Origin: an uncultured Pelagibacteraceae bacterium
Lineage (GTDB): Bacteria; Pseudomonadota; Alphaproteobacteria; Pelagibacterales; Pelagibacteraceae
Assembly: GCA_902575835.1 (NCBI GenBank)
Contig: CACGSX010000003.1
Coordinates: forward strand, 1 to 64,000
DNA: 64,000 nucleotides
Direction of reading: 5' to 3'
Part shown: positions 1-64,000 of the stretch, piece after piece
Numbering within the stretch: position 1 is the first letter of the stretch
How the letters are laid out: each line of letters opens with the position of its first letter
Notes under the pieces: model-generated
Databases searched by the model: none
What the model saw: only the letters and a program-made list of their open reading frames with translations
What the model was told of the DNA's origin: nothing
Translations under genes and position numbers: made by a program

Positions 1-285
1 ATAATAAAATCTAATCGTACAGTAGATTTAATTAAATATTTAAAAAAAAAATTTAAACATTCAGAAATATTTTTTTTAATGGGGGCAGATAACCTAATAA
101 ATTTTCATAAATGGAAGGGGTACAATTCAATAACTAAAATGTGCAAAATATTGGTATTTGATCGAAATGGATACAAATCAAAGGCTTTTAGATCTAAATC
201 ATTTAAGAAATATAATAAAAAAGCAGTTGAATTTATAAAGTTTAATAAAGTCAATATTTCATCTTCTCAATTAAGAAAAATTTGA
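1..285 (+). CDS. nadD: Nicotinate-nucleotide adenylyltransferase, 3' part
   Basis: This is the C-terminal part of NadD, which adenylylates nicotinate mononucleotide in NAD synthesis. The reading frame is open from base 1, so the gene starts outside the window and the Met at 79 is internal. Visible family motifs are a MGADNLINFHKW block, typical of NadD, and a C-terminal ISSSQLRK resembling the usual ISSTxIR nucleotide-binding motif. The protein stops two residues after that motif, whereas many NadD proteins continue for 15-25 residues, so the C-terminus looks trimmed. rsfS follows after 17 bp, the usual nadD-rsfS pairing in bacteria. Confidence 0.88.
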   Translation: MIKSNRTVDLIKYLKKKFKHSEIFFLMGADNLINFHKWKGYNSITKMCKILVFDRNGYKSKAFRSKSFKKYNKKAVEFIKFNKVNISSSQLRKI

Positions 286-302
286 TACTCTAAATTCAAT
301 TA

Positions 303-653
303 ATGGAAAAAATATCAGCTCTTAAAGATGAAATAATCAAAACGCTTGATATTAATAAAGCCTTAGACATAGTTTCAATAGATCTCGAGGGAAAATCATC
401 AGTTGCAGACTTCATGATTATAGCTAGTGGTACATCATCAAGACATATTCAAGCTTTGTCTGAACAAGTTTTTGAAAAATTAAAAATTAATGGTGTGAAT
501 AATTGTAAAATTGAAGGAAAAGATAGCAATGATTGGAAGCTTGTAGATGGAATAGACTTAATTGTTCACATTTTCAATCCTGAAAAAAGAAAATTTTATG
601 AATTAGAGAAAATGTGGTCAGAATTAATTCCTAAAGAAAAACTGATCATATGA
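303..653 (+). CDS. rsfS: Ribosomal silencing factor RsfS
   Basis: RsfS (DUF143/Iojap family) binds ribosomal protein L14 (uL14) and blocks joining of the subunits, lowering translation in starvation. The 116-residue length is normal. Family features are the early LDIVSIDLEGKSSVADFMIIASGTSSRH block (residues about 21-48, given here without its flanks) and the later DWKLVDGIDLIVHIF strand. It sits between nadD and ctpA and overlaps the ctpA start by 4 bp, so the two are probably translationally coupled. The rlmH gene that often follows rsfS is absent here. Confidence 0.92.
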   Translation: MEKISALKDEIIKTLDINKALDIVSIDLEGKSSVADFMIIASGTSSRHIQALSEQVFEKLKINGVNNCKIEGKDSNDWKLVDGIDLIVHIFNPEKRKFYELEKMWSELIPKEKLII

Positions 654-1783
654 AAAAAGTATACTTAATAGCGTCTTTATTTTTTTTCGTATTTACAAAT
701 CCAATTTTGAGTAATGAAAACGATATTTACAAAAAAATTGATTTATTCAGCGAAGTCTTAGATAAAATTAATAAAGAATATGTTGATGAAGTAAATCAGA
801 GTGAAGCAATGGATGCTGCTATAAACGGCGTTTTGCAATCTTTGGATCCTTATTCAGCATATATGTCTCCAGACTCGTTTAAAAATATGCAAACTGAGAC
901 TAGCGGAGAATTTGGAGGATTGGGCATTGAAGTCAGTATGGAGGCTGGTGTCGTAAAAGTAATTTCTCCAATTGATAACTCGCCAGCTGAGGAGGTTGGT
1001 GTTAAAGCTGGAGATTACATCGTTAAAATTGATGATGTTCAAGTTCAAGGAAAAACTCTTTCTGAAGCTGTAGAATTGATGAGAGGCCCAGTTGGATCTG
1101 ATATAGAAATTACTGTCAGAAGAAGAGGAGAAAGAAAAGCACTTATATTTACAATTACAAGAGAAATAATACAAGTTGCATCTGTAAAGTCAGAAATTAA
1201 AGATGATCAAACAGCTTATATAAGATTAACATCATTCAATGAGAATAGTAGTAAACAAATAAAAAATAAAATCAAAGAATTTAAGAAAAATAAGAAAATT
1301 AAAAATTACATATTAGATTTAAGAAACAATCCTGGTGGATTGTTATCTCAAGCGATAAAAATATCAGATTATTTTTTAGAAAATGGAGAAATAGTTTCAA
1401 CAAAAAGTAAAAGGAAGTATGAAAATAGAAAATGGTTTGCAAAAAAAGGAGATATTATTGATGGAGAAACAATGGTTATTTTGATTAATTATGGGTCTGC
1501 ATCAGCATCTGAGATTGTTGCAGGAGCACTACAAGATCACAAAAGAGCTATATTAGTAGGAGAGAGTACATATGGAAAAGGGTCAGTCCAGTCAATTATT
1601 CCTTTAGAAAATGAAGGTGCCATAAGACTTACTGTTTCTAAATACTATCTCCCATCAGGTAAATCGATTTCAAGAGTAGGTGTAAATCCAGATATAGTTA
1701 TTGCTGAAGGTTCAGATGAATTTAGAATAAATACAGATACTGATAACCAGTTGGAATTTGCTCTTAAATTATTAAATGGTTAA
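650..1783 (+). CDS. ctpA: Carboxy-terminal processing protease, S41 family
   Basis: This is a periplasmic serine protease that trims C-termini of exported proteins. Residues 1-21 form a Sec signal peptide. A PDZ domain covers about residues 85-160. The protease core contains Ser285 in the GSASASE motif and Lys310 in YGKGS; the 25-residue spacing matches the Ser/Lys dyad of the CtpA/Prc family. At 377 residues it is somewhat shorter than typical alphaproteobacterial CtpA (about 430-450), mainly at the C-terminus. The start overlaps rsfS by 4 bp and rppH follows after 2 bp, giving a compact nadD-rsfS-ctpA-rppH run. Some alphaproteobacteria have an M23 peptidase gene just upstream of ctpA; none is present here. 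Confidence 0.9.
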   Translation: MKKVYLIASLFFFVFTNPILSNENDIYKKIDLFSEVLDKINKEYVDEVNQSEAMDAAINGVLQSLDPYSAYMSPDSFKNMQTETSGEFGGLGIEVSMEAGVVKVISPIDNSPAEEVGVKAGDYIVKIDDVQVQGKTLSEAVELMRGPVGSDIEITVRRRGERKALIFTITREIIQVASVKSEIKDDQTAYIRLTSFNENSSKQIKNKIKEFKKNKKIKNYILDLRNNPGGLLSQAIKISDYFLENGEIVSTKSKRKYENRKWFAKKGDIIDGETMVILINYGSASASEIVAGALQDHKRAILVGESTYGKGSVQSIIPLENEGAIRLTVSKYYLPSGKSISRVGVNPDIVIAEGSDEFRINTDTDNQLEFALKLLNG

Positions 1784-1785
1784 GA

Positions 1786-2262
1786 ATGAAAGAAAAATTT
1801 CAAAAACTTCCACTAAGAAATGGTGTTGGTATCGCAGTCTTAAATAAAGAAAATAAGATATTTGTTGCAAAAAGAATTGATAATCCTGCTGATTTTTGGC
1901 AGATGCCTCAAGGCGGTATTGATGAAGGTGAAAATTATTTTGATGCTGCGTTAAGGGAACTTAAAGAAGAAACAAGCATAAAGTCAGTAGAACTAATTAA
2001 AGAAATAAACAAATACACAACTTACGATCTTCCTGATCGCCTCTTAGGAATTATTTGGAAAGGAAAATATAAAGGCCAAAAGCAAAAGTGGTTTATTGTA
2101 AAGTTTAATGGAGAGGAAAATGAAATTAACATTAAAACTAAACATCCTGAATTCTTAGATTGGAAGTGGATAGATATTAAAGATTTAACAACTAAAGTTG
2201 TAGATTTTAAACTTCATGTTTACCAAGAAATTCAAAAAGAACTAGAAAAAGTAGTTAATTAA
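1786..2262 (+). CDS. rppH: RNA pyrophosphohydrolase (Nudix)
   Basis: RppH removes pyrophosphate from the 5' end of triphosphorylated mRNA and so starts its decay. The complete Nudix box lies at residues 43-65, with GG, E, REL and EE positions all present, inside a 158-residue protein of normal family size. The WQMPQGG segment before the box and the late HPEFLDWKW are typical of the RppH/IalA group rather than of generic Nudix hydrolases. The stop codon lies in an 8-bp palindrome shared with the stop of the convergent atpC. Confidence 0.92.
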   Translation: MKEKFQKLPLRNGVGIAVLNKENKIFVAKRIDNPADFWQMPQGGIDEGENYFDAALRELKEETSIKSVELIKEINKYTTYDLPDRLLGIIWKGKYKGQKQKWFIVKFNGEENEINIKTKHPEFLDWKWIDIKDLTTKVVDFKLHVYQEIQKELEKVVN

Positions 2263-2652
2263 TACCTATAGATTTTAGAACTTCGACTTTGTGATTTAAA
2301 AGAAATCTTTTTTGATCATCGATATTATCTTTTGATAATTCTGCTTCAGCACTGGTTATCGATTCAGATACAAAATTTTTATCAGCATCTTTTAAATCAA
2401 AAATTGAGCTAGTTAATACAGATAACGTATTATCTTTAAATTCGACAATACCATCTTCAACATAAAAGTTTTGTTCCTCAGATTCAGAAAATACTCTAAT
2501 TATTCCTGGTTTTAAAAATGAGATAATTGGAATATGGTCTTTAAGAATACCAATCTCTCCTTCTACAGCAGGAATTACAACTTCAAATACATTGTCTTTT
2601 GAAAGAAAAGATTGTTCTGGGTTTACAATATCTATATTAAAAAGATTACTCA

Positions 2653-2653
<1 letters not shown>
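2255..2653 (-). CDS. atpC: F1 ATP synthase epsilon subunit
   Basis: Epsilon is a central-stalk subunit that couples and can inhibit rotation. The 132-residue protein has the N-terminal beta-sandwich typical of the family (GEIGILKDHIPIISFLKPG near residues 32-50) and a helical C-terminus with SITSAEAELSK. It is the last gene of atpHAGDC, starting directly after the atpD stop. Its own stop overlaps the rppH stop by 8 bp on the other strand, and no terminator is visible. Confidence 0.93.
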
Positions 2654-4958
<2,305 letters not shown>

Positions 4959-4964
4959 TTATAA

Positions 4965-6485
4965 TTATTTAATTCCTTTAATTAATTCTACTAATTGTTT
5001 TTCAATGTCTTCCTCAATCTTTCCAGTTTTGGCAATAGACTCCATAATCTCAGGCTTATCAGATTTACACTTTTGTAGAACTTTATTTTCAAAGTCAGCT
5101 ACATCTTTAAGTTCAATATCATCCAAATAACCTTTTACACCACAGAAAATTGATATAACTTGTTCTGCAACTGTCATGGGAGAATATTGTCCTTGTTTTA
5201 AAAGTTCAGTTAACTTCGAACCTCTATTTAAAAGTTTCTGTGTAGATGCATCTAAATCAGATCCAAATTGAGCAAAAGCTGCCATTTCTCTGTATTGAGC
5301 TAACTCTAATTTAATTGATCCAGCCACAGATTTCATAGCTTTAGTTTGTGCAGCTGATCCAACTCTAGATACGGATAATCCAACGTTTACTGCTGGTCTA
5401 ATTCCTTGATTGAAAAGTTCAGTTTCTAAAAATATTTGCCCATCTGTAATAGATATTACATTTGTTGGAATATATGCAGAAACATCACCTGCTTGTGTTT
5501 CAATAATTGGTAGCGCAGTTAAAGAACCTCCGCCATTTTCATCACTTAATTTAGCAGCTCTTTCTAATAATCTACTATGTAAATAAAACACATCTCCTGG
5601 ATATGCTTCACGCCCCGGTGGTCTTCTTAATAATAATGACATTTGTCTATATGCGACTGCTTGCTTAGATAAATCATCGTAAATAATTAAAGCATGCATT
5701 CCATTATCTCTAAAATATTCTCCCATAGTACATCCTGTGTAAGGAGCTAAAAACTGAAGAGGCGCAGAGTCTGAGGCTGTTGCGGAAACTATAGTTGTAT
5801 ATTCCATTGCGCCAGCGTCCTCTAATGTTTTTACAATCTGAGCAACAGTTGATCTTTTTTGTCCAATTGCAACATATATACAATAAAGTTTTTTACTTTC
5901 GTCGTCTGACTCATTAATTTTCTTCTGATTGATAATTGTATCGATAGCTACTGCAGTTTTACCTGTTTGACGATCTCCAATTATAAGTTCCCTTTGCCCT
6001 CTTCCAACGGGAATTAAGCTATCAATTGCTTTTAAACCTGTTTGCATTGGTTCACCAACAGATTGTCGTGGAATAATTCCTGGCGCTTTAACTTCTACTC
6101 TTTTTCTCTCTAAACTTTTATCTAAAGCTCCTTTTCCATCAATTGGATTTCCTAATCCATCAACAACTCTTCCTAAAAGTTGTTTTCCAACTGGTACATC
6201 AACAATCGCACCAGTTCTTTTTACAGTATCTCCCTCTTTAATTTCTCTATCATCACCAAATATAACAACACCAACGTTGTCACTCTCTAAGTTTAATGCC
6301 ATTCCTTTAGAGCCATCGGAAAACTCAACCATTTCTCCTGCTTGAACATTATCCAAGCCATAAATTCTTGCAATTCCATCTCCAACAGACAATACTTGTC
6401 CCACCTCTGAAACTTCAGCTCTATCGCCAAGTTTTTTTATCTGTTCTTTTAGTATTTTTGTTACTTCTGAAGGATTTATTTCCAT
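4965..6485 (-). CDS. atpA: F1 ATP synthase alpha subunit
   Basis: Alpha is the non-catalytic nucleotide-binding subunit of F1. The P-loop GDRQTGKT is at residues 170-177 and the family segments [21 protein letters not shown] and [14 protein letters not shown] are intact. The length of 506 is normal. The start codon lies directly after the atpH stop, which is consistent with translation coupling in atpHAGDC. Confidence 0.97.
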
Positions 6486-7040
6486 TTATGCCTCTATCAT
6501 TTGTTTTTGAATTTGTTGCAGTTTATTTTTAATAGAATTATCTACCATTGTGCTTCCCACTTTTAATACCAAACCACCAATTAAACTTGGGTCAAATTTA
6601 TAATTTAACTGTATCTTAGCTCCAAAGTTTTGAGATAACTCTTCTTTAATTTTAGAAATATCTGTTTCATTAAGTTCTTTAGCTGAAAAAAGCTCTGCTT
6701 TTATCTCGCCTCTAGCTTTCGAACATACCTCTATAAAATCTCTTAAAATTTTTTCTAAATAAAAAAATCTTCTTTTTTGTATTAAAAAAACCAGAAATCT
6801 TTTTAAAAGATTATCGAAATTGTTTTTTTCAGAAATTGTTTCAATAACTCTAGTTAAATCCTCAATGCTTGTCGTAGGGTTTTTAATTAAATATCTAAAT
6901 TCTTTACTTTCATTTATGAGTCTACTTATTGCAACGACTTGTTCCTCTACTTTTGCTAGAGATTTATCTTCATTAGCCAGCTCAAATAACGCTTGCGCGT
7001 AACTGTTGTTAGAAGTTATTGATATTTTGTTTTCGCTCAA
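6486..7040 (-). CDS. atpH: F1 ATP synthase delta subunit
   Basis: Delta joins F1 to the peripheral stalk of F0. The 184 residues contain the OSCP/delta landmarks: NSYAQALFELA near the N-terminus, IKNPTTS around residue 55, and C-terminal DPSLIGGLVLKVGSTMVDNSIKNKL. It is the first gene of the F1 operon. About 100 bp of non-coding DNA precede it, the most likely place for the operon promoter. Confidence 0.93.
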   Translation of the reverse strand: MSENKISITSNNSYAQALFELANEDKSLAKVEEQVVAISRLINESKEFRYLIKNPTTSIEDLTRVIETISEKNNFDNLLKRFLVFLIQKRRFFYLEKILRDFIEVCSKARGEIKAELFSAKELNETDISKIKEELSQNFGAKIQLNYKFDPSLIGGLVLKVGSTMVDNSIKNKLQQIQKQMIEA

Positions 7041-7092
7041 TTTATACTCTCAATTGTGAAGATGTTTAAAATTTCGCTTAGATAACATACGA

Positions 7093-7122
7093 ATTATCAG
7101 TCTTCAAGGCTCAGATTGTGAA
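7093..7122 (-). promoter_or_regulatory. Possible promoter of atpHAGDC
   Basis: In the 102-bp gap between priA and atpH, the minus strand carries TTCACA (7117-7122) and GATAAT (7093-7098) with an 18-bp spacer. This resembles a sigma-70 promoter, and the start would fall about 45-50 bp upstream of the atpH start codon. AT-rich DNA gives many chance matches, so this is only a candidate. No terminator hairpin for priA is visible in the gap. Confidence 0.3.
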
Positions 7123-7142
7123 AAATGGTAAGATTTAATGGG

Positions 7143-9098
7143 CTAATTGAAGCTGATAGGGTCAACATCAACTGAAAGTTTCATTCCTTTGGAGAGTTGA
7201 AATTCTTTCAATACATCTTTCAATTTTTTCTGAATACTAGATGTTTTTTTTGCTCTTATTAATAGTCTATTTCTGAATTTTTGATTAATTCTATATATTG
7301 GGGCGTTTACGGGACCTAAAATTTTTGCATCGATAGACTTTGATAAAATATTTTTAAGTTTTGCGGCATCTATATCTAATTTTTTTTCATTTGATGAAGA
7401 TAAAATTAAAGCGATAAATCTTTCGTAGGGAGGTAAATTATTCTTTTTTCTTAAATTTAATTCATTTTCTAAAAATTTAAAAGGATCTTCGTTTGTAATT
7501 TGATTTATAACTTCTGGTTTTAAGTTATATGTTTGGAAATAAATATTTGCTGGCTTGCCAGTTCTACCCGCTCTTCCTGATAACTGGTGGTAAAGTTGTA
7601 AATTTTTTTCAGTGCTCCTAAGATCGTGTCCTTGAGAAGTTAAATCAATATCTAATACAACAATACAATTCAATTTTGGAAAGTGAAATCCTTTTGATAT
7701 TAATTGAGTACCTACAAGAATATCTATTTCACCAGATATAATTTTATCCAATTTATCTTTACCAGATGCTTTATTCATTGTGTCGCTGGAAAAAATTGTT
7801 GTTTTTTTATTAGGGAATAAGTTTTTAACCTCTTCCGCAATTTTTTCTACTCCAGGTCCACTAAATACAAACTCACAAATATCTCCTTTTTTACAATCTC
7901 TATTTAATTTTGATTTATATCCGCAGTAATGACACAAAAGAATTTTTTTATTTTTGTGAAATACTAAATTTATAGAGCACCTAGGGCATGTAAAAACATT
8001 TAAACATTTTTTACATAAAACGTAGGGCGCAAAACCTCTTCTATTTATGAAGAAGAGAATTTGATCTTTTTTATTTAAATGTTCTTTTACTTTTTCAATA
8101 GTTTTAAGAGATATAGAACTTTTGGTTGCTAGTTGATTTTGATAAAGATCTATAACATGGTGTTTGGGCAAATTCGCACCTTTATATCGATTAAGTAATC
8201 TTGAGTAATTATATTTTTTAATTTTAATATTTTCAAATGTTTCGATTGATGGAACTGCAGTTACTAAATTTATTGGAATATTTTCATGTTTAGCTCTTGA
8301 TATTGCCATATCTCTAGCATTATAGATAATTCCTTCATCTTGTTTGTAAGATTGATCGTGTTCTTCATCTACAGTAATTAAACCCAATTTTTTGAATGGT
8401 AGAAATAAAGATGACCTTGCTCCAATAGCTACTTTTATTCGGCCTGAGGATAAACCATTCCATATAATTTTTCTTTTTTTTGGGCTTACTTTTGAATGCC
8501 AAACTGCAGCTTCGAATCCAAAATAAGATTTAAATTTTTTTTCAAATTCATTTGTTAACCCTATTTCGGGCAATAAAATTAGAGCTTGTGATCCAATATT
8601 TAGAATTTTTTCAATAGCTTTAAAATAAACTATTGTTTTGCCTGAACCTGTTGTTCCTTGAAGTAAATGAACTCTAAAACCGCTATCATATTTTGATAAT
8701 TCTTTATAAGCGTTATTTTGTTCTTCAGAAAGTTGATAAATTTTTTTTTCATTTGATACATCGTATTTTAATAGATCTTTGTCATTTTTTATTTTTAAAT
8801 TTTCGTCATTAATCAAATGTAGTTTTAGACACATTCCTAGAGGTACAAGATTATAGTTAGAAAACCACTTTAGAAAATTGATTGTATTTTTACTTAGTGG
8901 TTCAATTTCAATTTTTTCAGTTATAGATTTTAATTTAAATTCTTTCTTATTCTTTTCTTCAAAAATATCCCAAATTACACCAATAATATTTTTCTTACCA
9001 AAAGGCACTTTTACATAATCTCCTGGTTTTAATTTAAGATTACTTAGATATGTAAATGGATGATCAAATATATTAGGCAATAGAACAGGATATTTCAT
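7143..9098 (-). CDS. priA: Primosomal protein N', replication restart helicase
   Basis: PriA is the DExH helicase that reloads the replisome at stalled forks. Residues 148-155 are the Walker A motif GTTGSGKT and DEEH forms the Walker B. The helicase C-domain carries VGTQLISKGFHFP and HQLSGRAGR. A zinc-binding cysteine array is present (CKKC, CPRC, CHYC), but the last pair is spaced CKKGDIC rather than the usual CxxC. At 651 residues it is shorter than E. coli PriA (732), mainly in the N-terminal DNA-binding region. It lies between lpd and the atp operon in the same direction. Confidence 0.93.
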   Translation of the reverse strand: MKYPVLLPNIFDHPFTYLSNLKLKPGDYVKVPFGKKNIIGVIWDIFEEKNKKEFKLKSITEKIEIEPLSKNTINFLKWFSNYNLVPLGMCLKLHLINDENLKIKNDKDLLKYDVSNEKKIYQLSEEQNNAYKELSKYDSGFRVHLLQGTTGSGKTIVYFKAIEKILNIGSQALILLPEIGLTNEFEKKFKSYFGFEAAVWHSKVSPKKRKIIWNGLSSGRIKVAIGARSSLFLPFKKLGLITVDEEHDQSYKQDEGIIYNARDMAISRAKHENIPINLVTAVPSIETFENIKIKKYNYSRLLNRYKGANLPKHHVIDLYQNQLATKSSISLKTIEKVKEHLNKKDQILFFINRRGFAPYVLCKKCLNVFTCPRCSINLVFHKNKKILLCHYCGYKSKLNRDCKKGDICEFVFSGPGVEKIAEEVKNLFPNKKTTIFSSDTMNKASGKDKLDKIISGEIDILVGTQLISKGFHFPKLNCIVVLDIDLTSQGHDLRSTEKNLQLYHQLSGRAGRTGKPANIYFQTYNLKPEVINQITNEDPFKFLENELNLRKKNNLPPYERFIALILSSSNEKKLDIDAAKLKNILSKSIDAKILGPVNAPIYRINQKFRNRLLIRAKKTSSIQKKLKDVLKEFQLSKGMKLSVDVDPISFN

Positions 9099-9117
9099 AA
9101 ATTAATTATGATATATA

Positions 9118-10515
9118 TTAAGAGTGTATCTGTCTTTTATCTACAGATAATGCCGCTTCTTTTATAGCCTCTGAAAATGTTGGGTGTGCGTGGCATGTTC
9201 TTGCAATATCTTCTGAACTGGCCCCAAACTCCATTGCAACGGACATTTCTGCTATCATTTCTCCTGCATGTGGACCAATTATATGTACACCAAGCACTTT
9301 ATCAGTTGATTGTTCTGCCAAAATTTTTACAAAACCCTCCGGTTCATCAATTGCTTTGGCTCTCGAATTTGCCATAAAAGGGAATTTACCAATTTTATAA
9401 CCAATGTTTTCTTTTTTTAATTGCTCCTCAGTTTTACCAACATAAGCTACCTCTGGGGATGTATAAACAACTCCAGGAATAATATCATAATTAACATGAC
9501 CTGATTGTCCTGCTATAAGTTCTGCAACGGCAATCCCTTCTTCTTCGGCTTTATGGGCTAACATAGGACCATCAATAACATCTCCTATTGCGTATATATT
9601 TTTAATATTTGTCTCAAAATTTTTATTTACTTTAACTCTTCCTTTTTCATCTAAAGCTACACCAACTTTATCTAAATTTAAATTTTTAGTATAAGGTCTT
9701 CGTCCAACAGAAATTAAAACAACATCAACATCGTGTTTAACTTTTTGACCATCATTTTGTGAAGTCTCCACCGTTACACCATTAGAGTTTTTAGTTATTT
9801 TATCAACTTTAGTATTAAGGTTGAATTTTATACCTTGCTTTTTTAATATTTTCATAAATTCATTTGAAATATCTCGATCCATTCCGGGAGTGATATGGTC
9901 TAAAAATTCTACAACTGTAACTTCAGTACCAAGTCTTGACCAAACTGATCCCATTTCTAATCCTATATATCCTCCTCCGACAACAATCATTTTATTAGGA
10001 AGCTTGGGAATAGATAGGGCTCCAGTTGAAGAGAGAATTCTTTCTTCATCGAAATCTACTCCAGGCAATGAAACTGGCTCTGATCCTGTGCTGATTATTG
10101 TTTTATCAGTTTGAATTATTTTAGTGCCTTCAGAGCCTTCAATTTTTATTGAATTTTCGTTCTCAAATGAACCTTTGCCTTTAAAATATGTGACTTTGTT
10201 TTTTTTGAATAAAAATTCCACTCCTTTAGTCAAAACTGTTACAGCTTTGTCTTTATTTTTCATCATTTTATCTAAATTAAGTTTTATTTCACCAGTCTCA
10301 ATTCCAATTTTTTCAAAATTTTTAGCACTGTGAAATTTTTCAGATAAATTAAGTAAACTTTTTGATGGAATGCATCCTATATTTAAGCATGTTCCTCCTA
10401 GAGACCCTCTAGACTCTATGCATGCTGTTTTAAGACCAAGTTGAGACAATCTAATTGCACAAACATATCCTCCAGGGCCACCACCAATTACTGTTACGTC
10501 AAATTTTTCTGGCAT
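9118..10515 (-). CDS. lpdA: Dihydrolipoamide dehydrogenase (E3)
   Basis: E3 reoxidises the lipoyl arm of 2-oxoacid dehydrogenases with NAD+. The FAD motif GGGPGGY is at residues 11-17 and the redox disulfide is Cys43/Cys48 in GGTCLNIGC. The NAD motif VVGGGYIGLE lies near 178 and the C-terminal HAHPTFSEAIKEA holds the catalytic His-Glu pair. It is 465 residues, a normal length. The gene follows sucB after 1 bp, so it is probably the E3 of the 2-oxoglutarate dehydrogenase complex. Confidence 0.96.
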   Translation of the reverse strand: MPEKFDVTVIGGGPGGYVCAIRLSQLGLKTACIESRGSLGGTCLNIGCIPSKSLLNLSEKFHSAKNFEKIGIETGEIKLNLDKMMKNKDKAVTVLTKGVEFLFKKNKVTYFKGKGSFENENSIKIEGSEGTKIIQTDKTIISTGSEPVSLPGVDFDEERILSSTGALSIPKLPNKMIVVGGGYIGLEMGSVWSRLGTEVTVVEFLDHITPGMDRDISNEFMKILKKQGIKFNLNTKVDKITKNSNGVTVETSQNDGQKVKHDVDVVLISVGRRPYTKNLNLDKVGVALDEKGRVKVNKNFETNIKNIYAIGDVIDGPMLAHKAEEEGIAVAELIAGQSGHVNYDIIPGVVYTSPEVAYVGKTEEQLKKENIGYKIGKFPFMANSRAKAIDEPEGFVKILAEQSTDKVLGVHIIGPHAGEMIAEMSVAMEFGASSEDIARTCHAHPTFSEAIKEAALSVDKRQIHS

Positions 10516-10516
10516 A

Positions 10517-11791
10517 TTATAAATTTAAAAACAACCTTCTTGGGTCTTCTAAGTTTTCTTTAACAGTTTTTAAAAAACTTACAGATTCTTTTCCATCAAT
10601 TATTCTATGATCATAAGACAATGCTAAAAACATTACAGGTCTAGCCTTTATCTCACCATCAACAACAACGGGTCTTTCAACAATATTATGCATTCCAAGA
10701 ACTGCTGACTGAGGAGGGTTTAAAATAGGAGTAGATAACATTGATCCATAAACACCTCCGTTGCTAATTGTAAACGTTCCCCCTTGAAGATCCTCTATGG
10801 TAAGACTGCCATTTTTTGCTTTGTCTGACAGATCTTTTATGTTTTTTTCAATGTCAGCAAAAGACATTTCATCAGCATTTTTTAATACTGGAACTACTAA
10901 TCCTTTTTCAGTTCCTACTGCAAAGCTCACATTATAATAATTTTTGTAAACCATTTCATCATTTTCAACTTCAGCATTTATTGCAGGAAATAATTTTAAT
11001 CCTACTATACAAGCTTTCACAAAAAAGGACATGAAGCCAAGTTTAATTCCATAACTATTTTGGAAATCTTCCTGGTTATCTTTTCTCATTGAAATTATAT
11101 TTGACATATCAACCTCATTAAACGTTGTAAGCATAGCTGCATTATTTTGAGCCTCTTTTAAACGTTTAGCAATCGTTTGTCTTAGTCTTGACATTTTAAT
11201 TCGTTCTTCTTCGCCGTATTGAATTTTTCTTTCGTTAGGTTGAGGGTTAGCTCCCATTAAACTTATTAAATCACCTTTTAAAATTCTACCATCTTTACCT
11301 GTCCCTTTTACTTCATCTAAATTAATTTTATTTTCAACAACCATTTTTCTTACAGCAGGAGAAAGTGTTTTATTTTGTTTAATAGGCTTGGTTTCTTTAA
11401 CTTCATCAGTTAATACCAATGGTTCTTCGTCAAGCAATAAAGGTTCTTGAGTTTTTTTTGTATCTTTTTTCTTTTCGATTTCTAAATTTATTACATTATT
11501 TTTTTCAACGTTTCCTTTAACCGGCTCAGCTTCCTTTTCTTCTTTAAGAGCACCACCTTCTGAAATCATTCCTAATACAGTTCCAACTTCGACTGTATCA
11601 CCATCTTTTGAGTTGATCTCTGATATAACACCACTCGCAGGTGCTGGAACTTCTAAGTTTACTTTGTCAGTTTCTAATTCTACTACAGCTTCATCAGCAA
11701 CTACGTTATCACCTTTTTTCTTTAACCATTTCGTGACCGTAGCCTCTGTAATACTTTCTCCCAAAACTGGAACTAATATTTTTTCACTCAT
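10517..11791 (-). CDS. sucB: 2-Oxoglutarate dehydrogenase E2, dihydrolipoamide succinyltransferase
   Basis: E2 transfers the succinyl group to CoA. It has one lipoyl domain with the lipoylated Lys43 ([10 protein letters not shown]). A charged linker of about residues 85-140, rich in Lys/Glu/Pro/Thr, follows. The E1/E3-binding domain lies near 143-180 (SPAVRKMV...GRILKGD), and the C-terminal catalytic domain has the active-site His395 in SYDHRIIDG. The length of 424 is normal. It lies directly between sucA and lpdA. Confidence 0.95.
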
Positions 11792-14689
11792 TTATTCAAA
11801 TACTTTATTTATAATTTCTTGTTGTTCAGAATTATGTCTTCTTGCATAACCTGTAGCAGGTGTAGCATCTGGACTTCTTCCAATGTAAGAAATTGCATTA
11901 TTTTTAGCCTTAATAGTCTCTAATGTCCATTGTATATAATCTCTAACAGCAAACCAAGCACCCATATTTTTGGGCTCCTCTTGGCACCAATAAAATTTTG
12001 AATTTTTTGCAAATGGTTTTAGCTCTTTAACCAAACTTTTTGCAGGGAAAGGATATAGTTGTTCAATTCTATACAAAATCACATCATTGATTTTTAGTTT
12101 CTCTCTTGCCGCGAGAAGATCAAAATAAATTTTTCCAGAGCATAATATTACTTTTCTAATTTTTTTATCTTCTTTTAACTTAATAAAACCTTTTTGCTTA
12201 GTATCTCTAGCATGATCCCATAGCACTCTATGAAAAGAATTTTTTTTACTAAAATCTTCTAAATTTGATACACAATATTTATTTCTTAAAAGTGACTTAG
12301 GTGTCATTATAATTAAAGGTTTTCTAAAATCACGGTGCATCTGTCTTCTTAAAGCATGAAAATAATTTGCAGGTGTAGTACAATTCATAACTTGTAAATT
12401 ATCATTTGCACATAATTGTAAAAATCTCTCTAATCTCGCAGAAGAATGCTCTGGACCTTGTCCTTCATAACCATGGGGTAATAACATAACCAGTCCTGAT
12501 GCTCTTTTCCACTTTCTTTCACCAGATGATATAAATTGATCAATAATTACTTGTGCACCATTTGCAAAATCTCCAAATTGAGCTTCCCAAATTGTCAATG
12601 TATTTGGTTCTACTAAACTGTATCCATATTCAAATCCTAAAACTGCAAGTTCAGATAAAAAACTATCTACAATTTCAAAATTTTTTTGGTTACTAGATAT
12701 ATTGTTTAAAGGTATGTACCTTGAATTATCAATTTGATTTCTTAAAACTGAGTGTCTTTGACTAAAGGTACCTCTACCTGAGTCCTGACCTACTAACCTT
12801 ACTGGATAACCTTCAACTAATAATGAACCAAATGCTAAAGACTCAGCTGTTGCCCAATCAATTCCTGAACCTTCATTAATAGTTTTTTTTCTATTTTCCA
12901 TAATTTTTGTTATGGTTTTGTGAATATTTTTATCAGTCGGAAAAACATGTATTCTGTCAGAAATATTATTTAAAATTTTCAAATCTGATCCAGTTACACC
13001 TCTTTTATCTTTACCTCTTTCAGGTTTATATCTCGACCAAGTTCCCTCAAACCACCTAATTTTAGGTTTATAATCTTTCGCATTTTTAAATTGATCATCT
13101 AATAAATTTTTAAAATCAATAATTTGTTGATCTAAATCTTGTTTCGTAAAAAGTCCTTCATTTACGAGCTTTTCACCATAAATTTTAATTGTAGATGGAT
13201 GAGATCTAATTTTTTTGTACATAAGTGGTTGGGTGAAAGATGGCTCATCTCCCTCATTATGTCCAAATCTTCTGTAACATATTAAATCAATTACAACATC
13301 TCTATTAAATTTTAATCTAAACTCAGTTGCTATTCTAGTTGCGTAAACAACTGCCTCAGGATCATCTCCATTAACATGGATGATTGGTGCATCAACCATT
13401 TTACCTACGTCAGAAGGATAAGGGGAAGATCGCGCAAATCTAGGACTTGTTGTAAATCCAATTTGGTTGTTAACAATAATATGGATTGTCCCTCCAGTGT
13501 TATGACCAGGAAGTCCGGACATCGCAAAACACTCTGCTACTATTCCTTGCCCTGCAAATGCAGCATCACCGTGAATTAATATTGGTATAACTTTATTTCT
13601 TTGTTTGTCTTGGTGAAAAAATTGTTTAGCTCTAGTTTGGCCAAGAACAACAGGATTAACTGCCTCTAAATGTGAAGGATTATCTGTTAAACTAACGTGT
13701 ACAGGATTTCCATCAAATTCTCTATCAGATGAGGCTCCTAAATGGTATTTGACATCTCCAGCACCATCTTCTGAACCATCCATTTCACCAGCAAATTCAT
13801 TAAAAATTCTTTTATAAGACTTTTGTAAAACGTTTGCTAAGACATTTAGTCTTCCTCTATGTGACATTCCTATTTTAACTTCTTTTATTTTGGATTGTCC
13901 TCCGATTTTTATAATTTGCTCAAGAGCAGGTATTAAACTTTCTCCACCATCTAAACCAAATCTTTTAGTACCAACATATTTTGTGTTTAAAAATTTTTCA
14001 AATCCCTCTGCTTGTATTAATTTATTTAAAATTGCTTGCTTTCCATTTTTTGTAAACTTGAGTGCATTCTCGTCTTTTTCAACTCTATCTCTAAACCACA
14101 TTCTCTCAGTTGGATTTGAAATATGCATGTATTCATAACCTATGGGACCACAATAAGTTTTTTTTAAAAACTTCAGTATTTCTCTAATATTTGCACTTTT
14201 TTTATTTATTATTCCGTTTAGAAAAATTTCTTTGTCATAATCTTCTTTTTTAAAACCATAGTACTCAGGATGTAATTCGTCTAAATATTCTGACTTCATC
14301 AATTCTAAAGGATCTAGTTTTGATAATAGATGTCCCCTTAAGCGGTAAGCTCTTATCAAGGCTACGGCACTTATTGAATTTTTATTTGAATTTGCAATTA
14401 CTTGAAAATTAAACTTGCTAGAATTATCTTTGTTTTTTTCATTTTCTTTAGCTGTTTTCTCAACATCTTCTATATTAATTTTTTTTGAGAAAGGTTTCCA
14501 CGACGGTCCATTTATCTCATCGACTAATATCTTCATATCCTCATCTACACCTGAGAAATATTCAATCCAACTTTCAGATAGAGATGGATCTTTATTTATA
14601 AATTTTACATACATTTCCTCAATAAATGCACTATTAGCTTTATTTAGAAATGATGTTTTTTTATATTCCAGATTTTTAGGAGAGCTCAT
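11792..14689 (-). CDS. sucA: 2-Oxoglutarate dehydrogenase E1
   Basis: E1 is the thiamine-diphosphate enzyme that decarboxylates 2-oxoglutarate in the TCA cycle. The 965 residues are typical. Landmarks are IGMSHRGRLNVLANVL, HGDAAFAGQG (ThDP/Mg binding), the GHNEGDEPSFTQP block, QDSGRGTFSQRHSV and LPHGYEGQGPEHSS. The 3' neighbours are sucB and lpdA with 0-1 bp spacing. Upstream sucD is 30 bp away, a gap with AT-rich sequence but no promoter I can call with confidence. Confidence 0.97.
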   Translation of the reverse strand: MSSPKNLEYKKTSFLNKANSAFIEEMYVKFINKDPSLSESWIEYFSGVDEDMKILVDEINGPSWKPFSKKINIEDVEKTAKENEKNKDNSSKFNFQVIANSNKNSISAVALIRAYRLRGHLLSKLDPLELMKSEYLDELHPEYYGFKKEDYDKEIFLNGIINKKSANIREILKFLKKTYCGPIGYEYMHISNPTERMWFRDRVEKDENALKFTKNGKQAILNKLIQAEGFEKFLNTKYVGTKRFGLDGGESLIPALEQIIKIGGQSKIKEVKIGMSHRGRLNVLANVLQKSYKRIFNEFAGEMDGSEDGAGDVKYHLGASSDREFDGNPVHVSLTDNPSHLEAVNPVVLGQTRAKQFFHQDKQRNKVIPILIHGDAAFAGQGIVAECFAMSGLPGHNTGGTIHIIVNNQIGFTTSPRFARSSPYPSDVGKMVDAPIIHVNGDDPEAVVYATRIATEFRLKFNRDVVIDLICYRRFGHNEGDEPSFTQPLMYKKIRSHPSTIKIYGEKLVNEGLFTKQDLDQQIIDFKNLLDDQFKNAKDYKPKIRWFEGTWSRYKPERGKDKRGVTGSDLKILNNISDRIHVFPTDKNIHKTITKIMENRKKTINEGSGIDWATAESLAFGSLLVEGYPVRLVGQDSGRGTFSQRHSVLRNQIDNSRYIPLNNISSNQKNFEIVDSFLSELAVLGFEYGYSLVEPNTLTIWEAQFGDFANGAQVIIDQFISSGERKWKRASGLVMLLPHGYEGQGPEHSSARLERFLQLCANDNLQVMNCTTPANYFHALRRQMHRDFRKPLIIMTPKSLLRNKYCVSNLEDFSKKNSFHRVLWDHARDTKQKGFIKLKEDKKIRKVILCSGKIYFDLLAAREKLKINDVILYRIEQLYPFPAKSLVKELKPFAKNSKFYWCQEEPKNMGAWFAVRDYIQWTLETIKAKNNAISYIGRSPDATPATGYARRHNSEQQEIINKVFE

Positions 14690-14719
14690 TTTATTTTAAT
14701 ATAATACTAAATTTTGTTT

Positions 14720-15595
14720 TCAATTGGACAATTTATTTAACAATGTTTTTCCAATTTCTGAAGGGGATGTGGCAACTTCTATACCACAATCTTCCATTTT
14801 TTTGATCTTATCTTTGGCCCCGCCTTTGCCACCTGATATTATGGCGCCTGCATGTCCCATTCTTCTACCCGGTGGTGCTGTAACACCTGCAATAAAACCA
14901 ACCATGGGTTTTTTTATTTCATGATTTTTTACAAATTCAGCTGCTTCTTCTTCAGCTGATCCTCCTATTTCACCAATCATTAAAATTGATTTAGTTTCCT
15001 CATCCTTTAAAAATAAATCTAAACAATCAATGAAGTTCGTACCATTTATTGGATCACCACCTATACCTATACATGTTGATTGTCCCAAATCATTCTCTGT
15101 AGTTTGTGCGACAGCCTCATAGGTCAAAGTTCCAGATCTTGATACAATACCAACAGAACCCTTTTTATGTATATTTCCTGGCATTATTCCGATCTTGCAT
15201 TCATCAGGCGTAATTATCCCTGGACAATTGGGACCGATTAATCTTGATTTTGAATTAAGTAACTTTTTTTTGACCTTAATCATATCAAGAACTGGTATAC
15301 CCTCAGTGATACAAACGATTAATTCTAAGTTAGCTTCAATGGCCTCTATGATTGCTGCGGATGCAAATTTCGCAGGAACATAAATCATAGTTGCGTTGGC
15401 ACCAGTTTCATCGACTGCTTCCTTTACTGTATTAAATACTGGTCTATCTAGATGAGTTTGACCACCTTTTTTTGGTGTAACTCCTCCGACTAAATTTGTT
15501 CCATATTTAATTGCTTGCTCTGAATGAAAAGTTCCGTGACTACCCGTAAAACCTTGGCAAATTAACTTTGTGTTTTTATTAACTAAAATTGACAT
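14720..15595 (-). CDS. sucD: Succinyl-CoA synthetase alpha subunit
   Basis: SucD binds CoA and carries the phosphohistidine of succinate-CoA ligase. It has a Rossmann start with [17 protein letters not shown] and a GPNCPGII motif. The phosphorylated His is His248 in [16 protein letters not shown]. The length is 291 residues, as expected. It begins immediately after the sucC stop. Confidence 0.96.
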
Positions 15596-16756
15596 TTATT
15601 TAATAGCCTCTACAATTTTTTTAGCAGCATCTGATAAATCAGAAGCAGAAATTAACTCAAGACCTGAATTATCAAGTATTTTTTTTCCCTCTTCAAAATT
15701 TGTTCCAGCCAATCTTACAACTAAAGGAACATTCATTTTTATTTCTTTTGCTGCATCCACAACACCTTGGGCAAGAACATCACATCTCATTATTCCACCA
15801 AAAATATTAATTAATATTCCTTTAACATTTTTATCTGATAAAATTATTTTAAAAGCAGCTGCCACTTTTTCTTTAGAAGCCCCACCACCAACATCTAAAA
15901 AATTTGCTGGTTCCTTTCCATATAATTTAATTATGTCCATAGTTGCCATTGCAAGCCCAGCTCCATTAACCATGCATCCAATTGTTCCATCAAGTTTAAT
16001 ATATGCTAAATCATGCTTGCTAGCTTCTATCTCTGTTTCTTCTTCTTCATTGAGGTCTCTCAACTCAATTAGCTCTGGATGTCTGAATAAAGCATTTCCA
16101 TCAAAATTCATTTTTGCATCTAAACAAATCAACTCTTTTTCTTTTGTTAAAATTAAAGGATTAATTTCGATTAAATTAGCATCGGTTTCTATAAATAATT
16201 TGTATATGGACTTGATTAGACTAATTCCTTGTTCTTTTGTTTCTTCATCTAGATTAAAAATACTTATTATTTTATTACAATTTTCATCAGATATTTCGTT
16301 ATCTAAATCTACTTTTGTTGTTAAAATTTTCTCAGGAGATTTGATTGCGACTTCTTCTATATCCATACCCCCTTGATCACTTGAGATAAAAGCTATCTTT
16401 GAGCTCGCACGATCTACAACACAAGACAAATAAAATTCTTTATCAATGTTAGATGAAACTTCGACATATAATCTTTTAACAATTCTTCCGCTAGGTCCTG
16501 TCTGATGAGTGATTAATTTTTTTCCAAGCAAGGATTTTGCCTCTGTTTCAAGACTTTTTAAATCATTTACTATTTTAACTCCACCAGCTTTACCTCTGCC
16601 TCCAGCATGAATTTGCGCTTTCAATACATATTTATCAGTTTTAAGGTTTTTAGCTTTTTCTAATAATTCATTTACATCTAGAGCATAAACTCCATCCGGA
16701 ACTTTAGCTCCATATTTTCTAAGTATATTCTTTGCTTGGTGTTCGTGAATATTCAT
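15596..16756 (-). CDS. sucC: Succinyl-CoA synthetase beta subunit
   Basis: SucC supplies the ATP-grasp nucleotide and succinate sites of succinate-CoA ligase. Landmarks are N-terminal [30 protein letters not shown] near residues 46-59, EINPLILT near 198, and [14 protein letters not shown] with [10 protein letters not shown] toward the C-terminus. The 386-residue length is typical. It lies 3 bp after mdh and is followed directly by sucD. The open frame on the opposite strand here is only a shadow of this gene. Confidence 0.96.
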
Positions 16757-16759
16757 TAA

Positions 16760-19220
<2,461 letters not shown>

Positions 19221-19240
19221 GGATGTATTTAAATAAGTAA

Positions 19241-20014
19241 TTATGTGGTTGCAAGCATTTTCTTTATCTCAGCAATAGCTTTTGCTGGATTTAATCCTTT
19301 TGGACATGCGTTAGTGCAGTTCAAAATCGTATGGCATCTATAAAGCTTAAGTTCATCTGCAACCTTTTGAAGTCTTTCCTTTCTATCTTCGTCTCTGCTA
19401 TCCATTATCCATCTATAAGCTTGTAATAAAACTGCAGGACCTAAATACTTATCACCATTCCACCAGTAACTAGGACATGAAGTAGAACAACAAGCACACA
19501 TTATACATTCATAAGCTCCATCAAGTTTAGCTCTATCTTTTGGAGATTGATGAATTTCTGTTGTTTCACTTTTTGAATTATTTTTTAACCAAGGTTCAAT
19601 GGATTGGTATTGTTTATATAATCCACTTAAGTCTCCTATTAAATCTTTTTTTACTTTTAAGTGAGGCAAAGGGTATATATCTATATCTCCCTTAATTTCT
19701 GCATGTGGCTTAGTACATGCAAGACCATTTTTTCCACCCATATTCATTGCACAAGAACCACAAACTCCATGCGCACAAGATCTTCTATATGCAAGTGTTG
19801 GATCAATTTCGTTTTTAATTTTATTTAGTATGTCTAAAACTTTAGATGGACAATTATCCATATCTACTTCATATGTGTCTATTCTTGGGTTCTCTCCAGT
19901 GGTTGGATCCCATCTATAAACATTTACTTTTCTAATATTCGTTGAACCGGTTTTGTCTTTAAAATATTTACCTTTATTAACTTTTGAGTTTTGTGGTAAA
20001 TTTAATTGAACCAT
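19241..20014 (-). CDS. sdhB: Succinate dehydrogenase iron-sulfur subunit
   Basis: SdhB passes electrons from FAD to quinone through three Fe-S clusters. The [2Fe-2S] ligands are in [12 protein letters not shown] plus a later Cys. The [4Fe-4S] motif is [12 protein letters not shown] and the [3Fe-4S] motif is [14 protein letters not shown]. The length of 257 is normal. The start overlaps the sdhA stop by 1 bp. Confidence 0.97.
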
Positions 20015-21789
20015 TAATACACTCTTTCTTGTGGAGGAAAATATTGGACTTCATTTGTTAATGTTGAAGTATGTACATCTCTGTATTCAATTTTAGTATT
20101 TTTTCCGTCACACCAAGATAAAGTATGTTTCATAAATTTTTCATCATTTCTTTTCGGATAATCTTCACGAGCATGTGCTCCTCTGCTTTCTTTTCTGTGA
20201 TATGCAGAATCTACAGTTGTTATCGCTTGTCTAATTAAATTATCAAATTCTAAAGTCTCAACTAAATCAGTATTGAATACCAAAGATTTATCTTTAACAG
20301 AAATCGATTCCATGCCGTCATATGTTTTTCTGATCTCATCTACACCCTCTTTAAGATTCTTTTCAGTTCTAAATACAGCACATTTAGACTGCATTGTTTT
20401 TTGCATCGCCAGTCTAAGTTCAGCAGTTCCATTATCTCCCTCTGCATACCTTAGTTTATCAAATCTATTTAGACATTTTTCAGTTTCGCTTTCACTAACT
20501 TCTTCGTGAGGCGTTCCAGGTTTTACCAATTCCGCTGCTCTCTTTGCTGCAGCTCTTCCAAAAACAACCAAGTCAATAAGTGAATTTGAACCTAATCTAT
20601 TTGCTCCATGCACAGATACGCACGCGGCCTCACCAATCGCCATCAAACCTGGGACTGTTTTTTGAGATCCGTTTACTGTTAAAACTTCAGCTTTATAATT
20701 TGTCGGTATACCACCCATATTATAATGAACTGTTGGAACAACTGGTATTGGTTCTTTGGTTACATCTACATTTGCAAATAATCTTGCTGCCTCAGTAATG
20801 CCTGGCAATCTATCTTCAATAACTTTTTTATCTAAATGACTTAAATATAAATGAACATGGTCTTGATCTTTACCAACACCTCTTCCCTCATTGATTTCAA
20901 TAGACATTGATCTGCTAACTACGTCTCTTGATGCAAGATCTTTAGCGTTGGGAGCATATCTCTCCATAAATCTTTCACCTTTAGAGTTTACCAAATATCC
21001 ACCTTCACCTCTTACACCTTCAGAAATAAGTGTTCCGTGTCCATATATTCCTGTTGGGTGAAATTGTACAAACTCCATATCTTGAAGAGGTAATCCAGCT
21101 CTTAATACCATTGCATTACCATCACCAGTACAAGTATGTGCAGATGTTGCTGAGTAATACACCTTCCCATATCCCCCTGTGGCTATAATTGTTATGTGAG
21201 ATCTAAAACGATGAATTGTTCCATCATTTAAATTCCAAGCAATTAAACCTTTGCATTGTCCATCTTTCATAATTAAGTCTAATGCAAAATATTCAATAAA
21301 AAATTCTGTATTATGTTTTAGTGCTTGACCATATAATGTATGGAGAATTGCATGACCAGTTCTGTCTGCCGCTGCACAAGTTCTTTGTACTATTCCATTT
21401 CCATAATTTTTTGTCATTCCTCCAAATGGTCTTTGATAGATTTTTCCATCTTCTGTTCTACTAAAAGGAACCCCATACTTTTCCAATTCTAAAACCGCTT
21501 TCGGAGCTTCCTTACACAAATATTCAATACTATCTTGATCGCCTAACCAATCCGCTCCTTTTACAGTATCGTACATGTGCCAACGCCAATCATCTTCACC
21601 CATGTTTCCAAGGGCTGCTGAAATTCCACCTTGCGCAGCTGATGTGTGACTTCTAGTTGGAAAGACCTTAGAAATGCATGCAGTTTTTAATCCAGCTTCA
21701 CTTAAGCCAACCGCAGCTCTTAGGCCAGAGCCTCCAGCTCCAAGGACAACGACATCGTATTCATGATCTATAATATTATAAGATTTCAT
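20014..21789 (-). CDS. sdhA: Succinate dehydrogenase flavoprotein subunit
   Basis: SdhA oxidises succinate at a covalently bound FAD. The FAD motif [13 protein letters not shown] is near residues 15-27 and the flavinylated His is in [11 protein letters not shown]. The substrate-site segments HPTGIYGHG and GGIPTNY are intact, as is [11 protein letters not shown]. It is 591 residues, normal for the mitochondrial/alphaproteobacterial type. It overlaps sdhD by 4 bp and sdhB by 1 bp. Confidence 0.97.
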
Positions 21790-22115
21790 ATAGTTAGTTT
21801 AAATACCGCAAATATTGTAATTAAAGGAATTGTTATAGCAAAAAAATTTAAAGCTTTGTTTGCGGCATTTTTGATTTTTTCGTCTTTAATATAGTCTTCA
21901 AAAACCTCACTGATGCTTAATGCTGAGAAAAAGTAAGCAAAAATAAGAAAAAGACTAAATATAAACTTTGAAGGTTGAGAAGTTAGAAAAATCAATATCT
22001 CTAAGTAACTTTTGTCATAAATACTTACCAGATTTAAAGCAAACCATAGCATCAAAGGTACCAATATGAGAGAACTCACTTTTAGAAACACCCATTTTTT
22101 TGTTACTGCTCTCAT
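21786..22115 (-). CDS. sdhD: Succinate dehydrogenase membrane anchor SdhD, no histidine
   Basis: SdhD is one of two membrane anchors that form the quinone site and normally one side of the heme b pocket. The 109-residue protein has three hydrophobic segments (about 10-32, 51-72, 86-107). The quinone-site pair Asp74-Tyr75 (EDYIKDE) corresponds to E. coli Asp82-Tyr83. The position expected for the axial heme His (E. coli His71) is Phe63, and the whole protein contains no His at all. Identity rests on position between sdhC and sdhA plus the EDY motif. Confidence 0.85.
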
Positions 22116-22495
22116 TACAATAAATTTCTTCCTATTAAATAAATTGAAACGGTTAAAACAAAAGATCCAAAGATTACAACTAAGCCAGTGATTTTTGTAG
22201 TTTTTAATTCAAATCCATAACCAAAATCCATAATTAAATGTCTTATCTCACTTAAAATTTGAAAACTAAAAGACCATGTAATACCCAATATAAAAAATTT
22301 TCCAATAATAGATTGGAGGAAAAACTTTATAAATTCATGACTTCCTTCACTAAATGAAAAAAATATAAAAAAAATACAAATTAAAGTAATTGCTAATATA
22401 TTTATTATTCCAGTAATTCTATGAGATATTGAAACTAAAGATGAAACATGCCATCTATAAATTTGAATGTGAGGAGATAAAGGATTATTTTTCAT
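22115..22495 (-). CDS. sdhC: Succinate dehydrogenase cytochrome b subunit SdhC
   Basis: SdhC anchors complex II and helps bind quinone and heme b. N-terminal SPHIQIYRW and SISHRITG (Ser22, Arg26) match the quinone-site signature of the family, and EIRHLIMDFG holds the expected heme ligand His86. Three membrane segments fit in 126 residues. Its start overlaps the asd stop by 11 bp on the same strand, so asd-sdhCDAB may be one transcript. Confidence 0.93.
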   Translation of the reverse strand: MKNNPLSPHIQIYRWHVSSLVSISHRITGIINILAITLICIFFIFFSFSEGSHEFIKFFLQSIIGKFFILGITWSFSFQILSEIRHLIMDFGYGFELKTTKITGLVVIFGSFVLTVSIYLIGRNLL

Positions 22496-23495
22496 TTTGA
22501 TTTGCTTTCATTATTGTTTCTGCAATTTCAACAGAATTCAATGCGGCTCCTCTTAATAAGTTATCTGAAACGATCCACAAATTAATTGAGTTCTCTTTTG
22601 TCTTATCATCTCTAATTCTCGAGATAAATGTTTCATCACTACCAGTTGCTTCTATTGGTGTGCTATATCCTCCATTTTCTCTTTTATCTATAACTCTACA
22701 ACCATCAGCATTATTTAATGCTTCTCTGATTTGATCAAGAGAGTAAGGATTTTCAAACTCTATATTTACTGACTCTGAATGTGATACTAGAACAGGAATT
22801 CTAACGCACGTAGCTGTTAACTCTATATTATTATCCAGTATTTTTTTTGTTTCATTAGTCATTTTCAATTCTTCTTTTGTGTATCCATCATCCGAAAAAA
22901 CATCAATGTGAGGAATTATATTGAAAGCTATTTGTTTAGTAAAATTTTTAGATTGAACAGAATTTCCATCAAGGTAAGATTTAGTTTGTTCAATCAATTC
23001 ATCCATAGGTGCTTTGCCGCCTCCAGAAACAGATTGATAGGTAGAAACTATCACTCTTTTTATTTTATATAAATCATGTAATGGTTTAAGAGCTAATACT
23101 AACTGAGCTGTTGAGCAGTTAGGATTTGCCACAATATTTTTTTTCATTTCATTAATTTTTTCTGCATTCACTTGAGGCACAATAAGTGGAACATCGGGGT
23201 CCATTCTAAAAAAACTGGAATTATCAATTACAGTTGTTAATTTTGCTGCACTTTCTGCATATTGTTCCGCAATTTTACCACCTGCTGCAAAAAAAGTTAT
23301 ATTCGCATTTGAAAAATCATATTTTTCAAGATCATGGACTTCGTAATCTTTGCCTTTAAAACTTATTTTTTTTCCAGCACTATTAGAAGAGGCAACTAAA
23401 AAAAGGTTATCAAATTTAATATCTTTTTTTTCTATAACTTCTAGTGTCTTTCTTCCAACATTACCGGTTGCACCGATGATAGCTATATTAGTCAT
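22485..23495 (-). CDS. asd: Aspartate-semialdehyde dehydrogenase
   Basis: Asd reduces aspartyl phosphate to aspartate semialdehyde for Lys, Met, Thr and diaminopimelate synthesis. The NADP motif IGATGNVGRKTLEV lies at residues 7-20 and the catalytic Cys127 is in NPNCSTAQL. The substrate-binding block QSVSGGGKAPMDEL is intact. The length of 336 is normal. It lies 14 bp after dmdA and overlaps sdhC. Confidence 0.95.
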   Translation of the reverse strand: MTNIAIIGATGNVGRKTLEVIEKKDIKFDNLFLVASSNSAGKKISFKGKDYEVHDLEKYDFSNANITFFAAGGKIAEQYAESAAKLTTVIDNSSFFRMDPDVPLIVPQVNAEKINEMKKNIVANPNCSTAQLVLALKPLHDLYKIKRVIVSTYQSVSGGGKAPMDELIEQTKSYLDGNSVQSKNFTKQIAFNIIPHIDVFSDDGYTKEELKMTNETKKILDNNIELTATCVRIPVLVSHSESVNIEFENPYSLDQIREALNNADGCRVIDKRENGGYSTPIEATGSDETFISRIRDDKTKENSINLWIVSDNLLRGAALNSVEIAETIMKANQNEK

Positions 23496-23509
23496 TTTAA
23501 AGATTTATA

Positions 23510-24619
23510 CTAAATGAAAGGTAAATCGCAAACTGTTCCGTTAAAACTATTACCATTTATATCAATTTTGAATGTTTGCTTTGCTTCAAAATATGGTTTT
23601 TTTATCATAGCTATACCAATTACCTGTTTAAAAGTTGGATTGTAACAACCTGATCTTAGTTCTCCGATTATATTATTTTTTTCGTCTGTTAAATTCATTG
23701 AACCAGTTACGCTTATTTTATCAGTATCAATTTTAACACCCATTAGTTTTCTTTTAATTCCTTCAGACTTTATTTTTTTTAATTTCTCTTTTCCTAAAAA
23801 TTCAACATCACTATCAATATTAATATATTTATCAAAGCCACATTCGTATGGGTTGTCTCCATTGTCCATATCGTTTCCTTGAGAAAGTAATCCACTTTCG
23901 ATACGTTCAATTAAATTAGGACATCCTGCTCTAATATTAAACTCATCTCCAATTTCAAATAGATGATCGTATAGTTTTAAACCTGAAGCATTATTATCTA
24001 CATAAATTTCATATCCACCTTGTTTAGACCATCCTGATTGAGCAATTAAATGTTTGGCTCCAGCAAAATCAAAATAATCAAAACCAAAAAATTTTAATTT
24101 TGTTATCTTTTCTCCAAAAACTTTTTCCATCAATTTAAAAGATTTAGGCCCTTGCACAGCCATAATGTCAACTTCAGGCTCTATAATATTTACATCAAAT
24201 TTATTTCCAATTGCCAATCCTTTTGCAAATAAGATTACATCCGTATCTGCAATAGAAACCCACCATTTATTCTCATTAAATCTTAGAACAACTGGATCAT
24301 TAATTAATCCAGCATTATCATCTATGATTGGACAATAATAACATCTTCCATCTTTTGATTTCGAAAGATCTCTACAAGTCATAAGTTGAACCAATTTTGC
24401 AGCATCTTTTCCGGTAATCTCTACTTGTCTTTCAGCAGCCACATCCCAAACTTGAACATGCTCTTTTAAATGATGATATGAGTCTTCTAAAGAACCAAAT
24501 GCAGCAGGAAGCAACATATGATTGTATATTGTGTAAGCTGTAACACCTTGTTTTTCAATTCTTGATGTATAAGGCGTACCTCTAAGTCTTCTTGATTTTG
24601 CAATAGAAAAGTTTTTCAT
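23510..24619 (-). CDS. dmdA: Dimethylsulfoniopropionate (DMSP) demethylase
   Basis: DmdA moves a methyl group from DMSP to tetrahydrofolate, giving 3-methylmercaptopropionate and 5-methyl-THF in the cytoplasm. The protein belongs to the glycine-cleavage T-protein (GcvT) fold. It has 369 residues, which I recall as the Pelagibacter DmdA length, and carries the N-terminal [18 protein letters not shown] and [12 protein letters not shown] segments that separate DmdA from true GcvT. The neighbouring dmdB and dmdC strongly support the call. A 65-bp gap to dmdB contains no recognisable riboswitch, and no clear Shine-Dalgarno precedes the start. GcvT proper is the alternative, but no gcvH or gcvP is nearby. 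Confidence 0.93.
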
Positions 24620-24684
24620 TTTTTAGCTTAGTGTCATCTTTTTATCTATTTGTAAAGAAAGTAAGTTGTATATTTGAAAGAAAT

Positions 24685-26313
24685 CTAAGTAAGTTCCTTA
24701 GCTCTTTTTCTTAATTCAAATTTTTGGATTTTACCTGTTGATGTTTTTGGAAGTTCACAGAAGTCTATTTTTTTTGGAATTTTGAACCCTGCTAGAGTTT
24801 CTCTACAAAAATCGATTAATTCTTTTTCATTTGTATCTTTATCTGCCACTTTCTCTATAAATGCGCATGGAACTTCTCCCCATTTCTCATCTGGTTTTGC
24901 TACTACAGCAACAATTGAAACAGCTGGGTGCTTAGAAAGTGTGTTTTCGATTTCGATAGAAGAAATATTCTCTCCACCTGAAATAATAATATCTTTCGAC
25001 CTATCTTTAACCTTGATGTATCCATCTGGATAAATAACTGCCAAATCGCCAGAGTGAAACCATCCATCTTTCATAGCCTTTTCAGTGGCCTCTTTGTCTT
25101 TAAAATACCCTTTCATAACAACATTACCTTTGATCATTATCTCGCCAATGGTTTCTCCATCCAAAGGTACAGGTTTCATAGTTTCTGGATCTAAAACAAC
25201 CACTCCTTCTGTGTTTGGAAACCTCACACCTTGCCTTGCTTTAATTTCATTAATTTTATCTTCTTCAAAACCATTCCATTCATCATTCCAAGCACATTGT
25301 AAAACATGTCCATATGTTTCTGTTAAACCATAGACATGCATTACCTCAAATCCTAATGCTTTCATTTTTTTGAAAATAATACTTGGAGGTGGTGCTCCAG
25401 CAGTTAAAACATAAACTTTATTTTTTAATTCTTTGATATCATTTTGTGATGCGCCTGTTATCATATTAAGTACAATAGGTGCACCTCCAAAATGGGTAAT
25501 GTCATGCTTTTCAATTAATTCAAATATTTTTTTTACATCAATAGCTCTTAAACAAACTGTTTTTCCATTTAACATTGGTATTGTCCACGGGTACCCCCAT
25601 CCATTACAGTGGAACATTGGTACAACTGTTAAAAAATTTAATCTATTTGGCATATTCCAAGCAACGGCACTACCTGTTGACATTAAATAAGAGCCTCTAT
25701 GATGATAAACAACACCTTTTGGATTTCCAGTTGTTCCAGATGTATAACTTAAAGAAATCGCTTGCCACTCGTCCTTTGGTTTTTTCCAAATATAATTTTC
25801 ATCACCAGTATTTAAAAATTCCTCATATTCTCTATCTCCAATTTTTTTTAATAAGGATTGATCTGCAAAATCGTCTTTAACATCAATTACAATTGGTTTG
25901 TCTTTTAAAGTTGATAAAGCCTTTTCTGCAACAGCATGTAATTGCCTGTCTATTATTAATACTTTTGCTTCACTGTGTTCTAAAATATAAGCAACAGTTT
26001 TTGCATCAAGTCTTGAATTAATTGTATTTAAAACAGCTCCTGTCATAGGAACAGAATAATGTGCCTCGAAAATCTCTGGAGTATTAAAGGTCATAACTGA
26101 AACTGTATCTCCTTCAACAATACCAATTTTCTCTAGTGCACTTGCAAATTTGATACACCTGTTAAATACCTCCGTCCATGTAAAAGATTTTGTTTCATAT
26201 ACTAAAGCTTCGTAATTTGGATAAATATCTTTCGCTCTTTCTAGAAAGCTTAGCGGTGTTAAAGGGACATAATTTGAGGGATTTTTATCTAAGTTCTGAT
26301 TGTATTTGTTCAT
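24685..26313 (-). CDS. dmdB: 3-Methylmercaptopropionate-CoA ligase
   Basis: DmdB activates methylmercaptopropionate, the DmdA product, to its CoA thioester using ATP. The 542-residue acyl-CoA synthetase has the P-loop SYTSGTTGNPKGV, the adenylate motif HVYGLTETYG, the hinge KVKDRSKDIIISGGENIS and the C-terminal Lys in PKTSTGKIQK. Length and position between dmdC and dmdA fit DmdB. It starts on the last base of the dmdC stop (1-bp overlap). By sequence alone it could be another medium-chain acid ligase. Confidence 0.88.
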   Translation of the reverse strand: MNKYNQNLDKNPSNYVPLTPLSFLERAKDIYPNYEALVYETKSFTWTEVFNRCIKFASALEKIGIVEGDTVSVMTFNTPEIFEAHYSVPMTGAVLNTINSRLDAKTVAYILEHSEAKVLIIDRQLHAVAEKALSTLKDKPIVIDVKDDFADQSLLKKIGDREYEEFLNTGDENYIWKKPKDEWQAISLSYTSGTTGNPKGVVYHHRGSYLMSTGSAVAWNMPNRLNFLTVVPMFHCNGWGYPWTIPMLNGKTVCLRAIDVKKIFELIEKHDITHFGGAPIVLNMITGASQNDIKELKNKVYVLTAGAPPPSIIFKKMKALGFEVMHVYGLTETYGHVLQCAWNDEWNGFEEDKINEIKARQGVRFPNTEGVVVLDPETMKPVPLDGETIGEIMIKGNVVMKGYFKDKEATEKAMKDGWFHSGDLAVIYPDGYIKVKDRSKDIIISGGENISSIEIENTLSKHPAVSIVAVVAKPDEKWGEVPCAFIEKVADKDTNEKELIDFCRETLAGFKIPKKIDFCELPKTSTGKIQKFELRKRAKELT

Positions 26314-28073
26314 CAGTTAAATTTTGCGCTCATAGTATATTTACTACCAGAAATAGCAGATTTATAATGGCTCTCAGCTCTAGGCAAAATTTTATCAAAA
26401 TAGTAATTTCCTGTATTTAACTTATCTTCATAAAACTCTTTATTATTTTCCAAATTTTCATAGCTTTTTCTCATTGTCTTTAGCCATATAAATGAAAGAC
26501 AGAAATAACCAAAAAATCTTAAATAATCGTTACATGATGCGCTTATATCGTCTTTTGGTGTGCTACCATTAGGAGATATCCAGTCAGTGAAATCTGACAA
26601 TATATTTTTTAATTCAGATATTTTTTTTACATGTTCATTTAATTTATCTACTTTTGAACAGTTTTGAATTTCTGTTTCTACATATTTCATAAAATTATCA
26701 AAAACTTTTTTCTGACTTATTTTTCTAAATACAAAATCAATTGCCTGCACTGAATTAGTTCCTTCATAAATAGGTGTAATTCTATTATCTCTGAATAATT
26801 GTTCTATCCCTTGGTCTTTTGTATAACCATAGCCACCAAAAACCTGAATTGCTTCATTGGTTATTTCCATACCCATATCTGTAAAAAATGACTTAATTAC
26901 AGGCGTCATAAGACCTACAATATCCGATGCATCTTTTTTTACTTCCTCCGAACTATGACTCAAGCTTACATCTACCTGCTGAGCCATCCAAAAAGATAAA
27001 GATCTTTCTCCCTCAATTATAGACTTCATATTTAATAAACTTCTTCTTATATCTGCATGCTTAATGATTAAATCTGTTTCTCCATTAGAATTATTATTTG
27101 ATTTACCTTGCTTTCTCTCTTTCGAATAACTTAAAGCAGTTTGATAAGCTGTTTCAGATAGACCTAGTCCTTGTATACCGACAACGATTCTTTCTAAGTT
27201 CATCATAGTGAACATAGAATTTAAGCCTTTGTTCTCTGGTCCGATCATATAACCTTTGGCATCATCAAAACTTAATACACATGCAGGTGAACCTTTAATA
27301 CCCATTTTTGATTCAATAGAAACAGTATTAACTCCATTTCTTGGACCAATTGAACCGTCATCATTAATTTCATATTTTGGTACTAAAAATAAACTTATTC
27401 CTTTCGTTCCTTTAGGAGCGTCCTGAGTTCTTGCTAAAACAAGGTGTATAATATTTTCAGTTAAATCGTGATCGCCAGATGTAATAAAAATTTTTTGTCC
27501 ACTTATATTATAAGTGCCATTTTCATTTTTAATTGCCTTTGTTTTAATTAATCCTAAATCAGTTCCACACTGTGGTTCTGTTAAACACATTGTCCCACTC
27601 CATTTACCCTCAACAATCTTAGGAAGATATGTATTTTTAATCTCTTCAGTTGCATGACTCAAAATACAGTTATACGCACCTATACTTAATTCACTATATA
27701 ATTTAAATGATAAACTTGATGATGAAAGCATTTCATCAAAAAAAGCACTTACAGTTTTAGGCATTCCTTGACCACCATATTTTGGATCACAAGTTAAAGA
27801 TACCCATCCATCATCGATAAATTTTGAATATGCTTCTTTATAACCTGGAGGGGTTCTGACTACTCCATTCTCATAGACACAAGGGTTTTCGTCTCCAGCT
27901 TTTGCTAAAGGAAGAAGCATTTCTTCATTAATTTTTGCAGCTTCCTCTAAGATATCTTTTACTAGATCAGAAGTGACTTCTTTATATTTTTCAATTTCGT
28001 TATAATTTTTATTATCTTTTAGATGTTCAAATAAGAACATCATATCTTTCACAGGTGCGGAATAAACAGTCAT
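26313..28073 (-). CDS. dmdC: 3-Methylmercaptopropionyl-CoA dehydrogenase
   Basis: DmdC is an FAD acyl-CoA dehydrogenase that forms methylthioacryloyl-CoA, the step before methanethiol release. The 586-residue size is typical of the DmdC/long ACAD group. Landmarks are CLTEPQCGTDLGLIKTKA (flavin contact), FGGYGYTKDQGIEQLFRD and the ITPIYEGTNSVQA loop. It is first in dmdCBA and begins 32 bp after the leuB stop. The crotonase (dmdD/acuH) needed next is not in this window. Confidence 0.88.
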   Translation of the reverse strand: MTVYSAPVKDMMFLFEHLKDNKNYNEIEKYKEVTSDLVKDILEEAAKINEEMLLPLAKAGDENPCVYENGVVRTPPGYKEAYSKFIDDGWVSLTCDPKYGGQGMPKTVSAFFDEMLSSSSLSFKLYSELSIGAYNCILSHATEEIKNTYLPKIVEGKWSGTMCLTEPQCGTDLGLIKTKAIKNENGTYNISGQKIFITSGDHDLTENIIHLVLARTQDAPKGTKGISLFLVPKYEINDDGSIGPRNGVNTVSIESKMGIKGSPACVLSFDDAKGYMIGPENKGLNSMFTMMNLERIVVGIQGLGLSETAYQTALSYSKERKQGKSNNNSNGETDLIIKHADIRRSLLNMKSIIEGERSLSFWMAQQVDVSLSHSSEEVKKDASDIVGLMTPVIKSFFTDMGMEITNEAIQVFGGYGYTKDQGIEQLFRDNRITPIYEGTNSVQAIDFVFRKISQKKVFDNFMKYVETEIQNCSKVDKLNEHVKKISELKNILSDFTDWISPNGSTPKDDISASCNDYLRFFGYFCLSFIWLKTMRKSYENLENNKEFYEDKLNTGNYYFDKILPRAESHYKSAISGSKYTMSAKFN

Positions 28074-28105
28074 AAATTTAATAGTATCAAATTAAGTTAA
28101 TTTTT

Positions 28106-29215
28106 TTAATTTTGCAAATATGCAATAATCGCATCTCCCATACCAGAAGTTGAAATTTCTTTTGTTCCTTTTGACACAATATCTTTAGTTCTTAGCCCAT
28201 CATCTAGTACATTTTGCACTGCTTTTTCAAGATCATCAGCTTCTTTATCTAAATCAAGAGAGTACCTCAAGGCCATTGCAAAACTCAAGATAGTTGCAAT
28301 AGGATTTGCAATCCCTTTTCCAGCAATATCTGGAGCAGATCCATGAACAGGTTCATACATTGCTCTCATTTCGCCATCTTTATTTTTTGCACCCAAAGAA
28401 GCCGAAGGTAATAAACCTAAAGATCCCGTAAGCATAGACGCTTCATCTGACAACATATCACCAAACAAATTATCTGTCACAATTACATCAAATTGCTTTG
28501 GATTTCTCAAAAGTTGCATTGCACAATTATCTGCAAGCATATGATTTAACTCAACATCTTTAAATTCTTTATCGTGAAGATTTTGAACTTCCTCTTTCCA
28601 TAATTGACCTGCTTCCATAACATTCGATTTTTCACAGGAAGTAACTTTATTGTTTCTCTTCTTTGCTAAATCAAATGCAACTCTGGCAACTCGTTTAATT
28701 TCTGATGAGGTATAAGTATGAGTATTTATTCCTTTACGCTCGCCATTATCAATTGGCTTGATACCTCTTGGTTCACCAAAATAAATACCACCTGTCAATT
28801 CTCTAACAATCATGATGTCTAGACCTGATACAATTTCAGGTTTTAGAGTAGATGCCTCAACTAATTGTTTAAAACAAATTGCAGGCCTCAAATTTGCAAA
28901 TAATTTTAATTCTTTTCTTAGCTTAAGAAGAGCTCTCTCAGGTCTTTTGGAAAAATCTAAATTATCATATTTTGGTCCACCCACAGCTCCTAGAATGACT
29001 GCTTCACACTCTAATGATTTATAAAATACTTCATCTGTAATCGGTGTTCCGTGCTTGTCGTAAGATGCTCCTCCAACTAAAGCTTCTTCCATATCAAAAT
29101 CAAGAGATTTATTTACATTAAACCAAGTTATAATCTTTTTAACTTCACCAATAACCTCGGGACCAATACCATCACCTGGTAATAATAAGAATTTTCTTTT
29201 TTTGACTTTAATCAT
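28106..29215 (-). CDS. leuB: 3-Isopropylmalate dehydrogenase
   Basis: LeuB oxidises and decarboxylates 3-isopropylmalate in leucine synthesis. Landmarks are [11 protein letters not shown] at the N-terminus, the substrate loop [29 protein letters not shown] and [12 protein letters not shown] for the metal, plus [14 protein letters not shown]. The 369-residue length is normal. It overlaps leuD by 8 bp. Confidence 0.95.
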
Positions 29216-29813
29216 TAAATATCCAAGGCTTTGTGGATTTTAATTTTTCTTCAAATGAAATTATTTTATTAGACTTTTCCAAAGACAGTGCAATATCATC
29301 TAGTCCCTCAATTAAACATTTTTTTTTAAATTCATCTAATTCAAATTTGATTTCTTTATTTCCAAAAATTATTTTTTGATCTGGTAAATTTATTGCAATT
29401 TCTTCTTGTCTCTTAGAATATTCAGAAAGTTCTTTTATCTGTTCATCATTAACTTTAATAGGCAATATTCCATTTTTAAAACAATTATTATAAAATATAT
29501 CTGCGTAACTAGTGCTTATAACGCAAGTGATACCAAAGTCTAAAAGTGCCCATGGCGCATGTTCTCTAGATGATCCACATCCAAAATTATTCCCTGCAAT
29601 TAGAATCTTAGAATTATCATATGGGGATTTATTTAAGATAAAGTCATCTACTACCTTACCTTTTTCGTCATATCTCATTTCATAAAATAAATTTTTTCCA
29701 AGTCCTGTTCTTTTTATTGTTTTTAAAAATTGCTTTGGAATAATCATATCTGTATCAATATTTACAATTGGTAAATATGCAGGAATACTTTTTAATGTTG
29801 AGAATTTGTTCAT
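29208..29813 (-). CDS. leuD: 3-Isopropylmalate dehydratase small subunit
   Basis: LeuD is the swivel-domain subunit of isopropylmalate isomerase. The active-site segment [13 protein letters not shown] and N-terminal [16 protein letters not shown] identify it. The length of 201 is normal. It begins immediately after the leuC stop and overlaps leuB, so leuCDB is one translation-coupled unit. Confidence 0.95.
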
Positions 29814-31217
29814 TTAACTGTTGTATTTTCTAACGTCATCTAAATTTCCAGATATAGCAGCTGCAGCAGCCATAGCCGGGCTAACTAAATGTGTTCTTCC
29901 ACCTCGTCCTTGTCTTCCTTCGAAATTTCTATTTGATGTTGATGCACATCTTTCTTCTGGCTTCAACTTATCTGCATTCATAGCTAAACACATTGAACAA
30001 CCTGGCTCACGCCATTCAAATCCAGAATTTTTAAATATTACATCTAAACCTTCTTGCTCTGCTTGTTGTTTTACTAATCCTGAACCAGGAACTATCATTG
30101 CATTTACATGAGAAGCAATTTTTTTATCTTTTAAGATTTTAGCAGCTTCTCTTAGATCTTCGATTCTTCCATTTGTGCAACTTCCAATAAAAACTTTATC
30201 AATTCTAATATCTTTTATTTTAGTTTTTGGCTTTAAACCCATATATTTTAATGATCTATTAATAGAATTTTTTCTGTCTTCGTTTAGCTCATTTTCAGGA
30301 TCAGGAACAATTCCATCAATATCTACTACATCCTGAGGCGAAGTTCCCCAAGTTACCATTGGTTTAATATCTTTGCCCTCAAGACTGATTTCTTTGTCAA
30401 ATACTGCATCACCATCAGACTTTAATTTACTCCAATATTCTAATGCTTTGTCCCAATTTGAATTCTTTGGAGACATTGGTTTACCTTTTAAATAATTAAA
30501 AACTTTTTCATCTGGCTCTATTAATCCAGCCCTTGCTCCACCTTCAATTGTCATATTGCAAATCGTCATTCTTTGTTCGACACTTAAATTAGAAATTAAG
30601 TTTCCAGCATATTCAATTACATAACCAGTGCCGCCAGCTGTACCAATTTTTCCAATTATTTGTAATATTACATCCTTTGATGTTACTCCAACAGGAAGAA
30701 AGCCATTAACGTTTATTCTAAAATTTTTTGATTTTTTTTGAACTAAAGTCTGCGTTGCCAATACATGCTCTACTTCTGAAGTTCCAATTCCAAATGCTAA
30801 TGCACCGAATGCTCCATGAGTAGCTGTGTGACTATCACCACAAACGATAATAGTTCCAGGTTGTGTGAATCCTTGTTCTGGACCAATAATATGAACTATT
30901 CCTTGTCTTTTATCGTTCATTCCAAAAAGATTTATTCCAAATTCTGCACAGTTTTTTTCTAGTGTCTCAATTTGTATTTTTGAATCTTCGTCAGTAATAG
31001 GCACTGATCTATCCGTTGTTGGAACATTATGATCTGCTACTGCTAAAGTTAAAGAAGGTTGTCTAACTTTTCTATTAGAATTTCTTAAACCTTCAAATGC
31101 TTGTGGACTAGTAACTTCATGAATTAAATGTCTATCAACAAATAAAAGTGAAGTTCCATCCTCTTGTTGATGAACAAGATGATCATTCCATATTTTATCG
31201 TATATAGTTTGAGGCAT
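29814..31217 (-). CDS. leuC: 3-Isopropylmalate dehydratase large subunit
   Basis: LeuC holds the [4Fe-4S] cluster that isomerises isopropylmalate. The cluster cysteines are in GSCTNGR and [44 protein letters not shown] and [20 protein letters not shown] (split across this family's core) are intact. The length of 467 is normal. It follows rplS by 9 bp, continuing the ffh-rpsP-trmD-rplS-leuCDB order common in alphaproteobacteria. Confidence 0.95.
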
Positions 31218-31226
31218 TGTAAAAAA

Positions 31227-31808
31227 TTATTTTTTTACTTCAGGATTTTCTTTTTTTTCATCAGTTTTTTTTTCTACTGATGGGGTTTCTTCTTTAGTTT
31301 CTTTTTTTTCTTCTGGTTTTTTTGCTTCTACTTTTGGAGCATCATTATTGGAATCTTGTTGGTTATCTGTTGTTTTTTGTTCTGTATCAGGCATAACATT
31401 TTCTTCTGTTACTTCGTGAATCTTAGTTTCAACATCTATACCTATTTTCTTTTTAATTTTTTCTGCAATTCTTGCAGATTTACCCGTTCTATCTCTCAAA
31501 TAATATAACTTGGCTCTTCTAACTTTTCCTGACCTTACAACTTTAATTGTATCTACAATCGGACTATATAAAGCAAATGTTCTTTCCACACCCTCACCAA
31601 AAGAAATTTTTCTGACAGTAAAAGAGGAATTGATATCTCTATTTTTTTTTGCAATACAGACACCTTCAAAATATTGAATACGATCTCTTTTTCCCTCAGT
31701 TATTCTAACTCCAACTTTAACAATGTCTCCTGGGAAAAATTCTGGATGCTTTCTCTCAGAAATAATTTTTTTTACTTTAGATTGATTAATTTCTTCAATT
31801 GTCTTCAT
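31227..31808 (-). CDS. rplS: 50S ribosomal protein L19 with long charged tail
   Basis: bL19 sits at the 30S-50S interface. Residues about 1-118 match the usual whole protein ([42 protein letters not shown]). Residues about 119-193 form an extra low-complexity tail rich in Lys, Glu, Thr, Asn and Pro that most bacteria lack. trmD is directly upstream with a 1-bp gap. Confidence 0.93.
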
Positions 31809-31809
31809 T

Positions 31810-32505
31810 TTAATTCTCTTTAGTCTTTTTATATAATTGCCACAAATCTGGTCTTCGGTCGCGTGTTATAGCCTCAGATTGAGATAAACGCCAGTCTTTA
31901 ATTTTGGCGTGATCGCCTGATAATAGCACATCTGGAACACTTTTTTCCTCCCATATTTGAGGTTTTGTAAATTGAGGATACTCTAAAAGTCCGTTTTCAA
32001 AACTTTCTTCTTTAGCTGAATTTGTATTGCCAAGAATACCAGGAATAAATCTTAAAATTGCATCAAGAATTACAAATGAAGCTCCTTCACCTCCAGATAA
32101 AACAAAGTCTCCTATACTTACTTCCTCAATATTTCTTGTTTTTAATAATCTTTCATCAACTCCTTCAAAGTGTCCACAAATTATATTTATTGTTTTTTCT
32201 TGAGATAGTTGTTTTGCTAATTGATGATTGAACAACTTACCCTTCGGACTTAGATAAATAATCTTTTCGCCATCTTTAACATTCTTATCTATTGATTTTG
32301 CTAATACATCTGCTTTCATTAACATACCTTCACCTCCTCCATAGGGAGTGTCATCAACAGTTTTATGTTTATCAAATGCATACTCTCTAATATCCACAGT
32401 ATCTATTTTCCATTTATTCTCTGATAGTGCTTTACCAAAAATACCTTGACCTAAATAACCTGGAAAAAAATCTGGATAGAGTGTGAATATACGAGCTTCT
32501 AACAT
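31810..32505 (-). CDS. trmD: tRNA (guanine37-N1)-methyltransferase
   Basis: TrmD methylates G37 next to the anticodon and prevents frameshifting. It is a SPOUT knot protein with [12 protein letters not shown] at the N-terminus, [18 protein letters not shown], and the SAM knot segments [27 protein letters not shown] and GDFVLSGGE. The length of 231 is normal. It overlaps the rpsP stop by 1 bp; rimM, usual between rpsP and trmD, is absent. Confidence 0.95.
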
Positions 32506-32921
32506 TATTTTTTTTCTTCTTCCTTAGGTGCTTCTGCTGGCTTAGCTTCTTCCTTAGGTGCTTCTGCTGGCTTAGATGCATCTCCTTTTGGTTTCGCTTC
32601 TCCACCTTCGTCAGCTTTTTTTCTATCTTTTTTAGGAATTGCTTTTTGAGGATTGTTTCCTTTTTCAGGCATTGGCATTATATCGTTTTCTCCCAATAAC
32701 CTTGCAACTCTTGTTGTTGGCTGAGCTCCTTGACCTAACCAATATTTAATTCGCTCAGAATCTAAGCCAATTCTTTCCTTTTTATCCTTCGGTAATAACG
32801 GATTATAAAAACCTAATTTTTCTATAAACCTTCCGTCTCTTGGAAATCTACTATCAGCCACAACAATTTTATATACTGGCCTTTTTTTAGTACCTCCCAT
32901 TGATAGTCTCATTTTTAACAT
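32505..32921 (-). CDS. rpsP: 30S ribosomal protein S16 with repeat tail
   Basis: bS16 supports 30S assembly. Residues about 1-80 are the ordinary protein ([22 protein letters not shown] appears at its start, here trimmed to the family core). Residues about 81-138 form a charged Lys/Ala/Glu/Pro tail that contains two identical tandem 10-residue units. A strong Shine-Dalgarno (AAGGAG) sits just upstream in the 14-bp gap after ffh. Co-transcription with ffh, trmD and rplS is likely. Confidence 0.93.
32516..32575. repeat. Perfect 2 x 30-bp tandem repeat in the rpsP tail
   Basis: Positions 32516-32545 and 32546-32575 are identical 30-base units in direct tandem. They lie in frame in the 3' part of rpsP and encode two copies of the same 10-residue Lys/Pro/Ala/Glu unit. 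Identity at every base, including third positions, points to a recent duplication or ongoing unit-number change. A third, shorter and partial Ala-Pro-Lys-Glu unit occurs at the very C-terminus. Confidence 0.95.
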
Positions 32922-32935
32922 TACTTATATCTCCT

Positions 32936-34294
32936 TTATTTTAATTGATTAAATAGTTCAGGCGGGATCCCTTTATCCGCCATTCCTTTCATGTTTCCTT
33001 TAGACATTTTTTTCATCATTTCTGACATCATCTTAAATTGTTTTAACAACTTATTGATAGTGGCAATGTCTGTACCTGAGCCATTAGCAATTCTTTTTTT
33101 TCTTGATCCATTTATAATTTTAGGATTTTCTCTTTCTTGCTTTGTCATTGATAAAATAACAGCTTCATTTTGAGTTATAATTTTTTCATCTATTCCTGAT
33201 TGGTCCATTTGTGATTTAATTTTTGAAACTCCAGGGAGAAATGACATTATGCCTTCTATTCCACCCATCTTTTTCATTTGACGTAATTGAGAAAGATAAT
33301 CTTCCATCGAGAATTGACCTTTTTTAAGTTTCTCTTCTGTTTTCTTTAAATTTTCTTGATCTAAATCTTCTGAAGCTTTTTCAACTAAGGAAACGATATC
33401 TCCCATTCCCAAAATTCTATTTGCAATTCGATCAGGATGGAAAACTTCAAAATTCTCAATTTTCTCTCCAACACCAAGAAACTTTATGGGGACCTCAGCA
33501 ACATATTTCATACTCAATGCAGCTCCACCTCTTCCATCTCCATCTGCTCTTGTAAGTATAATGCCGCTCAAATTTACTGTATTTTTAAATTCCTTTGCTA
33601 CATTAGCAGCAACTTGACCTGTTAGAGAATCTGCTACCAGTATAGTTTCTGCAGGATTAATAATAGTTTCAATTTGTTTGATTTCATTCATCATTTGAAA
33701 ATCTATTTGTGTTCTTCCAGCAGTATCAAATAAAACTACTTCACAACCATTTAAATTTGCAGCACTTAATGCTCTTCTACAAATATCTGCAGGAAGCTGG
33801 CCTTCTATAATTGGCAAAGTTTCAATATTATTTTGTTCACCCAAAAGTCTCAATTGCTCTTGCGCGGCAGGTCTGTAAACGTCTAAACTAGCCATCATTA
33901 CTTTTTTCTTATTATTTTTTTCTAAAAATTTTGCTAATTTTGAGGTTGTTGTGGTTTTTCCTGAACCTTGCAATCCAACTAACATGATTGGAACTGGAGG
34001 GACAGCATTAAGGGAGATTTCAGAATTCTTATCACCTAAAAAAGATACCATTTCGTCATAAACGATTTTTACAACCATATCCCCGGGAGAAGTTGATCTT
34101 ATAATTTCCTGACCTAGCGCTTTGGGCTTAACTCTACTAATAAACTCCTTAACTACGTCTAATGAAACATCGGCTTCTAACAAAGCCAACCTTATACCTT
34201 TTAAACCCTCGTCAACTTGCTTTTCATCAAGAGAAGGAGCTTTTTTTAATGAAGAAAAAATTTCTTCAAATTTATTAGTTAAATTTTCAAACAT
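32936..34294 (-). CDS. ffh: Signal recognition particle protein Ffh (SRP54)
   Basis: Ffh binds signal sequences and SRP RNA and delivers ribosomes to FtsY. The N-domain is followed by the G-domain P-loop GLQGSGKT at residues 107-114, DTAGRTQID and TRADGDGRGGAAL. A Met-rich M-domain fills about residues 300-452. The frame is open 81 bp further upstream, but those codons lie inside a structured non-coding leader and do not resemble Ffh. MFENLTNKFEE at 34294 is the family start and gives 452 residues. No clear Shine-Dalgarno precedes it. Confidence 0.95.
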   Translation of the reverse strand: MFENLTNKFEEIFSSLKKAPSLDEKQVDEGLKGIRLALLEADVSLDVVKEFISRVKPKALGQEIIRSTSPGDMVVKIVYDEMVSFLGDKNSEISLNAVPPVPIMLVGLQGSGKTTTTSKLAKFLEKNNKKKVMMASLDVYRPAAQEQLRLLGEQNNIETLPIIEGQLPADICRRALSAANLNGCEVVLFDTAGRTQIDFQMMNEIKQIETIINPAETILVADSLTGQVAANVAKEFKNTVNLSGIILTRADGDGRGGAALSMKYVAEVPIKFLGVGEKIENFEVFHPDRIANRILGMGDIVSLVEKASEDLDQENLKKTEEKLKKGQFSMEDYLSQLRQMKKMGGIEGIMSFLPGVSKIKSQMDQSGIDEKIITQNEAVILSMTKQERENPKIINGSRKKRIANGSGTDIATINKLLKQFKMMSEMMKKMSKGNMKGMADKGIPPELFNQLK

Positions 34295-34400
34295 AATTTC
34301 GCACAGCAAGTATCGCACCAGTGGGCGAACCCTCGCTGACTGGTGTCGATCTCTTTGTTTCCAAAGACACCGCAAATTGCTGTATTTTGCGGAAGTGCGC
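34295..34400 (-). promoter_or_regulatory. Structured RNA leader of ffh with a possible pseudoknot
   Basis: This is the most GC-rich non-coding stretch in the window. In RNA sense it holds: stem 1, CCGCAAA/UUUGCGG (34386-34392 with 34370-34376); a GAAA-capped CUUUG/CAAAG hairpin near 34353-34366; and stem 3, CACCAGU/ACUGGUG (34339-34345 with 34316-34322). The stem 1 loop contains ACAGCAA (34377-34383), perfectly complementary to UUGCUGU at 34303-34309, which is 9-15 nt before the ffh start codon where a ribosome would bind. I recall that a comparative survey of Pelagibacter non-coding RNAs reported a candidate cis-regulatory element upstream of ffh; this is probably that element, but I cannot check the match. 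Confidence 0.75.
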
Positions 34401-34404
34401 GTAA

Positions 34405-34433
34405 ATTATATTAGAGGTTCAAAAAGTCAATAA
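34405..34433 (-). promoter_or_regulatory. Probable promoter of ffh-rpsP-trmD-rplS
   Basis: The minus strand has a perfect TATAAT at 34405-34410. A TTATTG lies 17 bp upstream (34428-34433), and an overlapping TTGACT is spaced at only 14 bp. Transcription would begin near 34397-34400, exactly where the structured ffh leader begins. This agreement raises confidence above a chance AT-rich match. Confidence 0.5.
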
Positions 34434-34453
34434 ATAAGTTAAGTATTATTTAT

Positions 34454-35278
34454 ATGGAATTTGAAGCATTTAAAATGGATGGATTAGGTAACGACTTTGT
34501 TATTATTGATCAGAGAATAAATAGTTTAAACTTATCAAATGACCAAATCTTAAAAATTTGTGACAGAGATTTCATAGGGTGCGATCAGTTGATCTACATA
34601 AACAAAAGTCAAAAAGCTGATGCTGATGTTGCTTTTTTTAACTCGGATGGAAGCCGCTCAGATGCATGTGGAAATGGAACTAGATGCGTTGCTTATTTAC
34701 TAAGTATTGAAAAAAATAAAAAAGAAATTGAAATTTTGGTATCCTCAAAAATATTAAAATCTAAAGTTCTTAATAATAAAGATGTTGAGACGATAATTGG
34801 AACTCCAAATTTAGAGTGGAACAAAATTCCTTTAAGTAAAAATCTTGATACTAAAAATCTATCACTTGGTATGATTGATATTGACGGAAATAAAATGAAT
34901 GGTGGTATTGCAGTGAATGTTGGTAACCCTCATGTAGTATATTTTTGTGAGGATATAGAAAAAATAAATTTAAAAAAATATGGACCATTAATAGAAAATC
35001 ATGAAGTTTTCCCTGAGAAATGTAATGTCACAATAGCTCAGAAAATTAGTGATCAACATTACAAAATTAAAGTTTGGGAGAGGGGTGCAGGTTTAACAAA
35101 AGCTTGCGGGACTGCAGCATGTGCAACAGCAGTCGCAGCCAATTTAAATCAACTACAAAACAGTAATTCAAAAATAGAATTTTCAACAGGTATTTTAAAT
35201 ATTCAAATTGATAATGAATTAAATATAAAAATGAGAGGTCCTGTATCTGAAATTAAAAAAATTAATATCAAAATATAA
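34454..35278 (+). CDS. dapF: Diaminopimelate epimerase
   Basis: DapF converts LL- to meso-diaminopimelate for lysine and peptidoglycan. The two catalytic cysteines are Cys72 in SDACGNGTRC and Cys218 in TKACGTAAC. The N-terminal FKMDGLGNDFVIID is typical and the 274-residue length is normal. The gene diverges from ffh, and the spacer is almost filled by the ffh leader. The nearest TATTAT (34444-34449) is so close to the start codon that the mRNA could be nearly leaderless (inference). Confidence 0.95.
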   Translation: MEFEAFKMDGLGNDFVIIDQRINSLNLSNDQILKICDRDFIGCDQLIYINKSQKADADVAFFNSDGSRSDACGNGTRCVAYLLSIEKNKKEIEILVSSKILKSKVLNNKDVETIIGTPNLEWNKIPLSKNLDTKNLSLGMIDIDGNKMNGGIAVNVGNPHVVYFCEDIEKINLKKYGPLIENHEVFPEKCNVTIAQKISDQHYKIKVWERGAGLTKACGTAACATAVAANLNQLQNSNSKIEFSTGILNIQIDNELNIKMRGPVSEIKKINIKI

Positions 35279-36195
35279 TGGGTATTTTTGAAAAATTTAA
35301 AATCGGATTTAAAAGAAGTGCAAGTAATATAGCATCAGGTCTTAAAGAAATAATAGTTAAGAAAGAAATTGACGATACAACTCTTGATAAAATAGAGGAA
35401 TTCTTGATCGGCTCAGACGTGGGCATAGATGCAGCATCAGAGATAAAATCTATAATTGCTCAAAAAAAGATTGATCCTAAAAATGATCCAATAAAGGAAG
35501 TTTTTGAAATACTTAATAATTATATTTTAGAACTAATGAAACCCCTAGAAAAGAAAGATTTTTTCTTAAAAAAAGAAAAGACAAATATAATATTAGTTTC
35601 AGGTGTTAATGGAGTTGGTAAGACAACTACTATTGGAAAATTAGGAAAAATATTTGTACAAAATAATAATAAAGTTCTTTTTTCAGCATGCGATACATTT
35701 AGAGCAGCTGCTATTGATCAATTAGAAGAATGGGCTAACAGGGTTGATGCTAAAATTGTAAAATCAGATCCCGGTTCAGATCCAGCTTCAGTTGCTTTTA
35801 AAGCAATGGAAATAGCTCAAAGTCAAAATATAAATCAAGTAATAGTAGACACGGCAGGAAGATTACAAAATAAAAAAAATTTAATGGATGAATTAAAAAA
35901 AATAGGAAATGTAATTAAAAAAAGTGATGAAACAGCACCACACGAGGTTATTTTAGTTTTAGATGCAACGTCGGGACAAAACATAATTAATCAACTCGAA
36001 GAATTTAATAAATTACTTCCAATTACAGGCATCATAATGACAAAACTTGATGGAACTGCAAAAGGTGGAATATTGATTGCGATTTCAAAGAAATATAAAG
36101 TACCTATTGTTGGTCTTGGACTTGGAGAAAAAGAGGATGACTTACAAATATTTGAAGCTGAGAAGTTTGCAAATGCTTTTACCCAAGTTAATTAA
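35278..36195 (+). CDS. ftsY: Signal recognition particle receptor FtsY
   Basis: FtsY is the membrane-associated GTPase that receives SRP-ribosome complexes. The P-loop GVNGVGKT is at residues 109-116, followed by DTFRAAAIDQLEEWA, DTAGRLQNKKNLMDEL and TKLDGTAKGG. At 305 residues it is the NG core only, without the long acidic N-terminal domain of E. coli FtsY. It overlaps dapF by 1 bp, and Ffh is encoded just across the divergent spacer. Its stop is shared with the convergent gene at 36188. Confidence 0.94.
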   Translation: MGIFEKFKIGFKRSASNIASGLKEIIVKKEIDDTTLDKIEEFLIGSDVGIDAASEIKSIIAQKKIDPKNDPIKEVFEILNNYILELMKPLEKKDFFLKKEKTNIILVSGVNGVGKTTTIGKLGKIFVQNNNKVLFSACDTFRAAAIDQLEEWANRVDAKIVKSDPGSDPASVAFKAMEIAQSQNINQVIVDTAGRLQNKKNLMDELKKIGNVIKKSDETAPHEVILVLDATSGQNIINQLEEFNKLLPITGIIMTKLDGTAKGGILIAISKKYKVPIVGLGLGEKEDDLQIFEAEKFANAFTQVN

Positions 36196-36751
36196 GCAAA
36201 TTTTTAGAAATTAAAGGTTTATAGATATTGCACTCAAAATTATTTTTTAGAGATTTATAACCACAGTTTTCAGCATAAGAAGAGATTATAAAATTTAATT
36301 TTCCAGAAGTCTTAGCAATTTCTAGCTTATTATTTTTTATGTCATATTTTAAATTTTCATTAAAATTTTTTTTTGCACTTATCAAAATTAAAGTGTTGTT
36401 GTCATTTAATAAATAGTAAGCAAAATCCTCTGGGAAAAGTGGGTAATTATATTTTTTTGATATTTTTTTAACTTTTTTTGGAAACCAGTCATATGAAATT
36501 AAAGGGTAATCTTTATTTAAATTTTTATCATATAAGTATAAGTCCTGTGGAAAATCATTAATATAATTAGAAAATTCTCCCTTTGCTAAAATAGCTTTCT
36601 TCCGTGTTTTAAAATATAGAGTGAACTCACTATTGTAAGAGTTCATTTTTCCAATATGAAAATAATTGTTATCATAGTACTCATTATTTATTTCTGAACT
36701 AAGTTTTGTTGGCAATATTAATAAAAAAAGTAATAAAGGGAATTTAAACAT
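36188..36751 (-). CDS. Secreted protein of unknown function
   Basis: I do not recognise a family. The 187-residue product begins with a hydrophobic signal peptide (about residues 1-19) followed by SSEINNEYYD, so it is probably periplasmic or outer-surface. The rest is rich in Asn, Lys, Tyr and Phe and seems to form beta strands. Two Cys occur near the C-terminus (CGYKSLKNNFEC), spaced for a possible disulfide. Its stop overlaps ftsY by 8 bp. A small promoter could lie in the 48-bp gap upstream. Confidence 0.7.
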   Translation of the reverse strand: MFKFPLLLFLLILPTKLSSEINNEYYDNNYFHIGKMNSYNSEFTLYFKTRKKAILAKGEFSNYINDFPQDLYLYDKNLNKDYPLISYDWFPKKVKKISKKYNYPLFPEDFAYYLLNDNNTLILISAKKNFNENLKYDIKNNKLEIAKTSGKLNFIISSYAENCGYKSLKNNFECNIYKPLISKNLLN

Positions 36752-36799
36752 ATCTAAAATTAGAATTTAAAAGTGCTGTGGATTTGTTTAAATTATGTC

Positions 36800-37612
36800 T
36801 TAATTTAAACTTTTTATAAAATTGTCGATTGATTGAATTAAATTTTTATTAAATTCCATCATATGGTCGTCGTTGTCATTAAAATAATTTGACTTAACAC
36901 CACCATATTTATTAAATATTTCTTCACCCATATAAAATGGTACAATATTATCCTTTTTTCCATGCATCACATGCATGGGAAACTTTATTTTGTTAATTTT
37001 TTCAATAGATTTGTATTTATCTTTTAAAATAATTTTTGCAGGAAGATATGGGTAATATTTTTGCGCAAGAATCTCCATGGATGTAAAAGGGGACTCTAAT
37101 ATTATACCTGCAAATAAATTGTTACTTGCGGTCTCTATTGCTACAGCAGTGCCAAGAGATTCTCCATAGAGAACAATATCTTTATCTTTTATATTGTTTT
37201 GATTAAGCCATTCTTTGGCTTTAATTGCATCTTTATAAAGACCAATTTCAGTTGGTTTGCCTTTGTTTCCACTAAAGCCTCTATATGCAAAAATTAAATA
37301 GTTTAAATCTAAATCTGCAAACTCATTTAGTTTATAAATTCTATTATCTAATTTTCCAGCATTTCCGTGAAAAAAAAGCAAGGTTTTAAAGTTATTATTT
37401 TTTTTGTAATACCATCCAACTAGATCATTATCAGATTGAATACTTACTTTTTCGATTTTGTGAGATAGAGGTCCTTCATCTAAATAATTATTTTCACCAG
37501 GATGGTATAATAATTTTCTTTGATAAAAATAAACTATTAGAGAAACTCCAAAGTAAATAATAAAAATATAAAACAGAATTTTTGCAAATAACATTTTAGG
37601 CTTTAATTTCAT
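36800..37612 (-). CDS. Membrane-anchored alpha/beta hydrolase (BEM46-like)
   Basis: The protein has one N-terminal membrane segment (about residues 8-28) and an alpha/beta hydrolase domain. FFHGNAG (80-86) supplies the oxyanion hole, GESLG (150-154) carries the nucleophile Ser152, and the acid and base are probably Asp in GKKDNIVP and His in DDDHMMEF. The overall pattern fits the BEM46/YfhR group of serine hydrolases, whose substrates are mostly unknown. The start overlaps the upstream transporter gene by 17 bp and has a purine-rich AAGAAG ahead. A second Met 6 codons later would avoid the overlap. Confidence 0.8.
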   Translation of the reverse strand: MKLKPKMLFAKILFYIFIIYFGVSLIVYFYQRKLLYHPGENNYLDEGPLSHKIEKVSIQSDNDLVGWYYKKNNNFKTLLFFHGNAGKLDNRIYKLNEFADLDLNYLIFAYRGFSGNKGKPTEIGLYKDAIKAKEWLNQNNIKDKDIVLYGESLGTAVAIETASNNLFAGIILESPFTSMEILAQKYYPYLPAKIILKDKYKSIEKINKIKFPMHVMHGKKDNIVPFYMGEEIFNKYGGVKSNYFNDNDDHMMEFNKNLIQSIDNFIKSLN

Positions 37613-38498
37613 TTTTACTTTTTCTTCTTACCAAATAAATACCAAAAAATACAAATATGGTACCTATTAAATGATAATTCTCTAAAATCTCTGAAAAAAA
37701 TATTATTCCATAAAAAGCTCCATAAATTGTATAGAGGTATAGCGTGAAACCAGTTGTTGATGGTCCTAAATATTTAATAGTTAATGTGTATAGTGAGAAA
37801 GCGATTATACCTGGAGAAATTGCTGCAAACAAAATCCAATAATAAAATTCTTCATTGAATAAAGTTTTTTCAAAATAAAAATGCTCTATAAAATAAAAAG
37901 GCAAAATGGATAAAAAACCAAAGAAAGATATAATTGTTAGTCTTGGAAAAAATTTAAGTTCTGAATTCCATTGAAAAAGCATAACTGTATAAATTGCCCA
38001 GCCTAATGCTGCTCCTAACATCCAAAAATCTCCAGAAGCAAATTTTAATTCAAGAAGTAAATTGATATCGCCCTTTAAAATTACAGCAAACACTCCAACT
38101 AGACAAAAAAGTAAGCCAATAAATTGGAAAATATTTATCTTATCTTTAAAAAGAAAATATGAGATTAAAATTATAAATATTGGTGAAGAAGTATAAAGAA
38201 TTCCCATATTAACAATGGTTGTAGATGAACCAGCCATATATGGAAATATTCCACAAACACCACATCCCATCAAACCTAGAAAAAAACTTCTTTTACTCTC
38301 TTTTTTAATAGTCTGAAAATTATCAACTAAATACTTATAATTTAGGACGAATAAAATAATGAAAAAAATAAACCATCTCCAAAAAGATAAAGATATGGGA
38401 GGAACATCATCAACACCACCTCTTGCTACAATTAAATTACTAGCCATAAAAAGTGGCTGAAACAATAATAGAAAATATCCGATAAAATTTTTATTCAT
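37596..38498 (-). CDS. DMT-superfamily (EamA) transporter
   Basis: This is an inner-membrane protein of 300 residues with about ten hydrophobic helices in two repeated halves, the EamA pattern. The first half ends near VGVFAVILKGD and the second repeats it as GIIFFSEILENYHLIGTIFVFFGIYLVRRK. Such proteins export amino acids or other metabolites, but the substrate cannot be read from sequence. It overlaps the MFS gene by 8 bp and the hydrolase gene by 17 bp, so the three are one operon. Confidence 0.85.
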   Translation of the reverse strand: MNKNFIGYFLLLFQPLFMASNLIVARGGVDDVPPISLSFWRWFIFFIILFVLNYKYLVDNFQTIKKESKRSFFLGLMGCGVCGIFPYMAGSSTTIVNMGILYTSSPIFIILISYFLFKDKINIFQFIGLLFCLVGVFAVILKGDINLLLELKFASGDFWMLGAALGWAIYTVMLFQWNSELKFFPRLTIISFFGFLSILPFYFIEHFYFEKTLFNEEFYYWILFAAISPGIIAFSLYTLTIKYLGPSTTGFTLYLYTIYGAFYGIIFFSEILENYHLIGTIFVFFGIYLVRRKSKNEIKA

Positions 38499-39699
38499 TT
38501 TTATTTAATATTAAAAAAAATAAGTAACTTAAAATGCATAAAAATAAAAAAATTGAAAAAGAAATTTGATAGCTCATTGTAATAGTAGCACCTAAATTTC
38601 TGGAAAAATCTATTATTAAACCAATTATCCATTGTACAAAAAAAGTACCAGAAAATAAAAATACATTGAATGAAGTTAAAGATTTTCCTGCTAGTTTAGT
38701 AGGAAAATTTAATGCTATTGCTGGTTGGGTTAAAGAAATTACTATTGATGATAAAATATAAAGAGTAAACATGGTTGCACCAGCATTGTCTCCCATTATG
38801 ACTATTAAAAATAAAATTATATAACTTATAGGAAGTGTAAATTTTACAATTCTCATACTGTCAATTCCTTTGGAAGATAGTTTTGGCAAAAAATATCCCC
38901 ATATTAAAAAAGAAAAAAGCATAGTTACATTTATCCAAAATAAACCTGTCGCACTTTGTATTGCATCATAACCCGTCACATTTAGCATCCATGGGCCAGC
39001 CCACAATGTTTGTATTGCTTGAACACCTCCATAATTAAAAAATGCAAGCGGTACTAAGCTAATAAAGAATTTATTTTTCCATATGTGGGAAAGGTTTTGA
39101 AGATTATTATTTTGGTCTTCATCCCTCTTAGTTTCCCACGAAGGTATTAAAATTGATATTAATATTATGCTTATCAAAATTAAAGAGGCTATAATTAAAA
39201 AAATAGATCGCCAACCAATTATTGGTAATAAAATTTGAACTGGTAGAGTTGATGCAACAAATCCAAAATTTGCAACCATCAACATCCATGAATTTGCACG
39301 TTGTTGATATTTTTCTTCAAACCATACTCTGTAACCAGTTAAAGGACCCATTAAACAAGCAGCAACACCTACACCAATGAAAATTCTAGAAATTAATAAA
39401 CCTGCAAAACTTTTAGCAAAAGCAAATGAAATAGTTCCAATAAGAGCAATGATTAATAAATATCCGATAACTTTTTTTGGGCCAAATTTATCTAATAACA
39501 TACCAGTAGGAATTTGCATGAGCGAAAACCCTAGAAAATATCCTCCAGCTAAAAGTCCAAGATTTGCAGCACTTAAATTGAATTCAGTTGAAAGAGCGGG
39601 TGTTAATGTTGCGGTAATTGATCTTAGTAAATTTGATATAAAAAAGCCAAAGGCAAATACAGAAAAAATTAGAATACTTTTATTTATTTTATTGATCAT
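38491..39699 (-). CDS. Major facilitator superfamily transporter
   Basis: The 402-residue protein has twelve hydrophobic segments. The MFS motif between helices 2 and 3 reads GMLLDKFGPKKVIG and a related segment follows after helix 4 (GPLTGYRVWFEEKYQQRAN). The central loop (ETKRDEDQNN) is short. The substrate is unknown. It is divergent from the Ntn-hydrolase gene with only 30 bp between starts, so it might export or import something linked to that pathway, but this is weak evidence. Confidence 0.85.
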   Translation of the reverse strand: MINKINKSILIFSVFAFGFFISNLLRSITATLTPALSTEFNLSAANLGLLAGGYFLGFSLMQIPTGMLLDKFGPKKVIGYLLIIALIGTISFAFAKSFAGLLISRIFIGVGVAACLMGPLTGYRVWFEEKYQQRANSWMLMVANFGFVASTLPVQILLPIIGWRSIFLIIASLILISIILISILIPSWETKRDEDQNNNLQNLSHIWKNKFFISLVPLAFFNYGGVQAIQTLWAGPWMLNVTGYDAIQSATGLFWINVTMLFSFLIWGYFLPKLSSKGIDSMRIVKFTLPISYIILFLIVIMGDNAGATMFTLYILSSIVISLTQPAIALNFPTKLAGKSLTSFNVFLFSGTFFVQWIIGLIIDFSRNLGATITMSYQISFSIFLFLCILSYLFFLILNKNE

Positions 39700-39729
39700 T
39701 TATATTTTTTATGAAATTACAGTTCTATT

Positions 39730-41313
39730 ATGAATAATCATTCAACAAAAGATAAAGATGCCATTTCTTCAAATGGTATGGCCGCAACATCACATCCAAT
39801 AGCTACAGAAGAAGCTCTTAGAATATTGCAAAAAGGTGGAAATGCAGTGGATGCAGCTATTGCAGCTTCTGTTGTTCTCTCTGTTGCAGAGCCTAATGCC
39901 ACAAGTATAGGTGGAGATTGTTTTGCAATAATAAAAATGAATGGCAAAGACCCTGTTTCATATAATGGATCAGGTATTGCTCCAGCAAAAGCAAATTTTG
40001 ATTATTTCAAGGAAAAGAATATAGATAAAATCGGTTTAACAAGTCCTCACGCAGTAACTATTCCTGGTGCATTAGATGCTTGGAATTCAATTCATAATGA
40101 TTTTGGAAAACTCGATTTTGAGGAGTTGTTTCACAAAGGTATAGATATTGCAAAGAATGGTTTTAAAGTGACTAAAGTTGTTGCTAACGCCTGGAGCAAC
40201 GTATTTAATAAATTAAACGATAACCCATATTCTAGGAAACATATGCTAAATAATGGTAAGAGTTATCAATTTAACGAGGTAAATAAAAATCCTGCACTTG
40301 GAGATACTCTTGAAAAAATTTCAAAAAATGGAGTTAAAGAATTTTATGAAGGATCAATTGCTGAAGATTTAGTTAAAACCTTAAAAGAGTTTGGGGGCTT
40401 GCATACAATTGAAGATTTCCATAAGCAAAAAACTATTAAATCAGACACTTTATCAGATAGATATAGAGATATTATCATTCATCAATGTCCTCCAAGTGGC
40501 CCTGGAATAACAGTTTTAGTAATGATGAAATTATTAGAAAAGTTAGGTATTGAAAAATATGATGTCAATTCATTTGAAAGGCTCCATCTTGAAGCAGAAG
40601 TTACAAAGCAGGCTTATAAACTTAAAGAGGAAAATATTGGTGATCCAGAATTTGTAGATTTAGATTTAAAAAAAATATTAAGTGAACAAAACATAGATAA
40701 TATCTCAAAAAATATATCTATTAATGGCTGCGCAGATGTAGGAGATCTAAATATTCCAAACCATCCTGAAACAGTTTATTTAAGTGTAGTAGACAGAGAT
40801 TTAAATGTAGTTTCAATAATAAATTCTGTTTGCTATGCTTTTGGATCTGGAATAACAGGTGATAAATCTGGAGTGGTTCTTCACAATAGAGGAACTAATT
40901 TTAGAGTTGAAGAAGGTCATCCTAATTGTATTCAAGGATTAAAAAGACCACTACATACCATAATTCCTGGAATAGTTATGAACAACAAAGGAGAATGTGA
41001 ATTATCTTATGGAGTAATGGGAGGACAATATCAACCTGTTGGACAAGTTCATGTTTTAAATAGCATTATTGATTATAACTTAACTCCTCAACAAGCCATT
41101 TCATTTCCTAGAGCTTTCCATTTCAATAACATTTATAAATTAGAGAAAAGTATTGATGAAAAAATTTTTAATAATTTAAAAGAAGTCGGTCATAATGTTG
41201 AGTATATAGATGGTACTCATGGAGGTGGACAAGCAATTCAAATAGACAGAGAAAAAGGAAATTTAGTTGGCGGTTCAGATCCAAGAAAAGATGGATACGC
41301 AAAAGGTTATTAA
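39730..41313 (+). CDS. Gamma-glutamyltransferase-family Ntn hydrolase, possible oxamate amidohydrolase
   Basis: The family makes a self-cleaving proenzyme whose new N-terminal Thr is the nucleophile. Here the cleavage site is most likely before Thr348 (HPE-TVYLSVVDRD). N-terminal GMAATSHPIATEEALRILQKGG and later MGGQYQPVGQ fit the family, and 527 residues is normal. There is no signal peptide, unlike periplasmic Ggt. The Arg that binds the glutamate carboxylate in E. coli Ggt (FREMAP) appears as Ser81 (NGSGIAP), arguing against a gamma-glutamyl substrate. The family also includes HpxW, which hydrolyses oxamate to oxalate and ammonia. The next two genes suggest oxalate metabolism, so that role is possible (inference). 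Confidence 0.8.
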   Translation: MNNHSTKDKDAISSNGMAATSHPIATEEALRILQKGGNAVDAAIAASVVLSVAEPNATSIGGDCFAIIKMNGKDPVSYNGSGIAPAKANFDYFKEKNIDKIGLTSPHAVTIPGALDAWNSIHNDFGKLDFEELFHKGIDIAKNGFKVTKVVANAWSNVFNKLNDNPYSRKHMLNNGKSYQFNEVNKNPALGDTLEKISKNGVKEFYEGSIAEDLVKTLKEFGGLHTIEDFHKQKTIKSDTLSDRYRDIIIHQCPPSGPGITVLVMMKLLEKLGIEKYDVNSFERLHLEAEVTKQAYKLKEENIGDPEFVDLDLKKILSEQNIDNISKNISINGCADVGDLNIPNHPETVYLSVVDRDLNVVSIINSVCYAFGSGITGDKSGVVLHNRGTNFRVEEGHPNCIQGLKRPLHTIIPGIVMNNKGECELSYGVMGGQYQPVGQVHVLNSIIDYNLTPQQAISFPRAFHFNNIYKLEKSIDEKIFNNLKEVGHNVEYIDGTHGGGQAIQIDREKGNLVGGSDPRKDGYAKGY

Positions 41314-41318
41314 TTTAA

Positions 41319-42827
41319 ATGAACTCTAAAATTGTTAGGAATATTATAGAATCACAAAATGATAATCGAATTTCAATAACATCTGAAAGTAGTTCTCCAC
41401 TAAAATTTGTAGATTTAAAATCATTAATAGAAAGAATTTCAAAACAATTATCAGGTAATGGTATTAATAATAAAGATCGTGCAGCAATAGTTTTGCCAAA
41501 CGGTCCTTACATGGCAACTAGTTTTTTGGCGATTTCAAGCTACATGTCTGCTGCACCCTTAAACCCTAACTATAAATCTGAAGAATTCGAATTTTACCTA
41601 GAGGATTTAAAGCCAAAGATAGTGATTGTAGAGAAAAATTCTAAAAATCCAGTAGTAGAAGTTGCAAATAAATTAAAAATTCCTGTTTGCGAAATAAAAT
41701 CAGACGGAAATAATTTAAGCGGAGATTTCAATCTTTTTGAAAAAAGCAGTAATTATGTTTTGCCAGGCGAAGATCATGAAGCTCTTGTGCTGCATACTTC
41801 GGGCACTACATCAAGACCTAAGATTGTTCCATTAACAAATAAAAATATTTTTTCTTCGGCAGATAATATCTCCAAAAGTCTTAATTTAACTGATAAAGAT
41901 CATTGTCTAAATATTATGCCATTATTTCATATACATGGCTTAATTGCGGTTCTTGCAGCATCTATGAAGGTAGGGGCATCTGTATGTGCAAGTAGTGGAT
42001 TTAATGCATTAAAATTTTTAGATAATGCAAAAAGAGAGAAAATAACTTGGTATTCTGGAGTACCAACAATGCATCAAGCAATATTGATGAGAGCAGATAA
42101 AAATCTAGAAACTGCTAAACAATTAAATCTTAGATTTTTGAGATCATCATCAGCATCTCTACCTCCGGCTGTATTTGAAAAACTAAATAAAGTATTTAAT
42201 TGTCCAGTGATAGAAGCATATGGGATGACGGAAGCTACTCATCAGATGACCTCAAATCCATTACCGCCTAAGTCCCAAAAACCTGGATTTGTCGGAATTC
42301 CTGCTGGGCCAGAAGTTTGTATTATGGATACTAATAACAAGATTTTAAATCAAGGAGAAGAGGGAGAAGTTTGCATTAGGGGTGAAAATGTTACTTCCGG
42401 ATATGAAAATAATCCAGATGCAAATAAAAATAGCTTTTCAAATGGTTGGTTTAGAACAGGCGATCAGGGATATTTTGATAAAGATGGTTATCTAAAAATC
42501 TCCGGAAGATTAAAGGAAATAATTAATAAAGGTGGCGAAAAGATTTCGCCTTTAGAAGTCGATAACATTCTTATGGATCATCCAAATATTGAGCAAGCTG
42601 TTTGCTTTGGATATGAAGATAAAATGCTTGGAGAAGATATAGCTACCGCAATAATCATAAAAGAAGGCATGCAGTGTACTGAAGATGATATAAAAATTTA
42701 TGCGAATGAAAAACTTGCGAAATTTAAAATTCCAAAGAAAATATTTTTTGTAAATGAAATTCCTAAAGGTGCAACAGGTAAACTACAAAGAAATACTTTA
42801 GCTAAAAAGTTTGGATTAGTGAACTGA
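41319..42827 (+). CDS. AMP-forming CoA ligase resembling oxalyl-CoA synthetase (AAE3)
   Basis: This is an adenylate-forming ligase of 502 residues. The P-loop HTSGTTSRPK is at 159-168, the adenylate motif reads EAYGMTEATHQM, the hinge GRLKEIINKGGEKISP, and the C-terminal catalytic Lys488 is in KGATGKLQ. SGTTSRPK rather than TGxPK, AAPLNPNYKSEEFEFYL, and TWYSGVPTMHQ are close to plant and yeast oxalyl-CoA synthetases (AAE3/Pcs60) as I remember them. It starts 5 bp after the Ntn hydrolase and overlaps the PanE-like gene by 1 bp. Other small acids remain possible substrates. Confidence 0.8.
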   Translation: MNSKIVRNIIESQNDNRISITSESSSPLKFVDLKSLIERISKQLSGNGINNKDRAAIVLPNGPYMATSFLAISSYMSAAPLNPNYKSEEFEFYLEDLKPKIVIVEKNSKNPVVEVANKLKIPVCEIKSDGNNLSGDFNLFEKSSNYVLPGEDHEALVLHTSGTTSRPKIVPLTNKNIFSSADNISKSLNLTDKDHCLNIMPLFHIHGLIAVLAASMKVGASVCASSGFNALKFLDNAKREKITWYSGVPTMHQAILMRADKNLETAKQLNLRFLRSSSASLPPAVFEKLNKVFNCPVIEAYGMTEATHQMTSNPLPPKSQKPGFVGIPAGPEVCIMDTNNKILNQGEEGEVCIRGENVTSGYENNPDANKNSFSNGWFRTGDQGYFDKDGYLKISGRLKEIINKGGEKISPLEVDNILMDHPNIEQAVCFGYEDKMLGEDIATAIIIKEGMQCTEDDIKIYANEKLAKFKIPKKIFFVNEIPKGATGKLQRNTLAKKFGLVN

Positions 42828-43846
42828 TGACTAAAATTTGTATATTTGGAGCAGGGTCTATTGGTGGATTTATTGCTACAAGTCTAAAAAAAACAAACGC
42901 ACAAGTCTCTTTAATTGCTAGAGGAGAACATAAGAAAGCAATAGAGCAAAATGGATTAACTTTTATAAGAGGTGATAATAAAGTTAATTTTAAATTTGAT
43001 GTAACTGACAATCCTAAAGATTTGGATGAACAAGATTTCATAATTATTTCTGTAAAAGCTAATGCTATTAGTAAAATTTCAGAAAGCTTAAAACCAATTA
43101 TGGGTAAAAAAACTTCAATTATATGCGCCATTAATGGATTGCCTTGGTGGTACTTTCATAAAGCTAATACGGGTACCAAATTAGACAATCAAATAGTTGA
43201 AAGTGTGGATCCAGGTGGAAAGATATGGCAAACTCTTGGACCTGAAAGAGCAATTGGTTGTGTAGTTTATCCAGCCTGTCAGATATTAGAGCCAGGTATT
43301 ATTAAACATAATGGTAATGGTGAACGATTTTCTTTAGGTGAACCAGATGGAACCAGATCAGAAAGACTAAAAATGATATCAAGTTTATTCATAGAAGGTG
43401 GTTTAAAAGCTCCTCAGAAGAAAAATTTAAGAGACGAAATTTGGGTGAAATTGTGGGGGAACTGTTCATTCAACCCAGTAAGTGCTCTAACAAATAAAAC
43501 TATGGATGAAATGGGTAATGATCCAGAGACTTACAATTTAATAAAAGTTTTAATGCAGGAGTGCCAACAAGTTGGGGAAAAAATCGGGGTTAAATTCAAT
43601 ATATCAATTGAGGATCGAATTAAAAGTGGGGTTTCAATTATAGGCCATAAACCTTCGACCGCTCAAGATTTAAATGCTGGTAAACCATTAGAAATAGATC
43701 CAATAATTGGTTCAATTATAGAAATTGCAAATAAACTTGATTTAAATGTTCCAAAATTAAAAGAGATTAATGAAAAGTTAAAGTCCAAGGCGGAAGACTT
43801 GGGTCTTTATACAAGATCAGAATTAATTGATAAATTAACAGTTTAG
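42827..43846 (+). CDS. 2-Dehydropantoate 2-reductase-family oxidoreductase, possible oxalyl-CoA reductase
   Basis: This 339-residue NAD(P)H enzyme of the PanE/ApbA family has the Rossmann motif GAGSIGG at 8-14 and the catalytic Lys208 in WVKLWGNCSFNP. NGLPWWYF (103-110) marks a subgroup distinct from housekeeping PanE. In Methylobacterium, PanE2 of this family reduces oxalyl-CoA to glyoxylate. Translation coupling to an oxalyl-CoA-synthetase-like gene makes that activity a good guess. Pantoate synthesis is the alternative. The stop overlaps that of the TRAP permease gene by 4 bp. Confidence 0.8.
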   Translation: MTKICIFGAGSIGGFIATSLKKTNAQVSLIARGEHKKAIEQNGLTFIRGDNKVNFKFDVTDNPKDLDEQDFIIISVKANAISKISESLKPIMGKKTSIICAINGLPWWYFHKANTGTKLDNQIVESVDPGGKIWQTLGPERAIGCVVYPACQILEPGIIKHNGNGERFSLGEPDGTRSERLKMISSLFIEGGLKAPQKKNLRDEIWVKLWGNCSFNPVSALTNKTMDEMGNDPETYNLIKVLMQECQQVGEKIGVKFNISIEDRIKSGVSIIGHKPSTAQDLNAGKPLEIDPIIGSIIEIANKLDLNVPKLKEINEKLKSKAEDLGLYTRSELIDKLTV

Positions 43847-46506
43847 AAATTTAGTGAAATATCTCTATGTATTGAATTACATTTAGATACATAGATAGCT
43901 TGCTCTTTGGTTAGTTTAGACTGCAATCTTAGTCCAATTGTTTCTTTGATTGCATTATTATATTCCTCAAGTTTTGGCATTAAGTTTTCTTTAGCATTTG
44001 CCCTCCAACTAACTTCTTTATTGAATAACTCAACAACCTCTTTTGATTTTGTTCTAATCGCCATTGGATCAAGTTCATCTGAGTCAACCATTGATAATAA
44101 ATCATCTACACTATTTAAAAATTCATCCATTCCAGAGATCTCGCTTAATTTATCGAACAGTCCATCCATAATTGTAATTGATCTTTCATATACTTTTGTA
44201 TTACTTTCCATAGCTATAAAATAATCTAACTGTTTAATATCTTTTGATACTTCCTCAAGTTTTACTCCATCATTTATGAACATTGCAAACTGATCAAGTA
44301 GATCGTAGGCTCCATCTACATTCTTTCTATATCTTTTTGTTGTTGTATTTTTTGCTTTATTTATTTTGTCAAATTCTGAATTCTTAGCTTGCCAAGTTTC
44401 TGGAATTGTATTTTGAATTACTTCAATTTCGAGTTTTACATCTTCAATTCTTAATTCTATTTTATTTTTCTCATCTAATTCATCATCATCTAAATTTCTA
44501 ATCTCTGCTTTGTATTTTTCGATTTTTTTATTCAATTTAATTATTTTCTTTTGCTTTTTTCTAACAGTAAAATGTAGGTCTCTGTAATCAATAGTGTAAT
44601 CGTTATATTCTACCTCAACTTTTTTTAATTTATCAACAAGAGCAAACGTTCCTAATGCACTATCAAAGTGTTCCTCTAAAATTTCCATTTTATCATCTGG
44701 GAGATTAGTTGGTACCTCTGATTGGAATTTTAAGATTGCATTTTTAATCGTTTCACCGTTGGTATCAAATCTTGCAAATTTGTACTCTTGCAAACAATAC
44801 TGTAATTTGGGATTCATTGGTGGGGGAGCAACATTCGAAGTTAAATACACTCTGTTCGGCAGATAATTTACTAGGCTAGGGTATGCACCAACTATACCTA
44901 GACCTATAAGTTGTAAAATTATAAAAGGCACAACTCCCTTCCAAATATCAAGTGTTTTAACAATTTTTGGAGCAACTCCTTTCAAATAAAAGAGCGCAAA
45001 TCCAAATGGTGGAGTTAAGAAGGAAGTTTGTAAGTTAACACCAATCATAACTCCTAGCCAAACAGCTGTAACGTTAGCTCCTGTTTCCGCCAATAATATT
45101 GGTGCAATAATTGGAACGACAACAACTGCAATTTCTATAAAGTCCAGGAAAAATCCTAGCAAGAAAATTACAATCATAACGACAACAAATTGTGTCCAAA
45201 AACCTCCTGGTAAATCCTGTAAAAAGTCTCTTACTAATTCTTCTCCACCAAAAGCTCTAAATCCTGAAGTAAGCATCGCTGCACCTAAGAGAATAATAAA
45301 TACCATTGAAGTAGTTACACAAGTTTCTGTTACTACTTCTTTTAAAACATTTTCTGTTTTAAAAGTTCTCCAAAAACTCCAACCTATTCCGATAATAAAA
45401 ATGACTACAAAGAAAGCAGTAATATAAATTGCGCCTAAATCTCTTTCCTCCAGATTTTTTACATTTAACTCATAATTTGAAGCAAAGAATGTAATTGGGA
45501 TTAGAGATCCAATAATTAAAATTAAAGGATAAAATGCACTTTTCTTTCCTTCATATAATCTATAACCAGCCATCAAAGTAGCACCAATTGCTCCTATTGA
45601 GCCTGCTTGGTTTACAGTGGCAATGCCCATTAAAATCGAACCTAAAACTGCAAAAATTAATGCAAGAGGTGGTATGATAATTACAACTACTCTTAACCAA
45701 AATTTTAAATCAAAATTTCCTTTAAATGGAACTGGTGGTGCAACACCTCTCTTTATTCTAGCAAAAATAAATACATAGATCATATAAAGAGCAACTAAGA
45801 CTAAGCCCGGCAAAAGTGCTCCCAAGAACATATCACCTGCACTAGATGAACCTACTCTGAATTCTCCTGGCATGTTGAATTCACCAGTTAAGGCTTTATA
45901 ATCTTTTTGTCTTAAATTGTTTGCAACATCTGACGCACTTGCCAACTGGTCAGCAATAATAATTAAAACAATTGATGGAGGAATAATTTGACCTAATGTT
46001 CCTGACGAACAAACTATTCCACTTGCAAGTTGCCTATCATACTTGTTATTCAACATTGTTGGTAATGAGATTAATCCCATTGCAATTACAGTTGCTCCAA
46101 CGATACCTGTGGTTGCTGCTAGTAGTGCTCCTACAAATATAACGGAAATTCCTAGACCGCCAGGAATTGGTCCAAATAACTGGCCCATTGTTATCAATAA
46201 GTCTTCGGCAATTTTTGATTTTTGAAGCATAATTCCCATGAAAATGAATAAAGGAATTGCAATCAAGGTATCTGTTTCTACATCCCAGTAATTACTCCGA
46301 AAATTTGTAATACCTGCAACTAGCCATTCAATGGGTCCATCTACAGCAAAGAAAGCACTAGAGTCTCCCTCGAATATGTAGCCAAAAAATGCTGCTAAAC
46401 CAATTGCAATTATAGCTGAGCCAGGTAGTGCAAAGGCAACCGGGTAACCCGATGCAAGAGCAACGATCATTATTGCAACTAGAATGGCTAAAAAGAATGT
46501 TTCCAT
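43843..46506 (-). CDS. dctM: TRAP transporter large permease with 330-residue C-terminal extension
   Basis: DctM is the sodium-driven membrane subunit of a TRAP transporter. Residues 1-555 are the permease: hydrophobic helices, GVVGAT-like GIVGATVIAMG near 133, and SSGTLGQIIPPSIVLII at 167-183. An insertion after residue 195 and extra helices in the middle are like the large TakM-type permeases. Ordinary DctM proteins end at about residue 430-560. Here a further 330 residues, hydrophilic and Lys/Glu/Asp-rich with coiled-coil stretches at about 645-700, follow in the same frame. No family is recognised for the tail. It starts 3 bp after dctQ. Confidence 0.85.
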   Translation of the reverse strand: METFFLAILVAIMIVALASGYPVAFALPGSAIIAIGLAAFFGYIFEGDSSAFFAVDGPIEWLVAGITNFRSNYWDVETDTLIAIPLFIFMGIMLQKSKIAEDLLITMGQLFGPIPGGLGISVIFVGALLAATTGIVGATVIAMGLISLPTMLNNKYDRQLASGIVCSSGTLGQIIPPSIVLIIIADQLASASDVANNLRQKDYKALTGEFNMPGEFRVGSSSAGDMFLGALLPGLVLVALYMIYVFIFARIKRGVAPPVPFKGNFDLKFWLRVVVIIIPPLALIFAVLGSILMGIATVNQAGSIGAIGATLMAGYRLYEGKKSAFYPLILIIGSLIPITFFASNYELNVKNLEERDLGAIYITAFFVVIFIIGIGWSFWRTFKTENVLKEVVTETCVTTSMVFIILLGAAMLTSGFRAFGGEELVRDFLQDLPGGFWTQFVVVMIVIFLLGFFLDFIEIAVVVVPIIAPILLAETGANVTAVWLGVMIGVNLQTSFLTPPFGFALFYLKGVAPKIVKTLDIWKGVVPFIILQLIGLGIVGAYPSLVNYLPNRVYLTSNVAPPPMNPKLQYCLQEYKFARFDTNGETIKNAILKFQSEVPTNLPDDKMEILEEHFDSALGTFALVDKLKKVEVEYNDYTIDYRDLHFTVRKKQKKIIKLNKKIEKYKAEIRNLDDDELDEKNKIELRIEDVKLEIEVIQNTIPETWQAKNSEFDKINKAKNTTTKRYRKNVDGAYDLLDQFAMFINDGVKLEEVSKDIKQLDYFIAMESNTKVYERSITIMDGLFDKLSEISGMDEFLNSVDDLLSMVDSDELDPMAIRTKSKEVVELFNKEVSWRANAKENLMPKLEEYNNAIKETIGLRLQSKLTKEQAIYVSKCNSIHRDISLNF

Positions 46507-46509
46507 AAT

Positions 46510-47499
46510 TTAATTTTTGACACCTTTTAAAATTTTGTGGCTGCTTTCCATAAAATAGCTTGTGAATTGAATTAACATAGTGACAGCAAAAACAGCTAGG
46601 TATACAGCCATCAAATATAAAAGATAAAGTCCATTAGACCCTTGTTGAGTAACTTCAAAAGCTACAACCGGACCATTTATTATACTCGCTTTTCCATTTA
46701 AACCTAAAAATATTACAATCAACATAAGAGGCACTCCTAAAGCTGCTGATCCAAGTAAATTTGTCCATGCTTTCTTTTTCTCACTAAAAGAAGAATATAA
46801 TACATCAACTCTTACATGGCCTTCATGAATTAATGCATATGCACTTGCAAACAAATAAAGTGCTGCATACCAAAATCTAACTAAATCCCCTTGGAATGCT
46901 TGTTCATATGAAAATATAAATCTTGATAGAACAATCACAAATTCACTTGCTACAACTAATACTGCTAGCCATATAAAGCCAACTGATTTTGTAAAATATC
47001 CAATTACAAAAGAAATTAATATAATTGGAAAGTGAATATAAGTAATTCTTACAGGGGCTTTAACCATTAATGCTTTTACCTCAGGACTGAAGATTGCTTC
47101 CCATAATCTCTCTACAACCATAAATGAAATAACAAAATCAGCTACACCAACTAAAAATACTGCCCAAAATGATGATCTAATAATATATGCTGAAAATCTT
47201 GATAAAATTTTAGAATCTTGTTCTAAAGTTTGGCTATATGTTTTAAAAACATAAAAAATAACTGCAGCAATAAAAATCAGATACAAACCAATTTGTATAT
47301 AACCGTAATTTAAATCAGATCCCTCAAGAGCTTTTTTCTTAAATCCAAATATCTCATGATGTGAAAAAATCTTTTTTATGCCTGGCCAATCATTCCAAAC
47401 TGTTAAAACATTGTTAATGAGAAATGCTAAAGTAAAAGCTAAAACGGAATAACTGATAATTCTGAGATATAGAGAAAGATTTGAATTTTTTGACACCAT
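46510..47499 (-). CDS. dctQ: TRAP transporter small permease, long form
   Basis: DctQ is the small membrane subunit that pairs with DctM. The C-terminal half holds the usual four helices (LRDFGLRFW-like segments are replaced by DLVRFWYAALYLFASAY, then HEGHVRVDVLY and a final pair). At 329 residues it is about 100-150 longer than common DctQ proteins, with extra N-terminal hydrophobic segments at about 12-30 and 62-82. It is separated from dctP by a strong hairpin terminator, suggesting lower expression than the binding protein. Confidence 0.82.
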   Translation of the reverse strand: MVSKNSNLSLYLRIISYSVLAFTLAFLINNVLTVWNDWPGIKKIFSHHEIFGFKKKALEGSDLNYGYIQIGLYLIFIAAVIFYVFKTYSQTLEQDSKILSRFSAYIIRSSFWAVFLVGVADFVISFMVVERLWEAIFSPEVKALMVKAPVRITYIHFPIILISFVIGYFTKSVGFIWLAVLVVASEFVIVLSRFIFSYEQAFQGDLVRFWYAALYLFASAYALIHEGHVRVDVLYSSFSEKKKAWTNLLGSAALGVPLMLIVIFLGLNGKASIINGPVVAFEVTQQGSNGLYLLYLMAVYLAVFAVTMLIQFTSYFMESSHKILKGVKN

Positions 47500-47535
47500 A
47501 GTATTTTAAAATAACTAAGTAATAATCGATTTTAT

Positions 47536-47567
47536 TTAAAAAAAAAGGGCCCAATTATGGGCCCTTT
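47536..47567 (-). terminator. Rho-independent terminator between dctP and dctQ
   Basis: In RNA sense, AAAGGGCCC (47559-47567) pairs with GGGCCCUUU (47544-47552) around a 6-nt loop, a 9-bp stem with a GC core, followed by an unbroken U run. It begins about 20 nt after the dctP stop and ends about 40 nt before the dctQ start. This should end most transcripts after dctP while letting some continue into dctQM. Confidence 0.85.
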
Positions 47568-47587
47568 AATAACTAAGTTTAGTTAGA

Positions 47588-48718
47588 TTACATTCCTAAC
47601 ACTCTGTTTCGTTGCTGAATATATGGTGAATCTGACAAGTTTGTCCAAGCACCAATTTCTTTTCTAGCTTTTAAGAAACTAGAGTGGATTCTCTCAGCGA
47701 GACCACTGCTTGCTCTTGTTTCCTCAAAAACTTCTTCAGCAGCTTTACCGAAACCATCATAAACCTTGTCGCTAAATCTTTCTAATTTAACTCCATGATC
47801 ATTTATTAATCTCTCTAAAGCAGCACCGTTTTTCGCATTGTACTCTGACATCATAACATCATTCTCTGTTGATGCACATGCTTCGATTAATAGCTGATCT
47901 GATTTTGATAAGCTCGTGAACCATGATTTATTACATCCACAAGCTAACATTGAACCAGGTTCATGCATACCAGGATAGTAATAATATTTAGCAGCTTCTT
48001 GGAATTTCATAGCTTCATCATTCCATGGACCTACCCACTCTGTTGCATCGATTGCACCAGAAACAAGGTTTTCATAAATTTGTCCACCAGGAAGTGAAAC
48101 TGGAGATCCTCCAAGTTTACCGATAACTTGTCCACCTAATCCAGGCATACGCATTTTAAGACCTTTGAAGTCATTAGGGCTTCTAATTTTCTTATTAAAC
48201 CATCCACCCATTTGAACTCCTGTGTCACCACACATGAAGTTTTTTAGACCAAATTTATCAGATAGCTCATCCCATAATTGCTGACCACCTGCAAATCTAA
48301 TCCATGCATTCATTTCAGTGTAAGTGAAACCGAAAGGTACGGCAGTAAAATAACCCCATGCAGGATCTTTTTTCACCCAGTAGTAGTCTGCTGCATGATA
48401 CATTTGCGAGTTACCTGATGCAACTTCATCAAATGAGTCAAACGCTTTAACCCTCTCGTTTGCGGCATAGTAAGTAACTTGAATTCTTCCATCACTCACG
48501 TCTGTAATTCTTTGAGCAAATCTTTGCGCACCTGTACCAAGACCTGGAAAATCTCTTCCCCAAGTTGCCACCATCGAAACTTCGATTCTTTCTTTGGCAA
48601 CTGCAGGAGCAGCTAAAGATGATGCAGCAACAGCAGCAACACCAGTTGCAGCAGCAGCTTTAAAGAATTTACGTCTTGAAGGAGTTTTACCCTTCAATAG
48701 TTTTTTATCTTTAATCAT
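47588..48718 (-). CDS. dctP: TRAP substrate-binding protein, TakP-like
   Basis: This periplasmic binding protein feeds the DctQM permease. It carries a twin-arginine-type leader (SRRKFFK, Arg15-16; cleavage near AVA-KE at 41). The mature part has WGRDFPGLGTGAQRFAQ, GDTGVQMGGWF, KMRMPGLGGQV and the DATEWVGPWND block, all close to TakP-type proteins that bind 2-oxo monocarboxylates such as pyruvate; lactate is a related possibility. The 376-residue length is normal. A strong Shine-Dalgarno (GAGGAG) precedes it. First gene of dctPQM. Confidence 0.9.
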   Translation of the reverse strand: MIKDKKLLKGKTPSRRKFFKAAAATGVAAVAASSLAAPAVAKERIEVSMVATWGRDFPGLGTGAQRFAQRITDVSDGRIQVTYYAANERVKAFDSFDEVASGNSQMYHAADYYWVKKDPAWGYFTAVPFGFTYTEMNAWIRFAGGQQLWDELSDKFGLKNFMCGDTGVQMGGWFNKKIRSPNDFKGLKMRMPGLGGQVIGKLGGSPVSLPGGQIYENLVSGAIDATEWVGPWNDEAMKFQEAAKYYYYPGMHEPGSMLACGCNKSWFTSLSKSDQLLIEACASTENDVMMSEYNAKNGAALERLINDHGVKLERFSDKVYDGFGKAAEEVFEETRASSGLAERIHSSFLKARKEIGAWTNLSDSPYIQQRNRVLGM

Positions 48719-48783
48719 TATTTCTCCTCTTTAAGTTAATTAACTGACGCATTTAAAGCATATATGTTTCTTAGAGTCATTTT

Positions 48784-48806
48784 AAAAAAGTGAGGATTTT
48801 TCACTT
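48784..48806 (-). terminator. Weak terminator-like hairpin after the amidase gene
   Basis: AAGUGA (48801-48806) pairs with UCACUU (48788-48793) over a 7-nt loop and is followed by a U run in RNA sense. The stem is only 6 bp. It lies between the amidase stop and the dctP start and could end the upstream ABC operon transcript. Confidence 0.35.
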
Positions 48807-48808
48807 AA

Positions 48809-48827
48809 TTACAATCTATGATTGTAA
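48809..48827. promoter_or_regulatory. Operator-like palindrome upstream of dctP
   Basis: TTACAATC-TAT-GATTGTAA is a perfect 8+8 bp dyad with a 3-bp centre. Its core ACAAnnTnnGATTGT recurs, with 11 of 15 bases identical, at 56788-56802 upstream of the alcohol dehydrogenase gene. Both cores lie 93 bp from the A of the following start codon. It resembles a binding site for a dimeric regulator; none is encoded in the window. The rest of the 126-bp gap (48719-48844) contains a good ribosome-binding site and no promoter I can name firmly. Confidence 0.5.
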
Positions 48828-48844
48828 ATGTATATGAATTATCT

Positions 48845-50143
48845 TTAATTATTGAATATTTTGGCATGGTTTAACATGCTTAGATCTTCAAATTGTTTGC
48901 CTATAATTTGCACTCCTAAAGGCAATTTTTTTTCACCTTTCAAAATTGGCAGTGAAATGCAGGGCACATGTGCAAGAGACCAAATCTTATTAAATTCTGG
49001 ACTCCCAGTTGTCTTAAATCCTTTGTCAGCAATTCCACAACTACTTGGGGTTATAATTGCATCAAACCTTTCAAATATACTATCTAAGTTTTTTGAGTAC
49101 GTTCTCATCGCATATAAAGCTAAAGCATAATCTTTTGCCGAATGTTTTAGTCCATTAATAATCGCTTTCTTAATTTCTATAGAAAGTTTTCCTTTTGAAG
49201 TTTTGTAATAATGATGGAAATTTTGAGCCATCTCTGTCTCATATATAATTGTATGACAATCAATCATATCTTCAAAATATTTGGGAGCAGTCTCAACTTT
49301 TAATATTTTTTTATTATTTAAAATAAATTTGTTAAATGATTTTTTTGAAATACTATCAACATTTCTCCAGCGTTTTGTTTTATAAAAAACAAATTTTGAT
49401 TTTTTTTTTTTTATTTTTTTATTAAGAAAATTACTACTTATTGTTGTTTCATCTGCATCGTCTCTAGCAAACAAAACTTTCGATAAGAGTTCTACATCGC
49501 TAATTGTTTTTCCAAATACTCCGACTTGATCTAAGTTATATGATGTTTGCAAAACACCACTTCTAGAGATTAATCCATAGGTAGGTTTATAACCAACAAC
49601 TCCACAATAAGAGGCTGGCCTAATTACAGATCCACCCGTTTGAGTTCCAATTGATAATGGTGCCATATCAGATGCAATAACAGCAGCAGAGCCACTAGAA
49701 GAACCTCCTGGTGTTCTTGAATAATCGTGTGGATTTTTAGTTTTTGATGGCGATAAGAAAGCTAATTCACAAGTTACGGTTTTACCCATAATTATTGCTC
49801 CAGCCTTTTTTAAGAGCTCAACAATTTTAGCATCTAAATTAGTCTTTATTTTTAATTTTATTCTTGCGCCATATTTTGTTGGCATTTCAGATGTTGAAAT
49901 AATATCTTTAAGTGCTACTGGTAGACCATGCAAAGCCCCTAAAGATTTCAATTTTTTTCTCTGATTGTCAGAATTTTTTGCATCACTAAGTAGTTTTTTT
50001 TCATTAAAATATTCCCAAGCTTGAATATTCTTATCATATTTTTTTTTTTGATTGATATATGCTTTACAAAGTTCAACGGAAGTTAATTGTTTATTTTTAA
50101 GTTTTTTTAAAATTTGTTTTGCTGATAAATTTAAGATATTCAT
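48845..50143 (-). CDS. Amidase signature family hydrolase
   Basis: The Ser-cisSer-Lys triad is Lys79 (ALKD), Ser148 (GGSSSGSA) and Ser172 (GTQTGGSVIRPA), with the usual 69- and 24-residue spacings. The 432-residue protein has no signal peptide, so it acts in the cytoplasm on an amide or related substrate that cannot be predicted. It is the last gene of the alcohol dehydrogenase/ABC operon, 7 bp after the GlpT-like ATPase gene. Its base composition is more A/T-rich than its neighbours (several long A or T runs). It is not obviously GatA, since gatB and gatC are absent. Confidence 0.87.
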   Translation of the reverse strand: MNILNLSAKQILKKLKNKQLTSVELCKAYINQKKKYDKNIQAWEYFNEKKLLSDAKNSDNQRKKLKSLGALHGLPVALKDIISTSEMPTKYGARIKLKIKTNLDAKIVELLKKAGAIIMGKTVTCELAFLSPSKTKNPHDYSRTPGGSSSGSAAVIASDMAPLSIGTQTGGSVIRPASYCGVVGYKPTYGLISRSGVLQTSYNLDQVGVFGKTISDVELLSKVLFARDDADETTISSNFLNKKIKKKKSKFVFYKTKRWRNVDSISKKSFNKFILNNKKILKVETAPKYFEDMIDCHTIIYETEMAQNFHHYYKTSKGKLSIEIKKAIINGLKHSAKDYALALYAMRTYSKNLDSIFERFDAIITPSSCGIADKGFKTTGSPEFNKIWSLAHVPCISLPILKGEKKLPLGVQIIGKQFEDLSMLNHAKIFNN

Positions 50144-50150
50144 TTATCCC

Positions 50151-51224
50151 TTAAACTAATTTTTCATCAGAATAAACGCAACATTTCTCTGGTGGAAAAT
50201 ATAAATTTAATTCGCCGTCTGGAATGGGTTTTTCTCTTTCTACTTTTGACTTAATCACTAAATCACCCATTTTTCCTGTAAGGAGCTTAAAATTACCAAA
50301 GTCCTCAACTCTTGTGAGTTTAATTTTAACTGTATTACTTTTTTCTTTTTCAGCCAATTCTATGAACTCGGATCTAATTCCCAGTTTAACATTTTTATCT
50401 TTTAAATTTCCTAGATTTGAATTTGTTTTAATAGTGGTATCATTAATTTTTACTTCATGATCAGAAGATACAGTTGAATGAAAAATATTCATCGCAGGAG
50501 AGCCAATAAAATAACCAACAAAAGTTGTTTTAGGTTTTTCAAATAAATCTTTTGGCAATCCAACTTGCACGATTTCACCTTGATCCATAACAATTATATT
50601 TTCGGCAAAAGTCATGGCTTCGTTTTGATCATGAGTTACATAAACCAATGTTGTCTTATATTGTTCATTGATTTCTTTTAAGTTTCTTCGAAGTCGAAAT
50701 TTTAAATCTGGGTCTATAACCGTAAGAGGTTCGTCCATTAATACAGCTGCAACGTCTTCTCGAACCAACCCTCTACCTAAAGAGATAAGTTGTTTTTGAT
50801 CAGCCGTTAATTTTCTTGCTGGTGAGCTTAAAAATGAAGATAAGTTTAAAGTATCTGAAACTGCTTTTACTCTTTCTTCAATTTTTTCTTTTGTAAATTC
50901 CCTGCATCTTAGAGGAAACGCTAAATTATCATAAACAGTCATTGTATTGTAAATTACTGGGAATTGGAAAACTTGGGCAATATTTCTATCTTCTGTTTTT
51001 AAATCGGTCACAGGTGTTTCATCGAATAATATTTCACCTTTGGATGGCCTCACTAATCCAGAAACAATATTTAACATTGTGGTTTTTCCACAACCAGAAG
51101 GTCCCAAAATTGCGTACCGCTTGCCATTTTCCCAAGTCATTGAAAACGGATTAAGAGCATATGTTGGTTTTGGATCTAAAGGATTATAAGTATGAGAAAT
51201 ATTGGACAAATCAATTTTAGCCAT
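50151..51224 (-). CDS. glpT: ABC importer ATPase, GlpT-like, degenerate signature motif
   Basis: This is one of two different ATPases of a glycerol-type sugar ABC importer. Walker A GPSGCGKT is at 41-48, Walker B VLMDEP and the H-loop VTHDQ are intact, but the LSGGQ signature reads LTADQ (139-143). I remember the same loss in Rhizobium GlpT. MAKIDL at 51224 is chosen as start because GGAGGA (51229-51234) sits 4-5 bp before it; an earlier ATG at 51236 overlaps that site. The gene overlaps the GlpS-like gene by 8 bp. A C-terminal regulatory beta domain follows residue 245. Confidence 0.85.
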   Translation of the reverse strand: MAKIDLSNISHTYNPLDPKPTYALNPFSMTWENGKRYAILGPSGCGKTTMLNIVSGLVRPSKGEILFDETPVTDLKTEDRNIAQVFQFPVIYNTMTVYDNLAFPLRCREFTKEKIEERVKAVSDTLNLSSFLSSPARKLTADQKQLISLGRGLVREDVAAVLMDEPLTVIDPDLKFRLRRNLKEINEQYKTTLVYVTHDQNEAMTFAENIIVMDQGEIVQVGLPKDLFEKPKTTFVGYFIGSPAMNIFHSTVSSDHEVKINDTTIKTNSNLGNLKDKNVKLGIRSEFIELAEKEKSNTVKIKLTRVEDFGNFKLLTGKMGDLVIKSKVEREKPIPDGELNLYFPPEKCCVYSDEKLV

Positions 51225-52296
51225 TTGTTCCTCCATATGGCGATGAAACTAATTTTTCATCTTCTCCAAAAGCATAAAACTTATTTGCATTAAAATTTAT
51301 TTTTACTTTCTCATGAATTTTAAAATTCATTACTTCCTCGATTAAAGCAATTATTTTTGAATTTCCTCTTTTTAAGTGGAGCAATGTTTCTGAACCACTA
51401 ATCTCTGCTAATTCTATCTCGAATTGTTCACCATTTTCATCAAGTTTTATTTCTGAAGCTCTAATTCCAAAATTATAATCTTTATCTTCTAAATTCTTAA
51501 AATGATTTGGAATTTCTAAAGAAATATTCTCAAAGTTCAGATTTTTTGAATTTTTTGAACCCTTCAGAACATTCATTGGTGGATCATTTGATATTTCTGC
51601 AACTTTTAAATTAGATGGATTTTCAAAAATCTCTTTGGCAGGCCCTTTTTGTAATACTCTCCCTTCATCTAAAACAATTACTTCTCCATTAAGTTCCATT
51701 ACTTCTTGAGGATCTGTTGTTGAGTAAATTAAAATTGTATCTTGGGACAGTCCTTCTGAGAAAATTCTTTTAAATTCTTCTCTTAACTGCTCTCTAAGTT
51801 TATAATCTAAATTAACTAACGGTTCGTCTAGCAACAAAATTTTTGCTTTTTTTGCAAGTGATCTTGCAAGTGCAACTCTTTGTTGCTGTCCACCGGATAA
51901 TTCCTGAATTTTTCTATTTTCAAATCCAACTAATCCAACAGTTTTTAGAGCTTCATCTACATCTTTTTTTATTTGCTCAGGACTTAATTTTCTTTGTTCT
52001 AATGGAAAAGTTATGTTTTCATAAACATTTAAGTGAGGATAATTAATGAATTGTTGATAGACCATAGCAACATTTCTTTCCCAAACTGGTATTTTAATAA
52101 AGTCTTTTTCCTCAAAAGAAATTGAGCCTTGATCTGGATTTAATAATCCTGCAATTGTTTTTAAAAGTGTAGTCTTACCAGATAAGGTTCTGCCTAAAAT
52201 GGTATACAAATTACCTTTTTTAAAATTAAATGAGACATCGTTTAAATGAAACTGCTCATCAGGTTTATAAGAAATTTTCTCTCCAATTAAATTCAT
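51217..52296 (-). CDS. glpS: ABC importer ATPase, GlpS-like, degenerate H-loop
   Basis: This is the partner ATPase. Walker A GRTLSGKT is at 35-42, the signature LSGGQ at 133-137 and Walker B ILLLDE at 153-158, but the H-loop His is Thr194 (YSTTDP). YQQFINYPHLNVYENI and the unusual GRTLSGKT are close to Rhizobium GlpS as remembered. Together with the LTADQ of the other subunit, one of the two composite ATP sites would lack both key elements. It overlaps the upstream permease by 1 bp. Confidence 0.85.
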   Translation of the reverse strand: MNLIGEKISYKPDEQFHLNDVSFNFKKGNLYTILGRTLSGKTTLLKTIAGLLNPDQGSISFEEKDFIKIPVWERNVAMVYQQFINYPHLNVYENITFPLEQRKLSPEQIKKDVDEALKTVGLVGFENRKIQELSGGQQQRVALARSLAKKAKILLLDEPLVNLDYKLREQLREEFKRIFSEGLSQDTILIYSTTDPQEVMELNGEVIVLDEGRVLQKGPAKEIFENPSNLKVAEISNDPPMNVLKGSKNSKNLNFENISLEIPNHFKNLEDKDYNFGIRASEIKLDENGEQFEIELAEISGSETLLHLKRGNSKIIALIEEVMNFKIHEKVKINFNANKFYAFGEDEKLVSSPYGGTNG

Positions 52297-53144
52297 TATT
52301 TTAATGCTCCTGATAAATTTCCTTTTGATAGATATCTCTCAACTATAAATGCAACAATTATTAATGGTGCAACTGAGACTAAAGCTGATGCCGAAAGGCT
52401 CCACCATGGTGTTATTGATGAATTAAGTGCAACAACTTTTACAGGTAACAATTGTACTTCAGTAAATGTTAAAATAAATGCAAAAAAGAAATCTATCCAT
52501 CCAAAAATAATACAAAACATTCCTGCAACAATTAAACCAGGTATTGAATTTGGTAAAACAACTTTATAGAAAGCTTGATAAGGATTACACCCATCAATTA
52601 ATGCAGTCTCATCTAATTCTTTTGGAACTCTATTAAAAAAATCTACCATAATCCAAACAGCAATTGGCATTAATAAAACGATATATACGACCACTAGACC
52701 TAATAAACTATCAAGCAATCCTATTGTGCTTAGAAAAATAAAGAAAGGAATTGATAATACAATTGGAGGCATGATTCTTTGTGAAATGAAGAAAAAAGTA
52801 ATATCGTTGTTTCTTACAAATCCAGCTTTAAAAGTAAATCTTGATAGTGCATAAGCAGCAAGTGTTCCAAGAACAATACTTATTAAACTAGCAGTACAAG
52901 TTACAAAAATACTATTAAAATAGGGCTCAACAATATCTACTCCACCTTTCGCAGGAGACTTAATTAAAACTCTCCAACCCTCCAATGTTGGTTCGAAATC
53001 TAACCAAGGAATATAAGTTACTTTACTATTTACAGATTGGAAGTCTTTAAAAGATGTTGATACAGCCCACAGAAATGGTGCAACAACAAATACAGTCCAA
53101 AATGTAATAAAGAAATATTTAAGAAAAGTGTAAAGTTTGCTCAT
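52296..53144 (-). CDS. glpQ: ABC importer permease, MalG-type
   Basis: This inner-membrane permease has 282 residues and six hydrophobic segments. The EAA loop that contacts the ATPases reads DETALIDGCNPYQAFYKVVLPNSIPG. N-terminal FLWAVSTSFK is typical of MalG/UgpE proteins. It lies 2 bp after the other permease gene and shares one base with the GlpS-like gene. The symbol follows the Rhizobium glycerol system and is not the E. coli phosphodiesterase. Confidence 0.85.
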   Translation of the reverse strand: MSKLYTFLKYFFITFWTVFVVAPFLWAVSTSFKDFQSVNSKVTYIPWLDFEPTLEGWRVLIKSPAKGGVDIVEPYFNSIFVTCTASLISIVLGTLAAYALSRFTFKAGFVRNNDITFFFISQRIMPPIVLSIPFFIFLSTIGLLDSLLGLVVVYIVLLMPIAVWIMVDFFNRVPKELDETALIDGCNPYQAFYKVVLPNSIPGLIVAGMFCIIFGWIDFFFAFILTFTEVQLLPVKVVALNSSITPWWSLSASALVSVAPLIIVAFIVERYLSKGNLSGALK

Positions 53145-53146
53145 AT

Positions 53147-54013
53147 TTATTCTTTGATCATTAGTTTGGTTAAAACTTTAGCTATTATCGTTAAACTGAT
53201 AATCATTATTACAAGATAAGTGAAAGATAAGGTTGCTGCATAACCCATCTGAAATTCTCTTAATCCTTTAATATAAATATAAAAACTTGAGGTCTCAGTT
53301 GCAGTACCTGGTCCTCCTGAAGTCAAAACAAATACTGTATCCATTATTTTTGAAGCCTCGATAAGTCTTATAATTATTGCTCCAATTGATATTGGAGCCA
53401 TCAAAGGAAAAGTTACATAAACAAATTTTCTAAATGGACTTGCTCCATCTATAGCGGCTGCCAAAAAGGGTTCTTTTGGAAGTGACAAAAGTCCAGCGAG
53501 TAATAGTAAAAACATAAATGGCGTCCATTGCCAAACCTCAACAATTATAACTGTAAACTTTGCAATAACTGGATCACTCAACCACAAAATTGGTTTTACT
53601 CCTAATCCACCTAACAAATCATTTACAGGACCTAGTGACTCATGAAAAAATGTTCTCCAAATAACTGTCATTATTACTGGAGTTGTCATCATTGGTACGA
53701 GAAAAATTACTCTAAAAAATCTTTTAAATTTTATTTCTCTCCAAACCATCATCGCTAGTGCAAATCCGATAACATATTGAAGAATAACTGTGGTTACCGA
53801 TAAAAAACTTAGCCTAAAAAAAGACTCCCAAAACCTCGGGTCATCAGTAAATAACCTTATATAATTCGTGATACCTATGAAGTTCATTTCTGGTGTATAA
53901 CTATTCCATCCAGAAAGACTTAATCTAATAGTAAAAATAATTGGAAAAATTAAAATTCCAATAAGTACAAACAATCCTGGGAATAAAAAAACAAACTTGT
54001 GTTTAAAATTCAT
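53147..54013 (-). CDS. glpP: ABC importer permease, MalF-type
   Basis: This is the first permease of the importer, 288 residues with six hydrophobic segments. Its EAA loop reads AAAIDGASPFRKFVYVTFPLMAP. FPIIFTIRLSLSGWN near the N-terminus is typical of MalF/UgpA-like permeases. A GC-rich hairpin (54037-54060) separates it from the binding-protein gene. Confidence 0.85.
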   Translation of the reverse strand: MNFKHKFVFLFPGLFVLIGILIFPIIFTIRLSLSGWNSYTPEMNFIGITNYIRLFTDDPRFWESFFRLSFLSVTTVILQYVIGFALAMMVWREIKFKRFFRVIFLVPMMTTPVIMTVIWRTFFHESLGPVNDLLGGLGVKPILWLSDPVIAKFTVIIVEVWQWTPFMFLLLLAGLLSLPKEPFLAAAIDGASPFRKFVYVTFPLMAPISIGAIIIRLIEASKIMDTVFVLTSGGPGTATETSSFYIYIKGLREFQMGYAATLSFTYLVIMIISLTIIAKVLTKLMIKE

Positions 54014-54022
54014 AATTTTTTT

Positions 54023-54060
54023 TGGATTATTTTAAAATGTGGCCGTTAAAAAACGGCCAC
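54023..54060 (-). terminator. Hairpin between the ABC binding protein and permease genes
   Basis: In RNA sense, UGUGGCCGUU (54051-54060) pairs with AACGGCCACA (54037-54046) around a 4-nt loop, a 10-bp GC-rich stem starting 14 nt after the upstream stop. Only a short U run follows, then AT-rich sequence, so it may be a leaky terminator or a 3'-end stabiliser for the binding-protein mRNA. Confidence 0.7.
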
Positions 54061-54073
54061 AAGTTTTATAAAA

Positions 54074-55609
54074 TTATTGCTTATTATCTTCCATTGCTAC
54101 ACCAACAGCATAGGCTTTTCTTACGTTATCTTTTCCTACTCTGTTAAGTATATCTTCCCACTGTTTAGCAGCTTCGTCTAAAGCAGCTTGTGGAGATAAT
54201 TGACCAGCTAATGCTTTTGCAGCAGCAGTAGCCAATGCAGCATTAAACTCAAAAGTTCCAGGAACTCTTAATGGAAATACTCTATTTTTACTTTGTTCCA
54301 TTTGTGCAAGAGTATCAACATATGATTGAGCAATATCTTTATCCCAACCAATTTGTGTCCATACATCAACTTTAAAGTCATCATTTCTAAATGGGTTTAC
54401 ACCAAATCTACCAATTCCAATATCTGCTTGGTGGTTAGCTTCGTTAGCGAAGAAACATAGGTAATCGAAAGCCATTTCTTTCTCTTTACTTTTCTTAGCT
54501 ACTCCAACTGCCCATCCCCATACGAAGAAAGGAGCTTGGTTAAAGCCTTCATCCCAAGAGTTAGTTTTTCTATTCCAAACTTTCATTGCTCCTGGTAGCT
54601 GTGCAGCGCCAACTTTATTGTTTATTGGACTATCTGGTTGCATAGCAGCAACAAATGCATCATCCCATGAAAAACTAAACAAAGTTTGTCCTCCACCAAA
54701 TGATCCAATTTCATCACCTAAACCAAAATTTATTCCTCCTGGAGGAACATATTTAGTTGCCTCAACCCAGTCAGTTAATGCTTCAACAAAACCTGGATTG
54801 TTAATTAGTGGTTTCATAGTTTCTAAATCAAAGAAAAAACCACCTGGTGTTTTTGGATTTTTAGAGTAAGCAGCAGATCTTGAATAGAAAGCAGCATACA
54901 TTAGGTCATCTTTTTTCATAACTTCTGCTGATCCATATTCTTTCTCGCCATCACCATCCCAATCCCATCCATTGAAATAAGCGGCCATTTCTCCATATTC
55001 TTTCCAAGTTGTTGGTACCTTTAACTCTTTACCAGTAGCTTCCTTATATTGTTTTTGGTACTCAGGATTATCAATTACATCTTTTCTATATTTTAGATAA
55101 TGTCTGTCTCCATCAACCGGAAACTGATACATAACACCATCCCAAGATGCTACACCAATGTGAGACGGTGTAACGTCTTTCATTTGTTTCATCTCAACGT
55201 ATTTCTTTGGAACTGGCTCTAAGTATCTTCTCCAATCGTTAATGAAGTTTGAAAATCCAAAAACGATGTCATATGGAGCTTGTCCAGCTTGAAATGGTAC
55301 CATTGCTTTCGCATATAAGTCACCTGCTGGTGTATGAGTAACATCAACTTTTGCTCCAGTAAGTTTAGCGAACTGCTCAGCATGTAGAGCTGTTGGCTCT
55401 CCCATGACTGGTACAGCATGTGTATTAATCTTAAGCGTCTTGCCTTTATAGTTTTTCTTAGACATAGACTCGTAAGAACAATCACCAGGAATATCCCCAG
55501 TTGCTTTGATATGTGGAAACTGATCACTCCACTTATCAGCATACGCAACAGGACTAAATACCAACAAAGCTGATATTAGAGCGGTTACGCAAGTTTTTAT
55601 TGTCTTCAT
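54074..55609 (-). CDS. glpV: ABC substrate-binding protein, GlpV-like
   Basis: This is a periplasmic binding protein with a Sec signal peptide (about residues 1-24, ending in AYA). At 511 residues it is longer than common sugar-binding proteins (about 420) and fits the large group that goes with GlpS/GlpT ATPases. Landmarks are KINTHAVPVMGEPTALHAEQF, FSWDDAFVAAMQPDSP and the ALAGQLSPQAALDEAAKQWEDI-type C-terminus (seen here in trimmed form). The ligand may be glycerol or another polyol or sugar; sequence alone does not settle it. A good Shine-Dalgarno (AGAGAGGA) precedes it. Confidence 0.85.
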   Translation of the reverse strand: MKTIKTCVTALISALLVFSPVAYADKWSDQFPHIKATGDIPGDCSYESMSKKNYKGKTLKINTHAVPVMGEPTALHAEQFAKLTGAKVDVTHTPAGDLYAKAMVPFQAGQAPYDIVFGFSNFINDWRRYLEPVPKKYVEMKQMKDVTPSHIGVASWDGVMYQFPVDGDRHYLKYRKDVIDNPEYQKQYKEATGKELKVPTTWKEYGEMAAYFNGWDWDGDGEKEYGSAEVMKKDDLMYAAFYSRSAAYSKNPKTPGGFFFDLETMKPLINNPGFVEALTDWVEATKYVPPGGINFGLGDEIGSFGGGQTLFSFSWDDAFVAAMQPDSPINNKVGAAQLPGAMKVWNRKTNSWDEGFNQAPFFVWGWAVGVAKKSKEKEMAFDYLCFFANEANHQADIGIGRFGVNPFRNDDFKVDVWTQIGWDKDIAQSYVDTLAQMEQSKNRVFPLRVPGTFEFNAALATAAAKALAGQLSPQAALDEAAKQWEDILNRVGKDNVRKAYAVGVAMEDNKQ

Positions 55610-55633
55610 CTTTTTTCCTCTCTTTGTTGTTAA

Positions 55634-56695
55634 TTATGGAACCAACACTGCACGACCTTTAATCTTACCATCATTTAAGTCATGTAGTGCTTTGTTAGCT
55701 TCTTCAAGTTTGTATTCTTTCATTGAAAGTTTTACTAAACCTTTATCTGCTAGTTCCATTAATTCATATAATTCAGCCCATGTACCTACTAAGCTTCCAA
55801 CTATACTTTTTTCTTGATCGATCATATCAATCGCCAAAACTCTTATTTCTTCTCCGTAACCTACAATGTAGAAAGTCCCAGTTGCTTTGGTCATCTTAAT
55901 TCCCATTGGCGTAGAACCTTTTTCACCAACAAAATCTATAACAGCCTCTGCACCTTTACCTTTTGTAAGTTCTTTTACTTTTTCAATCTCATTTCCATCT
56001 ATTAAAACCCCATGGTCAGCTCCCAGTTCCATTGCGTGTTCTAAAGGTGCTTTTGCTTTTTCAACAACAATAATATTTGCAGCACACATTGCTTTCATAC
56101 ATTGAATTGCTATATGTCCTAATCCACCAGCACCTATGATTACACAATTTTCACCTGGCAAAAGGTGTCTTGTAGCTTTTTTAACTACTCTGTAAGCAGT
56201 TAAGCCTGCGTCCGAAAATGGTGCAACGTCTATTGGACCTAAAACTTTTGGAATTTTTATTAAATTTCTAACACTAGTTTGAAGTAATTCTGAATACCCT
56301 CCGTGTTTTACATTCAAACCTGCAAAAATTGGATCTTCAGCATGCATATCATTTCCTCTTCTACAATCCAAGCATGTTCCTCCTGTGCCAGAAACTTTAG
56401 GATGTAAAATAACTGCATCACCTTTTTTAAATCCTGTAACATCTTTACCAACTTCCTCTATCCATCCAGCGTTCTCATGTCCCATAACCATAGGCAATAG
56501 ATCGTTATTTTGATCTGTAATGTGCTTCCAAACTCCCTCAATTATATGCAAATCAGTTCTACAAACACCTGCAGCTCCAATTTTAACAATGACATCGCTT
56601 GCTTTCTCAATTTTAGGATTTGGTAACTCTTCACCTGTGACCCAAACATCTGCTTTCATTTCTGGGTCATACTTATGTAAAACCTGTGCTTTCAT
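55634..56695 (-). CDS. Zinc-dependent alcohol dehydrogenase
   Basis: This medium-chain NAD(P)-dependent dehydrogenase has 353 residues. Catalytic-zinc ligands are Cys in GVCRTDLH and His-Glu in MGHENAG; the NAD motif is GAGGLGHIAIQ. The structural-zinc loop has only CLDC where four Cys are usual (the others are Gly and His-type positions). MKAQVL at 56695 is the start because AGAGGA lies just ahead (56701-56706); an in-frame ATG at 56728 has no such site. It is the first gene of the operon with the GlpV-like importer, so it may oxidise the imported alcohol or a product of it. Confidence 0.87.
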   Translation of the reverse strand: MKAQVLHKYDPEMKADVWVTGEELPNPKIEKASDVIVKIGAAGVCRTDLHIIEGVWKHITDQNNDLLPMVMGHENAGWIEEVGKDVTGFKKGDAVILHPKVSGTGGTCLDCRRGNDMHAEDPIFAGLNVKHGGYSELLQTSVRNLIKIPKVLGPIDVAPFSDAGLTAYRVVKKATRHLLPGENCVIIGAGGLGHIAIQCMKAMCAANIIVVEKAKAPLEHAMELGADHGVLIDGNEIEKVKELTKGKGAEAVIDFVGEKGSTPMGIKMTKATGTFYIVGYGEEIRVLAIDMIDQEKSIVGSLVGTWAELYELMELADKGLVKLSMKEYKLEEANKALHDLNDGKIKGRAVLVP

Positions 56696-56785
56696 TATTT
56701 TCCTCTCTAAATTTTTTTTTATAAACAAATCTTAAATTGAAATAAAAAATATGTCTAGAAAGTTAGAATAATTTTAAATAGCGAA

Positions 56786-56805
56786 TTACAACTTGAGATT
56801 GTTAA
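56786..56805. promoter_or_regulatory. Operator-like dyad upstream of the alcohol dehydrogenase operon
   Basis: TTACAACTTGAGATTGTTAA is an imperfect palindrome overlapping the stop of the 2-hydroxyacid dehydrogenase gene. Its core ACAAnnTnnGATTGT (56788-56802) matches the dctP palindrome at 11 of 15 bases, in the same orientation and at the same 93-bp distance from the next start codon. A shared regulator is an inference. Confidence 0.45.
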
Positions 56806-57755
56806 TTAACTTTGTTTTTGCAGCTACCTGTTTTAAAAAACTCGTCCATATTATCTATTGCCAGATTAGCCATTGCAGTTCTAGTTTCTTTAGTTGCGCT
56901 GCCCAAGTGGGGAAGAATAAAAGCGCTTTTATGTTTAAGATATCCAGGATTTAAATTTGGCTCATTTTTGTAAACATCTAGCCCAACTGCATAAACTTTT
57001 CTTCTTTCTAAGGCATCTATTAAAGCTTCATCTTCAATTATATCTCCTCTTGCAACGTTTGTAACAATTGCTCCTTTAGGCAAATATTCAATTGTGTCTT
57101 TGTTGATCATATCAACCGTTTCTTTTGAGGCTGGACAACAAACAGACAATACATCTGATACTGAAAGTAAGTCTTTTAAATTATCATGGTAAGTAGCTCC
57201 GTTTTCTTTTTCTTCACTTAACTTAGATCTATTATGATAGTGAATGATCATTCCTAAAGATTTAGCAACCTTAGCGATTTTTTGTCCAATTCTTCCCATA
57301 CCGAGTATTCCTAATCTGGCACCTGTTAATTGCTTTCCAATTAAGTAATCTGCAGACCACTTCCATCCACCGTCTCTAGCACTTTCGATTCCTTCAGATG
57401 CTCTTCTGCATGCACCTAATATCAACAAAACCCCAATTTCTGCAGTAGCATCAGTTAAAACGTCTGGCGTGTTTGTTACTGCAATCCCTCTTTTCTTTGC
57501 AGCTTCTAAATCTATATTTCCAAAACCTACAGCAAAATTTGATATAATTTTAACACTATCAGGTAATTGATTAATTGTTTCTGCATCAAGCTTATCTGTT
57601 AGAGCTGACAATATACCATCACAGCCTGCACTCATCTCTATTAACTTCTTTTGAGAGTAGAGTTCATCATTTAAATTAAAGTTAGCATCAAATAATTCTT
57701 TAGCTTTATCCTCACAAGATCTTAAAAGCCTTCTCGTGATTAAAATTTTTTTCAT
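56802..57755 (-). CDS. D-2-hydroxyacid dehydrogenase (glyoxylate/hydroxypyruvate reductase type)
   Basis: This NAD(P)-dependent enzyme has 317 residues with the nucleotide motif GMGRIG at 152-157, the catalytic Arg in NVARGDIIEDEAL, and His283 in LPHLGSAT. The profile fits the GyaR/GhrB group that reduces glyoxylate or hydroxypyruvate. Neighbouring oxidases and the aminotransferase act on related C2/C3 acids. It follows the FAD oxidase gene by 12 bp. Confidence 0.87.
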   Translation of the reverse strand: MKKILITRRLLRSCEDKAKELFDANFNLNDELYSQKKLIEMSAGCDGILSALTDKLDAETINQLPDSVKIISNFAVGFGNIDLEAAKKRGIAVTNTPDVLTDATAEIGVLLILGACRRASEGIESARDGGWKWSADYLIGKQLTGARLGILGMGRIGQKIAKVAKSLGMIIHYHNRSKLSEEKENGATYHDNLKDLLSVSDVLSVCCPASKETVDMINKDTIEYLPKGAIVTNVARGDIIEDEALIDALERRKVYAVGLDVYKNEPNLNPGYLKHKSAFILPHLGSATKETRTAMANLAIDNMDEFFKTGSCKNKVN

Positions 57756-57767
57756 TTTATTTTTAGA

Positions 57768-59141
57768 TTAATTTAGATCAAAAACCTTACCAGGATTCAT
57801 GATGTTGTTTACATCGATACTTCTTTTAATAGCTTTCATCACTGGTAAATTATCTGGATGTTCTCTAAGTAAATAATGTTTTTTCTGGAGCCCAATTCCA
57901 TGTTCTCCAGTAATTGTTCCCTCTAATTCAAGAGCTTTATTAATAAGATCATCACTATACTGTCTAATTTTTTTTTGTTTTTCTTCATCATCTGGGTCGT
58001 ATAAAATTATAGAGTGAAAATTTCCATCACCTACATGTCCTACCATTGGTGCAGTTAATCCCAATCTTTTTACTTCTTTTTCTGCCCAAGAAATACATTC
58101 AACTAATTTAGAAATAGGAACACACACATCTGTAGAATAAACTTTCATATCATTTCCTAAAGCTTTTACAGAATAATAAACATCATGTCTTGCTTTCCAT
58201 AATATTTTTTGTTCTTCAGGTGAAGACGCCCATTGAAAATCACTACCACCATTATTCTTTGATAATTCCTCAACAATTTTTACAGACTCATTATTTGATA
58301 GCTCACTTCCATGAAATTCGAAAAATAGTGTTGGTGAAGCTTTAATGTTTTCTAGCTTTGAATATTTAATACTTATTTCCATCTGATCTTTATTTAACAT
58401 TTCAATTCTTGCAATTGGAACGCCATACTGAATGACTTCTTGCGCTGTCTTTACTGCTGAGTCAAGGTCAGGAAAATAACAAACAGCGCTCATAATACTT
58501 TCTGGAATTGGAGATAATCTAAGTTGGACCTCAGTTATGATTCCAAGTGTTCCTTCTGATCCAATAAATAAGTTAGTTAAATTATATCCAGCAGAAGATT
58601 TTTTAGCTCTTGCACCTGTTTTGATTATATCTCCATTTGGTAAAACAACTGTCAGACCCGAAACTACAGTTCTCATTGTTCCATATTTAACAGCCATAGT
58701 TCCTGAAGCAGATGTAGATGCCATTCCACCTAAAGCAGCATCGGCACCTGGATCTATTGGAAAGAATACACCGTCTTCTCTTAAATATTCGTTTAATTGT
58801 TTTCTTGTTACATTTGCTTGAACCCTACAATCAAAATCCTCAGCATTTACACTTAATACTTTGTTCATTTTCTCTAATGAAATTGTAATTCCATTTTGAT
58901 TACCAACCACATGACCCTCTAGAGAAGTACCAGTTCCAAAAGGAACAACTGGAATTTTGTGCTCGTTACATATTTTTAGAGTTTGAGAAACTTCCTCATT
59001 TGTCTCTGGAAAAACTACTGCTTTTGATAAAATTGGATTGTATGTATCTTCACCTCTAGCATAATTTGATCTAGTAGATTCAGATGTAGAAAATCTTCCA
59101 TTAAAAATCTTTTTTAATTCTGTTTGGACAGCTTCATTCAT
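57768..59141 (-). CDS. FAD-linked D-lactate/glycolate dehydrogenase
   Basis: This protein belongs to the VAO/GlcD family. The N-terminal FAD domain has VPFGTGTSLEGHV and DPGADAALGGMASTSASG; the C-terminal domain has GHVGDGNFH and GTITGEHGIGLQKK, which form the metal/substrate site. The 457 residues and the TGTSLEG motif are closest to single-subunit D-lactate dehydrogenase (LDHD/DLD) rather than to GlcD, which needs GlcE and GlcF (not found here). It oxidises a D-2-hydroxyacid and passes electrons on, probably to a cytochrome or flavoprotein. Confidence 0.87.
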   Translation of the reverse strand: MNEAVQTELKKIFNGRFSTSESTRSNYARGEDTYNPILSKAVVFPETNEEVSQTLKICNEHKIPVVPFGTGTSLEGHVVGNQNGITISLEKMNKVLSVNAEDFDCRVQANVTRKQLNEYLREDGVFFPIDPGADAALGGMASTSASGTMAVKYGTMRTVVSGLTVVLPNGDIIKTGARAKKSSAGYNLTNLFIGSEGTLGIITEVQLRLSPIPESIMSAVCYFPDLDSAVKTAQEVIQYGVPIARIEMLNKDQMEISIKYSKLENIKASPTLFFEFHGSELSNNESVKIVEELSKNNGGSDFQWASSPEEQKILWKARHDVYYSVKALGNDMKVYSTDVCVPISKLVECISWAEKEVKRLGLTAPMVGHVGDGNFHSIILYDPDDEEKQKKIRQYSDDLINKALELEGTITGEHGIGLQKKHYLLREHPDNLPVMKAIKRSIDVNNIMNPGKVFDLN

Positions 59142-59178
59142 TTACTAATAATACAAAAAAATTTATTAAAAATACAGT

Positions 59179-60348
59179 TTATTTAGAAAGCATCTTGCCT
59201 ATGTTTTCCAAGGCCTGCATTATATTATCTCTAGATGCGGCAAAACTAAATCTAACATAATCATTACATGTTTTTCCAAATGCAGTACCAGGTACAATTG
59301 CAACACCTGCTTCGTGCATTGCTTTTTTACAAAATTCAGACCCACTCATTCCCGTTCCTTTTATATTTGGAAAAGCATAAAAAGCTCCTCCCGGCAAACT
59401 ACACTCAACTCCTGGTAAATCATTTAATCCTTTATGGATTAAATTTCTTCTTAATGTAAACTTATCAAGCATATCTTTGATTGAATCCTCTGGACCATCT
59501 AATGCAGCAATACCTGCATATTGAGCTGCAGCATTTACACATGATACACTATTAATCAAAAGTTTGTTTACATGCTCAACTAAATGTTCTGGCCAAAAAC
59601 TCCATCCAAGTCTCCATCCAGTCATTGAATATGCTTTACTCCATCCTTCTAAAACAATTAATCTATCTCTTAAGTTAGGATAGTTAAAGAAAGTCGGCAT
59701 TTCTTTATAGTCAAAAATTTGTCTACTATAAATTTCATCACTTAAAATTGTGACCTGTGGATGTTTTTCTAATTCTTTTGCCAGGTAATCAATTGCAGGT
59801 TTTTCAACAAAACTTCCAGTTGGGTTGTTTGGATTTATTAGAATTAAAAGTCTAGTTTTATCAGTTATCAAAGATAGAATTTTATCTGGATCAAATTTTA
59901 AATCTTTATCCTCAGTTAAATCATATGGAACAGCTTTTGCTCCAGAGTAGTTAATCATTGATTCATAAATTGGAAAAGCTGGAGTAGGATGAATTATTTC
60001 AACACCTGGTTCTCCATAACAAGTAATTGCATAATACATTGTAGGTTTACCACCTGGCATTATTAAAACTCTATTTGGATCAATATCAGAATTGTAAAGT
60101 CTCTTAACCCATCTTGCGACAGCTTCTCGACATTCTGGAATTCCATTTGATAAAACATAACCATGATGACCATCATCTAGAGCTTTTTTTGCAGCTTCAA
60201 CTACATGTTTTGGAGTTTTAAAGTCAGGTTGTCCTAGACCTAAATGGATCATAGGTTTGCCTTGTGCTTCTAATTTTTTTGCTTCTGCTAGAACAGAAAA
60301 TGCACTTTCAGTTCCTAGACGATCTAATGCTTTTGCTAATTCAATCAT
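59179..60348 (-). CDS. Class I PLP-dependent aminotransferase
   Basis: The 389-residue enzyme has the PLP-binding Lys238 in EGWSKAYSMTGWR, the NPNNPTG motif at about 172-178, SDEIYSRQIF, and the carboxylate-binding Arg in NDYVRFSFA. It belongs to the AspC-like (I-gamma) group common in bacteria. Substrate is uncertain; transfer to or from glyoxylate, pyruvate or 2-oxoglutarate is plausible given the neighbours. It has an 89-bp gap upstream (60349-60437) that is very AT-rich and holds no feature I can support. Confidence 0.85.
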   Translation of the reverse strand: MIELAKALDRLGTESAFSVLAEAKKLEAQGKPMIHLGLGQPDFKTPKHVVEAAKKALDDGHHGYVLSNGIPECREAVARWVKRLYNSDIDPNRVLIMPGGKPTMYYAITCYGEPGVEIIHPTPAFPIYESMINYSGAKAVPYDLTEDKDLKFDPDKILSLITDKTRLLILINPNNPTGSFVEKPAIDYLAKELEKHPQVTILSDEIYSRQIFDYKEMPTFFNYPNLRDRLIVLEGWSKAYSMTGWRLGWSFWPEHLVEHVNKLLINSVSCVNAAAQYAGIAALDGPEDSIKDMLDKFTLRRNLIHKGLNDLPGVECSLPGGAFYAFPNIKGTGMSGSEFCKKAMHEAGVAIVPGTAFGKTCNDYVRFSFAASRDNIMQALENIGKMLSK

Positions 60349-60437
60349 AATTTTTCGTCGACAAACTAACTGAAAAGCAACTTCATGTCTATTTATTTAA
60401 AGTGAAAATAATAATAAAAATTATTTATAAAAAATAT

Positions 60438-61589
60438 TTAATTTCGGTAAATTATCTTTGATCTATCTAACTCTTTTACACTTTTGCAGCCCATAAGGAT
60501 CATATTTCTTCTAATTTCATCGTGCATATTTTGAAGCAGCCTCTCTACTCCTTGCTGACCACCTGCTCCTAAACTAAACAAAAAAGCTTTACCAAAACTA
60601 CAAGCAGTAGCACCTGCAGCTAGGGCCTTGAGAACATGAGTTCCCCTTCTAACACCTCCATCTAAAATTATCTCAAGTTTATCACCCACAGCATCTGAAA
60701 TAGCCTTTAGTTGATCAAAAGGAGTTCTAGATCCATCAAGTTGTCTTCCTCCATGATTTGATATTATTATTGCTGTACAACCAATATCAACTGCTCTCTT
60801 TGCATCTTCTACAGACATTACACCCTTCAAGGCAAAAGGTCCGTCCCACTTTTTTATACAGTATTCTGCATCTTCCCAATTCATTTGTGGATCATACTGT
60901 TCATTAACATAATCTATTACGGATTTTGTAATGTTAGTTCCCTTGTCAGTTTTGTGTTTAATATTTGCAAGTTCAAATTTCTTATTCGTAAAATATCTGA
61001 ATAACCATCCTGGTCTCATCGCGAAATTCATAATACTTTCTAATGTGAATTTAGGAGGAGTTGTAAAACCAGTTCTGTGATCTCTTTCTCTATTTCCTGC
61101 AACCAAAGTATCAACAGTTAAGCATAAACCGTCAAAGTTTGCTCTTTTACACCTATCAATCAAATCATCAGTAAATGATTTATCTTTATGGATATAAAGT
61201 TGAAATAATTTTGGTCCACTTGATATGTTAGCAATTTCTTCAATCGAAAATGAAGCCATTGTCGACATGCTATACATGGTACCAAATTTTTCTGCAGCTC
61301 TAGCTGAAGCTTTATCTCCATCAGGATGATATAAACTTTGCATAGCAGTAGGTGATAAAAAAATTGGCATATCTATTTTTCTACCAAAAACTGTGGTTGA
61401 TAAATCTGGTTCTCCTACGCTTCTAAGAATATTAGGGATTAAGTCACAATCATCAAATGAATTTGTATTTCTTTTTAAAGTGGTTTCATCATCTGCGCCA
61501 CCATCAATGTAATGAAAAATTGGAGCTGGAAGTTTTTTTTTGGCTAGCTTTCTAAAATCTTCAAAATTATAACAATTCTTTAAGCTCAT
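60438..61589 (-). CDS. lldD: FMN-dependent alpha-hydroxyacid oxidase/dehydrogenase, copy 2
   Basis: This belongs to the L-lactate dehydrogenase/glycolate oxidase family. FHYIDGGADDE lies at the N-terminus, the proton-abstracting His279 is in SNHGGRQLDG, and Lys is in FALKGVMS. The FMN-phosphate motif reads DGGVRRG (from Asp310) as usual, but the later conserved Arg is Lys334 (FGKAF). It is 383 residues. Its start overlaps the paralogous upstream gene by 4 bp. L-lactate, glycolate or another L-2-hydroxyacid could be the substrate. Confidence 0.87.
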   Translation of the reverse strand: MSLKNCYNFEDFRKLAKKKLPAPIFHYIDGGADDETTLKRNTNSFDDCDLIPNILRSVGEPDLSTTVFGRKIDMPIFLSPTAMQSLYHPDGDKASARAAEKFGTMYSMSTMASFSIEEIANISSGPKLFQLYIHKDKSFTDDLIDRCKRANFDGLCLTVDTLVAGNRERDHRTGFTTPPKFTLESIMNFAMRPGWLFRYFTNKKFELANIKHKTDKGTNITKSVIDYVNEQYDPQMNWEDAEYCIKKWDGPFALKGVMSVEDAKRAVDIGCTAIIISNHGGRQLDGSRTPFDQLKAISDAVGDKLEIILDGGVRRGTHVLKALAAGATACSFGKAFLFSLGAGGQQGVERLLQNMHDEIRRNMILMGCKSVKELDRSKIIYRN

Positions 61590-62740
61590 GCATTTCGGAA
61601 TCTTAAATTATTTCGATTAAGATCACTAATCTTTGTGCAGCCCATTAATTTCATGTCTCTTACTAATTCAGTTTTATATAAGTTAAGTGCTCTCTCAACA
61701 CCATCTTGACCTGCTGCAGCTAAAGCATAAAGATATAATCTTCCACCAGCACAAGCTTTTGCACCCATAGATAAAGCTTTTAACATATGAGTTCCTCTTT
61801 GAAATCCACCTTCACAAATAACATCTAACTTATCACCAACTGCATCAACAATTTCAGCTAATTGATCGAAAGGTGATCTAGATCCATCAAGTTGTCTTCC
61901 TCCATGATTTGATACCATTATACCAGTGCATCCAATATCAACTGCTCTTTTAGCATCTTCAACACTCATAACTCCCTTAAGCGCAAAATGGCCACCCCAC
62001 TGAGAGCACAATTTTTCAGCGTCGTCCCAGTTCATAGATTGATCCAACATAGTAGAAAAATAATTACCAATTGAAGTATTTGTGTCAGTTCCTTCTTTAA
62101 CGAAATCTTGAAGATGTGGTAGTTCAAATTTTCCTTTGGTTAAATAATTTATTCCCCACATTGGTTTTGTGGCAAAACTAAACAAACTCGAAAGTGTTAA
62201 TTTTGGAGGTGATGTAAATCCAGTTCTTAAATCTCTTTCACGATTTCCTCCTGTTATCGTATCAACAGTTAAAGCCATCACATCAAATTTTGCTGCTTTT
62301 GCTCGTTCTAAACAAGAGTCATTTAATCCTCTGTCTTTATGGAAATAAAATTGAAACATTTTTGGTGTGTCTATTAAAGATGAAATTTCCTCAACACTAA
62401 CTGTAGCCAATGCCGAAACACCAAACATCGTATTAAACTTCTTTGCAGCTTTTCCAACCGCTCTTTCTCCTTCGTAATGGAATAACCTTTGCAAAGCTGT
62501 TGGAGAACAATAAAAAGGCAAATCTAATTTTTTTCCAAAAATAGTTGTCGACAAATCCACATTTTCAACACCTCTTAAGACATTTGGAACTAAGTCAACA
62601 TCATTAAATGCACTACTATTTCTTGCATAAGTTATTTCATCATCCGCAGCCCCATCAATATAATGAAATATTGGAGATGGAAGCTTTTGTTTTGCCAATT
62701 TTCTAAAGTCATAAAAGTTATGACAATCTTTTAATCTCAT
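61586..62740 (-). CDS. lldD: FMN-dependent alpha-hydroxyacid oxidase/dehydrogenase, copy 1
   Basis: This is the paralogue of the next gene, 384 residues, with the same layout: FHYIDGAADDE, His279 in SNHGGRQLDG, FALKGVMS. The FMN-phosphate motif is altered to EGGFQRG (from Glu310), while the later Arg334 (GGRLY) is kept, the reverse of copy 2. The two genes overlap by 4 bp and are probably co-translated. The pair lies at the outer end of the C2/C3 acid region. Confidence 0.87.
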   Translation of the reverse strand: MRLKDCHNFYDFRKLAKQKLPSPIFHYIDGAADDEITYARNSSAFNDVDLVPNVLRGVENVDLSTTIFGKKLDLPFYCSPTALQRLFHYEGERAVGKAAKKFNTMFGVSALATVSVEEISSLIDTPKMFQFYFHKDRGLNDSCLERAKAAKFDVMALTVDTITGGNRERDLRTGFTSPPKLTLSSLFSFATKPMWGINYLTKGKFELPHLQDFVKEGTDTNTSIGNYFSTMLDQSMNWDDAEKLCSQWGGHFALKGVMSVEDAKRAVDIGCTGIMVSNHGGRQLDGSRSPFDQLAEIVDAVGDKLDVICEGGFQRGTHMLKALSMGAKACAGGRLYLYALAAAGQDGVERALNLYKTELVRDMKLMGCTKISDLNRNNLRFRNA

Positions 62741-62748
62741 ATCTTAAG

Positions 62749-63234
62749 TTAAAATTTTTTTGTAAAATTAAACATATAACTATTTGCCCCAGGATTTTTA
62801 TCTCCAAGACTCGCATTAGAAATATGATTATACGAAATACCTAATTCAGAATTAGATGAGATATCAAATAATATCTGTATTTGTGTCTTAAATTCAATTT
62901 CGTGACCTAAGTCCTTGCCATCTCCTTCGTCATAATATCCAACTGCAAAACTAGGAGAGAAAGTAGTTGAATTAGATTTTTGATTTAATTGATAACCTGT
63001 ATAAATATATAATGCATCATCAGCTGTTATCATTGCACCTGTCACAGGCTGAACATTTCCTAAGAAAATATCTTTGCTAGCATTAAAATTTATATATTCG
63101 GCACCAAATAGATTTGATCTCTTACCATCATCGCTGAAATCGAACATGCCAGTGTAAAAACTCCATTTATTTTCTGCGTTAGAAAATGAGACAGTAAGAA
63201 ATGAAATTATCAAAGTTTTAATTAAAATCTTCAT
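62749..63234 (-). CDS. PagL-like lipid A deacylase/outer-membrane acyloxyacyl hydrolase
   Basis: The 161-residue protein has a Sec signal (about 1-20, ending FSNA), alternating beta strands and a C-terminal Phe, as in small outer-membrane barrels. The motif NHISNASLGDKNPG near residues 136-149 contains His137-x-Ser139-Asn140, matching the HxSN active-site pattern of PagL, which removes the 3-O acyl chain of lipid A. Overall similarity is weak in memory, so the activity is an inference. It lies between the oxidase pair and ccmH. Confidence 0.65.
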   Translation of the reverse strand: MKILIKTLIISFLTVSFSNAENKWSFYTGMFDFSDDGKRSNLFGAEYINFNASKDIFLGNVQPVTGAMITADDALYIYTGYQLNQKSNSTTFSPSFAVGYYDEGDGKDLGHEIEFKTQIQILFDISSNSELGISYNHISNASLGDKNPGANSYMFNFTKKF

Positions 63235-63248
63235 ATTAAAAATCCTGG

Positions 63249-63608
63249 TTACTTTATAGATACTTTTCTAATAATTAAAAGGCCGCCAAAAGCGAACAAA
63301 ATCAAAGGTATTGACCAGAGTAAAAATGTATTTTGGTTTAATTCTGGTTCATATACAATCCACTCTCCATATTTATTTTTTAAATAATCATATATTTCTT
63401 CTTCTTCTTTACCTTCATCAATCTTATTTTTTACAACAAGCTTCATACTAACAGCAAAATCGGACTGAGAGTCGTAAACAGATTGACCTTGGCATATCAA
63501 ACACCTTAAGTTTTTTGTAATTTGATCTACTTTGGTATTTATTTCATTAGCATAGGAAAAATTAAAACTAAAATATAGCAGCAATATTAATTTTAAAATT
63601 TTAAGCAT
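63249..63608 (-). CDS. ccmH: Cytochrome c maturation protein CcmH (CycL)
   Basis: CcmH helps reduce apocytochrome c for heme ligation. It has a signal peptide (about 1-20), the redox motif LRCLICQ with Cys36 and Cys39, and a C-terminal membrane helix at about 92-112. The 119-residue length matches the short CcmH/CycL form. It overlaps ccmG by 8 bp. The cytochromes it serves include those that would take electrons from the oxidases upstream. Confidence 0.92.
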   Translation of the reverse strand: MLKILKLILLLYFSFNFSYANEINTKVDQITKNLRCLICQGQSVYDSQSDFAVSMKLVVKNKIDEGKEEEEIYDYLKNKYGEWIVYEPELNQNTFLLWSIPLILFAFGGLLIIRKVSIK

Positions 63609-64000
63609 TTTTTTCTAATAAATTTTTTATTTCTATTAAATTTTCGCTTGTCAATGGACCAATATACTTTTTTATTATCTCATTTGTTTTACCACTTATA
63701 ATAAAAGTTTCAGGAACACCAATAGCTCCGAATTCTATTGATTTTGTTCCATCATTATCGGTAATAACTTCTGAATAAGGATTTCCAAGTGAGCTTAAAA
63801 AATTTTTCGCATTTTTTGGACTGTCTTTATAATTGATTCCAATTATATTTATTTTCATATCTTTTAATTTCATTAAAAACTGATGCTCTTCTCTACATGG
63901 TGCACACCAAGATGCCCAAATATTTACTACAGAAGGACTATTTTTATCAAATAAGTCTGAAATATTAATTATTTCATCAGAAAATAGTTTTTTTGCATTA
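63601..64000 (-). CDS. ccmG: Cytochrome c biogenesis thioredoxin CcmG/DsbE, partial
   Basis: The gene runs off the right edge; only its C-terminal 130 or so codons are seen. Reading the frame to base 64000 gives VVNIWASWCAPCREEHQF, the thioredoxin-like WCxPC site of CcmG, before the Met at 63873, which is internal. GVPETFII with the cis-Pro and KKYIGPLT complete the fold. It reduces the apocytochrome/CcmH pair in the periplasm. The adjacent ccmH supports the call. Confidence 0.92.
   Translation of the reverse strand, partial: NAKKLFSDEIINISDLFDKNSPSVVNIWASWCAPCREEHQFLMKLKDMKINIIGINYKDSPKNAKNFLSSLGNPYSEVITDNDGTKSIEFGAIGVPETFIISGKTNEIIKKYIGPLTSENLIEIKNLLEKNA

Follow-up and report, generated by a model that had tools for sequence, protein, structure and literature searches.

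A candidate oxalyl-amide hydrolase encoded beside a predicted oxalate-to-glyoxylate gene pair in SAR11 bacteria

Described routes and the three-gene locus

In plants, the oxalyl-CoA produced by the ligase AAE3 goes to oxalyl-CoA decarboxylase (Oxc). In Cupriavidus necator, according to one report, normal growth on oxalate depends on ApbA2, which is 51% identical to PanE2 of Methylobacterium extorquens and whose gene is located close to the frc-oxc operon (PMC7486775). The oxamate amidohydrolase activity of HpxW is cited in a further paper (PMC5270733). A 2023 survey of oxalate users marked the oxalate CoA-transferase as being without a known gene (PMC10192776), and a 2026 survey included oxalyl-CoA reductase with oxalyl-CoA made by CoA-transferases (PMC12927642); the word “ligase” is absent from both. 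Regarding SAR11, one sentence of a 2025 paper states that offshore genera share the genetic potential to metabolise oxalate (PMC12636525), and a description of the three-gene set reported here was not found in the open-licence papers searched. A sequence-only reading of this DNA had regarded the set as undescribed in SAR11, which holds for the gene set in that literature and not for oxalate potential as such.

Here, a stretch of 64,000 nucleotides of SAR11 DNA (the window) was analyzed, in which genes for an Ntn-hydrolase, an AAE3-type ligase and a PanE-type reductase follow one another (Table 1). With a probability of roughly 0.55, the three genes would constitute one operon in which an oxalyl-amide hydrolase feeds oxalate-to-glyoxylate assimilation, oxalate carbon being taken in as glyoxylate. 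During the first step, the least certain, the hydrolase would cleave itself before Thr348, and this threonine would then hydrolyse a small oxalate amide, either oxamate with formation of ammonia or an N-oxalyl amine, by which oxalate would be released. During the second step, the ligase would convert oxalate, ATP and CoA to oxalyl-CoA, which during the third step would be reduced to glyoxylate with NAD(P)H. Subsequently, glyoxylate would enter central metabolism, in SAR11 probably via malate synthase.

Table 1. Features of the locus and its surroundings in the window.
Feature	Coordinates	Strand	Length	Basis or remark
MFS transporter	38491..39699	-		divergent from hydrolase; family profile matches
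Ntn-hydrolase, gamma-glutamyltranspeptidase superfamily	39730..41313	+	527 aa	non-Ggt pocket: Thr348 nucleophile, Ser81, Arg387, His409, Thr410
AAE3/Pcs60-type oxalate--CoA ligase (predicted oxalyl-CoA synthetase)	41319..42827	+	502 aa	bit scores, tree clade
PanE/ApbA-family reductase, PWWYF-type subgroup (putative oxalyl-CoA reductase forming glyoxylate)	42827..43846	+	339 aa	tree, pairing
TRAP transporter DctM, DctQ, DctP	43843..48718	-	887 aa (DctM)	long C-terminal extension of DctM; family matches
Amidase	48845..50143

Direct reading of the DNA places the hydrolase stop codon (TAA, 41311-41313) 5 bp before the ligase ATG, and the ligase and reductase genes overlap by 1 bp within TGATG. The three genes, their coordinates, their spacing and their motifs, as first read from the sequence, were confirmed. 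The arrangement also recurs in related SAR11 genomes. Among the loci listed, drawn from the best 80 of at least 587 candidates, the cassette is complete at 36 of the 46 loci with a hydrolase at least 60% identical; one locus ends at a contig end and nine have neither ligase nor reductase. In these 36 cassettes, the gaps are 2-11 bp between hydrolase and ligase and -1 or +5 bp between ligase and reductase, and those listed contigs with a hydrolase 98-100% identical carry the title Pelagibacteraceae. In one further genome (G048), a contig terminates near the ligase and reductase genes, with no hydrolase in view, and another (G038) contains a reductase fragment. The assembly of the window itself is 82% complete.

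Regarding the surroundings, curated family models recognised no oxalate transporter among the cassette neighbours. The divergent MFS gene is unsupported as an oxalate transporter, its score for the oxalate/formate antiport-type model being 26.8 of 374.85 bits, far under the cut-off. The TRAP genes are convergent neighbours of the reductase in SAR11 loci and may not belong to the pathway.

The hydrolase and its linkage to the pair

The hydrolase matched G_glu_transpept with 432.5 bits and exceeded the cut-off of TIGR00066, the NCBIfam gamma-glutamyltransferase model (372.3 bits, cut-off 357.85). This score conflicts with the comparison of aligned pocket residues, to which greater weight was given. 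Ser81 aligns with Arg114 of E. coli Ggt, and the substitutions R114S, N411C, Q430R, D433N, S462H, and S463T fall on Ggt residues that we take to bind the gamma-glutamyl group. The aligned residues therefore agree with the earlier claim that Ser81 replaces this arginine and that the protein is not a true Ggt; the N-terminus, inspected by eye, has no visible hydrophobic leader, as was likewise claimed in denying a signal peptide. The Arg, His and Thr of the pocket are common to HpxW, and the non-Ggt pocket (Arg, His, Thr; MGGxxQP) is present in the hydrolase and in nearly all non-Ggt rows of the alignment, including 2nlz. An AlphaFold model of the hydrolase (pLDDT 89.6) has 2nlz as its best solved fold match (Z 52.4), which is also the closest by sequence (247.5 bits). 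Since Z is 27.8 for the large chain of HpxW and about 30 for many Ggt large chains, the fold comparison does not separate the functions.

In both of two trees, the two HpxW rows form a clade of their own (100/100) outside that of the window hydrolase (96/96 and 91/92), by which orthology to HpxW was rejected, HpxW and Ggt rows being long branches that leave the exact position of HpxW unsure. Seven near-duplicate rows were left out of the second tree. Furthermore, a ureide or hpx neighbourhood was not observed: the nearby amidase reached 183 of 461 and 175 of 426 bits for AtzE-type models, which leaves an HpxY-type assignment unsupported, and HpxX and HpxZ were not recognised among the hydrolase neighbours read, part of which were scanned. 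Of the proposed conversion of oxamate to oxalate, the departure from true Ggt agrees with the residues, and linkage to the pair favors a supply of oxalate; the position outside the HpxW clade counts against it, and oxamate itself is a putative substrate. The hydrolase is a candidate for hydrolysis of an oxalyl amide (oxamate or an N-oxalyl amine), at odds a little short of even. As a separate idea, N-oxalyl-diaminopropionate (beta-ODAP) might be a substrate in soil relatives; a search of papers yielded nothing decisive.

In 8 genomes from six other families, one of these families being counted three times, a member of the hydrolase clade is located no more than 4 kb from the ligase (expected 0.13 genomes), and at a limit of 10 kb the number is 11 genomes from eight families (expected 0.32); the calculation uses rounded genome sizes and treats genomes as independent. 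The same order as in SAR11 occurs in 6 genomes of one further genus, in a set where some genomes appear twice through overlapping samples. Such recurrent linkage favors a role in oxalate supply, whichever amide is cleaved. Regarding presence, the clade (E 1e-100 or better) was found in 13 of 80 ligase-less genomes, a spaced sample of 286 with four genomes of the window's family left out, and was absent from 24 of 80 ligase-bearing genomes, sampled from 93. Without small genomes the association becomes weaker, with P = 0.001 (at least 2 Mb), 0.047 (at least 2.5 Mb), and 0.015 (at least 3 Mb), values uncorrected for phylogeny.

It is possible, though rather unlikely in our judgment, that the pair converts oxalate to glyoxylate and that the hydrolase represents an amidase of older and separate origin, which scavenges ammonia or an amine from some different amide and was placed in the same operon only for co-regulation or by chance. 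Such independence would agree with the lone hydrolases: an AAE3-type ligase (E 1e-60) was not seen in 27 of 28 such genomes, many of them partial, which represent 28 of the 43 outside-cassette hydrolase loci among those listed. It would also agree with the divergent MFS partner, retained by the SAR11 hydrolase at five loci where ligase and reductase are absent, and with genomes G252 and G248, whose pairs are closest to the SAR11 pair in concordant ligase and reductase trees and whose hydrolase genes are located on other contigs than the pairs. Against it, the hydrolase recurs close to the pair in other families, where the genes are either convergent or co-directional.

The ligase and reductase pair

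The ligase contains AMP-binding (225.2 bits) and AMP-binding_C (52.4 bits) domains, and each of the four top-scoring solved structures is an oxalate--CoA ligase (446, 416, and 405 bits and a truncated 289), the 446 bits belonging to Arabidopsis AAE3 (5ie0), to which it is 45% identical; the best ligase of another type scored 200 bits. The motifs SGTTSRPK and TWYSGVPTMHQ are present. The blocks HGLxA, TWYxxVPTxHQ, RSxSASL, and EAYxMTEAxHxM match fully in the plant enzymes and partially in yeast Pcs60, are absent from E. coli CaiC, FadD, and MenE, and probably line the acyl pocket where shared with the plant enzymes. The ligase forms a joint clade with plant and yeast oxalyl-CoA synthetases at a moderate support of 87/81, the outgroups having very long branches. 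The AAE3-like ligase recognised from sequence thus groups with characterised oxalyl-CoA synthetases in scores, tree and blocks, and its predicted production of oxalyl-CoA from oxalate is strongly supported.

The reductase contains ApbA (79.1 bits) and ApbA_C (88.6 bits) domains, the PWWYF motif, and Lys208, aligned with the lysine of “ELWRK” in E. coli PanE, which is presumably catalytic. The PWWYF-type subgroup to which it belongs splits from E. coli PanE with support of 99/97. Of four other SAR11 PanE-like proteins, three are likewise separated from the reductase in the tree, and one lies on a very long branch with no sure placement. It is 35% identical to the paired PanE of M. bullatum; the tree, from which M. 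extorquens PanE2 is missing, leaves the order inside the subgroup unsettled. PanE genes of the subgroup adjoin oxlT, pntAB, and gcl in one case and pntAB, gcl, and frc in another; a member of the wider subgroup in A. brasilense lies among TRAP and aldehyde dehydrogenase genes with no oxalate neighbours. Subgroup placement and the oxalate-related neighbours agree with the PanE-type reductase of the sequence-only reading, and reduction of oxalyl-CoA to glyoxylate is a well supported prediction. Pantothenate synthesis is not the explanation for the reductase, since no PanB exceeded the cut-off in five lineage genomes of 82-97% completeness that carry this reductase, the window's own included. In the window's own genome, just one further ApbA match exceeds the cut-off, a weak and partial one (25.3 bits, 74 positions), and a second PanE-like gene is present in some other genomes (e.g., G004 and G054). 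Given the lack of PanB and the tree position, the case raised against the proposal, a housekeeping PanE in a genome with no other panE, was not borne out.

With 94 of 385 sampled genomes, the window's own included, carrying a ligase of this clade, a ligase-based route may represent a second bacterial way to oxalyl-CoA that has been overlooked so far. In other genomes, the reductase adjoins the ligase on the same strand at 83 of 94 loci, the remaining 11 having no adjacent reductase. These loci comprise the 93 other ligase-bearing genomes (G144 through a wider stretch, L089) and G890; distances were measured from the ligase, and, some stretches terminating at contig ends, the counts of genes seen or not seen around the ligase are all lower bounds. 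OxlT lies beside the pair in M. bullatum (629.7 bits, cut-off 335) and in G649 (645.1 bits), malate synthase A is directly upstream of it in G209 (837.7 bits, cut-off 594.5) and in two relatives, and Tct-type transporters sometimes accompany it. The route from oxalate through oxalyl-CoA to glyoxylate, as proposed from sequence, gains support from the trees, the pairing and neighbours such as OxlT, malate synthase A, gcl, frc, pntAB, and Tct-type genes, and the pair very probably carries it out.

AMP-forming ligases switch substrate readily. Oxalate might accordingly be a false lead, the substrate of the ligase being a different small dicarboxylic or 2-oxo acid and that of the reductase the corresponding acyl-CoA, and the bacterial evidence does consist of homology and context. 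This is improbable in view of the OxlT, frc, gcl, and malate synthase neighbours and of the blocks common to plant oxalyl-CoA synthetases and not to CaiC, FadD, or MenE.

Oxalyl-CoA decarboxylase was not detected at the TIGR03254 cut-off in any of 13 genomes, the window's own 82% complete assembly included (best 218 of 739 bits). The two TPP enzymes scanned in G000 are an acetolactate synthase and an unassigned protein that reached 191 of the 739 bits set for Oxc. On these 13 genomes the decarboxylation route was rejected, in line with the statement that no such enzyme is present. Malate synthase exceeded the cut-off in 11 of 12 SAR11 genomes, in the window's own by a fragment at a contig end. 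Flow in reverse, with oxalyl-CoA formed from glyoxylate by the reductase and then discarded as oxalate through the ligase or a thioesterase, is very improbable: no Oxc that would use oxalyl-CoA was found in the 13 genomes, the ligase consumes ATP in the forward direction, and OxlT is paired at the two loci examined by HMM. A housekeeping set of gamma-glutamyltransferase, fatty acid--CoA ligase, and ketopantoate reductase, as the automatic family names suggest, was rejected on the five genomes with no PanB over the cut-off, the tree positions of all three proteins and the Ggt substrate residues absent from the hydrolase.

Implications and comparison with known systems

It is tentatively suggested that the widespread alphaproteobacterial Ntn-hydrolase clade named gamma-glutamyltransferase constitutes a new class of oxalyl-amide hydrolase, separate from HpxW, which with the ligase and reductase would complete a route from amide to glyoxylate. 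If true, a neglected fraction of dissolved organic nitrogen would lead by a complete route to glyoxylate, a usable food molecule, in SAR11, a very common ocean bacterium, and in other alphaproteobacteria.

Among known systems, E. coli Ggt shares the fold and catalytic Thr of the hydrolase, which has no equivalents of its Arg114, Asn411, Gln430, Asp433, Ser462, and Ser463. The closest solved relative in both sequence and fold is the “cephalosporin acylase” of Bacillus halodurans (2nlz). HpxW (PDB 5hft) resembles the hydrolase in superfamily, Thr nucleophile and the Arg387/His409/Thr410 type of pocket; however, the hydrolase falls in a separate clade, no hpx genes were identified beside it, and both HpxW rows have Cys in place of Ser81. 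The ligase resembles AAE3/Pcs60 of plants and yeast (PDB 5ie0, 6qjz, 8aff) in identity, shared blocks and joint clade, but is bacterial and located in an operon with a reductase. The reductase resembles PanE2 and ApbA2 in its PWWYF-type subgroup and oxalate/glyoxylate neighbours, as judged through subgroup members rather than the PanE2 and ApbA2 sequences, and differs from them in being paired with an ATP-dependent ligase.

Gene structure and occurrence in SAR11

The sequence-only reading had proposed three nearly contiguous genes, and reading of the DNA confirmed its three frames and their coordinates, on the plus strand, with a 5 bp spacer followed by a 1-base overlap. Where the full set occurs in SAR11 (at least 36 loci), the intergenic gaps are 2-11 bp and then -1 or +5 bp; the SAR11 loci read have a divergent MFS gene on one side of the set and a convergent TRAP transporter on the other. 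Co-occurrence across SAR11, which the same reading had put forward for checking, was also borne out. Among 150 genomes searched, a hydrolase at least 69% identical is present in 23 besides the window's own, 21 of which also carry the ligase and reductase, the exceptions being G089, at a contig end, and G088, where DctM directly follows the hydrolase. The presence pattern of the set is thus patchy but linked.

Features of the window
Feature	Position	Strand	Remark
Ntn-hydrolase, Ggt superfamily	39730-41313	+	
AAE3/Pcs60-type ligase	41319-42827	+	
PanE/ApbA-family reductase	42827-43846	+	
DctM	43843-46506	-	887 aa
zinc alcohol dehydrogenase	within 55634-62740	-	below cut-off
glyoxylate-reductase-like	within 55634-62740	-	258 of 455 bits
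GlcD-like	within 55634-62740	-	335 of 568 bits
aminotransferase	within 55634-62740	-	below cut-off
two LldD-like FMN enzymes	within 55634-62740	-	below cut-off

Five SAR11 loci (L119, L122, L128, L131, L134) keep the hydrolase with neither ligase nor reductase, which looks like a loss, judged by the hydrolase tree with G088 (= L134) as their representative. A second TRAP set lies near them, and an amidase-like gene (by eye) accompanies it in the three read. At locus L094 (G070), the reductase is 91% identical to that of the window, the hydrolase 72% and the ligase 78%, an apparent sign of recombination within the cassette. Past its membrane part, DctM continues into a long, charge-rich C-terminal extension that is kept in SAR11 relatives. 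The minus-strand run of 2-hydroxy/2-oxo-acid genes, none above the cut-offs, may represent a C2/C3-acid island adjoining the cassette.

Family placement of the three enzymes

Compared with solved structures, the ligase matches oxalate--CoA ligases best (446, 416 and 405 bits), the top other enzyme scoring 200 bits. In a tree including E. coli CaiC, FadD and MenE, it lies within a bacterial clade that groups with the oxalyl-CoA synthetases of Arabidopsis, Lathyrus and yeast at moderate branch support (87/81). Sequence blocks are common to the window ligase and the plant enzymes, whereas the yeast enzyme shares them only in part; we infer that the blocks shared with plants bind oxalate.

In the hydrolase, Thr348 aligns with the catalytic Thr391 of E. 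coli Ggt, whereas Arg114, Asn411 and Gln430 of Ggt are replaced by Ser81, Cys368 and Arg387, and Asp433, Ser462 and Ser463 by Asn390, His409 and Thr410. The oxamate amidohydrolase HpxW has equivalents of Arg387, His409 and Thr410 together with an MGGxxQP block. It should be noted that these features speak against gamma-glutamyl binding and are no proof of oxamate as substrate, because nearly all non-Ggt rows possess them, including 2nlz, the solved B. halodurans 'cephalosporin acylase'. Residue alignment supports a non-Ggt pocket, but HpxW forms a separate clade in two trees, where its branches are long. For the hydrolase, AlphaFold gives a model of good quality (pLDDT 89.6), and its closest solved fold is 2nlz (Z 52.4). 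At the K. pneumoniae locus L190 (CP125156.1), hpxW is unannotated and has no single reading frame.

Tree and alignment place the reductase in a subgroup of PanE proteins marked by a PWWYF-type insert, which is absent from E. coli PanE and from three of four other SAR11 PanE-like rows. Subgroup genes in Azospirillum ramasamyi have oxlT, pntAB, ureide genes and gcl as neighbours; in Phyllobacterium the neighbour is pntAB, and gcl, hyi and frc are found a short way off; A. brasilense has a wider member with other neighbours. No PanB exceeded the cut-off in five genomes of the window's lineage, its own included.

The ligase-reductase pair and its linkage to the hydrolase

At E 1e-110 or better, ligase orthologues were recovered from 94 of the 385 class-sample genomes, the window's own among them, and from 30 of the 398 in the phylum sample, which overlaps with it. 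In 83 of 94 loci examined in other genomes, the ligase has a reductase homologue next to it in the same orientation; some of these loci end at contig ends, so that presence and absence near the ligase are lower bounds. Neighbours of the pair include OxlT in M. bullatum and G649, genes for Tct-type transporters in several loci and, in Rhodobacteraceae SC52 and G827, an ABC transporter set accompanied by an FAH-family gene; three f68-family genomes have malate synthase A there. Since malate synthase consumes glyoxylate, the latter context points to glyoxylate as the probable product. The fumarylacetoacetate-hydrolase-family gene recurs near pairs with the ABC set (L181 6975-7658, L273 11253-11957), and a class-III aminotransferase (omega-amino acid type, by eye) recurs near the pair at L270, L278, L328 and L330, where glyoxylate could act as amino acceptor.

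The SAR11 order hydrolase-ligase-reductase also recurs in a single genus of family f175 (g283, six genomes); in the five of these that were read, ABC transporter genes lie upstream of it. Because the g283 ligase falls in a different clade from that of SAR11, the order would either have arisen twice or been selectively kept. Eight genomes from six other families have the hydrolase 1.0-2.8 kb away from the ligase, past the reductase and on the opposite strand; the distance is 5.8 kb in G144 and at most 10 kb in G367 and G456. Among the 56 of 80 ligase-bearing genomes with the hydrolase clade (E 1e-100), the two genes lie within 4 kb in 8 against 0.13 expected, and within 10 kb in 11 against 0.32, with genome sizes rounded and genomes taken as independent. 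The clade is present in 13 of 80 ligase-less genomes, against those 56 of 80. Genome size accounts for a good part of this joint presence, since at 2.5 Mb or more the counts are 51/72 with and 11/24 without ligase (P = 0.047, kinship ignored).

Against such a link, among the matches listed, no AAE3-type ligase (E 1e-60) was found in 27 of 28 genomes, many of them partial, with the hydrolase outside the cassette. A recurrent setting in further marine alphaproteobacteria (L146, L150, L151 and L175) places the hydrolase between thioredoxin-reductase-like and GMP-reductase-like genes (names by eye), without ligase or reductase in the locus. The lone hydrolase must be useful without the pair, for example through release of ammonia or an amine.

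Proposed route and known systems

Gene structure, family placement, conserved pairing and recurrent linkage are established. In the route proposed, an oxalyl amide would be converted to oxalate, oxalate to oxalyl-CoA at the expense of ATP, and oxalyl-CoA reduced to glyoxylate with NAD(P)H; glyoxylate would then enter central metabolism through malate synthase, which scored above its cut-off in 11 of the 12 SAR11 genomes examined. In the open-licence literature, no description was found of the bacterial ligase-reductase pair, its spread or its recurrent link to the hydrolase clade. One source reports common genetic potential for oxalate metabolism in offshore SAR11 genera, in passages that name no genes (PMC12636525). 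For the reductase, another describes C. necator ApbA2, 51% identical to M. extorquens PanE2, the deletion of which slows growth on oxalate (PMC7486775). Each of the three kinds of enzyme is already known.
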